Origin: a bacterium
GTDB taxonomy: Bacteria; Patescibacteriota; CPR2; UBA1875; JAJYID01
NCBI GenBank assembly: GCA_021790235.1
Contig: JAJYID010000001.1
Span: 1 to 43,130, forward strand
Direction of reading: 5' to 3'
DNA length: 43,130 nucleotides
Shown in pieces: positions 1 to 43,130 of this stretch. A model generated the notes under the pieces. The model did no database searches, was not told the DNA's origin, and was given only the letters and a program-made list of their open reading frames with translations. The translations under genes and the position numbers were made by a program. Numbering within the stretch: position 1 is the first letter of the stretch; the number at the start of each line of letters is the position of its first letter.

Positions 1-117
1 ACATACAATACGTATCGGCCGCATGAATCTTTGGCCAACAAAACACCACTACAATATTTAAATAGTTTAGAAGGATTTGAAGGTTCAAATTTAGATTTCA
101 GTGTCCTAAATGTCTAG
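1..117 (+). pseudogene. C-terminal end of a DDE integrase/transposase (IS3/IS481-like, rve domain), truncated by window edge
   Basis: Frame 1 from base 1 reads TYNTYRPHESLANKTPLQYLNSLEGFEGSNLDFSVLNV* (stop 115-117); YNxxRPHESLxxxTPxQYL is the classic C-terminus of integrase-core transposases. Not in the ORF track because it is short. Confidence 0.75.
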
Positions 118-354
118 ACCCTGCACCTGAGATGCAGACGTTGAAGTACAAGGAAGTAAAAAGAGGCAAGACGACCAGTTTAGTCAGAAATAAAACGGGG
201 TTTGAAGACTATGCGGAGAGCTTATCTAGGTGCTGTTTTAGGTCAAGTAGAGGGGATTGCCCATTTGTAGTATTGTAATAGCGTAGTACTTAGTCTATCT
301 ATAAAATTTTTAAACTTTTATATAATCTAAAATAATGTGTGTTAAAATTAAGCT

Positions 355-1698
355 ATGTTTAGCAAATTTTTAGCTTTTGTAAAAGAAAATAAATTAATCG
401 AAAAAAATGACAGCGCCCTCATTGGAGTTTCCGGCGGAGCCGACTCTGTAGTTCTTTCTAATCTTTTATTTAGTTTAAAAGATAAGTTGAATCTGAAGCT
501 TGCAATCGCTCATGTAAACTATGGCCTTAGAAAAGAGTCAGACAGCGACCAGAGGTTTGTAGAGAATCTGGCGAAGAAATATGAGATCCCTATTTTTGTA
601 AAAAAAGTGAAGATCCGAGGCAGCAACTTAGAAGAACAAGCTCGAGAAATCCGATATAGTTTTTTCAGTGAAATATCAGAAAAAAGAGGTTTTAATAAGG
701 TTGCAGTTGCTCATCACCAAAATGATCAGGTCGAAACATTTCTCTTCAATATTGCGCGTGGGACAGGGCTCACCGGATTGACTGGAATAAAGCCAAAAAA
801 TAATCAAACCATACGGCCGATGCTTTTTGCTTCAAAAGTTGAGATTTTGAAATATGCAAAAGAAAAAGGGTTAAAGTATGTTGAGGATACAACAAATAAA
901 GATCTATCATTTAAACGGAACCTTATCCGCCACAAAGTGATACCAGCTTTAGAAGAAATTAACTCCTCGCTGATCAGAACTGTTTCCAGTGAAATCGAAA
1001 CGTTAAAAGAAGCAGAAGATATGCTCGAAGAAGAGGCTGAACAGTACTACAAAAAGATGGTCGTGGAAGAAAGGGATTCAGTAAGTTTCGTTGCCCAAGA
1101 CTTCATTAAACTATCCGCATACTTAAAAGCTATGATCCTGAGAAAGGTTTTTTCTCATCTTACTGAAAATACAAAAGATTTTTACAAAAAAAATACCCGG
1201 GAAATCCTTCAACTCATTGATAAAAAAGCCAGTGGCACAAAAAAAATTTCCCTTCCCGGGAAGTTGATTGCCGAAAGGATCTATGATAAGATTACTATCA
1301 GAAAAGATTCTAAAAAGCTTTTTAAAGAGCAAAAAATCATCAAGCTAGAGTCAGACAAAACTGTAAACTTCGGTTCATGGAAGCTTTTTTTCGGTAAGAA
1401 CAAAAAAGAAAAACTAAAAGAAAGCAAATATTTAGTACATTTAAACATTCAAAAAGAACTTAAGCTTTTGGTAAGATGTAGGAAACCGGGTGATAAGATT
1501 GCAATAGGCGAAAATCAATCAAAAAGTATCCAAGATCTTTTTGTAGATGTAAAAATTCCGAAAAATGAAAGAGACAGTTATCCGCTGATTGTAAACACTA
1601 AAAATGAGATTGTCTGGGTACCCGGCCTTAGATTAAATCCCTTATATAAAGGAGAGAACCAAGGGTATTTTATAAAAGCAAAGAAGGAGAGAAATTGA
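355..1698 (+). CDS. tilS: tRNA(Ile)-lysidine synthetase TilS
   Basis: N-terminal PP-loop motif VSGGADSVVLSNLL, HVNYGLR, and RGTGLTGLTGI region typical of TilS; C-terminal substrate-binding domain. Confidence 0.93.
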   Translation: MFSKFLAFVKENKLIEKNDSALIGVSGGADSVVLSNLLFSLKDKLNLKLAIAHVNYGLRKESDSDQRFVENLAKKYEIPIFVKKVKIRGSNLEEQAREIRYSFFSEISEKRGFNKVAVAHHQNDQVETFLFNIARGTGLTGLTGIKPKNNQTIRPMLFASKVEILKYAKEKGLKYVEDTTNKDLSFKRNLIRHKVIPALEEINSSLIRTVSSEIETLKEAEDMLEEEAEQYYKKMVVEERDSVSFVAQDFIKLSAYLKAMILRKVFSHLTENTKDFYKKNTREILQLIDKKASGTKKISLPGKLIAERIYDKITIRKDSKKLFKEQKIIKLESDKTVNFGSWKLFFGKNKKEKLKESKYLVHLNIQKELKLLVRCRKPGDKIAIGENQSKSIQDLFVDVKIPKNERDSYPLIVNTKNEIVWVPGLRLNPLYKGENQGYFIKAKKERN

Positions 1699-3524
1699 AA
1701 AAGAACAATAGGAATATAGCGATATTTATCATAATTATACTGGTTATAGCCGCAGTTTACTCGTTTTTTATTCCAACAAAAACTACTGAACAGATCGATA
1801 TCAGCAAAGTTGCTCAGGAAGTGAAGAATAATCAAGTAAAAAAGATAGACCAGGAAGGTACGAAAATCACAATTACCCTAAACGACGGTAAACAGCAGGT
1901 TGCTCACTTAAATGATACAGAGCGCATTACCGACATGCTGAAATTTAATGGTGTAAATAACATTGACCCCAGTAAAATCCAAATATCTTCAAACCCATCA
2001 AGCTCCAATTCTTTCTGGATTATGCTTTTAGTACAGGTACTTTTACCGGTAGTTTTAATTGGCGGGATATTTTACTTTTTTATCCGCCAGAGTCAAGGTG
2101 CCTCAAACCAAGCGATGGGGTTCGGCAAATCAAAACCGCAAGTGTATGATAAAACCAAGCAGAAGGTAATCTTTGGAGATGTGGCCGGCCTTGAAGAAGC
2201 CAAAGATGAGCTGGAGGAAATTGTAGAGTTTCTAAAGTATCCTAAAAAGTTCTTAAATCTTGGAGCCAAGATACCTAAAGGTGTTCTGCTCTTCGGCAGT
2301 CCCGGAACCGGTAAAACCTTGCTGGCAAGAGCGGTAGCCGGTGAAGCTGATGTACCCTTCTTTTCGATATCGGGTTCTGAGTTTGTTGAGATGTTTGTGG
2401 GCGTCGGCGCAAGCAGGGTGCGCGATCTTTTTAACCGCGCCAAGAAAAATGCCCCTTGCATCATTTTTATCGATGAAATAGACGCGGTCGGCAGACAAAG
2501 AGGCTCAGGGCTTGGCGGTTCACACGATGAGCGCGAACAAACATTAAATCAAATACTGGTTGAGATGGACGGATTTGAAAAAGGCACAAATGTTATCGTT
2601 ATGGCTGCCACAAACAGGCCCGATGTCTTGGATCCAGCTTTACTTCGCCCCGGCCGTTTTGACCGCCGAATTGTTCTTGATATGCCGGATTTAAAAGCTC
2701 GGGAAGAAATCTTGAAAGTCCATGCCAAAGGCAAACCACTTGCCAAAGGAGCAGATCTTAGCATTATTGCCAAGCAAACCCCAGGTTTTTCAGGTGCTGA
2801 TCTAGAAAACCTAATGAACGAGGCGGCTATTTTAACTGCCAGACAAAATAGAAAAGAAATTACCTTGGCTGACATCACGGCCGCAACCGAGAAAGTCTTG
2901 CTCGGCCCGGAGAGAAAAAGCAGTGTCCTATCAAAAAAGGAAAGGGAAATCACGGCCTATCATGAAGCCGGTCATGCTATTGTCGGTCATCTTCTTCCCC
3001 ACACTGATTCCATCCACAAAATTTCCATAATTTCGCGCGGTATGGCCGGCGGCTATACATGGAGTCTGCCAAAGGAAGATGTGAAATTATATTCTCGTAG
3101 CAAAATGTATGATGAGATCGCCATGTCGCTTGGCGGACGTGCAGCAGAAGAACTTGAATTTAATGAGATGACCACCGGCGCATCCAATGACCTTGAAAAA
3201 GCCACCAAAATGGCACGGGACATGGTCGTTAGATACGGCATGAATGATCGCCTCGGCCCTCAAGTCTACGGCCACCGCGAAGAGCAAGTCTTTCTCGGCA
3301 AGGAATTGGCCGAGCATGACAAGAATTACTCCGAAGAAACAGCGGCCGCCATTGACAAAGAAACTAACAAGATTATCGTTGAATCTCACAATAAAGCTGC
3401 CAATATCTTGAAGAGAAATAAAGCCAAACTAGATCTAATAGCCAAAACCTTAATCGAAAAAGAAACCATCGAAGGTGAAGACTTCGAAAAATTAATGGGT
3501 AAAATAGACAAGATAAAAGACTAG
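1695..3524 (+). CDS. ftsH: ATP-dependent zinc metalloprotease FtsH (TTG start overlapping tilS stop)
   Basis: Two N-terminal TM segments, Walker [22 protein letters not shown] zinc motif. Confidence 0.97.
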
Positions 3525-5143
3525 TGAAAACCAAGGTTAAAAAATTCTTCTACTACATATGGGATAAAAAGATGACCGTTTCTTCGGCGGCCATCATCCT
3601 TGGCACCACTGCTCTCTTGTCAAATATACTTGGTTTATTCCGCGACAGATTAATAGCCGGACACTTCGGCGCCTCTAATCAGACCGACATTTTCTACGCT
3701 TCTTTTCGCATTCCCGACCTCATTTTTAATCTTTTGATTTTGGGCGCCTTGTCCAGCGTTTTTATTCCTATTTTCATTGAAAAGTTGACTAAGGAGAAAA
3801 AAGATGAGGCCAATCACCTGGCCAGTTCTTTCCTAAACTTCCTGCTCATCTGCACTCTTGTTTTTGGGGTTGTAATCTTCATCCTGGCCCCAAAACTTGT
3901 CCCGTTTCTGCTCCCCGGATTTTTTAATCGCAGTATTCACACTAACTACAATGTTTTTCAAACTACGGTCAACTTGGTTAGGCTTATGCTTTTGTCCCCG
4001 ATCTTCTTTGCCATATCGGGAATATTTAGCGGTATTTTAAATTCCCACAAAAGATTTGTAGCCTATTCACTTGCCCCCATTATTTATAACTTGTCCATAA
4101 TTTTTGCAATGGTCTTTCTTGTTGACAAGTTCAATCCACAAATATATGCTCCTGCCATCGGCGTTGTTTTAGGAGCCTTGCTGCAAGTCCTTATCCAGCT
4201 TCCCTCGACTCTTAGAACCGGCTGGAGATGGCGCCCGACAATTGACTTCAAGCAAGGCGAAATAGCCAGAATGATCAAGATGATGGCACCGCGCACTTTG
4301 GCAATAGGCGCCAGCCAGATCAATTTGGTAGTTGATACCATAGTCCTTTCCTATCTTGCCGGTGGGATAAGCGAATTTTATTATGCCAACAATATTCAAA
4401 CCGTCCCTACGGTTATCTTTGGCATTTCTATCGCTACAGCCATATTTCCAGCCCTTTCTGCTTCCTATACCAAAAAAGATATGGGCGAGTTTATGAACGG
4501 CTTTTCCTGGAGCGCAAGGAGAATTTTATTCTTTATGATCCCAGCCACTATTGGCATCATAGTTCTGCGCGCTCAGATAATTCGTTTAATCTTTGGCATT
4601 GGCAACTTTGACTGGTCTGCTACTTACTGGACTACCAAGACCCTTCTCTTTTTCTCTTTCGGCCTTATTGCCCAAGGGCTGATACCGCTGCTTTTAAAAG
4701 CATTTTACGCCATCCATGACACCAAAACCCCATTTTTCATCGCCATCGTGGTAATGGTGATTAATGCAGTTTTGTCAATCACTCTTCCCTTCATTCCCTC
4801 GCTTGGACTAGGCGTTGCCGGTGTGGCCTTGGCATTTTCCATCGCCGGCATCGTGAATGCTGTTTTGCTTGCTATCTGGCTGCATGACAAACTGGGCATT
4901 CTGGATCCGAATCACAGAATATTTGAGTCAACAACCCGCCTAATTATCGCCTCTGTTTTTATGGGTATTGTCATTCATTATTCCCTATACCTTTTTGACA
5001 TCGTCACAAACACCTCTAAGGTAGTAGGACTTTTTGCCCAGACATCAGGGGCAATTGTTCTAGGGACCATTACATACTTTGGTCTTGCTTGGCTCTTTCA
5101 GTGTGAAGAGATCAAATTTGTCCTCGAAAAAATCCGGCGATAA
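3524..5143 (+). CDS. murJ: Lipid II flippase MurJ/MviN (GTG start overlapping ftsH stop)
   Basis: Polytopic protein with MviN signature (LSNILGLFRDRLIAGHFGASNQTDIFYASFRIPDLIFNLL). Confidence 0.93.
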   Translation: MKTKVKKFFYYIWDKKMTVSSAAIILGTTALLSNILGLFRDRLIAGHFGASNQTDIFYASFRIPDLIFNLLILGALSSVFIPIFIEKLTKEKKDEANHLASSFLNFLLICTLVFGVVIFILAPKLVPFLLPGFFNRSIHTNYNVFQTTVNLVRLMLLSPIFFAISGIFSGILNSHKRFVAYSLAPIIYNLSIIFAMVFLVDKFNPQIYAPAIGVVLGALLQVLIQLPSTLRTGWRWRPTIDFKQGEIARMIKMMAPRTLAIGASQINLVVDTIVLSYLAGGISEFYYANNIQTVPTVIFGISIATAIFPALSASYTKKDMGEFMNGFSWSARRILFFMIPATIGIIVLRAQIIRLIFGIGNFDWSATYWTTKTLLFFSFGLIAQGLIPLLLKAFYAIHDTKTPFFIAIVVMVINAVLSITLPFIPSLGLGVAGVALAFSIAGIVNAVLLAIWLHDKLGILDPNHRIFESTTRLIIASVFMGIVIHYSLYLFDIVTNTSKVVGLFAQTSGAIVLGTITYFGLAWLFQCEEIKFVLEKIRR

Positions 5144-5241
5144 ATTTCACAGCTTCTAAAACTTAAATAAATCAAAATTGGCAATCTGCTCTTGATCGAC
5201 CATCACTTTATATGAACCTCGAAAAAATACCCGTTTTTTGC

Positions 5242-5247
5242 TATAAT
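5242..5247 (+). promoter_or_regulatory. Extended -10 element (TTGCTATAAT) 8 nt before the lepA start codon
   Basis: TG-C-TATAAT immediately upstream of ATG at 5256; no Shine-Dalgarno between. Confidence 0.55.
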
Positions 5248-5255
5248 TTACATCT

Positions 5256-7034
5256 ATGGATCAGGAGAAAATCAGAAATTTTTGTATCATTGCCCATATC
5301 GATCATGGCAAATCCACCTTGGCTGATCGCTTTTTGGAAGTGACCGGTACTATCGAAAAACGCCAGATGAAGGAACAGCTGCTTGACACTATGGAGCTGG
5401 AGCGCGAACGCGGTATTACGATCAAGCTTCAGCCAGCTAGGATGAAGTATAAAGATCATGTTTTAAATCTTATTGATACGCCTGGACATGTCGATTTTTC
5501 CTACGAAGTTTCCCGCTCCCTTTCGGCGGTGGATGGTGCCATTTTAGTAGTCGATGCTTCCCAAGGTATTGAAGCCCAGACTTTAACCACCTTGACTATG
5601 GCAATAGACCAAGGTCTGGAAATCATTCCGGTTGTCAATAAAATCGATCTTCCTCATGCAGAACCCAAAAAAGTAGCCAAAGAGATCATAGATTTACTTG
5701 GCATAAAAGAAGAGGAAATAATTTTTGCTTCCGGCAAAACCGGTGAAGGAGTTGAGAAAATCTTAGACGCCGTAATTGAAAAAATCCCCTCTCCGAGAGG
5801 CAATCCGGCCAAAAATACAAAGGCACTCATATTTGATTCATTATTTGACAGCTATCGTGGAGTGATTATCTATGTGCGGATTTTCGACGGGCAAATCAAA
5901 AAGGGCGAAAAAATTAAGATGATGGCCACAGGCACTGAGGGCGAAGCTTTGGAAATCGGCTATTTGAAACCTGATTTCAGCGCTCAAAAAGAGCTAAGCT
6001 GCGGTGAGATAGGCTACATTGTCACCGGCCTGAAAAATGTAGCAGAAGCTCGCGTCGGCGATACCGTTACTCTTGCCCCTAATCCGACAAATGAACCCCT
6101 GCCCGGCTATAAAAAGATTACTCCTTTTGTCTTTACCGGCCTCTTTACCGTCTCCGGTGAGGATTATCAAACTCTCCGTGAGGCCTTAGCAAAACTGCAA
6201 CTGTCTGACTCATCTCTTGTTTATGAACCGGAAAACTCAGCTTCGCTTGGCTTTGGCTTTCGCTGCGGATTTTTGGGATTGCTTCACATGGAGATTGTCA
6301 AAGAAAGGCTTGAGCGGGAATTTAATCTGGACCTGATAGTGACGACACCAAGCGTGTCTTATGACATTACCAAGACAAGCGGAGAAGATATGCTGATTAA
6401 AAATCCGTCCGAAATACCGGATAGGTCCGAAATTGCCGAAATTCGTGAACCGTGGCTGAAGCTTGAGGTTGTCACCCCCAAAGAATATGTCGGTAAAATC
6501 ATGGAGCTAACCCAAAACAGGCGCGGATTTATGAAAAATCTAAGCTATCTGGAAGAAAGCACTGCCCTTATCACTTTTGAAGCGCCGCTTTCGTCTATCG
6601 TCACCGACTATTATGACGACCTAAAAAGCGTATCAAGTGGATATGCCTCCCTTGGCTATGAAATGATAGGTTTTAGAGCTTCGGAGCTTGTGAAAATGGA
6701 TATTTTAATCTCGGGAGAAACTATGGATACTCTTTCCGTAATCGTCCACAAAGACGAGGCCCATACTCAAGGCCAAAAAATGGTTAAAAAATTAAAGGAC
6801 TTGATCCCCAAACAAGCATTTAAAGTCACTCTCCAAGCTGCCATCGGTGGGAAAATAATTGCCCGCGAAGACATTACCCCATATCGAAAAGATGTAACCG
6901 CCAAACTATACGGCGGTGATGTCACCAGAAAGAGAAAGCTGCTTGAAAAACAGAAAAAAGGTAAGAAGAAAATGGCCCAAATCGGTAGAGTCTCTATTCC
7001 CGGTGATGTTTTTGTAAAGCTTTTAAAAAAATAA
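5256..7034 (+). CDS. lepA: Elongation factor 4 (LepA)
   Basis: GTPase motifs AHIDHGKSTLADR, DTPGHVDF, NKIDLP; LepA C-terminal domain (GGDVTRKRKLLEKQKKGKKKM). Confidence 0.97.
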   Translation: MDQEKIRNFCIIAHIDHGKSTLADRFLEVTGTIEKRQMKEQLLDTMELERERGITIKLQPARMKYKDHVLNLIDTPGHVDFSYEVSRSLSAVDGAILVVDASQGIEAQTLTTLTMAIDQGLEIIPVVNKIDLPHAEPKKVAKEIIDLLGIKEEEIIFASGKTGEGVEKILDAVIEKIPSPRGNPAKNTKALIFDSLFDSYRGVIIYVRIFDGQIKKGEKIKMMATGTEGEALEIGYLKPDFSAQKELSCGEIGYIVTGLKNVAEARVGDTVTLAPNPTNEPLPGYKKITPFVFTGLFTVSGEDYQTLREALAKLQLSDSSLVYEPENSASLGFGFRCGFLGLLHMEIVKERLEREFNLDLIVTTPSVSYDITKTSGEDMLIKNPSEIPDRSEIAEIREPWLKLEVVTPKEYVGKIMELTQNRRGFMKNLSYLEESTALITFEAPLSSIVTDYYDDLKSVSSGYASLGYEMIGFRASELVKMDILISGETMDTLSVIVHKDEAHTQGQKMVKKLKDLIPKQAFKVTLQAAIGGKIIAREDITPYRKDVTAKLYGGDVTRKRKLLEKQKKGKKKMAQIGRVSIPGDVFVKLLKK

Positions 7035-7046
7035 TAGAATTGGATT

Positions 7047-7562
7047 ATGGAAGAAGAATATGCATTCAAATATTGCCCGGTTTGCGGCACGAAGTCATTA
7101 ACCGACGGGAAAATAGACGGCCTAAAATGTACTTCATGCAATTTTGATTTCTTTTTGAATCCAAAGCCAGCATCAGTTGGTATCATCTTTAATACAAGGG
7201 GAGAAATTTTGTTGACCCAAAGAGACATAGAGCCCTTTAAGGGATATTGGGATTTTCCGAGCGGATTTATAAAAAAGGGAGAAACTGCAGAAGAAGCGCT
7301 AAGAAGGGAGCTAAAGGAAGAGTTGGATGTCGAACCGTTGATTCGAGAGTCTTTTTGCTCGGCCTCCGATGATTACCTATACAAAGGCTTGTTATATACC
7401 GCGTTAGATTTTGCTTTTATATGCACATTTAAAGGAGAGCTAAGATCTCAAGCTGAAATATCTGATTTTAGTTTCTTTTCAAAAGACAACCTTCCCGAGA
7501 AGATATCACCCCATCACATGCAATTCATAGAAAAACTTCTTGAGTCTAAAAGGCTGGCTTAG
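7047..7562 (+). CDS. NUDIX hydrolase with N-terminal zinc ribbon (NudC-like layout)
   Basis: CPVCGTKSL...CTSCNF zinc ribbon; Nudix box GFIKKGETAEEALRRELKEELDVE. Confidence 0.9.
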   Translation: MEEEYAFKYCPVCGTKSLTDGKIDGLKCTSCNFDFFLNPKPASVGIIFNTRGEILLTQRDIEPFKGYWDFPSGFIKKGETAEEALRRELKEELDVEPLIRESFCSASDDYLYKGLLYTALDFAFICTFKGELRSQAEISDFSFFSKDNLPEKISPHHMQFIEKLLESKRLA

Positions 7563-7571
7563 ATATTCAAA

Positions 7572-7600
7572 TTGAACTCTTTCTCAAAATAAGCCATAAT
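7572..7600 (+). promoter_or_regulatory. Promoter TTGAAC-17-CATAAT ahead of the ZIP gene, 7 nt before ATG
   Basis: Hexamers read at 7572-7577 and 7595-7600, ATG at 7608, no SD. Confidence 0.5.
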
Positions 7601-7607
7601 CTTTATT

Positions 7608-8333
7608 ATGGCAGTTTTGTTTACTATCTTCACTTTCTTCTCAACCCTCTTAGGCGGGCTGGCCAGTATCAAGTATAAAGATAAAATTCACTTGATTCTC
7701 GGCTTCACCGCCGGAGTAATTCTTGGGCTCGTTGCTTTCGACATTTTGCCTGAGATTTTTAGCCTAACTATGAAGACATCGATCAATCCCAAAATACCGA
7801 TGATTGCCCTTGTCATCGGCTTTCTGATCTTCCATATTCTCGAGAAAACCCTCCTGATCCATCACGCACAAGAAGAAAACTATCCTACACATCACCACCC
7901 ATCAGTTGGTATTATGTCTTCGCTTGCGTTAATCGGTCATTCTTTTTTTGACGGCATTGGGATTGGGCTCGGCTTTCAGGTTTCGCCTGCGATCGGCATC
8001 TTGGTGGCTATCGCCGTTATCGGACATGACTTTGCCGACGGTTTAAATACCGGTTCTTTAATGATCATAAACAAAAATAGCACAAAAAGAACCGTCAACT
8101 TCATCTTTGCAGATGCATTTGCACCGATTGTAGGAGCTGCTTCAACTCTTCTCTTTCACCTCCCAGATAGATATCTGGTCATATATCTCGGTTTTTTTAC
8201 CGGCTTCCTGCTCTATATCGGTCTTGAAGACATTTTGCCAGAGGCCCATTCGAAAGCTTTTTCCTTGAAAACAGTGTACATGACCATTTTTGGATCCATT
8301 TTTATATATCTCATTACTCTCTTTACTCCATAG
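7608..8333 (+). CDS. ZIP family divalent metal transporter
   Basis: Eight-TM pattern with HSFFDGIGIG and HDFADGLNTG metal-binding motifs. Confidence 0.88.
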   Translation: MAVLFTIFTFFSTLLGGLASIKYKDKIHLILGFTAGVILGLVAFDILPEIFSLTMKTSINPKIPMIALVIGFLIFHILEKTLLIHHAQEENYPTHHHPSVGIMSSLALIGHSFFDGIGIGLGFQVSPAIGILVAIAVIGHDFADGLNTGSLMIINKNSTKRTVNFIFADAFAPIVGAASTLLFHLPDRYLVIYLGFFTGFLLYIGLEDILPEAHSKAFSLKTVYMTIFGSIFIYLITLFTP

Positions 8334-8340
8334 AATTATT

Positions 8341-8368
8341 TTGATAATTTTAGAGACTATGCTAAAAT
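8341..8368 (+). promoter_or_regulatory. Promoter TTGATA-16-TAAAAT (extended TATGCTAAAAT)
   Basis: -35 8341-8346, -10 8363-8368, followed by SD AAGGAG 8384-8389 and ATG 8397. Confidence 0.55.
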
Positions 8369-8396
8369 TACTTTAGATAAATCAAGGAGAAACTTA

Positions 8397-8762
8397 ATGT
8401 CAAAAGTACTGATTATCGGGCCAGATCAAACCACTATCAAGTTATACCAAGCTGCAATCACTTTTCAGGGGTTGGAGACAATCACAACCTCTAGTGTAGG
8501 AAGTGCTTTGGGGATGATTCAACAGAAACCTAATTTAATTCTATTAGACATTACTACACCGGATATTAAAGATATTAACCTAATCAAGGAAATCCAAGAA
8601 AAAGACAATGTTCCTTTAATAATTGTTGCGGATATCAAAAAACATCACGCTTTAAGCGAACATTCCATAGAGGGCGTGTGCGAATATCTTTCGAAGTCTA
8701 ATACCTCGGTTGGTGAAATTATAAAAAAGGTTAGGAAAGTTATCGATCAGGGTAAATGTTGA
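8397..8762 (+). CDS. Stand-alone response-regulator receiver-like protein
   Basis: REC fold pattern: VLIIG..., phosphoacceptor-like LLDIT, C-terminal YLSK lysine; 121 aa with no output domain. Confidence 0.75.
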   Translation: MSKVLIIGPDQTTIKLYQAAITFQGLETITTSSVGSALGMIQQKPNLILLDITTPDIKDINLIKEIQEKDNVPLIIVADIKKHHALSEHSIEGVCEYLSKSNTSVGEIIKKVRKVIDQGKC

Positions 8763-8777
8763 AAAGGTTTTATGGAA

Positions 8778-9266
8778 CTATGAAACAGCCTTAGGGCTGT
8801 TTTTTGTTATAAGCCAGGAGTTGCCTCGGCTGCCATAGTGAGTTTTAACCAGAGAGTATCTGCCCTGCAATTTTGTGCCGTTTAGAATAAACTCAACTAC
8901 TTTAGCGTCTCTTTTGAAAAGTTCAAATGTGCCCTGATCCCATATTTTGACCGTTCCGGCTCCATAGTTGCCCTCCGGAATCACCCCTGCAAAATCAATG
9001 TAACTAACCGGATGATCCTCAACTTCAAGCGCCAGTTTCTTGGTACCAATTTTTTCCGGCATTCCTTTGGGGACAGCCCAGCTTTTTAATACAATTTCTT
9101 TTGAGTTCGGTTCTGCCGGCATTTCCAACCTGAAATCATAATGCAGACGAGAGGCATTGTGTTCCTGAACAACAAAACGATTCTCACCCTTTTGCTCGAC
9201 ATTTGCTTCCGGCTCGGGTGTGGCACTGAAATTTCTCTTTTTTTCGTACTTTTCTAAAATCATCAT
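8778..9266 (-). CDS. Stand-alone DNA ligase D 3'-phosphoesterase domain protein
   Basis: FVVQEHNASRLHYDFRLEM...SWAVPKGMP...LEVEDHPVSYIDFAGVIPEGNYGAGTVKIWDQGTF, the LigD-PE signature. Confidence 0.9.
   Translation of the reverse strand: MMILEKYEKKRNFSATPEPEANVEQKGENRFVVQEHNASRLHYDFRLEMPAEPNSKEIVLKSWAVPKGMPEKIGTKKLALEVEDHPVSYIDFAGVIPEGNYGAGTVKIWDQGTFELFKRDAKVVEFILNGTKLQGRYSLVKTHYGSRGNSWLITKNSPKAVS
8783..8805 (+). terminator. Rho-independent terminator
   Basis: AAACAGCC-TTAG-GGCTGTTT followed by TTT; downstream of the receiver gene. Confidence 0.7.
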
Positions 9267-9378
9267 CTTAAATCTTTAATTCTCAATTCTAATCAGTTAC
9301 TAATTTAAAAAATCTAAATTTTAATCATTTGGCATTTAATTTATTAGAAATTGGATATTGCTGAAAAGTTATTTAAAA

Positions 9379-9972
9379 TCAAGGGCATTTTTTGATATTT
9401 TTCAATTCTTCTAAGATATATTGCCAATTCAGGTTATCAAACCATGCATCAATATAGTTTTTTCTTTTCGTCCCAAAGTCTATAAAATATGCGTGTTCAT
9501 AAACATCTAGGGCCAAAATCGGCTTTGCATTCCAAACTCCTCCGTGCGAATGCCAGTCACCAAGTCCATTATAAAGCCTTTTTTCGTCAAAATCATAGTA
9601 GAGAACTGCCCAGCCGCGTGATGCCATGCCTAAACCATAAAATCTCTCCTGCCAATTTTCAAAACTACCAAAATTTTTGGCTAATATCTTTCTCATTTCA
9701 TCAGGCACTGCGCCATCACCGCCAAGACCCAGGAAATAGATTTCGTGCAGCTTTACCCCATTTAGAGCAAAGCTTTCCTCAAGCTTCAGTTCTCGAAAAT
9801 AATCGTATGTGGCATTGGGCAACGCCTCAAACCCATCTTCCGCCTTGTTGCGAATTGCATTTACCTTACTCACATATCCTTTATAGAGCACTTCAAAATG
9901 CTCGGCAATTTGCTCATGAGAAATCCCTTTTAGTTTTTTATAAGGCAGCTCGATGGCTTCAAACCTTCCCAT
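9379..9972 (-). CDS. Fe/Mn superoxide dismutase family protein (start corrected to internal ATG)
   Basis: MGRFEAIELPYKKLKG... start preceded by AAAGGAGGATAAA; metal-ligand motifs AEHFEVLYKGY, LHEIYF, LDVYEHAYFIDFGTKRKNYIDAWFDNLNW. The upstream 40 aa in the ORF track lie in a repeat element. Confidence 0.88.
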   Translation of the reverse strand: MGRFEAIELPYKKLKGISHEQIAEHFEVLYKGYVSKVNAIRNKAEDGFEALPNATYDYFRELKLEESFALNGVKLHEIYFLGLGGDGAVPDEMRKILAKNFGSFENWQERFYGLGMASRGWAVLYYDFDEKRLYNGLGDWHSHGGVWNAKPILALDVYEHAYFIDFGTKRKNYIDAWFDNLNWQYILEELKNIKKCP

Positions 9973-10058
9973 TTTATCCTCCTTTGTTTCAATTTTAATC
10001 TTAAAGAAATTGTAATCATTATTAATGTTTACAATTGCATGGATCTCACACCCTCTTC

Positions 10059-10182
10059 TGTCATCTCGAGCGATTGCTTGAGGACAAGTCAAGAGACCTC
10101 TTAATCCATTTGAAGTTCAAGAAAAAGAGATTCCTACGCTCGTAGTCTGCCCTGAGCGTAGCTGAACGGGACCGAAATGACA
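10059..10182. repeat. MITE/REP-like intergenic element bounded by inverted TGTCATYTCG
   Basis: TGTCATCTCG at 10059-10068 and CGAAATGACA at 10173-10182; internal CTCGAGCGATTGCTTGAGG and CTACGCTCGTAG...CTGAGCGTAGCTGAACGGG. Confidence 0.5.
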
Positions 10183-10233
10183 AGCAGATAGAGTTTTAGA
10201 AGCACATTTAATAAATATCCAAATTTTATTGAA

Positions 10234-10623
10234 TTACTTGTGCTGTTCAAGCCATAACTTTAGTGTATCTTCTTTCTGAAAACCAACGACTCTCGCCTGA
10301 TCTTTTTGGGAAATAAAAGTCGGAGTACCTTCAATGTTGTATTGTTTAGCATAGTCCGGATGATCCAAGATATTCATCGGTTTAACCCTGTAGCCTTGTT
10401 TTGAAAGGTCGGTTAACACCGATTTTTCATCTTGGCAATGTGAACAGTTCGGCGAATAGAAATACATCACTATAGCATTTTGATCAAAATATGGCTCGTT
10501 GTCACCAATAGTGGTTGTATTTTGAGGTTGAACCGGGCTTTCTTTAAATTTCACATAGCCGATAAAGCCGATAAGGCCAACGACCAGAACCCCTATAATG
10601 ATGTATGGAATAAACTTTTTCAT
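10234..10623 (-). CDS. Membrane-anchored thioredoxin-fold protein
   Basis: N-terminal TM segment, CSHC active-site motif, IEGTPTFI cis-Pro region. Confidence 0.82.
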   Translation of the reverse strand: MKKFIPYIIIGVLVVGLIGFIGYVKFKESPVQPQNTTTIGDNEPYFDQNAIVMYFYSPNCSHCQDEKSVLTDLSKQGYRVKPMNILDHPDYAKQYNIEGTPTFISQKDQARVVGFQKEDTLKLWLEQHK

Positions 10624-10703
10624 TGTTTGCAGGTTAAGTAGGAATTAGTAATTAGTTGATTGGAATCCCGCCTCATTACCTAGCCCATAATATCCTAATT
10701 GCC

Positions 10704-11375
10704 TCACACATACCACCTAAATATTATCACACCCAAAACAATCATTATCAAACCCATTATCAGCTTCATGTGATTTTTTTCCCGCTCCTGCCAGTCCATC
10801 ATTTTCATAGCTACCTTCGGATTTGCCGTAACTATATAAATAATTATGAGAGGCGTAACAAACATTAGGTTATACAAAAGCAGGTATAAAAATCCCTGAA
10901 TGTATGTAGATTTCTGCGAAAGCAAGCCAAGAGTTGCCACATAAATGCCACCGGCACAAGGAAAACCGGAGATCCCGACCAAGACTCCCACAACTGCAGC
11001 AGCCGGCCAAGAAGCTTTGTGTGCCCATTTTAGGATTAGTTGTCTTGATTTATAGGGAATTTTTGTTGAAAAACGGCTGTTTGGGAAAAAGTAATCTTTA
11101 ATGGAAAGAAGGCCGACAACGACAATTATGATTGCACCAATAAAGGTTATTAGGTGTGGTACTCCGAAGAAGAATATGACCCTAATGAGCCCAAGGCCGA
11201 TCAAAAGGTACAAAAGGTAAATTGATAGGATGTAAGCCAAGCTTATCTGAAAAATTTTGATCTTTTCCTTTTTCATGGTGATGAGCATGGAAAGGAAAAT
11301 CAAAAAGATCCCGATTGCGCACGGATTGAAACTATCTATAAGCCCATTTACGATAACCAGCGGCAGCATTCCCAT
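10704..11375 (-). CDS. CcdA/DsbD-like transmembrane thiol electron transporter
   Basis: Conserved NPCAIGIFLIFL and FPCAGGIYVATLGLL cysteine motifs in a six-TM protein. Confidence 0.8.
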   Translation of the reverse strand: MGMLPLVIVNGLIDSFNPCAIGIFLIFLSMLITMKKEKIKIFQISLAYILSIYLLYLLIGLGLIRVIFFFGVPHLITFIGAIIIVVVGLLSIKDYFFPNSRFSTKIPYKSRQLILKWAHKASWPAAAVVGVLVGISGFPCAGGIYVATLGLLSQKSTYIQGFLYLLLYNLMFVTPLIIIYIVTANPKVAMKMMDWQEREKNHMKLIMGLIMIVLGVIIFRWYV

Positions 11376-11406
11376 TAATCAAGATTAAGCCAGATTCAAT
11401 ATTTTT

Positions 11407-11529
11407 TCAAGAAAAAGCACTGGTATCGGCATTGGTGGAAATAGTCACCGAAGCTGCCTGCACCCATGGAACTGAAATGAAACCCAGACAAAGAATAAAT
11501 CCAAAAATGATTAATAAAAGTTTTTTCAT
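11407..11529 (-). CDS. 40-aa secreted peptide upstream of ccdA-like gene
   Basis: ATG preceded by AAAGGAGGGGC; MKKLLLIIFGFILCLGFISVPWVQAASVTISTNADTSAFS*, a signal peptide ending VQA/A. Confidence 0.6.
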   Translation of the reverse strand: MKKLLLIIFGFILCLGFISVPWVQAASVTISTNADTSAFS

Positions 11530-11710
11530 GCCCCTCCTTTAAAGTATTAAAGCAAAATAATGAGAATAAAAAAACTCATTTTTGAACTTAAAACACCCTT
11601 TGATACAATCGCAGAGTGTTCTAATAGTTCTCTATGGCTCCCGGTAGTGGACGATGTTAGAACGGTTTTCACTAAATTAGAGGAGTATGTTTATATCCCG
11701 TCACTTTAAT

Positions 11711-12277
11711 CTACTCTATAACATCTTTATTATCTGTAAGAATAATCACACCAGTATTATCAAAATAGGGTGTCTTTAATGCTTCTTCCCAAGTCCATTT
11801 GTGATAACTCGCTTGTATCATTTTTGCAATATCGCCGTGGGTAGCAAGTAGGATATTCTTATCGGGATATTCCTTACTAAGTTTTTCGAGTAATTTTTTG
11901 CCTCGCTTCAACAATTCTGGGAAAACTTCACCTTCTTCTAAAAAATAATTTATTTTATCACCTTTATAAACCTTCTTTGCCAATATTGGAATATCCGCAA
12001 CAGGTTTCCCTGTAAAAATTCCAAAATCTCTTTCAATCAACAAATCTTCTTTTATTGGTTCAGGAAAGTCAGCAACTTGTGAAATTATTTGTGCAGTTTC
12101 GAAAGCCCTTTTTAGAGGAGAAGCAAAAACAACATCTATATTTTCACCTTTCAGTTTCAATCCGGTAGTTTTTGCCTGTTCTCTGCCTAACTCGGTCAGC
12201 GGTTTATCTCTGTGACCATTTAGAATTCCGTTAGCATTGTCTTCATCTTGTCCGTGTCTCACAATAAATATTTTCAT
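11711..12277 (-). CDS. Histidine phosphatase (phosphoglycerate mutase-like) family protein
   Basis: MKIFIVRHGQDEDN RHG motif, ASPLKRAFETA, LLATHGD; the ATG at 12277 is preferred over the TTG used by the ORF track. Confidence 0.9.
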   Translation of the reverse strand: MKIFIVRHGQDEDNANGILNGHRDKPLTELGREQAKTTGLKLKGENIDVVFASPLKRAFETAQIISQVADFPEPIKEDLLIERDFGIFTGKPVADIPILAKKVYKGDKINYFLEEGEVFPELLKRGKKLLEKLSKEYPDKNILLATHGDIAKMIQASYHKWTWEEALKTPYFDNTGVIILTDNKDVIE

Positions 12278-12360
12278 AAACAAATTTTACCACAATTTTA
12301 ACGGTTCTAACTCACGACTTGGGGTATAAAAATAATGGCTTTATTTAGCCATTAAATTTT

Positions 12361-12435
12361 TGGCTCCCGGGGTCGGATTCGAACCGACGACCAATTGGTT
12401 AACAGCCAACTGCTCTACCACTGAGCTACCCGGGA
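12361..12435 (-). tRNA. tRNA-Asn (anticodon GTT), CCA encoded
   Basis: Reverse complement TCCCGGGTAGCTCAGTGGTAGAGCAGTTGGCTGTTAACCAATTGGTCGTCGGTTCGAATCCGACCCCGGGAGCCA folds as a cloverleaf with GTT anticodon. Confidence 0.96.
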
Positions 12436-12543
12436 TTAAATTTTGAAGTACAAATACTGGAATATTATAGCGAAAATAGCGCAAAAAATCAATTCTAAAA
12501 GATTTTGGGCTGCCTAACATAAAGCCAGGCAGCCCTTGGTGTT

Positions 12544-12756
12544 TCATTTCGAAACCTCCTGTTCGATTTCGGCAAAAAGGGCCCGAATCTCCTCAACTGT
12601 GTAACTGGCAAGAAGTTTAATTAATCTGTAACCGGGTTTTTGCATTCTCTTAAACTTGCCTTCCGTCCTTGCTAGAAGAAATTGATAGGCATAATCCTCA
12701 ACCGTTAAGGAATCTTCGGTCGGTATTGGTGCATTCTCACACCCAATGTAGAACAT
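12544..12756 (-). CDS. Hypothetical small protein (70 aa)
   Basis: ATG preceded by AAGGGAGAA; immediately downstream of another small ORF with the same type of RBS. Confidence 0.55.
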   Translation of the reverse strand: MFYIGCENAPIPTEDSLTVEDYAYQFLLARTEGKFKRMQKPGYRLIKLLASYTVEEIRALFAEIEQEVSK

Positions 12757-12767
12757 CTTTCTCCCTT

Positions 12768-13010
12768 CTATCGGTTTACTTTGGCATACTCTTCATTAAG
12801 GATTACCGCAAGACGTAAACTACTACCTCGATCATGAATGTATTTTGCAGACAAATCTGCAATTCTTATTAGCTGCTCAGCTTCACTCCCGGATTTTTGA
12901 TAATCCCGAATGGCTTGTCTCAATTCACGTTCGATTTCCTTCAACCTTTCTTCCACCTCCGATATAGCATTCCCCCTAATTTTTAATGGCCCATGGCAAA
13001 ATGCGTTCAT
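12768..13010 (-). CDS. Hypothetical small helical protein (80 aa; start at MNAFCHG)
   Basis: Internal ATG preceded by GAAGGGAGAAGAG; charged helical sequence EVEERLKEIERELRQAIRDYQKSGSEAEQLIRIADLSAKYI. Confidence 0.55.
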   Translation of the reverse strand: MNAFCHGPLKIRGNAISEVEERLKEIERELRQAIRDYQKSGSEAEQLIRIADLSAKYIHDRGSSLRLAVILNEEYAKVNR

Positions 13011-13204
13011 CTCTTCTCCCTTCTTCCGAAATCTTTCCAAGGTACAAAAATGTCCAGCAAACGCAAATAGCTACTTTTTTGAAATAAAAAATAGCCCCGC
13101 TTTGCAGGACTCTTACTTTTGATTCAACAAATAGAAACCCGCAAAGCTAAGCCTTGAAGGTAAACCAGTATTTTGTTTGAATCATTTTTCTTTTCACGAA
13201 AGTT

Positions 13205-13233
13205 ATTATAATACAAACATAAAATCTTTACAA
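13205..13233 (-). promoter_or_regulatory. Promoter TTGTAA-17-TATAAT for the small-ORF pair
   Basis: Minus strand -35 at 13228-13233, -10 at 13205-13210. Confidence 0.5.
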
Positions 13234-13249
13234 TATTTTTTTCGAATAC

Positions 13250-13277
13250 TGCTACACTAGACTGGTTTAGTGTAGCA
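13250..13277. repeat. Perfect 10-bp inverted repeat
   Basis: TGCTACACTA-GACTGGTT-TAGTGTAGCA. Confidence 0.8.
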
Positions 13278-13365
13278 CGCATTACATTTTTAAAAATTTA
13301 GGTTTGAGATTTGGTTTCATGTCTGCCGCGAAACAAGGAAATTGTTACTTGAAAATTGAAAATTT

Positions 13366-15114
13366 TTAATGCGGGTATTTGTCCGGAGAATCGTACTTAG
13401 AAACCCAGAAATTTTTCTTGATGAGATTGCCGGCAGTATCATAGATAAACCTGTAAAAAGTGGCTGTAAAAGATTTGGGGCCACGCACGTCTTGCTCAGT
13501 GATGGTCGGTGTTATCCCTTCTACTGTAGGTGAAACCCCCTGGGTTCCATCTGCATTCCCGGCAAATTTGATTGATCCCGGTTTCTTGGTACCGTAAAAA
13601 TCAAAATAAAGTTTGTTGTCCAAAATCCGGGTTTGAATCAGGATATAGCCAGGGGTATCATTTTTGAAAATTAAATCTGGCGACGGCAGGTAGATTGTTG
13701 CATCTACGCCATAAGGCTTGTAATAACCTACTGGATAAGCATGGGCGGCACGCTCTAGGATGGGCAGCCCGGCATTCAAGGCGGCTCGAAAAGCAGTTGT
13801 GGATACCTGGCAAAGCCCGCCGCCGTACTCCGGCACCGTTTTGTCTTTCAAAATAACCAGTTCCGGCAGATAACCGGTTGAAGCATCAACATTTCCCAGG
13901 GTATCGTCAAAAGAGAAATCTTCGCCTGGCTTAATCAAAACCCCATTGAATCTGGCTGCTCCAACATCAATATTATGAATTCTGTTTGATGGTGAACCGG
14001 AGAAGTCCGTCCAGCCAGTCGATACCAGTTCTTTAATACCTAATTTATCAAGGTTGTCACCGGTAACATCCGGCCTGGTTACCACAGTCGGAATATCTAT
14101 ATTATTGTCCCCTCCTTCTAAGGCCTGCCTAATGTCACCAACCAAGTCGTCAACCTCTACTTTTTCGCCATTTACGCTAGGCACAACAACCATAAGCTTA
14201 TCCCCATCCATAGCAAGCTTCGCATTTTGCGGGGATTTATTAATATTATTAGAAAAAGATATTACCCAGCTATTAATCGCATCATCTCTAAATGCCAATC
14301 GAACCATTTGATCCAAACTTGAAAAAATCTGAGAGAAGTTTGTTTTATATGCCAAAGATTCACCACTTTCTGTTTTGAAACCCATAAAACCAGTTATATC
14401 ATCATCACTTAAAGTATAGTCCACTCCATCGCCCTTTAAGCTTATTTTGCGGGTAAGAGCATCCTGAATTTGATTCCTTACCAAGTTTATATCATCTTCT
14501 GTAACACTTGGTTTTATCACCGCAACTTTTAAACTAAACTGGTTCTGAAACCTACCTAAACCGTTTTCTATCATTTCAATATTCTCTCCTAAAAGAACCC
14601 GCCTGCCCAAATGTTCTTTTTGAACTTTAATCTTACCATCTTGCATGGAAATGCCAGCCTCGTCAACTTCCTGATTTTCTTTTTGAGTAGCATTGAAGAG
14701 AGCTCCCGTTAATTTATCTTGATCAACTTTAACTACTGCGGGAATATTCTCGTGATACTCCTTGATAGGGTTTAGGCTATTATTTCTGCCTATTTGGAAA
14801 GCATTATCTGCGCTCTTTTGAATATCATAGCTCACACCCAGACTGTCTTGAGAGTATTTATATTGGTTTTGGCCACTCAAAACAATATTATCCGGTAAAC
14901 CTTTTATTTTTTTTGAAAGACTTTTTGCCGCTTCTGCTCTTGTTTCCCCGCCAAGATCGACACCCGCGACCTTTACACCAGGGTAAATTCTGTTTTCATA
15001 CTTTGCGGAGTTAAAAAATAGAGTTCCAACATAAATAAAAGCTAAGACAAACAAAGCAATGTAAACATACATCACTATCTGTTTGCTTGATAATTTATTA
15101 TATTTCTTTGCCAA
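13366..15114 (-). CDS. VanW-family protein with N-terminal peptidoglycan-binding-like domain
   Basis: N-terminal TM, repeated YoaR-type PG-binding regions, VanW core (RIHNIDVGAARFNGVLIKPGEDFSFDDTLG...YGGGLCQVSTTAFRAALNAGLPILER). Confidence 0.88.
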   Translation of the reverse strand: MAKKYNKLSSKQIVMYVYIALFVLAFIYVGTLFFNSAKYENRIYPGVKVAGVDLGGETRAEAAKSLSKKIKGLPDNIVLSGQNQYKYSQDSLGVSYDIQKSADNAFQIGRNNSLNPIKEYHENIPAVVKVDQDKLTGALFNATQKENQEVDEAGISMQDGKIKVQKEHLGRRVLLGENIEMIENGLGRFQNQFSLKVAVIKPSVTEDDINLVRNQIQDALTRKISLKGDGVDYTLSDDDITGFMGFKTESGESLAYKTNFSQIFSSLDQMVRLAFRDDAINSWVISFSNNINKSPQNAKLAMDGDKLMVVVPSVNGEKVEVDDLVGDIRQALEGGDNNIDIPTVVTRPDVTGDNLDKLGIKELVSTGWTDFSGSPSNRIHNIDVGAARFNGVLIKPGEDFSFDDTLGNVDASTGYLPELVILKDKTVPEYGGGLCQVSTTAFRAALNAGLPILERAAHAYPVGYYKPYGVDATIYLPSPDLIFKNDTPGYILIQTRILDNKLYFDFYGTKKPGSIKFAGNADGTQGVSPTVEGITPTITEQDVRGPKSFTATFYRFIYDTAGNLIKKNFWVSKYDSPDKYPH

Positions 15115-15115
15115 A

Positions 15116-15346
15116 TTATTCTTCCTTTAAAACTTCGTTAAGTACCTCTTTAGCTAAAGACTCTTGATCCTGAAGTTCAGTATGTTCATCCTTAATTTCA
15201 ATAAAAAGATTATCGCCTACTTCTACTCTTCCCGGTAGCATATCTTGAGGGATTTCAAAACTTCGCCCATCGCTTTTCAATGTTGCAGAGCTACCGTCAA
15301 TACTTTCTAAGATAACTTTTGCTTTTTTCATTATATTCATGTTCAT
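15116..15346 (-). CDS. DUF3006-like small protein
   Basis: KVILESIDGSSATLKSDGRSFEIPQDMLPGRVEVGDNL pattern; directly upstream of the VanW gene. Confidence 0.65.
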   Translation of the reverse strand: MNMNIMKKAKVILESIDGSSATLKSDGRSFEIPQDMLPGRVEVGDNLFIEIKDEHTELQDQESLAKEVLNEVLKEE

Positions 15347-15397
15347 AATATCACTTTAAGATACTGTTCGTAAACGCTAAGCGCTTTACCAGGCTAA

Positions 15398-15423
15398 AAA
15401 AGGACCCGAAACCGGGCCCTTTT
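15398..15423 (-). terminator. Rho-independent terminator downstream of hppA
   Basis: AAAAGGACCCG-AAAC-CGGGCCCTTTT (one mismatch); on the minus strand followed by a T-run. Confidence 0.75.
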
Positions 15424-15442
15424 ACTGGTTGCAAAACAAACC

Positions 15443-17461
15443 CTAGAACATTAAGCTTACCAAAAGGAGAGCCACAATGTTTAAAATCTTAATCATTGGA
15501 TTAATAGCCGGTCCTGCAGTATCTTTGTAAGGATCTCCAACTGTATCCCCGGTCACAGCAGCCTGATGAGCCAACGATCCCTTGCCGCCAAAGTTTCCGT
15601 CTTCTATGTATTTTTTGGCATTGTCCCATGCCCCACCGCCTGAAGTCATACTTATTGCTACGAAAATTCCGGTAATAATAGAGCCTACCAGCAAACCGCC
15701 GATCATTTTCGGCGCCACTTCATCACCTAGTGATTTACCGATAAGAACTATGAAAATAGGCGCAACCACAGGGAGAAGTGCCGGTACAATCATTTGTTTG
15801 ATAGCAGACTTTGTCACAATATCGACGCATTTTCCATATTCAGGCTTGCTTTTACCGGTCATAATACCTTTAATCTCTTTGAACTGTCTCCGCACTTCCG
15901 TCACTACAGCGCCAGCGGCTTTCCCGACAGCTTCCATAGAAAGAGCAGCAAAAATATAAGGCAGAAGTCCGCCAAGGAATAGTCCGACCAAAACATAAGG
16001 GTCAGAAATAGTAAAGTCTATATTTACTCCACCGGCTTTTATAAGCTCTTCAGTGAAGGCAGAGAAAAGAACTATCGCTGCCAACCCGGCAGAAGCTATA
16101 GCGTAACCTTTAGTTACAGCCTTGGTTGTATTACCGACAGCATCTAAAGGATCAGTGATTGCCCTAACCTTAGCAGGAAGCTCGGCCATCTCTGCTATTC
16201 CACCTGCATTATCTGTAATAGGTCCATATGAATCAATAGTTATAATAATTCCAGCCATCGAGAGCATACTCATAACTGCCACAGCCACACCGTAGATATT
16301 GGCTAAACTGAAGGAGATAATAATAGCCACACCTATCAAAAGAACAGGGAGAACAGTGGATTTCATACTAACGGCTAAACCGGTAATAATATTTGTACCA
16401 TGACCATTCTCAGAAGATGCGGCAATAGACCTGACTGGCTTATACTTAGTTGAAGTGAAATATTCGGTAATTAACACCATACCTGCAGTCACTGCCAAAC
16501 CAACTAATGAAGCAAGGAATAGATTTTCAGGCGTATATAAACCATTCCCGGCCATCAGCTTTTGGGTAACAAAATAAAACATTAATGCTGAAATGCCGGC
16601 AGAAACTATTAAACCCTTATAAAGTGCGCCCATGATATTTTTGCTATTACCTAACTTGATGAAAAATGAACCAATAATAGAGGCAATAATGGAAACTCCG
16701 CCGATAACAAGCGGGAAATAAACAGCATTTTGGAAATCACCAAATACAAGTGTGCCGAGAAGAATTGCCGCCACCGCTGTAACTGCGTAAGTTTCGAAAA
16801 GGTCCGCCGCCATACCGGCACAGTCACCAACATTATCACCTACGTTATCCGCGATAACGGCAGGATTTCTGGGATCGTCTTCCGGAATACCTGCTTCAAC
16901 TTTACCGACAAGATCAGCCCCTACATCAGCCCCTTTGGTATAAATACCGCCGCCAAGTCTGGCAAAAACTGAGATTAAGGACCCTCCAAAGCCAAGACCC
17001 ACGAGAGCTTTTGCATCATGCGTAACCATCCAAAAAAGCGTAATAACAAGAAGCGCGAGCCCGACTACTAGAAATCCGGTTACAGCCCCGCCTTTCACGG
17101 CCACCTCTAGGGCTTCTTTCATACCTTTCTTAGCCGCCTCAGTCGTTCTGACATTAGCTCTTACCGAGATATTCATACCAATGTAACCAGCCAGAGCAGA
17201 AGCCGCAGCGCCGATTAAAAATCCGAAGGCAGTGTTTACCCCTAAGGTGAAAAGAAGAACCCCAAAGACAACTACCGCTACTAAAAAGATGGTTTTGTAT
17301 TGCCTATTTAAATATGCTTTCGCACCTTCCTGGATCGCGGATGCGATTTCCTTCATCTTTTCATTTCCCTCGTCTTTGCTTAAAATCCATTTAATAAGGT
17401 ACACACCGTATAAAATACTGATCACTGAAGCACCAAGCGCAAACAGAAGATAACTGTTCAT
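15443..17461 (-). CDS. hppA: Membrane-bound H+-translocating pyrophosphatase
   Basis: [58 protein letters not shown]. Confidence 0.96.
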
Positions 17462-17575
17462 TCCTTCTTTTCTCCTTTCAGAAAATATATAAATTTATTT
17501 TGTATTTAAAAAAAGCTTTCCCTTTCGAAAACCCTCGTGAATTTATCCTAGCACAAACTCAAAGAAGATTCCAGA

Positions 17576-18583
17576 CTATTTTTTCGGCCGGTGCTGACGG
17601 GCCAGCATAAAAGACAGGGCCACTATGATTCCAACGGTTATGATAAAAAGGATCACGGCATCTTTAGGCTTCAATCTAGTTGAAAAAATAGCCACAAAAC
17701 CGAGAAGGACAGTTACATAATAAATGAAAGTGACTGCCTTTCTTTCTGTAAATCCAAGGTCAAGCAGCCGGTGATGAAGATGGCCCCGATCTGCCACAAA
17801 GATTTTTTGGCCGTTTTTAGTACGGCGAACTATAGCAAAAATGGTATCAAAAATAGGAATAGCTAATATCATAACCGGCGCCAAGATGACAAATGTGGCT
17901 GCAACTTTGGTCACTCCGAGGATAGCCAAACCGGCAAGAGAAAAACCTAAGAATTGAGATCCAGTATCTCCGATAAACATTTTTTTCTTCTTAGCAAAAT
18001 TATGGGGCAAAAATCCAACCGTAGCCGCAGCCAATATGAATGCTATGGCAGCTACATCTCCTCTGCCTTGCCCTAGAGCCACTATCCCAAGCACCACAGC
18101 CACGATTGCTCCCACTCCACCAGATAGACCATCTAAACCATCAATTAAATTTATGGCATTAGTAATGCCAAGAAGCCACATGAAAGTGAGAGGTATGGAC
18201 AATATACCTATATGGATTATACTGTCATGTCCCGTTACAAACTCAATTGTCAGCCCTAGATACATCGCAAGACCGGTTGCAATTATTTGTCCGAGAAGCT
18301 TATACCGGGCTCGAATATCGAAAATATCATCAATAAGCCCCATAAAAAACATAAGAGTCGCCCCGACATAGAAACCAAGGAACTCCCCGTGCGAGCCCAC
18401 AAACAATAAAGAAGCTAAAATAACCGTAATAAAAATAGCTATTCCCCCACCCTCCGGAATAGCCTCCTTATGAACCTTCCTTTCGCTCGGTGCTGCCAAA
18501 ACATTGAAACGTATCAGAGCTTTTCTGACAGCAATACAAAGAAGATAGCTAAGCACAAAACTAAAAACCAAAACTTCTATCAT
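17576..18583 (-). CDS. UDP-GlcNAc/polyprenyl-phosphate sugar-1-phosphate transferase (MraY/WecA/TagO family)
   Basis: GLIDDIFDIRARYKLLGQ, NAINLIDGLDGLSGG, FIGDTGSQFLGF, RGHLHHRLLDLG. Confidence 0.92.
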   Translation of the reverse strand: MIEVLVFSFVLSYLLCIAVRKALIRFNVLAAPSERKVHKEAIPEGGGIAIFITVILASLLFVGSHGEFLGFYVGATLMFFMGLIDDIFDIRARYKLLGQIIATGLAMYLGLTIEFVTGHDSIIHIGILSIPLTFMWLLGITNAINLIDGLDGLSGGVGAIVAVVLGIVALGQGRGDVAAIAFILAAATVGFLPHNFAKKKKMFIGDTGSQFLGFSLAGLAILGVTKVAATFVILAPVMILAIPIFDTIFAIVRRTKNGQKIFVADRGHLHHRLLDLGFTERKAVTFIYYVTVLLGFVAIFSTRLKPKDAVILFIITVGIIVALSFMLARQHRPKK

Positions 18584-18721
18584 GTAAGAGTTATTATACT
18601 ACTTTTATGCTTATTTTACCACAGCAAACTTACGAGTAAATCTTGCAAATCTTCATTCATATCTCTAAAGGAATTTCCGAGTAGTTAATCTTTCAATGTG
18701 TCAGGTATAAATTACCCAAAG

Positions 18722-20710
18722 TTAAGGATAAGTATGAAGATATGTATTGGCATCCTTGGCTGTCGCTGCCAGTTTGACCCGAAAATTATGGATACCCGGC
18801 TGAACATTATACGTGAGAGTTATCTGTTTATCAGCATCTTTTAGAATATCGCCAACGTTCAAAGGAAGAGACGTCAGGTTTGAAACCCCTTGGGAATTAT
18901 TGCTAGCGGTCAGAACTACCTCATGCGCGTCGTTATCACTAGAGTTTCTGATCGTAAAATCAACCGATAATTTATGCGCTTGATAATCAGCATAACTTGC
19001 CCAATAAGCCCTGGAAAGGATTAAAGCCAGGTGCAGGTCGAGCGGCTGAATCGGAATGTCTGCCAACGAATTAACTGTCCGGACATCGCTAGGATAGTAG
19101 AAGTCACCATCATCCGGATCAATGTTATCAAAACTGCTCAAGGTCTGTCTTTTCCCACCTTTCATAAGCCAGATATCAGACGATCCTTTTTTCTGAAGTA
19201 AGATATTATCATGTGTATTTAGCCAATTAATATCAGGTACCACCCTGCCAGAAGGGATCATGTCAACTATGCCTTGATCAATATCAATAATATTTTTCGC
19301 CTGTAAATTTCTTGATTGTAAAGTTTGAAGATTTGGTAAATGACGTTTTTTGTTACATTCAACAACATATACATCTAATGTACCTATTGGCCTTAATAAT
19401 TGCTCATTCCATACCATGGGCGTTCCTGTGGAGATCTGGTTAACTTCGGCATCTGTTAAAACTCTAACATCAGAGGAGTAATAGAAATCCCCGTCATTCG
19501 GATCGATCTGATCATATGTGAATAAGTATCTTTTCTGCCCTGCTTTCATAACATATGTCCAATCTTTGGAAACTCCTCTAATTAAGATGCCATCAGCTGT
19601 ATTCGACCATGTTATACTAGGCACACCTCTTCCTGTAGCCATTGTGTCTACAGCTCCTTGTGGAATATCATGTATAACCTCAGGTTTAAAGCCCCTAGAT
19701 TGCAAAGTTTCAAGGTTAGGGACTAAACGTTTTTTATTTCTATCCATGAGATATACAGCTAGAGATGATGATCCACGTGCTAGTTGGCCATTAAGATATA
19801 GAGCAGGACCAAAGGGTATACTGTTAAATTCTGTTTGTGAAATAACTCTTATATCAGAAGGGTAATAGAAATCCCCATCACCCGAATCGATCTGATCAAA
19901 GTTAAAGAGGTATCGTTTGAACCCATGACTCATTAGAAAAATAGCATTATCTGAAGAAGTTTTTATCAACACATAATCTGCCATATCTGACCATGTAATG
20001 CTTGGGACTCCCCTACCAATAGGATATCCATTTAAAATACTATCAGAAACATCCTTTATATTACCCCCAAATTCATTATCCAAGTAATCTAGAGTTTCAG
20101 GGTTAGGTATCAATCTCTTTTTGCCACGTTCTATAAAATAAACTGCTAGGCCAGAACCTCTACATCGGTCATGTTCATTACACTGAGTTACTGTAGGTGC
20201 CACAAAAACCGAATATATAAAGTGAATATCGGAATACATGGTGACATCTCTTGTATCTTTACACCACCTGCCACATGACCAATTCATTTCCGTAACTTTG
20301 AAAGAATTCGGAGAATATACCTGTTCCACAAATGCTACATGACCAGTACCTCCTCCTACATCTGATCCCCAGACAGCAACTGAACCATTTTTCGGCACCG
20401 ACCCTGTCACCATTCCGTGCTTCGCGGCATAACCAAGCCACTGCCAAGCATCACCATCTACTTTTAACTCTTCATTGGAATGGACTTCATGCCATCTGGC
20501 ATATACCCAATCTGTACAGAAGCCACCATACCCAACCCAAGAAAGTCGAGTAGGAATTTCAAGAATGTTTTTATTTAATGGAGCTAGACAAAATGGGATA
20601 ATCAATACCCATAAGACTATCACCAAAAACAGATGCCCTTTTAGAAAACGTAATAACCCTGAGGCTCTTTGCGATACTTTACCACTAAAAAATATTTTTC
20701 CTGCTTTCAT
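18722..20710 (-). CDS. Secreted CHAP-domain amidase with six tandem YLxxxGxKR modules and a C-terminal Ig-like region
   Basis: FCTDWVYARW...GSVAVWGSDVGGGTGHVAFVEQV CHAP motif; repeats VYFIERGKKRLIPNPETL, VYLMDRNKKRLVPNLETLQSRGF, VYVVECNKKRHLPNLQTLQSRNL alternating with GFKRYLFNFDQI, GQKRYLFTYDQI, GGKRQTLSSFDNI. Confidence 0.8.
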   Translation of the reverse strand: MKAGKIFFSGKVSQRASGLLRFLKGHLFLVIVLWVLIIPFCLAPLNKNILEIPTRLSWVGYGGFCTDWVYARWHEVHSNEELKVDGDAWQWLGYAAKHGMVTGSVPKNGSVAVWGSDVGGGTGHVAFVEQVYSPNSFKVTEMNWSCGRWCKDTRDVTMYSDIHFIYSVFVAPTVTQCNEHDRCRGSGLAVYFIERGKKRLIPNPETLDYLDNEFGGNIKDVSDSILNGYPIGRGVPSITWSDMADYVLIKTSSDNAIFLMSHGFKRYLFNFDQIDSGDGDFYYPSDIRVISQTEFNSIPFGPALYLNGQLARGSSSLAVYLMDRNKKRLVPNLETLQSRGFKPEVIHDIPQGAVDTMATGRGVPSITWSNTADGILIRGVSKDWTYVMKAGQKRYLFTYDQIDPNDGDFYYSSDVRVLTDAEVNQISTGTPMVWNEQLLRPIGTLDVYVVECNKKRHLPNLQTLQSRNLQAKNIIDIDQGIVDMIPSGRVVPDINWLNTHDNILLQKKGSSDIWLMKGGKRQTLSSFDNIDPDDGDFYYPSDVRTVNSLADIPIQPLDLHLALILSRAYWASYADYQAHKLSVDFTIRNSSDNDAHEVVLTASNNSQGVSNLTSLPLNVGDILKDADKQITLTYNVQPGIHNFRVKLAATAKDANTYLHTYP

Positions 20711-20745
20711 ACAGAAAAAATAATATCATAATAAAGCTTATGCTA

Positions 20746-22209
20746 TCAAGGACTTTTTAAGTTTGGCAAAGCTAAAAGAATCCCTAAAAATCCAAAAATC
20801 GTTAGTGACATTTGGGGAAACTGGAGGGTATCTGTGAAAATACTCTGCACCAAAAAGGCAAAAAACGCTGTAGTAATCCCTAACGCTAACATCTTTAAAA
20901 ACTTATCATTCATACGCTCATAAATTATAAGTCCGGAATATAAACCTGCTAAAGCAAAAAAGACAAATGCAATGATGCCAACTATTCCTTGCTCTATTAA
21001 AATCTGTAAAAACTGATTATCGGTGTTTTGTATTGGCACGGCCCCTCCTTGAATACCTTCCATATAAACCATAGATGGGTTGATCTTAAAAGCTACTTCT
21101 CCGCCATACATTCCCGGACCGACTCCAAAAATTATATGATGGGGGAGAATATGGAAAACGTTATGCAGAGTCCAGGCTCTGCCGGAAACAGAGGAAATAG
21201 CATTATACCGGCTATCAAAGATATCAGTAAGACGATAAAAATAACTTTTTGGGATCACAAGAAGAGAGAATATGGAAAGCGGAATAAACCCCAAAATATA
21301 CTTCGGCTTATAGATAAAAAAGAAAAAACCCGCGCCCAGTGCCAATCCTATCCAGCCGCTTCTCGAGAAAGTCAGAACTAAAGCGGCTATAGTAACACCG
21401 AAGAGCGGCAAAAATAAAAGTTTATTTCTGAGACGCTTTAACCCAAAAAATATTCCAAGAGCTATAAAGAAAAAGATATCAAGATAACCGGATAAGATTA
21501 TCGGGTTATCGAGTGTCGAGAAAACTCTGGTTTTTATAAGTTCAAAGCCTTCAATCCACTGAGGCGTCTGGACACCCGACACTAACTGGCCAATTCCTAT
21601 TAGCGCAACGATAAAGACAATGGATAAGTTGAAAATCAGGAAAACCTTTAGTTGCCTTTTTGTCTGAAAGATTGTCCGGCCGATATAGAAAATAGTAAAA
21701 TATGAGAGCCAAATAAAGCTTTCGTAATATACATTTTTTACCTGCCCGTAAGTTACAACGCTGGCAACAGAAGAAACTAAAATACTGAAAATCACAAAAA
21801 TTATCCCAAAATCAGCTAAGGTAAAGCACGCGTTTTTCGTCCCTTTCCTGACAAAAAGCAAAACGGCGATCAAAACTAGGACTACAGGCACAAGGAATGT
21901 ATAAAAATGCGAAGGAAAGGCATTTTTTAGCCAACTTTTGAAGGGTGTAAAGATAAATATGAAAAAGAAAAGAGAGAGCGTCAGCTTGTCTAGAATTTCG
22001 GACTGAACTTGGGGCCTTAACCGATCAAACCCAGATGATATAGCATTAAAAAATCTGCTATTTCTCCAAAGTTCCAGATGATTCAGCCGGCTGGCCTTGA
22101 AATATTCTCTTTGCTTAAAAATGAAGCTATTTTCACAGAAAAAAGAAAGCTTCCGCATAAAAGAAGCAAACTTACTGCTTGCATAGATATTTTGAAAATT
22201 CGCTTTCAT
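20746..22209 (-). CDS. O-antigen ligase/polymerase family membrane protein
   Basis: Polytopic protein with Wzy_C-type region (VLTFSRSGWIGLALG...IFGVGPGMYGGE...DNQFLQILIEQGIVGII). Confidence 0.85.
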   Translation of the reverse strand: MKANFQNIYASSKFASFMRKLSFFCENSFIFKQREYFKASRLNHLELWRNSRFFNAISSGFDRLRPQVQSEILDKLTLSLFFFIFIFTPFKSWLKNAFPSHFYTFLVPVVLVLIAVLLFVRKGTKNACFTLADFGIIFVIFSILVSSVASVVTYGQVKNVYYESFIWLSYFTIFYIGRTIFQTKRQLKVFLIFNLSIVFIVALIGIGQLVSGVQTPQWIEGFELIKTRVFSTLDNPIILSGYLDIFFFIALGIFFGLKRLRNKLLFLPLFGVTIAALVLTFSRSGWIGLALGAGFFFFIYKPKYILGFIPLSIFSLLVIPKSYFYRLTDIFDSRYNAISSVSGRAWTLHNVFHILPHHIIFGVGPGMYGGEVAFKINPSMVYMEGIQGGAVPIQNTDNQFLQILIEQGIVGIIAFVFFALAGLYSGLIIYERMNDKFLKMLALGITTAFFAFLVQSIFTDTLQFPQMSLTIFGFLGILLALPNLKSP

Positions 22210-22649
22210 TAGTTAATTTTCATTACGGTTGTCTCAAGTTCGTAAGTGGACCTAAGCCAAACCTTTTCGCCCAAAGACACTCTCTGATTATCAAAATATG
22301 CCCCGTCATTATAAACATATCCGGTTCCGGATAAAGTCACCCGTACTTCTTTAAAGTCAGTTCTGCCCGATCCTTCCGGCATTGGCAGAACATCAACTTT
22401 TGAAACAGAGGTTTTGACGAGGCCCCGCCCAAAATAGACTTGCTTTACTCCCTGCATGCTGTTAGCTATATCAGGTTGAATGTCATCAACATAAACTGTA
22501 ACCGTCATGGGTTTGGAAGATTTGGCGAGGGAACCAGTTTGCAGAAATTTAAAGCCGATGAGCCCAGCGATAATGACAAGAAAAATAAGAACTAAAAAAT
22601 CTAAAACATTAACTTTGCCGAAAAGCCGGCCTTCTTTATCTACTATCAT
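22209..22649 (-). CDS. DUF4330 family protein
   Basis: MIVDKEGRLFGKVNVLDFLVLIFLVIIAG N-terminus typical of DUF4330. Confidence 0.75.
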   Translation of the reverse strand: MIVDKEGRLFGKVNVLDFLVLIFLVIIAGLIGFKFLQTGSLAKSSKPMTVTVYVDDIQPDIANSMQGVKQVYFGRGLVKTSVSKVDVLPMPEGSGRTDFKEVRVTLSGTGYVYNDGAYFDNQRVSLGEKVWLRSTYELETTVMKIN

Positions 22650-24592
22650 GAACTAATCCTTTCCTTCATCACATTATAAAAGAATTTTGGCAAAACGAGA
22701 AATCTGCCCAGCCTTTTAGGGTTTTGGATCAAGCGCCAGATCCCTTCCAAATACATTTTTTGAATAACTTTCGGGGCTCTTTTTTCAACGCCCGACCAAT
22801 ACCGGAACGTACCACCGACTCCGATGCAGACCGCACCGAGTTCGCTTCTGTGCCGCACAATCCACCTTTCCTGCTTCGGGCATCCCAACCCCACAAAGAT
22901 AAAGCTAGGCTTTAGCTTTTTAATTTCCTTAATAATTTCGCTGTTTTTTTCAAATTTACCATCTAGACTACACCTGCCCCCATCTTTGTAACCCACAATT
23001 TTCACCTTCGGATATTTGACACGGATATTTTTAACCGCCTGATCGAGAATTTTCTTGGTAGCTCCCAAGAAATAAAAACTCAAATCCTCTTTAGAACCCT
23101 CCTGAATTAATATTTCGGCCAAGTCTGCTCCCCCAACCCTTTCAGGAAAATGCCTACCCAAAATCTTTCCGGCCAGAACCACTCCCGAGCCGTCGGCTGT
23201 CACCATATCAGCTTGAGCAAAAGTATCGTTTAGAGCTTTATCTTTCGCTCCTTTTGAAACTATCTCCGCATTTGCCGTCACTATGAAAAATCCTTCTCTT
23301 TCTCTGGCAGCATTCATAGCTTTCTCAACCGATTCACTGAAAGAATGCGGGTCAACTCCGACTCCCAGTATAGAATATCTTTTCTTTTTTTGCGTCTCCA
23401 GCCGCTTAATGATTTCCTCGGTTCTTACTTCCCAGGTATTTTCCTTTGCCTCCTTTAAAACCAAGGCCTGAAACTTCGGGTCGTCTTTCAACTTTATGGC
23501 TTTATCCAAATTCTCAACAAATTCTTCCTTTGACTTTGATGCCAGAACACTCCCATATTTTTTGCATTCCCGCATATCGGTGGTGACAATGGGTTTGCCT
23601 GCCGCCATGTACTCGAAAAGTTTTAAAGGTGAAATGGACTGAGTAACCTTATTTAGGACAAAGGGCACCATGCAAACATCGAAGAAATGAATTCTTTTGG
23701 CCAAATCTTCATATTTAGGAACTGTTCCGATAAAGTGGATATTTGGATAGTCGCTCCATCTATGCACGCCGTTTGAGGTATCGAAGTCAAGCGGTCCGCT
23801 AATTACGAAGTTATAGTCCGGTCGAGCTTTGGCCGCATACTTTAAAAGGTCATAGTCGAAACAGCTTTCTATTAAAGAGCCAAAGTAGCCGATTATCGGT
23901 TTCTTGCCGATTAGCTTTTTCATTTCGCTGTCCGGCTTGATGCGCTTGCCGACCAAATGCCAAACCTCAAACAAAACGGCATTGTGAGACAAGAATGCGT
24001 CAGGTCTTTTATCTTTAATCCCATCTAAGAGCCGGCTGGCTGTCACGGGAATGATGTCTGCCTTTTTCAGAAGCTCGTTGTGACACTTGTAGATTTTGTT
24101 GCCCAGAAGAGGAAACATTTCAAGATCATCTACGAAGTCATAAATGATCGACTTTACCCTGTATTTTCGGGTATAGAAACTATTAGCCGCCCAGGTGAGA
24201 TACAAAATCGGACCTTTAATGTCTTTTAAAACCTCGAGCTGGTTAGTTAAATAGAGATTTTTCTCAATTTTTTCAAATCCCTCAACTTTGTCATAGCGCA
24301 GATTATGAGTGCCATAGAAAAAAAGATAACCTGCCCTTGAGAATGTTCTGGCCAGATGATTAAACCGCTGAGTAAGCGGCATGTTCCAGTCGGAGATGGA
24401 AGGGTAAATAATAATCCCTTTGGCATCTTTGTGCTTATTTAAAATCTTTTGAAGTTCGACCTGGTATTTTTTCTTTTCAAAGTAGTTTTCTCGCCCTGTC
24501 AGATATGGATGTTTGCAAAGAAAAATTTTAAGAGAGTTTCGGACCTTAATTCCAAACATTTTTTTGCTTAACTTGATCGCCAATTCTTTCAT
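22646..24592 (-). CDS. Fusion: GT4-like glycosyltransferase + WecG/TagA/CpsF (GT26) glycosyltransferase
   Basis: N-terminal half GYFGSLIESCFDYDLL...QSISPLKLFEYMAAGKPIVTT; C-terminal half FFIVTANAEIVSKGAKD...ADMVTADGSGVVLAGKILG...FVGLGCPKQERWI...VGGTFRYWSG. ATG at 24592 overlaps the upstream stop as ATGA. Confidence 0.88.
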   Translation of the reverse strand: MKELAIKLSKKMFGIKVRNSLKIFLCKHPYLTGRENYFEKKKYQVELQKILNKHKDAKGIIIYPSISDWNMPLTQRFNHLARTFSRAGYLFFYGTHNLRYDKVEGFEKIEKNLYLTNQLEVLKDIKGPILYLTWAANSFYTRKYRVKSIIYDFVDDLEMFPLLGNKIYKCHNELLKKADIIPVTASRLLDGIKDKRPDAFLSHNAVLFEVWHLVGKRIKPDSEMKKLIGKKPIIGYFGSLIESCFDYDLLKYAAKARPDYNFVISGPLDFDTSNGVHRWSDYPNIHFIGTVPKYEDLAKRIHFFDVCMVPFVLNKVTQSISPLKLFEYMAAGKPIVTTDMRECKKYGSVLASKSKEEFVENLDKAIKLKDDPKFQALVLKEAKENTWEVRTEEIIKRLETQKKKRYSILGVGVDPHSFSESVEKAMNAAREREGFFIVTANAEIVSKGAKDKALNDTFAQADMVTADGSGVVLAGKILGRHFPERVGGADLAEILIQEGSKEDLSFYFLGATKKILDQAVKNIRVKYPKVKIVGYKDGGRCSLDGKFEKNSEIIKEIKKLKPSFIFVGLGCPKQERWIVRHRSELGAVCIGVGGTFRYWSGVEKRAPKVIQKMYLEGIWRLIQNPKRLGRFLVLPKFFYNVMKERISS

Positions 24593-25485
24593 TTGGTTTC
24601 TTCCCACTTTATGCCCCACTTTTCCTCAAACTTTTTCTTGTTCTCCTCAAATAACTCATTATACTTGCCTTTACCTAAACTAAAAAGGGAAATTTGTCCA
24701 AAATGATGCACAAAAACATCCTTAGCCACAACGATCTTATAACCTGATTTTACTACCCTTAAGCAATAATCATCATCTTCAAACATTCCAATACCAAATC
24801 TCTCATCAAGTTCACCGATTTTTCTAATTAATTCTGTTCGAGCTGCCACACAAAAGAAGGCAATATCGTCAGCTTCCCTGACTTTGCCTTTGTTTCGATT
24901 TGTAACGACACTCGATTTTTTTAGCATAGCACCTAGCGATCTATAGAAAATATCGATTTCCTGGTGGTTCCACATAAAGTTTGTTAGAGGTCCGACTAAT
25001 CCAACTTTTTTGTCTTTAAGTGGCAGAATAAGTTTTTCTACCCAGCCCGGCGTCACAATAGTATCGTTATTTAGAAAAATGATGTACTCTCCGGTTGCCT
25101 TTTTAATTCCCTGGTTACAACCGCCCGAAAACCCTTTGTTGGTTTTATTTAAAGTCAGCTTGACGTTTTTGTGTTCTTCTGCAAAGTTTCCCAAGAATTC
25201 TGGCGTTCCGTCGGAAGAATTATTATCTACTATGACTAGCTCAAGATCGCAGGTATCAGAATATGCCAGAATGCTGTAAAGACAGGCTTTGGTGTACTTA
25301 AGGTTGTTGAAGGTAAGTAAAATAATACTGACCTTCGGTTTTCCGAGTCCTTCTTTCTTCCGATTTTCAGTGCTTTTTTTGAGATTAGAAATCGCATCAT
25401 CAATATCTAACGGCATGTAGCGTTTTCGCACTATTTTTATGGTCTTTTTGGGTTTTAGAGCTGCCCTGACTATTTTTTTGATCAT
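24589..25485 (-). CDS. GT2 family glycosyltransferase
   Basis: VSIILLTFNNLKYTKACLYSIL, LELVIVDNNSSDGTPEFL, IIFLNNDTIVTPGW. Confidence 0.9.
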   Translation of the reverse strand: MIKKIVRAALKPKKTIKIVRKRYMPLDIDDAISNLKKSTENRKKEGLGKPKVSIILLTFNNLKYTKACLYSILAYSDTCDLELVIVDNNSSDGTPEFLGNFAEEHKNVKLTLNKTNKGFSGGCNQGIKKATGEYIIFLNNDTIVTPGWVEKLILPLKDKKVGLVGPLTNFMWNHQEIDIFYRSLGAMLKKSSVVTNRNKGKVREADDIAFFCVAARTELIRKIGELDERFGIGMFEDDDYCLRVVKSGYKIVVAKDVFVHHFGQISLFSLGKGKYNELFEENKKKFEEKWGIKWEETK

Positions 25486-26429
25486 TTTGCCACCCGTTTC
25501 TTTAGCTCTTGAAAATCAAGCCTTAGAAGTAAGCTTATACCTGTCACTGCCTTATGAAAAAATCTGTAACAAAAACCAGGAATTTGTAATATGAGCGGTT
25601 TTTGATCGTAGAAAATATTGTAATATTTATTAACTAGTTCCCGGTCCTTTCGATAAAGCCAACTTCTCCCATCCTCCTTGTAATATTTTTGCTCGTCAGG
25701 CTCCTCATTTGACCATTTTTTTAGAAATAGTTTGTTATTTTTAATGTCATAATCGTGGCGTCCAGGAGAAACGCTTTCATGGTGGATAATTACACTTTCC
25801 GGGCAGTAAATAATTTTGTATCCTTTGTTAAATATCTTCAAACAAAGATCAACATCTTCCATGCTGTTAAAATAGGTTTCGTCAAAGCCGCCCACCTCTT
25901 GGAAAATATCCCTTTTTACCGCCAAACAAGCGGCCGTTACAGCCTTAAATTCCCTTTGTTTGTTAACATAAGGCCTGTCCGGTGACTCGCGATAGTAAAT
26001 CGGGCGAGGGATGCGGTCATTTGCGATCACTATCCCAGCATGTTGAATAAGACCGTCCGGAAATAAGAGTTTAGAGCCGACTACCGCAACATCTTTCTTC
26101 TCTAGTACTTTAAGCAGGGACTCTAGCCATCCTTTTTGCACTTCGGTATCGTTATTTAAGAAAAGCAGAATGTCTCCCTTGGCTAACTTAGCGCCCTGGT
26201 TACAACCCTTGGCGAAACCGGTGTTAATCTTGTTTTCAACAAAGTTAATCCAGTCAATTTTTCTAAGATATTCCTGCGTCCCATCGGAAGATTTGTTATC
26301 TATAATAATGATGTCTTTTAAGAATTCTTTCGGCGTATTTTTCCTAAGCGCCTCTAAACATTTCTTAGTATAATCAAGCTTGTTGTATGTGAGAATAATA
26401 ATGCTAATATTAGACATATTTTTTCTCAA
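25482..26429 (-). CDS. GT2 family glycosyltransferase
   Basis: ISIIILTYNKLDYTKKCLEAL, DNKSSDGTQEYL, LLFLNNDTEVQKGWLE, GGFDETYFNSMEDVDLCLKI. Confidence 0.9.
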   Translation of the reverse strand: MRKNMSNISIIILTYNKLDYTKKCLEALRKNTPKEFLKDIIIIDNKSSDGTQEYLRKIDWINFVENKINTGFAKGCNQGAKLAKGDILLFLNNDTEVQKGWLESLLKVLEKKDVAVVGSKLLFPDGLIQHAGIVIANDRIPRPIYYRESPDRPYVNKQREFKAVTAACLAVKRDIFQEVGGFDETYFNSMEDVDLCLKIFNKGYKIIYCPESVIIHHESVSPGRHDYDIKNNKLFLKKWSNEEPDEQKYYKEDGRSWLYRKDRELVNKYYNIFYDQKPLILQIPGFCYRFFHKAVTGISLLLRLDFQELKKRVAK

Positions 26430-26433
26430 AAAT

Positions 26434-27336
26434 TTATCTTTTAATCTTCTTAAAAAATAAAATGACTTTTATCCATTTTAAATATATCTTTCTAAACTTT
26501 AGAATATTATTTGGAACCGTTCCGTACTTGTCTGGCACATACGCCATATATTTAATATTGAAAAAAAATATTTGAAGCCTATTAAAACCATCTTCTTTGA
26601 AATAGATATTAGCATCACTTAAAGTTTCCCACCATCTAGATATAAATAAATCAAGATTCCTTATTGTATATCTATGTCTATCTAAACTAATGCTTTCATG
26701 ATGTGTGACAACACTTTTTGGTTCATAAATAATTTTATAGCCAGCCTTGCCAATTTTAAGACATAGATCCATATCCTCATAGCCATTTTTATAATATTCA
26801 TCAAAACCACCAACTAAATCAAATACTTTTTTTGGTATTGCTATACATGCGGCACTAACAGCCTGGAATGTTCTCTTCTTATTAACATATTTTTTATTAG
26901 CCGGACTAAGGCGATATATATGTTCAGGTACCTTACTATCAAATATAGCTACACCTGCATGTTGTATAGTACCATTAGGGAAAAGGAGTTTAGCTCCAAC
27001 AGCTCCAATCATTTTTTCTTTTTTTAGTACATTGATTATAGGTATCAACCAATTATCATGAACTTCTGTATCATTGTTTAAAAACAATAAAACTTCATTT
27101 TTCGCAATATGGGCCCCTTGATTACAGGCACCAGAAAAATTATTATTTTGCTTATTTAAAATATAAGTAATATCCTTCTGGTCTTTTAAAAAACTTTGAG
27201 TACCATCAGTAGAAGCATTATCAACAACTATCATTTCATATAGATCTTTTTTAGTTTTTTCCCTAATTGCTTTTAAACATTTTTTTGTATAGCTAAGATT
27301 ATTATATGTGGGTATAATAATGGATACTTTTTTCAC
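26434..27336 (-). CDS. GT2 family glycosyltransferase, paralog of its neighbour
   Basis: VSIIIPTYNNLSYTKKCLKAI, DNASTDGTQSFL, LLFLNNDTEVHDNWL, GGFDEYYKNGYEDMDLCLKI. Confidence 0.9.
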   Translation of the reverse strand: MKKVSIIIPTYNNLSYTKKCLKAIREKTKKDLYEMIVVDNASTDGTQSFLKDQKDITYILNKQNNNFSGACNQGAHIAKNEVLLFLNNDTEVHDNWLIPIINVLKKEKMIGAVGAKLLFPNGTIQHAGVAIFDSKVPEHIYRLSPANKKYVNKKRTFQAVSAACIAIPKKVFDLVGGFDEYYKNGYEDMDLCLKIGKAGYKIIYEPKSVVTHHESISLDRHRYTIRNLDLFISRWWETLSDANIYFKEDGFNRLQIFFFNIKYMAYVPDKYGTVPNNILKFRKIYLKWIKVILFFKKIKR

Positions 27337-28544
27337 TTCAAACCATCCTTTATAGCCTGTTCTATAATTCTGGCTGATTTTTCCCAGCTTAAGTTCTTAA
27401 CCTGTTTTAGAGCATTATCTGACAATATTTTTCTCTTATCTTCGTTTTCAATTAAATCATTTATTACTTTAGCCATATCCTTAGGATTCAAGCTAGAAAG
27501 TGTTATATAATCATTATCCTGACCAAAAACAGCCCTAGTATTATCTCCATCAGCCTCGACAACGGGTAATCCGCATGCCATCATTTCTTGTGGTAAAAGA
27601 GAGTAGTTTGTTAAAGAAAGACTTATCCCAATCATGCTTTCTCTATAAAGATCAGCAAGTTCTTCATGGGTAAAGACTCCTCCATTCGTATACTCAAAAG
27701 TAACTTCTGGACTTTCTTTTTGACCAATAAATATTATTTCTATCTCAGGATGCTTCTTTTTTACCTGTTCGAGTGCTAACATAGCTATTTCAAAGCCCCT
27801 CCTAGGTGTAATTTGTCTACAATAATAGAGTATTTGCGGCTTTCTCTTGGCTTTCACTTTGGTATTATATATTTCTGGATCATACGCTAGATCATAATAA
27901 GTAGAGTTATTACCATACTCCTGCATTTTTTTTGTAAGCCATTTGCCTGCAGTTATACAGTTAAGTCCCATTTTATAAGTATTTTCAGCAAAAATATATT
28001 GACTACCCATTGGGAAAAATAATGGCTCAAAATCTTGAACAAAATAATATTTTGCCTTAGAATTTTCGTTTTCATGTACTATGTATGCGGTCTCCCAAGA
28101 GGTAGCTATTACTGCATCAGAATCTACCATATCTTCACAATTATCAAAAATGTCAGCTTGGAGTTCAAAGAAATTTTCATTAATAACAATTTTTGCATCT
28201 TTTGCAGTGCCAAAACTCGTACCACCATAAATGTATATATTACACTTGTGGCCAAATGACTCTAAATATTGAATTGCTCTAAAAATATTAAAGTGACCAC
28301 CAGATCCAATATAAAAGTCCGGTATAACCCAGTTGATTGTAAGATGATCCTTGAACACCTTTTCTTTTTTAACCTCTTTGGAAATTTTCTTCTCAGAAAG
28401 ACTGACATCACCAATAAAATTATATGGAAGTACAACTTCTCTAGGTCTTTTATCTCTTTTAGACCAGGCGACTGTTTTTTTTACAGCAATTAATAATCCT
28501 TGTTTTTTTACAATTTGAAAAAACTTTTTCATATATCTAAACAT
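27333..28544 (-). CDS. WsaF-like rhamnosyl-type glycosyltransferase (GT4)
   Basis: NWVIPDFYIGSGGHFNIFRAIQYLE, YYFVQDFEPLFFPMGSQY, SLTNYSLLPQEMMACGLPVVE. Confidence 0.8.
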   Translation of the reverse strand: MFRYMKKFFQIVKKQGLLIAVKKTVAWSKRDKRPREVVLPYNFIGDVSLSEKKISKEVKKEKVFKDHLTINWVIPDFYIGSGGHFNIFRAIQYLESFGHKCNIYIYGGTSFGTAKDAKIVINENFFELQADIFDNCEDMVDSDAVIATSWETAYIVHENENSKAKYYFVQDFEPLFFPMGSQYIFAENTYKMGLNCITAGKWLTKKMQEYGNNSTYYDLAYDPEIYNTKVKAKRKPQILYYCRQITPRRGFEIAMLALEQVKKKHPEIEIIFIGQKESPEVTFEYTNGGVFTHEELADLYRESMIGISLSLTNYSLLPQEMMACGLPVVEADGDNTRAVFGQDNDYITLSSLNPKDMAKVINDLIENEDKRKILSDNALKQVKNLSWEKSARIIEQAIKDGLK

Positions 28545-29535
28545 TTATCCTCCTTTTCATAGATAACTCCATAGAAATTCTATTTATTAAAAATTGTGGC
28601 ATCTTTTCATATCTGGCTCCCAAATATGCTCCCATTTGTCTATAAACATTCATAACAAATGCCTGACATAAATACTTTATTAAATTTTTGAATGGATATT
28701 CTTGTGCTTTTATATAGCATGCATCATTTATAAATTTTTTGATAGCATTTGGGATTATTTTTAAAATAGTTACACTATCAACAAATCCTATAGACTCTTT
28801 TAGACCCCTATATTCATCAAAATACCTACCAAGATATTCGCTTGTTGGATATGTGTGAGAATGGAAAACTGAAGCCATTGGACAATAAGCTTTTTTATAA
28901 CCAGAAAGAAGTATTTCTTTTCCCATTATTTGGTCTTCGGCATAGGAGACTTCTTTATAGGGGTGTTTTAACCAATAATTTTTTTTTATACTGGCGTTTA
29001 CATCTGAAAAAAACCCCACTATTCCTTCTATTTCTTCTCCTTTCTTTATAGACTGAATTACCGGGATGTCGTTTGAACCAAAATTTTTGAAGTGATTTTC
29101 CATATCTCTTTTAATAACTGGATTACAATTTTCTCTTGCTATATGGGGTCCAAATGTAGCTACTACTTTATTGTCTAAATCGTATGCACTTATAAGATTA
29201 GTAAGCCAGTTACCTGATATTGGAGTAGCATCCTGTGTTAAAAAAGCAACAATTTCAGACTTAGATTCTTTTATGGCTAAATTTCTTGTTTTACCATGAC
29301 CAAAATCTGTATTTTTTATTTTTATGACTCTAAATTCTTTGTTCTTTTTACTAAATAACTTATCGTACTTATTCACTATGTCTAAAGTTTTATCTTTTGA
29401 ATCAGAGTCTATAACAAGAACACTAAAGCTAAACTTTGTCTTTTGCTTTATTAAAGTTTTTAATATTTCTTCCAAATATTTCTCGCCATTGAACGTCAAT
29501 ATGGCAACTGTAACTTTTATATTTTTACTAGACAA
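28537..29535 (-). CDS. GT2 family rhamnosyltransferase-like protein
   Basis: VTVAILTFNGEKYLEEIL, DSDSKDKTLDI, GHGKTRNLAI, VAFLTQDATPISGNWL, YAEDQIMGKEIL. Confidence 0.87.
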   Translation of the reverse strand: MSSKNIKVTVAILTFNGEKYLEEILKTLIKQKTKFSFSVLVIDSDSKDKTLDIVNKYDKLFSKKNKEFRVIKIKNTDFGHGKTRNLAIKESKSEIVAFLTQDATPISGNWLTNLISAYDLDNKVVATFGPHIARENCNPVIKRDMENHFKNFGSNDIPVIQSIKKGEEIEGIVGFFSDVNASIKKNYWLKHPYKEVSYAEDQIMGKEILLSGYKKAYCPMASVFHSHTYPTSEYLGRYFDEYRGLKESIGFVDSVTILKIIPNAIKKFINDACYIKAQEYPFKNLIKYLCQAFVMNVYRQMGAYLGARYEKMPQFLINRISMELSMKRRINV

Positions 29536-30901
29536 TTTTTTTCCCCATAATCTTCGCTAAAATATTTCTCATTTTCCATATTCCAGAATTTTTAATTACA
29601 TTACTCTCTAATTCTAGTGTCTTTTTTTCTAACTCTAGCTGGTTAATATATTTGTGAGCATTTATATTATCATTCTCTAATTCGTTCTTCTCTAGTCTTA
29701 AAAAATGGTTTTTATTAGAAAGTTTTATTACTTCCAAGTCTAATTTTTTTCTTTTTTCCTCCAGCACCATAATTTGCGAATAGTATAAATCTGGTGCGAT
29801 ATCAGGATTTGATTTGCCAGCCACAGCAGACTTAATCGCCAACAAATTACTATAACCACTCTCTTTATCTGGCTCGATGTGACACCCTTCACCCCATTCA
29901 TTCCATGCATTTAAAAATACAAACTTTTCTTCAACATTAAGTACTTTATTTTTCTGAGTATTTTTAATTTGCTTTGAGACAAAGTACTGAAATATCTTTG
30001 CATTGCTACCCCAGAAAATCGCCCCCTTGCTCCCTCTTCTTGGCGTATTATCCCAAGATGGAAAAGCTCCTCTGAAATACTTATATTCAGGCACTTCCCT
30101 AGATATCATATTATTTACTACTAAATTATAGTCATAAAGCTCTGGGCCTTTTCCACTAAATACTTTCTTATCTTTAATAAAGTCTGAGTACATGTTTTCC
30201 TGAGTATTTACGGATGTCTCTTTTAGTCTCCAGTCAGGCGCAAACTCTATAGCTGCGTCAAAATTAATTTCTTTAGGATCTATAGAATCTTCTAGTCCCT
30301 CAACCCTCACTAGATATAAACCTTCTAAGCCAGCTTTTTTCACAGCCTTTCGCCAAATACTAGCTGATTTCTTTATATCAGGGAAGAGACTAGTTCTATA
30401 AATAACTAGTAAAGGCTTCTTATTAATTTTTATATAACGGCTATCTTTAAAAGTAGGTATTAAATCATTGATAAAAGCTAGATCATCTTTATCACTATGT
30501 TTTTGAGATATTAGGATTTCATCATCCTGTCCGTCCCATCGCCTTGTCCAGTTCTCGTTTGCCCAGCAAACACAAAAAGGAATATCTATTTTTTTAGAAG
30601 CTAAGACGTTTTGTAATGGGGTTTCAAGCAATTTTTTACCACCAAACCAATAATGATAAAAACAAAAACCATGAACACCATTTTCTTGAGCCATTTTTGA
30701 TTGCTTTTCTATAGTTTCTATATTTTTCAAATCATAGTAACCAATATCTTCAGATGGTTGATGTGGTTTATGGCCATTAAAGAAAGATTTGGCTTTTTTT
30801 ACATTTGTCCAATCAGTGAATCCCTCTCCCCACCATTTATCATTTTCCGGTATTTGGTGATATTGTGGCAAATAAAATGCAATTAGTCTTACCTTAATCA
30901 T
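29528..30901 (-). CDS. WbsX-type protein (GH99-like domain) with C-terminal coiled coil
   Basis: VRLIAFYLPQYHQIPENDKWWGEGFTDWTNVKKA, GFCFYHYWFGGKKLLE, CVCWANENWTRRWDG, FLNAWNEWGEGCHIEPD. Confidence 0.9.
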   Translation of the reverse strand: MIKVRLIAFYLPQYHQIPENDKWWGEGFTDWTNVKKAKSFFNGHKPHQPSEDIGYYDLKNIETIEKQSKMAQENGVHGFCFYHYWFGGKKLLETPLQNVLASKKIDIPFCVCWANENWTRRWDGQDDEILISQKHSDKDDLAFINDLIPTFKDSRYIKINKKPLLVIYRTSLFPDIKKSASIWRKAVKKAGLEGLYLVRVEGLEDSIDPKEINFDAAIEFAPDWRLKETSVNTQENMYSDFIKDKKVFSGKGPELYDYNLVVNNMISREVPEYKYFRGAFPSWDNTPRRGSKGAIFWGSNAKIFQYFVSKQIKNTQKNKVLNVEEKFVFLNAWNEWGEGCHIEPDKESGYSNLLAIKSAVAGKSNPDIAPDLYYSQIMVLEEKRKKLDLEVIKLSNKNHFLRLEKNELENDNINAHKYINQLELEKKTLELESNVIKNSGIWKMRNILAKIMGKKIV

Positions 30902-33785
30902 AACTATTGTCCTCCTCTAAAGCATCTTTTGTTGCCTGTAAATACGCATAACCATATCTCATGTCAGGCTCTAGATGTGCACCCTCAGCCCACTCATTCC
31001 AGGCATTAATAAATACAAACTGTTCGTTTTTCTGATTATGATTTTTAGTATATTTGATTACTCCACATAACCATTTTTTATATTGTAACGGACTTAGATT
31101 GTAAACACCTGCTCCAGTATAGGCCTTTCTAGGTGAGTTATCCCAACTTGGAAAAACAGTTTTAAATAAAGTATAATCCGTTTTATACTCGTATTTTTTC
31201 TCTTCAACATATTGATTCATGTCAACAATGGTCCCATCAAAACAAGGATTTATAAAGTCCTCTATCTTCTTCGTCTGGGTAACACTAGCAAGTGTATGAG
31301 GTGGAAATTCAACCACGGCATCAAGCCCCCATTCATTTGGGTTACCCTGAAAACCATGAGAGTTCGCGGTTACAAGATACAAGTCTGAAAAGCCATTCTC
31401 TTTAGCAATTTTCCTAAAATTATCAAACAAGCGTTTTGCCCGTTGTTGTTCAAACAAATGAGGTCTATAAATAATAAGAACAGGCTTATCATCGATTTTT
31501 ATATATCTTTTATCCTTAAAGAATGGAAGTACATCTTTCATAAAAAGCTTATCATCATCTTCGTTAAGTTCCTGTTTTATTAGCAACTCTTTATCACCTC
31601 CGTCCCAAAGTTTTGACCAATTCTCATTAGCCCAACATAAACAGAAGGGGAAATTAATTTCTTTATTTTCCAGCCAATTTATTATTGGCCTCTCAAGTAC
31701 TTTCCTGCCAGAAAACCAATAATAGTGAAAACAAAAACCATAGATCCCGTACATTTTAGCTAGTTCAACTTGTCTTTTCATGGTATCAATGTTCCTCAAG
31801 TCATAAAAACCAACATCATATGGTATCTGCGGTTGATAATGACCTATAAATTGAGGTGTTGCACTACTTACATTCGTCCATTCTGTAAATCCCTTCCCAT
31901 ATTGCTTATCATTTATATCAATGGGGTGGAATTGAGGTAAGTAAAAAGCAATCAATTTGGTAGACAATTTCCCTTTATAGGGGTGTTGTGTAATTTCAAC
32001 AAAATCCTCAGATGGGACAATATTTTGCTCGAGTAAAAATTGCAAATATTCATCTCTAGACTTTCTATCTTGTATTTCTTTTTCACTACTTTGTAAAAAG
32101 TCGGGTGTTGGAAGAACAGAATGAGAAGGGGTTATATAATGTCTTAATTTATGATATTCCTCGTAAAGTTTCCAAAACTTCGAGGACTTTATCCACGCTA
32201 TTTCCTGTTCTTTATCTCGCAGAGGTTTTTCTAATAGCTCAGCATGAGAGGCTGTTTCTTTTAAATCATCATTTCTTAAATCAAGTAAGCCCTGAGGTGC
32301 ATTATTCTCATCAAGCTTTATCATTCTGATATTTTTTGTTAGCGTTCTCTCATAATCAGTGTTAGTTTTTTTCACTTCCAAAACATATTGTAAAACATAA
32401 GAATGTAAGTCTCTAAATATACAGTCCTTTACAGTTACCTCTAATGAGTCATATGGGTTTGTCCCTTGAAAGCCGATTTTATCCCAGTAAGTATATTTAC
32501 TCTTTTTAATTTCTAGACCAATCTTGGCAAGAAATGGTGGTATAGATTTTTGGGTAAAAAATTTTACATGAGTTTCATCCAATAATCCTATTGGTGTATA
32601 AGTAAAATCGTCCAATAATAAATTGGCTTTTATACTTGAGTGAGCCAAATTTGGTATTGAGAGAACAAAAGAACCATTATCTTTTAATAAGGATTTTAAT
32701 TTCTCCAGTGTTTCCTGTGGAGCATATAGGTGCTCTAAAACGTCTCCAAGAAAAATATAATCAAAGTAGCCAGAAAATTTTAAGAATTCTTCTGCTTTGA
32801 ATTCATTTAAATCCACTTGGAAGATATCCTTAAACATATTTGTAGCTTTAGCAATCTTAATGCTAACCGAGTTATATTCCATGCCCCATATTTCTGCTTC
32901 CTTTTTTTGCTTCAGAACAATTGCGAAATCACCACAAGCACATCCTACATCAAGAATCTTTTTGGCAGGTTTTATATATTCAATACTTATATACTTTGAA
33001 TCATTCTTTGAAATTACTGGATTCTGATAAATTGTGCTCCTGTCTTCTTCTTTTACTTTTTTTATAATTAAATTTTTAGTTTTAATTTTTTCTGTATTTT
33101 TACCAATATTCAGAGTTATACCTGCAAAAGTATAATCTTTATATTTATTGTTTATATAAGGATATTTATCCGTACAAGTTGGTCTTTCAGAAATATTATC
33201 GAGCTGAGACCAATGACAAACAGCAAGCTTTAATACTTTAGACTTTATTTTATGTTTGATAAATGCATTTAAACAAAAGTCTTCCACATACAAATCCCAA
33301 TCAAGATTTTCATCAAACCTCAGGTCAAATTTTTTTATTAAAGAAGAGTGAACTATCAAGCTTTGGCAATCAAGAACATCTACAGTTGTGAGGTTTTTAA
33401 AACTAGATCCTAATTTTCTGTGATTTTTATTATCCCTAGTACAATCCAAAATTTCCCCTATGTAATCTCGCGACAAAATACCCTTGGATTTAGTTAACTT
33501 CGCCCCAAAGACACCGTACAATCCTTCTTTATTCAACTTTTTTATTTTAGGTGCAATATTTTCAAGAATTTCCCAGTCTTCATGGCAAAAAACAAACCAA
33601 CCAGGATTTGAAAAATCATAACTGTCTAAAAATTCATTATATCTTTTTGATAGCCCAATGTTTTCTTGACTGTTATCAAGTAGTTTTAGAATATTTTTAT
33701 CGTCTATAACGTGGGGGTTATCTCTTATAACCCTATTATACATATCAAAATCCCTGACCACTGAAATAAAAATTATATTGTCCAT
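30894..33785 (-). CDS. Multidomain fusion: StrF-type GT-like N-terminus + class I SAM methyltransferase + WbsX GH99-like domain
   Basis: N-term GWFVFCHEDWEILENIAPKIKKL...DWDLYVEDFCLNAF; middle AKKILDVGCACGDFAIVLKQ...FDYIFLGDVLEHLYAPQETLEKLKSLLKDNGSFVLSIPN; C-term LIAFYLPQFHPIDINDKQYGKGFTEWTNV...FINAWNEWAEGAHLEPD. Confidence 0.87.
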   Translation of the reverse strand: MDNIIFISVVRDFDMYNRVIRDNPHVIDDKNILKLLDNSQENIGLSKRYNEFLDSYDFSNPGWFVFCHEDWEILENIAPKIKKLNKEGLYGVFGAKLTKSKGILSRDYIGEILDCTRDNKNHRKLGSSFKNLTTVDVLDCQSLIVHSSLIKKFDLRFDENLDWDLYVEDFCLNAFIKHKIKSKVLKLAVCHWSQLDNISERPTCTDKYPYINNKYKDYTFAGITLNIGKNTEKIKTKNLIIKKVKEEDRSTIYQNPVISKNDSKYISIEYIKPAKKILDVGCACGDFAIVLKQKKEAEIWGMEYNSVSIKIAKATNMFKDIFQVDLNEFKAEEFLKFSGYFDYIFLGDVLEHLYAPQETLEKLKSLLKDNGSFVLSIPNLAHSSIKANLLLDDFTYTPIGLLDETHVKFFTQKSIPPFLAKIGLEIKKSKYTYWDKIGFQGTNPYDSLEVTVKDCIFRDLHSYVLQYVLEVKKTNTDYERTLTKNIRMIKLDENNAPQGLLDLRNDDLKETASHAELLEKPLRDKEQEIAWIKSSKFWKLYEEYHKLRHYITPSHSVLPTPDFLQSSEKEIQDRKSRDEYLQFLLEQNIVPSEDFVEITQHPYKGKLSTKLIAFYLPQFHPIDINDKQYGKGFTEWTNVSSATPQFIGHYQPQIPYDVGFYDLRNIDTMKRQVELAKMYGIYGFCFHYYWFSGRKVLERPIINWLENKEINFPFCLCWANENWSKLWDGGDKELLIKQELNEDDDKLFMKDVLPFFKDKRYIKIDDKPVLIIYRPHLFEQQRAKRLFDNFRKIAKENGFSDLYLVTANSHGFQGNPNEWGLDAVVEFPPHTLASVTQTKKIEDFINPCFDGTIVDMNQYVEEKKYEYKTDYTLFKTVFPSWDNSPRKAYTGAGVYNLSPLQYKKWLCGVIKYTKNHNQKNEQFVFINAWNEWAEGAHLEPDMRYGYAYLQATKDALEEDNSYD

Positions 33786-33787
33786 TT

Positions 33788-35020
33788 TTACTTACCCCAC
33801 CTATAATCTATATTTATTATCCCTTGATTTCTATCTACAGAAACTACTTTAAAAAAATTTGATTTTTCAAGGAGGTCGAGTGGCATTTCCTTTTTACTGC
33901 CCCAAATACCAACCTTTACATAGTATGAATTTGTTCTTAGAGGGATACCATCATACTCAACTTGAAAATAACCTTTTCTAAGATAAACAGATGTATCAAT
34001 TTTATCGAAAGAGGTATGTATCCCAAATATATAGTTTCCTTCACTATTATAAATAGCTACACCAAATTCTAAATTACTGATATTCTTATCTTTCTTAAAA
34101 TAAACTCGGACTTTAAGATTTTCACCAGTTTTGAAAATATTTTTCGGTTTTTCTGCTTTGTCTAGAAACTGAACTTTTGTTATCGATGCTTTTTTTGTTG
34201 GTTTCTTTTTATCGGAATTACTATCTGCTTTTTTTAAATCTTCACTATAGATTCTATTTTCTTCATCTTTTATGTTGTCCTGTGAATATTTATTCGCTAC
34301 TTCCTCGGCTCTACCAATTTTCATAACCTTTCCATTTCGGAGTAGCATCACTCTATCACAATGCTTCTGTACAGTGTTGATATCGTGAGAAACAAGAACA
34401 ACTGTCTTCCCTTGTTCCTTGTATTTATTAAACTCATCTATACATTTGCTTTGAAAATTAGTATCGCCAACCGCTAAAACCTCGTCCATCAAAAGTATTT
34501 CGGCATGAGCGTTTATCGCAAGTGAAAATGCTAAGCGTACTTGCATACCTGAAGAGTAGTTTTTCAGTTTCATATCTATAAACTCTTCCAGCTCAGAAAA
34601 CCTCACTATCTTATCGAATTTATCAGCTACCTCTTGTCTTGTGAGTCCAAGAATGGCTCCCCCTAAAAACAGATTTTCACGTCCAGTAAGTTCAGGGTTG
34701 AATCCTACCCCCAATTCAAGAAATGGAGAGAGTTTGCCGTGAATCTCGACTTTTCCTGTTGTTGGGACATAAATACCAGCTAGTATCTTTAGTAGCGTGC
34801 TTTTACCGCTACCATTTCTACCTATTATCCCAAAAAATTCACCTTTTTTTATCTCAAAAGACACATCTTTCAATGCCTTAAATGTTTCGTATGAGTTCTT
34901 TTTAAACATATTGATCGCAGCGCCCTTTAGATTGTTACGTTTTTCATGAGGAATACTAAATATTTTTGACACATTCTCCACTCGTATTGCTACCTCACTC
35001 TTATCTATATTTTTCTTCAT
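33788..35020 (-). CDS. Polysaccharide ABC transporter ATP-binding protein (Wzt-like) with C-terminal domain
   Basis: Walker A GIIGRNGSGKSTLLKIL, signature YSSGMQVRLAFSLAI, LLMDEVLAVGD, plus ~150-aa C-terminal beta-rich extension. Confidence 0.93.
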   Translation of the reverse strand: MKKNIDKSEVAIRVENVSKIFSIPHEKRNNLKGAAINMFKKNSYETFKALKDVSFEIKKGEFFGIIGRNGSGKSTLLKILAGIYVPTTGKVEIHGKLSPFLELGVGFNPELTGRENLFLGGAILGLTRQEVADKFDKIVRFSELEEFIDMKLKNYSSGMQVRLAFSLAINAHAEILLMDEVLAVGDTNFQSKCIDEFNKYKEQGKTVVLVSHDINTVQKHCDRVMLLRNGKVMKIGRAEEVANKYSQDNIKDEENRIYSEDLKKADSNSDKKKPTKKASITKVQFLDKAEKPKNIFKTGENLKVRVYFKKDKNISNLEFGVAIYNSEGNYIFGIHTSFDKIDTSVYLRKGYFQVEYDGIPLRTNSYYVKVGIWGSKKEMPLDLLEKSNFFKVVSVDRNQGIINIDYRWGK

Positions 35021-35040
35021 ATCTATTATTTAATTTATTT

Positions 35041-35829
35041 TTATACTTCCTCAGCAAACTTTGCTGCCATTTTCTGGAAAACCATATAACTAATACCAAG
35101 AATAGTTATCACCAAGATAAAAGGAATGACGGAATACCAACCTAAAACACTCCAAGAAGTAGTTATATTACCAGAAATAATTGTTGATCTTGCTCCTTGA
35201 ATAACCTGTGCCAAAGGACTCAACATTAAAATTTTCAAGAATCTTGTTGGCACTAAACTGGTAGGATAAAGGATGGGTGTTGCATAAAATAAACCTTGTG
35301 CTATAACTTCCCAAATAGGACCAATATCTCTAAACTTTACAAATATAGCTGCTAAGAAAAGTGACACAGAGATAGTAAAGATATAAAACTCTACTAAATA
35401 TAAAGGTAATATAAAAATATTAAATGTAAATGGTACCTTACTAAACATAGCAAAACCTGCTACCACGACCAGATTAAGTATCAGAGTTGCAAAAGATGTA
35501 AGACTTATAGCAATCGGCATAATAATTCTAGGAAAATAAACCTTTCTAATAAGGTCTCCATTACCAACTATAGAACCCATACACATAGAAGTTGTCTCAA
35601 CAAAAAATTGAAATAATGTAATACCTAAAAGTAAATATACCGCATAATAAGGGATGGTTGAACCAAGTTTAAAAACATTATTAAAAACTATGTATAGAAT
35701 AAGAAAAAGGAATAAAGGCTTCATCAGTGACCATAAATAACCAAAAAAAGACCCCTGATACTTCATCTTAAAACCTGTTATTGCCAACTCTCTGGTAAGG
35801 TCATAGTATTTAAGCTTATTTATTTTCAT
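35041..35829 (-). CDS. Polysaccharide ABC transporter permease (Wzm-like)
   Basis: ABC-2 family membrane protein, FKMKYQGSFFGYLWSLMKPLFLF N-terminus, adjacent to the Wzt-like gene. Confidence 0.9.
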   Translation of the reverse strand: MKINKLKYYDLTRELAITGFKMKYQGSFFGYLWSLMKPLFLFLILYIVFNNVFKLGSTIPYYAVYLLLGITLFQFFVETTSMCMGSIVGNGDLIRKVYFPRIIMPIAISLTSFATLILNLVVVAGFAMFSKVPFTFNIFILPLYLVEFYIFTISVSLFLAAIFVKFRDIGPIWEVIAQGLFYATPILYPTSLVPTRFLKILMLSPLAQVIQGARSTIISGNITTSWSVLGWYSVIPFILVITILGISYMVFQKMAAKFAEEV

Positions 35830-35839
35830 AATCTGTGAT

Positions 35840-35848
35840 ATTTTAGCA
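35840..35848 (-). promoter_or_regulatory. Extended -10 (TGCTAAAAT) upstream of the Wzm-like gene
   Basis: TATGCTAAAAT on minus strand, 10 nt before ATG. Confidence 0.45.
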
Positions 35849-35946
35849 TATTTAAGTGCTTTTTAAAAGTAATTTGATACATCTTGAAAATATTCTGTTT
35901 TAGTATAAAATGAAATGGTATTGTTTATTACTAGATAAGGATAATT

Positions 35947-36930
35947 TTGACTTTAAAAAATCATTATAGTAACTCAAATGTACTTATAACTGGCGGCAAT
36001 GGGTTCATTGGTGCAAACCTTACGGAAATATTAGTCAAGCTTGGTGCTAATGTAACAGTGTTTACGAATATCGCGCAGCCAGGTTGGGAAAAGAAATTCA
36101 AAATTAATGGTAAAACAAACACTGTCATAGGAGATATTACTTCAAAAAAAGATACTGAAAAAGTAGTACAAAATATGGATTTTGTTTTTCATTTAGCGGG
36201 TATATCCGGAGCTACTGAAAGTAATGAGAGATCACTTTTAGATATGCAGATAAATTGTGGTGGAGTATTAACTTTACTAGAGGCATGTAGAAAAAAAAAT
36301 CAAAGAGCACGAATTCTTTTTCCTAGTTCACAACTCGTATATGGTCAGGCTAACAAATTACCTGTGGCTGAAAGTCACTCAACAGAACCTACTAGTATAT
36401 ATGGTATACACAGATTAACAGTTGACAAATATATCGTACTTTACAATAAAGTTTTTGGACTCAAAACTGTCGCTCTTAGAATTCCTAATCCATATGGTCC
36501 AAGACAAAGTATGGATCATACCTATGGGATTGTTAACTATTTTATTGGCAGAGTACTTGCTGGTAACAATATTACAATCTATGGAGAAGGAAATCAGATG
36601 AGAGACTATATTTATATTGAAGATTTAATTGAGGCTATGTTAATTTCAAATGCTAGTCCAGAATCAATAGGCAAAGTATACAATGTAGGTAGCGGGAAAC
36701 CTCATCAATTCAAAGAGATGGCAGAGAAAATTACTAAAGTTATTGGGATTGGTGATATCAAGCATGTCGAATTCCCCAAAAATGCTGCAAAGTCTGAGGT
36801 TGGAGACATTTATTTAGATATTGGAAAAATTAAAGAAGAACTTGGTTGGGAACCATCAACAAAACTTGAAGATGGCATTAGAAAAACAATAGCTTACTAT
36901 AAAAAATCCTCTATTGAATCCTTGGCATAA
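35947..36930 (+). CDS. NAD-dependent epimerase/dehydratase (extended SDR), TTG start
   Basis: NVLITGGNGFIGANLTEIL Rossmann motif, LFPSSQLVYG, YGIHRLTVDKY, IPNPYGPRQ; AAGGA SD before TTG. Confidence 0.9.
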   Translation: MTLKNHYSNSNVLITGGNGFIGANLTEILVKLGANVTVFTNIAQPGWEKKFKINGKTNTVIGDITSKKDTEKVVQNMDFVFHLAGISGATESNERSLLDMQINCGGVLTLLEACRKKNQRARILFPSSQLVYGQANKLPVAESHSTEPTSIYGIHRLTVDKYIVLYNKVFGLKTVALRIPNPYGPRQSMDHTYGIVNYFIGRVLAGNNITIYGEGNQMRDYIYIEDLIEAMLISNASPESIGKVYNVGSGKPHQFKEMAEKITKVIGIGDIKHVEFPKNAAKSEVGDIYLDIGKIKEELGWEPSTKLEDGIRKTIAYYKKSSIESLA

Positions 36931-36939
36931 AAAAAGTCT

Positions 36940-37478
36940 TTAACTCACATCCGCCCCATTGGGCAAGGCATTTAAAGTAGCCGGATCAGAATCATAAACA
37001 TCATACCAATTATAGCCATGCTCATTAAAAATGGTAATCGTAGGAATATAACACTTAGCACCACTTTCGATTAGATAAATTTTCCCGCTAGAAGGATCTC
37101 TGGCTAGTTTGGTTACTAAGTATCCATTTGAATATCCATCTAGATATGCATCATTAGGCGTGAAAAGAATATTGTTCCAATTAAACCCCCAGTTATTAAA
37201 GGTGTCTGAGCTGTTGATTGCTCTTTTTTCATGATTTTCGATAAAATAAACAGCCCCGCCATAAGAATGTGCTACTAGTTGCGGCAAGGTTATATCTGAT
37301 CCATTAGCCAACAATGAGAGAGTGTCAGAAGAAGCATCGCTAACTTCATCCCAATGAAATCCATAAAAATTGAATGTTTCTGGACTGTCTATCCATTGTT
37401 TGCTCCCATTAGTTACAAGATAAATCTTGCCATCAATTGTAGAGTTAGGCAGACGGGTAAGGGTTGGGGAAGTAGAAA
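36940..37478. repeat. Direct repeat copy 1 (539 bp)
   Basis: Matches 38937-39475 base for base except 36952 (c) vs 38949 (t). Confidence 0.97.
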
Positions 37479-38931
37479 AAGGGATAAGTACATTCTCTGT
37501 GGACCATCCTACGTCAGACCAGTTAAAGCCCCAGTTATTAAAGGTGCCCACGCTAGCTATAGCGTATTTTATATTTTGGCTGCTGAGAAAGTAGATCCGA
37601 CCAGTGTCCTTTGCCCCAACAAGTTGATGATTGAATATTGATTGCTTGATATTTATCCTTCCATAGCCATACTCTTGGCTAAAAACCTGTCCATTCATAT
37701 TTGGTACTTTATCAACCCAAATTTCGATTTTTGATACTATCTGATCATTTGTGAGGGTATTGTCTTGCGCCAGAAGTAAGCTTGCTTCACCGGTCACTTC
37801 AGGAGTTGCAAGTGATGTACCATCAGCAGTGGCATAACTATTTGAAGAGTATGAATTACCATCCCAAATTGTGGAAGACGATGTTATTGAAACTCCCGGA
37901 GCCGTAACATCAAGTTCTGGACCATAATTTGAACCCCAGCCATAATTTGCTGTTGTCACTCTTCTATCTTGGTTGTCTGTTGCACCGACAGCGATAACGT
38001 GAGGTTCGGCTGCCGGGTAATCGACTCCTTGCACATCATCATTACCGGCAGCAGCCACCAAAACAACCCCCTTCCCATAAGCATAATTTATAGCATTCTC
38101 TAATACTGTATCCGGCCCTAAGGCGTGTGATTCTCCGAAGCTCATATTAATAACCTTTGCTCCATTGTCTGCTGCATATTCTATAGCCGCGGCTACATTA
38201 ACACTGTTCCCACCGCCATTGTTATCAAGGCATCTAACAGGCATGATTTTTGCATTCCAGTCTATACCGGCTATACCCTTGCCGTTGTTGGCATTTGCAG
38301 CAATAACACCAGCTACCAATGTTCCGTGCATGTAAGAAGTGCCGCCGCCGCTTACTGGAGAAGGATCATTATCATTGTCAACAAAATTCCAACCGTATTT
38401 GTCATCTATATATCCATTATTATCATCGTCAACACCAGTTACACCATTTATTTCGGTCTGATTTTGCCAAATTCTCCCGGTAAATTCTTCATGAATCGGA
38501 TGGGCGCTATCCATACCCACATTTATGCCTGTATCAAGTACTGCAACGGTCACTGAACTACTACCTGTTGCTCCGGCAGCCCATGCTTGATCTGCCTTTA
38601 TCTGTGGTATATTCCACTGGTTTGGATAATCAGGGTCGTTAACTGTTGTTGCTTTATAATATTTGATTGGTTTTTTGTCTTTAATCAATAGGGGTTCGGT
38701 AACAATCCCCAAAATACTCACACTTTTTCTTTGAATTTTATATAGTCCGGGGGATGATTTGAGCTTGAGGTCTTTGACATCATAACCTTCATTTTTTAAT
38801 GTTTGTATGTTCTGAGGAGCTATTTTGCCAAAGAATGCAGATGAGTTGTCTGCTGATACAAGTTTAACACTTAAAATCAAAGTCAACGATAAAACAACGA
38901 ATAGAAATAATGCACAACGATAAAGCCTCAT
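36940..38931 (-). CDS. Secreted subtilisin-like serine protease (S8) with C-terminal YLxxxGxKR modules
   Basis: Signal peptide; catalytic motifs VAVLDTGI, HGTLVAGVIAA, GTSLATPEVTG; four C-terminal modules. Confidence 0.92.
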   Translation of the reverse strand: MRLYRCALFLFVVLSLTLILSVKLVSADNSSAFFGKIAPQNIQTLKNEGYDVKDLKLKSSPGLYKIQRKSVSILGIVTEPLLIKDKKPIKYYKATTVNDPDYPNQWNIPQIKADQAWAAGATGSSSVTVAVLDTGINVGMDSAHPIHEEFTGRIWQNQTEINGVTGVDDDNNGYIDDKYGWNFVDNDNDPSPVSGGGTSYMHGTLVAGVIAANANNGKGIAGIDWNAKIMPVRCLDNNGGGNSVNVAAAIEYAADNGAKVINMSFGESHALGPDTVLENAINYAYGKGVVLVAAAGNDDVQGVDYPAAEPHVIAVGATDNQDRRVTTANYGWGSNYGPELDVTAPGVSITSSSTIWDGNSYSSNSYATADGTSLATPEVTGEASLLLAQDNTLTNDQIVSKIEIWVDKVPNMNGQVFSQEYGYGRINIKQSIFNHQLVGAKDTGRIYFLSSQNIKYAIASVGTFNNWGFNWSDVGWSTENVLIPFSTSPTLTRLPNSTIDGKIYLVTNGSKQWIDSPETFNFYGFHWDEVSDASSDTLSLLANGSDITLPQLVAHSYGGAVYFIENHEKRAINSSDTFNNWGFNWNNILFTPNDAYLDGYSNGYLVTKLARDPSSGKIYLIESGAKCYIPTITIFNEHGYNWYDVYDSDPATLNALPNGADVS

Positions 38932-38936
38932 TTCTC

Positions 38937-39475
38937 TTAACTCACATCTGCCCCATTGGGCAAGGCATTTAAAGTAGCCGGATCAGAATCATAAACATCA
39001 TACCAATTATAGCCATGCTCATTAAAAATGGTAATCGTAGGAATATAACACTTAGCACCACTTTCGATTAGATAAATTTTCCCGCTAGAAGGATCTCTGG
39101 CTAGTTTGGTTACTAAGTATCCATTTGAATATCCATCTAGATATGCATCATTAGGCGTGAAAAGAATATTGTTCCAATTAAACCCCCAGTTATTAAAGGT
39201 GTCTGAGCTGTTGATTGCTCTTTTTTCATGATTTTCGATAAAATAAACAGCCCCGCCATAAGAATGTGCTACTAGTTGCGGCAAGGTTATATCTGATCCA
39301 TTAGCCAACAATGAGAGAGTGTCAGAAGAAGCATCGCTAACTTCATCCCAATGAAATCCATAAAAATTGAATGTTTCTGGACTGTCTATCCATTGTTTGC
39401 TCCCATTAGTTACAAGATAAATCTTGCCATCAATTGTAGAGTTAGGCAGACGGGTAAGGGTTGGGGAAGTAGAAA
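38937..39475. repeat. Direct repeat copy 2 (539 bp)
   Basis: Matches 36940-37478; constant offset 1997, no indels. Confidence 0.97.
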
Positions 39476-41084
39476 GAACACTTAGTATAGGGGAATATGA
39501 GATTGTAAAAACATCATTCTGATTAAATCCCCAATTTAAAAAGGTATTATAATTATTTATCAAGTGTTTAGAACCATTTCCAATAAGGTATATGCCAGGG
39601 CTCCCTTCTTGTTCAGCAAGATTTGATAAATTATTACCAGAAGGCAGTTCTTGCATTGTACTGTCATTTAAAGTATTAATAGTCGAAGCGTCAAACTTCC
39701 AGTCATTAAAAACTGTTGTACTTGGAATATAGCGTTTTCTACCTTGGTCTAAAACAAATTCATCTACCCCACTGCCTTTAATAAGGAAACTACCAAAGTC
39801 ACTACCAGCACTCAATGTGTTTAACAAGTCAGAAGAAATTATACAGATATTTCTTGCTGGAAAGCCAAGATGACCCAACAACCCTGAAACAAGAATGTGA
39901 TGTTTTACACCATTATCAACTAAGTATATATCAGTAGAAGGATCAGGGCCTTTCACTAGATATGAAAAATTCATCCCATTCGGTAAATAACCTAAAGTAA
40001 CTGAGCTAATGTGTAAAATATCGGCTCTATTAAAACCCCAAATATCGAATGCCGCCCAATCTGGTACCCAATGTTTACTCCCTGCATCGATAACATAAAT
40101 TGCACCTGCATCATCAGCAGCATAATTAGTTAGTGCAGTAGATGTCGTATAACTATTTAAAACATTTGAATCAATATAATTTACCGGATATTTGTTTAGG
40201 CCCCAATTAACATATTCACTACTGGAAATATATCTTTTTACATTGTTATCCAATAAATAAAGTGCTTTTGGATCTGGTGAGGATGAATCAGCAATGATGT
40301 TAGGCCCTTGTACCAAAAGTGATCCAAACCACGATGAGTAAATATTAGTAAAATCTGTTTGGATATGAGGTGTATAACGATATAGCGCTGCCGTTGCACC
40401 ATTACCTAAATATATTGACTGCCCATCTATAGGCACAGTATTACCTGTCCAATATATACCCGCATGCGAATCATGAGTATTTGCCCAAATGGCCCACTGT
40501 GCCAGGCCACCCGACCCCCAATCTACCTGCATAGCAAAGCCAGCACATGACCCACTTGGATTATAATTAGTGCTAGTACCACATGTAGCATTAATCCCAC
40601 TTTCGGTATAAGCATAGCCCATGGCCCACATAACATATCCATACCAAGGGCTAGAGTTATAAGTCACTAGACTTGACTCCTTCTGAAGGGTTGTAAGAAT
40701 AACCATGGGATTAATACCATACCACTGTGAATCCATATAAATTAAGTGAGCAGCACTCCATCCCGTGGCATCAACTTCCTGCCCAACTGGCCCAACCCAA
40801 GTTCCCTCATAATAATTCACACCCTGATATGTTTCATATCTGGCAGCTGGAACTGTATAATTTGCTAGATAACTACCATGGGAAACCAAAAAATTCTGAA
40901 TTGTTTGCTCAGTCATAGAGTTTTTATTGAAAAAAATGCTATCATCAATCACTCTACTATTATCAAATGCGAATGTTTTTTGGGGATGGGCGAATATAAA
41001 AAAAGGGCCAAGGACTAATAGTAGAAGTGTTGGCACCCCCTTGCCCTTGGATAGCAATCTGAACAGTATTTTAATGTTGAACAT
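38937..41084 (-). CDS. Secreted lysozyme/transglycosylase-like protein with about eight YLxxxGxKR modules
   Basis: Signal peptide, VIDDSIFFNKNSMTEQTIQNFL, GINPMVILTTLQKESSLVT (candidate catalytic Glu), then tandem modules to the C-terminus. Confidence 0.75.
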   Translation of the reverse strand: MFNIKILFRLLSKGKGVPTLLLLVLGPFFIFAHPQKTFAFDNSRVIDDSIFFNKNSMTEQTIQNFLVSHGSYLANYTVPAARYETYQGVNYYEGTWVGPVGQEVDATGWSAAHLIYMDSQWYGINPMVILTTLQKESSLVTYNSSPWYGYVMWAMGYAYTESGINATCGTSTNYNPSGSCAGFAMQVDWGSGGLAQWAIWANTHDSHAGIYWTGNTVPIDGQSIYLGNGATAALYRYTPHIQTDFTNIYSSWFGSLLVQGPNIIADSSSPDPKALYLLDNNVKRYISSSEYVNWGLNKYPVNYIDSNVLNSYTTSTALTNYAADDAGAIYVIDAGSKHWVPDWAAFDIWGFNRADILHISSVTLGYLPNGMNFSYLVKGPDPSTDIYLVDNGVKHHILVSGLLGHLGFPARNICIISSDLLNTLSAGSDFGSFLIKGSGVDEFVLDQGRKRYIPSTTVFNDWKFDASTINTLNDSTMQELPSGNNLSNLAEQEGSPGIYLIGNGSKHLINNYNTFLNWGFNQNDVFTISYSPILSVLSTSPTLTRLPNSTIDGKIYLVTNGSKQWIDSPETFNFYGFHWDEVSDASSDTLSLLANGSDITLPQLVAHSYGGAVYFIENHEKRAINSSDTFNNWGFNWNNILFTPNDAYLDGYSNGYLVTKLARDPSSGKIYLIESGAKCYIPTITIFNEHGYNWYDVYDSDPATLNALPNGADVS

Positions 41085-41109
41085 AAATTTTATATTTGTT
41101 TACTCTTGC

Positions 41110-41137
41110 ATTTTAGCACGACTCAGCACAATGTCAA
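41110..41137 (-). promoter_or_regulatory. Promoter TTGACA-16-TAAAAT (extended TGCTAAAAT) for the lysozyme-like/S8 pair
   Basis: Minus strand -35 41132-41137, -10 41110-41115, 25 bp before ATG at 41084. Confidence 0.7.
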
Positions 41138-41153
41138 ACTAAATAGGTTAAGT

Positions 41154-42596
41154 TTACATTAACAATGATAATAAATAGTCAAAATTTAATAACAAGGGAA
41201 GAAGTGCAATAAAAACGATAATTAGAGATAATACTTTTGACATCTTCCTGTTAAAAATGAACAGGGGGTAAATATATAAAAGGGCTATACCTAAAATAAC
41301 AGGATGCATATACCGACCAAGTAACATTGGCCAGTTATTAATGATACTACCAAGAACAAGAAATAGGTAGTTTACAAATACCACAATAACTGCAGATACC
41401 ATGATATTACGAGCTTTAGTGTGTTTTTCTACACCCTTTATTAATAAACCGATTACAACAATCAATCCTAGCAACCATATAGTATTAATAAAATATACCA
41501 AGAATTTTGTAATGGGCTGGAAACCTCCAAAAGCATGCCAATTTATTTCTCCAGGGTCGGGAATCCAAAGATTTTCTAGTGACACCTTAGTTTGTGATTT
41601 AACATATGTGAGGCCTATCTTGCTATTATTTGGATTGAGTATTGGCGCTTGTATCTTTTTGGCTTGCCCATTTGCTGTAAAAGAATTGTAATGGACATGA
41701 TTAAAAAACAACCAAGGCGACAATAATATACTAATTAATGCTATAAAAATTAGATTACTCAGGATATATCTTTTCACCCCCCCTTTTTTAATAAAAATTA
41801 AGAAAAACAAAACAAGTATCATAGGGATAATAATAACCATTAGAAACCTAGATAAAATTGCAAACCCCGTAAAAATACCCAAAACAGCTGCTTCTTTATA
41901 GGTAAATTGTTTTGTTTTAACCAAAAAACGACTTATCCACAAAATAATGAGTCCAACAAAAATGATTGGCAATATGGAATTACCAATAGTTACAGATCTT
42001 ACAACCATAGAAGGTGTCATACCAATAAGGGCAACCCCTAGTGTCTCCCAGAAAAGAAGCTTCTTTGTAAAAAATTTCTTCAGACTCTCAAATATCTTAA
42101 AAGATATAAACACAACTACAAGCAGTTGTATAACACCCCAAATTCTCAAGAAATATATTTTATTGATAAAATTTTTACCTGCCATTTTATAAAACGGTAC
42201 AGATAGAATATAGTACAGAGGCGGCTGAAATGCTTCATACTGCGTCCCAGAAAAACCAGCTTTTTGTGGAGATAAAGGAGATAAGTTGGGATATGTTTTT
42301 GCCTGTATCGCCAGGTCATTACTAGAAACATAATCTGTTAAAAGAGGTAGTTTGTGTTCTTCACTTAAAAATTCAACATAAGCAAAGTGTGCCCTTTCGT
42401 CAATTGGGGACCAAAAAGGTAAAAGGAATGTATATATTAATCCATTTATAAAAACTATTGGCAGAATAATCCAGACAAAAAAAAATTTTAGATACCGCCC
42501 TAGATTCTTTTCTTCAAAAAACCATGCAATTATTAGGAGAAAAACAAATACTAGGTTGGGGAATAAAACAATAAACATTGCTATGATTTGTTGCAT
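41154..42596 (-). CDS. Polytopic GT39/DUF2142-like membrane glycosyltransferase
   Basis: About 11 TM segments; PFWSPIDERAHFAYVEFL and EAFQPPLYYILSVPFY loops typical of GT-C/DUF2142 proteins. Confidence 0.7.
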   Translation of the reverse strand: MQQIIAMFIVLFPNLVFVFLLIIAWFFEEKNLGRYLKFFFVWIILPIVFINGLIYTFLLPFWSPIDERAHFAYVEFLSEEHKLPLLTDYVSSNDLAIQAKTYPNLSPLSPQKAGFSGTQYEAFQPPLYYILSVPFYKMAGKNFINKIYFLRIWGVIQLLVVVFISFKIFESLKKFFTKKLLFWETLGVALIGMTPSMVVRSVTIGNSILPIIFVGLIILWISRFLVKTKQFTYKEAAVLGIFTGFAILSRFLMVIIIPMILVLFFLIFIKKGGVKRYILSNLIFIALISILLSPWLFFNHVHYNSFTANGQAKKIQAPILNPNNSKIGLTYVKSQTKVSLENLWIPDPGEINWHAFGGFQPITKFLVYFINTIWLLGLIVVIGLLIKGVEKHTKARNIMVSAVIVVFVNYLFLVLGSIINNWPMLLGRYMHPVILGIALLYIYPLFIFNRKMSKVLSLIIVFIALLPLLLNFDYLLSLLM

Positions 42597-42606
42597 AAAT
42601 AACTAA

Positions 42607-43130
42607 TTAATTGTCCTTATCTTCTTCATGATATTCTTGGTCTGCATTAACTTTCCAGATATTGTAATGGGCGCCTAAAATATTTTCGGCAGCATATAGC
42701 CCAGTAAGTATAGAATGATCCATGTTGTTGTATTTAAACATTCCATAACGACCTATCGGTTGTAAGTTAGTAAATTTATCAAGAAAATTCCTCACTTTTT
42801 TTATATTTTCTGGGTAGGTAGAGTCATATACTGGATAAGCCTTTGGTACTCTTATCACAAAACCATCAATATAGTTCTTCTTTTTGCCTAAGTGAATTTC
42901 CTCAAGTTCATTAAGGGCCAGTTCTATCAGGTCCTTATCCTTCATATCCCAAAGATCATCTCCTTCAGTCGCAAAATACTCAAGTCCCAAAGCAATATGT
43001 TTTTTATCAGGCACCATAAAGGGGCTCCAGCTTTTGAAGTTCTGAATCCTACCCATCTTCACTTCCGGAGAATGAATGTAGACCCAGGTATCGGGAAAAG
43101 GGTTTTTGCCATTTAAAATAACACTGACGG
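42607..43130 (-). CDS. C-terminal part of a UDP-galactopyranose-mutase-like / FAD-dependent amine oxidoreductase (continues beyond the window)
   Basis: Frame stays open to the window edge (VSVILNGKNPFPDTWVYIHSPEVKMGRIQNFKSWSPFMV...); C-term LQPIGRYGMFKYNNMDHSILTGLYAAENI. Confidence 0.75.
   Translation of the reverse strand, partial: VSVILNGKNPFPDTWVYIHSPEVKMGRIQNFKSWSPFMVPDKKHIALGLEYFATEGDDLWDMKDKDLIELALNELEEIHLGKKKNYIDGFVIRVPKAYPVYDSTYPENIKKVRNFLDKFTNLQPIGRYGMFKYNNMDHSILTGLYAAENILGAHYNIWKVNADQEYHEEDKDN

Follow-up and report, generated by a model that had tools for sequence, protein, structure and literature searches.

EccB, a component of type VII secretion systems, has four periplasmic repeats (R1-R4) of about 50-60 residues, each of which in EccB1 forms a four-stranded sheet with two helices (PMC4769845). 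R1 of EccB1 resembles the phage wall-binding protein PlyCB, and peptidoglycan binding has been proposed for EccB1, although the authors themselves call this proposal untested (PMC4769845). What EccB repeats are known for is protein-protein contacts, which sits less easily with a role as anchor: within the ESX-5 complex EccB5 dimerises through R1/R4, and its R4 docks the subtilisin-like protease MycP5 (PMC8131196).

Repeats that target enzymes to walls are known from other systems. The CWB2 domain (PF04122) of Clostridioides occurs as three tandem repeats on many enzyme heads, and its binding to PSII has been shown experimentally; according to PMC8881574 (citing Willing 2015), C. difficile proteins are anchored through the interaction of CWB2 with PSII. 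SLH domains and the wall-binding domains of phage lysins (PlyCB, LysIME-EF1) likewise direct hydrolases to walls, as small units that are repeated or form oligomers. The literature searched contained neither a characterised anchoring system of this kind for patescibacterial surface proteins nor anything on EccB in Patescibacteria.

Here we describe a locus in a window of 43,130 nt, the whole stretch of DNA analysed, from a patescibacterial genome (514 kb, 64% complete). Its subtilase and its lysozyme-like protein end in tandem modules which are homologous to R1-R4 of EccB, and a module that is among the commonest unnamed ones on the surface proteins of Patescibacteria can thus be assigned a fold and relatives. 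We favour the reading, at a probability of roughly 0.6, that the modules are a non-covalent anchor which keeps the protease and the muramidase at one and the same envelope site, the wall or a wall glycan being the most likely ligand.

Enzymes and modules of the locus

Table 1. Features of the window discussed in the text
Feature	Position	Strand	Remarks
CHAP-domain protein, 662 aa	18722..20710	-	CHAP 2.9e-12; 6 modules and a C-terminal domain
Clear modules of the CHAP protein	20012-20143, 19628-19756, 19244-19372	-	HMM; 3 degenerate modules between and after
Wzy-like ligase, glycosyltransferases and other glycan-locus genes	20746..33785	-	Wzy_C; rest by reading translations
Wzm/Wzt-type ABC glycan exporter	33788..35829	-	PF01061 and PF14524; adjoins the pair
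Secreted S8 subtilase, 663 aa	36940..38931	-	signal peptide; S8 domain aa 125-424; four C-terminal EccB-like modules
S8 module array	36952..37596	-	HMM; 4 modules: 37471-37596, 37297-37425, 37123-37251, 36952-37080
539-bp block, 3' end of S8 gene	36940..37478	-	DNA identity with 38937-39475
Secreted lysozyme-like protein, 715 aa	38937..41084	-	head aa ~30-258, invariant Glu; eight C-terminal EccB-like modules
Lysozyme-like protein module array, 8 modules	38949..40259	-	HMM
Second copy of 539-bp block, 3' end of lysozyme-like gene	38937..39475	-	DNA identity with 36940-37478

The lysozyme-like gene is followed, after a gap of 5 bp, by the S8 gene (Table 1), and the two probably form one operon. 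The S8 head matches PF00082 above the cut-off (2.5e-49, 168.6 bits), with intact Asp, His and Ser motifs (AVLDTG, HGT and GTSLATP). Pfam offers no family for the lysozyme-like head. The Glu of its L-x-K-E motif, the putative catalytic residue expected of a lysozyme-superfamily peptidoglycan glycosidase, is invariant in 56 heads of this type and in all 38 paired ones. When a model of the head (pLDDT 90.5) was compared with solved structures, almost all of the top matches were autolysins, lytic transglycosylases or g-type lysozymes; individually these are weak (best E 0.097), a point that sits uneasily with the anchor reading. A sequence search of the PDB gave no solved relative for the head profile or for the module profile. 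Of 381 patescibacterial genomes sampled evenly, 147 (39%) have the same head, on many different scaffolds, and it also occurs in some Actinobacteria and a Paenibacillus. The CHAP domain (PF05257) of the third protein scores 47.4 bits against a cut-off of 26, and this protein has a full-length homologue in genome G006. By eye, the N-terminus of each of the three proteins is a signal peptide or a membrane segment, whereas a transmembrane helix or sortase signal is absent from all three C-termini. We surmise that the proteins are exported, presumably by Sec, and held at the surface non-covalently.

A module HMM was built from the repeats of the window and iterated on related loci (consensus VYLIeNGkKRPIaSkevFlslGFnpdnIitVsdaeLdlYPtGepI), and was then rebuilt without any row from the window. 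The rebuilt HMM matches the lysozyme-like protein with eight modules (E = 3.2e-64), the subtilase with four (9.4e-36) and the CHAP protein with three clear ones (4e-31), and gave zero matches among 300 shuffled and 3 reversed copies. Modules are about 58 aa long and spaced at about 59 aa (range 57-64 aa). An earlier note, made from the letters of the window, had placed both genes correctly, and they lie on the minus strand; it had also counted the four and eight modules correctly, and had seen that a protease and two wall hydrolases share one scaffold, a divergent version being carried by the CHAP protein. The window-free HMM bears this out and, at the level of sequence, answers the doubt raised in the note whether the CHAP repeats are related to the others, since they belong to the same family. 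Of the "~18" modules of the note about 15 are distinct, because modules 2-4 of the protease duplicate modules 6-8 of the lysozyme-like protein.

Within the module regions no Pfam family is matched, and SLH, CWB2, LysM and choline-binding families have no match anywhere in the window proteins. When 49 four-module arrays were compared with known wall anchors, only Choline_bind_4 appeared, for three members and at 0.014 or worse. CWB2 resembles the modules in architecture, but its fold and sequence are unrelated; SLH, PlyCB and LysIME-EF1 have no sequence match to them, and the structural match to LysIME-EF1 is weak and not significant (Foldseek E 0.22). The S8 module array has no protein match in phages and plasmids and no relative on viral contigs. 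Among Patescibacteria the module is widespread and not peculiar to this locus.

Relationship of the modules to EccB

Of the 49 arrays, 19 match PF05108 (best 5e-7) and 21 match TIGR03919, both of which are EccB models. In the opposite direction, the patescibacterial module HMM finds EccB of Actinomycetes (best 1.4e-11), in several of the EccB repeats. HHalign places a four-module array (A3) end to end with R1-R4, in order (P = 1.6e-6), where reversed or column-shuffled EccB gives zero signal. As modelled by AlphaFold2 (pLDDT 85.7, pTM 0.54), the modules of the S8 protein are separate units, each of the order strand-strand-strand-helix-strand-helix, as in EccB, and a Foldseek search of the PDB with this model gave EccB at all of ranks 1-10 (E 3e-5 to 1e-3). 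The global TM to EccB is low (0.22) because the units are oriented differently, and their orientation in the model is itself uncertain, as the pTM indicates. The modal number of modules is also that of EccB, four being found in 52 of 66 proteins with head and modules. The earlier note could name no family for the module; the fold is that of the EccB repeats, already known, and the module has no Pfam name of its own. A four-bladed propeller, which the modal four copies and weak hemopexin matches had brought to mind, was rejected on the basis of the separate units and the top match to EccB.

The arrays are not EccB itself, because they lie below the EccB cut-off, have no core domain and are without EccD. 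None of 97 relatives, the source genome included, has a protein scoring above the curated EccB cut-off (27 bits), and PF05108 has no match among the window proteins. EccB has a central core domain between its repeats, whereas the patescibacterial modules follow one another directly at 57-64 aa. As to type VII secretion company (EccD/YukD), no YukD exceeded the cut-off in the 97 genomes, the source genome being 64% complete. EccB is part of a secretion system; the modules described here are fused to secreted enzymes. The subtilase that works with EccB repeats, mycosin (MycP, TIGR03921), is also the best NCBIfam model for the S8 head of the window, at 161.7 bits, below the equivalog cut-off of 278.75. 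A specific link to mycosin was rejected, as an S8 protein bearing CWB2 scores as high (189.7), which indicates general S8 similarity.

The module might be a free-standing form of the repeat that built the periplasmic domain of EccB, and the commonest of several interchangeable anchors that are always matched on patescibacterial protease and muramidase. In that case EccB would have arisen by recruitment of a wall anchor, and its partnership with a protease would have a parallel outside secretion. Taken as a whole we regard this history as doubtful. The present findings suggest where the EccB repeats of the mycobacterial type VII system may have come from and what their function may be, namely envelope anchoring, which is testable; the ligand of these repeats has so far been guessed.

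Matched scaffolds on paired enzymes

In thirty-six loci an S8 gene and the lysozyme-like gene lie on the same strand at most 2.5 kb apart, the distance being mostly 160 bp or less. They come from eight families of Patescibacteria (f1, that of the window, and f22, f26, f36, f47, f62, f70 and f79), one locus being in a Saccharibacteria record without family label (L085), and most belong to a single clade of five families. Both partners carry the same scaffold in 34 of the 36 pairs, EccB-like modules in 33 and three CWB2 repeats in one (G035). Of the two mismatched pairs, one has a short S8 ORF (L222) and the other a lysozyme-like protein that is distant and lacks modules (L085). In G186 (f41) both heads are found in one ORF, with Ig-like repeats behind each (lysozyme-Ig-S8-Ig). 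Within the family of the window, G006 and G003 have lysozyme-like heads 71% and 61% identical to that of the window; the former carries Ig-like repeats in place of modules, and the latter is a shorter ORF without them. Since relatives fill the slot behind the head with CWB2, PG_binding_1, DUF5648 or Ig-like repeats, the scaffold is exchangeable, and the alternatives include a proven wall binder (CWB2) and a putative one (PG_binding_1). None of the papers searched was found to describe the free use of this repeat as a widespread scaffold of hydrolases in Patescibacteria, a protease-muramidase pair with matched anchors, or the exchange of the repeat scaffold for CWB2.

A role as anchor is supported because the slot takes CWB2, PG_binding_1 or DUF5648 in relatives, with CWB2 in three copies on both partners in G035, and because EccB1 repeats resemble PlyCB. 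We propose that EccB-type repeats of about 58 aa serve here, independently of type VII secretion, as an anchor of non-covalent type, which would keep the Sec-exported subtilase, the muramidase-like lysozyme and the CHAP peptidase on the cell envelope. The subtilase and the lysozyme-like enzyme would form a functional pair acting on the protein and the peptidoglycan of one envelope site, and the common scaffold would dock both at a single site, which is most likely the wall of the cell itself or a surface glycan linked to that wall.

The strongest rival is that the repeats are an assembly module joining the protease, the lysozyme and perhaps the CHAP protein into one complex, much like EccB5 and MycP5 in ESX-5, where R4 mediates the contact and R1/R4 the dimerisation (PMC8131196). 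Scaffolds would then match because the partners have to fit, in keeping with the 34 matched pairs and with the window, G199 and G035, in which the S8 and lysozyme-like scaffolds of one locus are most alike. However, those three are the only such cases; S8 scaffolds of the main clade are far closer to other S8 scaffolds than to that of their own partner, many lysozyme-like heads with modules have no adjoining protease, and the slot also takes unrelated CWB2 and Ig-like domains, which would not keep an EccB-type interface. We consider an assembly module unlikely. General concerted evolution between partners was likewise rejected for the main clade, where S8 scaffolds group with S8 scaffolds and the DNA common to partners is 9-18 nt.

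The pair and the CHAP gene lie on either side of a glycan locus, in which ligase and glycosyltransferase genes separate the CHAP gene from the exporter. Glycan genes surround the pair in several lineages: glycosyltransferase, flippase or exporter genes were found near 31 of 36 paired loci, against 13 of 87 unpaired loci with lysozyme-like head and modules (7/29, and 6/58 further ones), counts for which the window is longer than the other loci and which represent few independent origins (the main clade, the window and G199), because most pairs are from one clade. When checked directly in six families, the immediate neighbours were GT2, a Wzx-type flippase or an epimerase. The CWB2-type pair of G035 has no glycan genes next to it, which fits the anchor reading less well. 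The earlier note had suggested surface docking or glycan binding; docking is the best reading given the wall binders in the slot and the glycan-cluster context, and a glycan may be what is bound.

These enzymes might instead be a device for attack, released or displayed at a contact site, with repeats that bind the envelope of the bacterium carrying a putative epibiont and so help to open its wall. Cultivated Patescibacteria are obligate episymbionts (PMC12206443), protease, muramidase and CHAP make up a lytic set, and single modules weakly match phage lysin proteins structurally. Self-anchoring is favoured by the association with glycan loci of the cell itself and by the replacement by CWB2, and a head present in 39% of sampled genomes on many different scaffolds also speaks against attack, which we hold to be quite improbable. 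In either case the conserved protease-muramidase pair is a candidate for how mostly epibiotic cells remodel or breach walls.

The 539-bp block shared by the two genes

The last 539 bp of the two genes differ at a single base (36952), a silent third codon position, and the longest identical run is 526 bp. One edge of the block falls exactly at the common stop codon; the other is abrupt and in module register, and the flanks are dissimilar. Modules 2-4 of the protease are thus verbatim copies of modules 6-8 of the lysozyme-like protein. Such edges are as expected for homologous recombination or gene conversion, and the identity points to very recent copying or to mis-assembly. Under the anchor reading, recombination would move the interchangeable scaffold between heads, and this block would be its freshest case.

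Were the identity an artefact, a repeat of diverged module DNA would have been wrongly filled during assembly and the true end of the S8 gene would be different. It is true that all but one of 539 bases agree between unlike flanks, and that in 33 other S8/lysozyme-like pairs the longest DNA run common to the partners is only 9-18 nt. Against an artefact, which seems to us improbable, the junction of the block preserves both reading frame and module register, the stop codon at its end is the same in the two genes, and comparable identities occur elsewhere: the G186 fusion has an identical block of 130 nt in its lysozyme-like and S8 parts, and related lysozyme-like scaffolds contain perfect internal duplications of 265-369 bp. 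Module 1 of the subtilase, moreover, is a member of the module family although the block does not include it.

Scaffolds in related genomes

The additional heads joined to EccB-like modules in three related loci (table) are a D-Ala-D-Ala carboxypeptidase (S11) preceded by a lysozyme head, SpoIID combined with PA14, and an amidase-like protein. The S8 and lysozyme-like proteins of relative G035 carry three CWB2 repeats each, and what comes after the tandem is a gene for an ECF sigma factor, not glycan genes. The G186 fusion runs from a lysozyme-like head through Ig-like (NBR1-type) repeats to an S8 subtilase and the same Ig repeats, and its two scaffold parts share identical 130-nt blocks. In a family relative (L011/L196; G006:C72), a 369-bp perfect tandem duplication lies within the scaffold part of the lysozyme-like gene.

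S-layer-like proteins

Loci L032 and L035 encode long beta-rich, S-layer-like proteins (open frames of 1207-1377 aa) with three N-terminal EccB-like modules directly behind the signal peptide; these modules may anchor a patescibacterial surface layer.

Other genes of the window

The domain common to two adjacent genes resembles WbsX by eye; in one of them it is fused behind a methyltransferase-like part. By eye, a small protein looks like the 3'-phosphoesterase domain found in DNA ligase D.

Coordinates of the features discussed
Feature	Location	Strand	Remark
Tandem S8 and lysozyme-like genes	L191:629-5997 (G035)		
Lysozyme-like/S8 fusion	L275:3525-6785 (G186)		single ORF
Additional heads joined to EccB-like modules	L020:1276-3468; L030:670-3573; L085:10384-12606		
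Two adjacent genes, similar glycan-locus domain in both	window:29528-33785	(-)	H-x-P-Y-H/F-P-Q motifs
Small stand-alone protein	window:8778-9266	(-)	by eye
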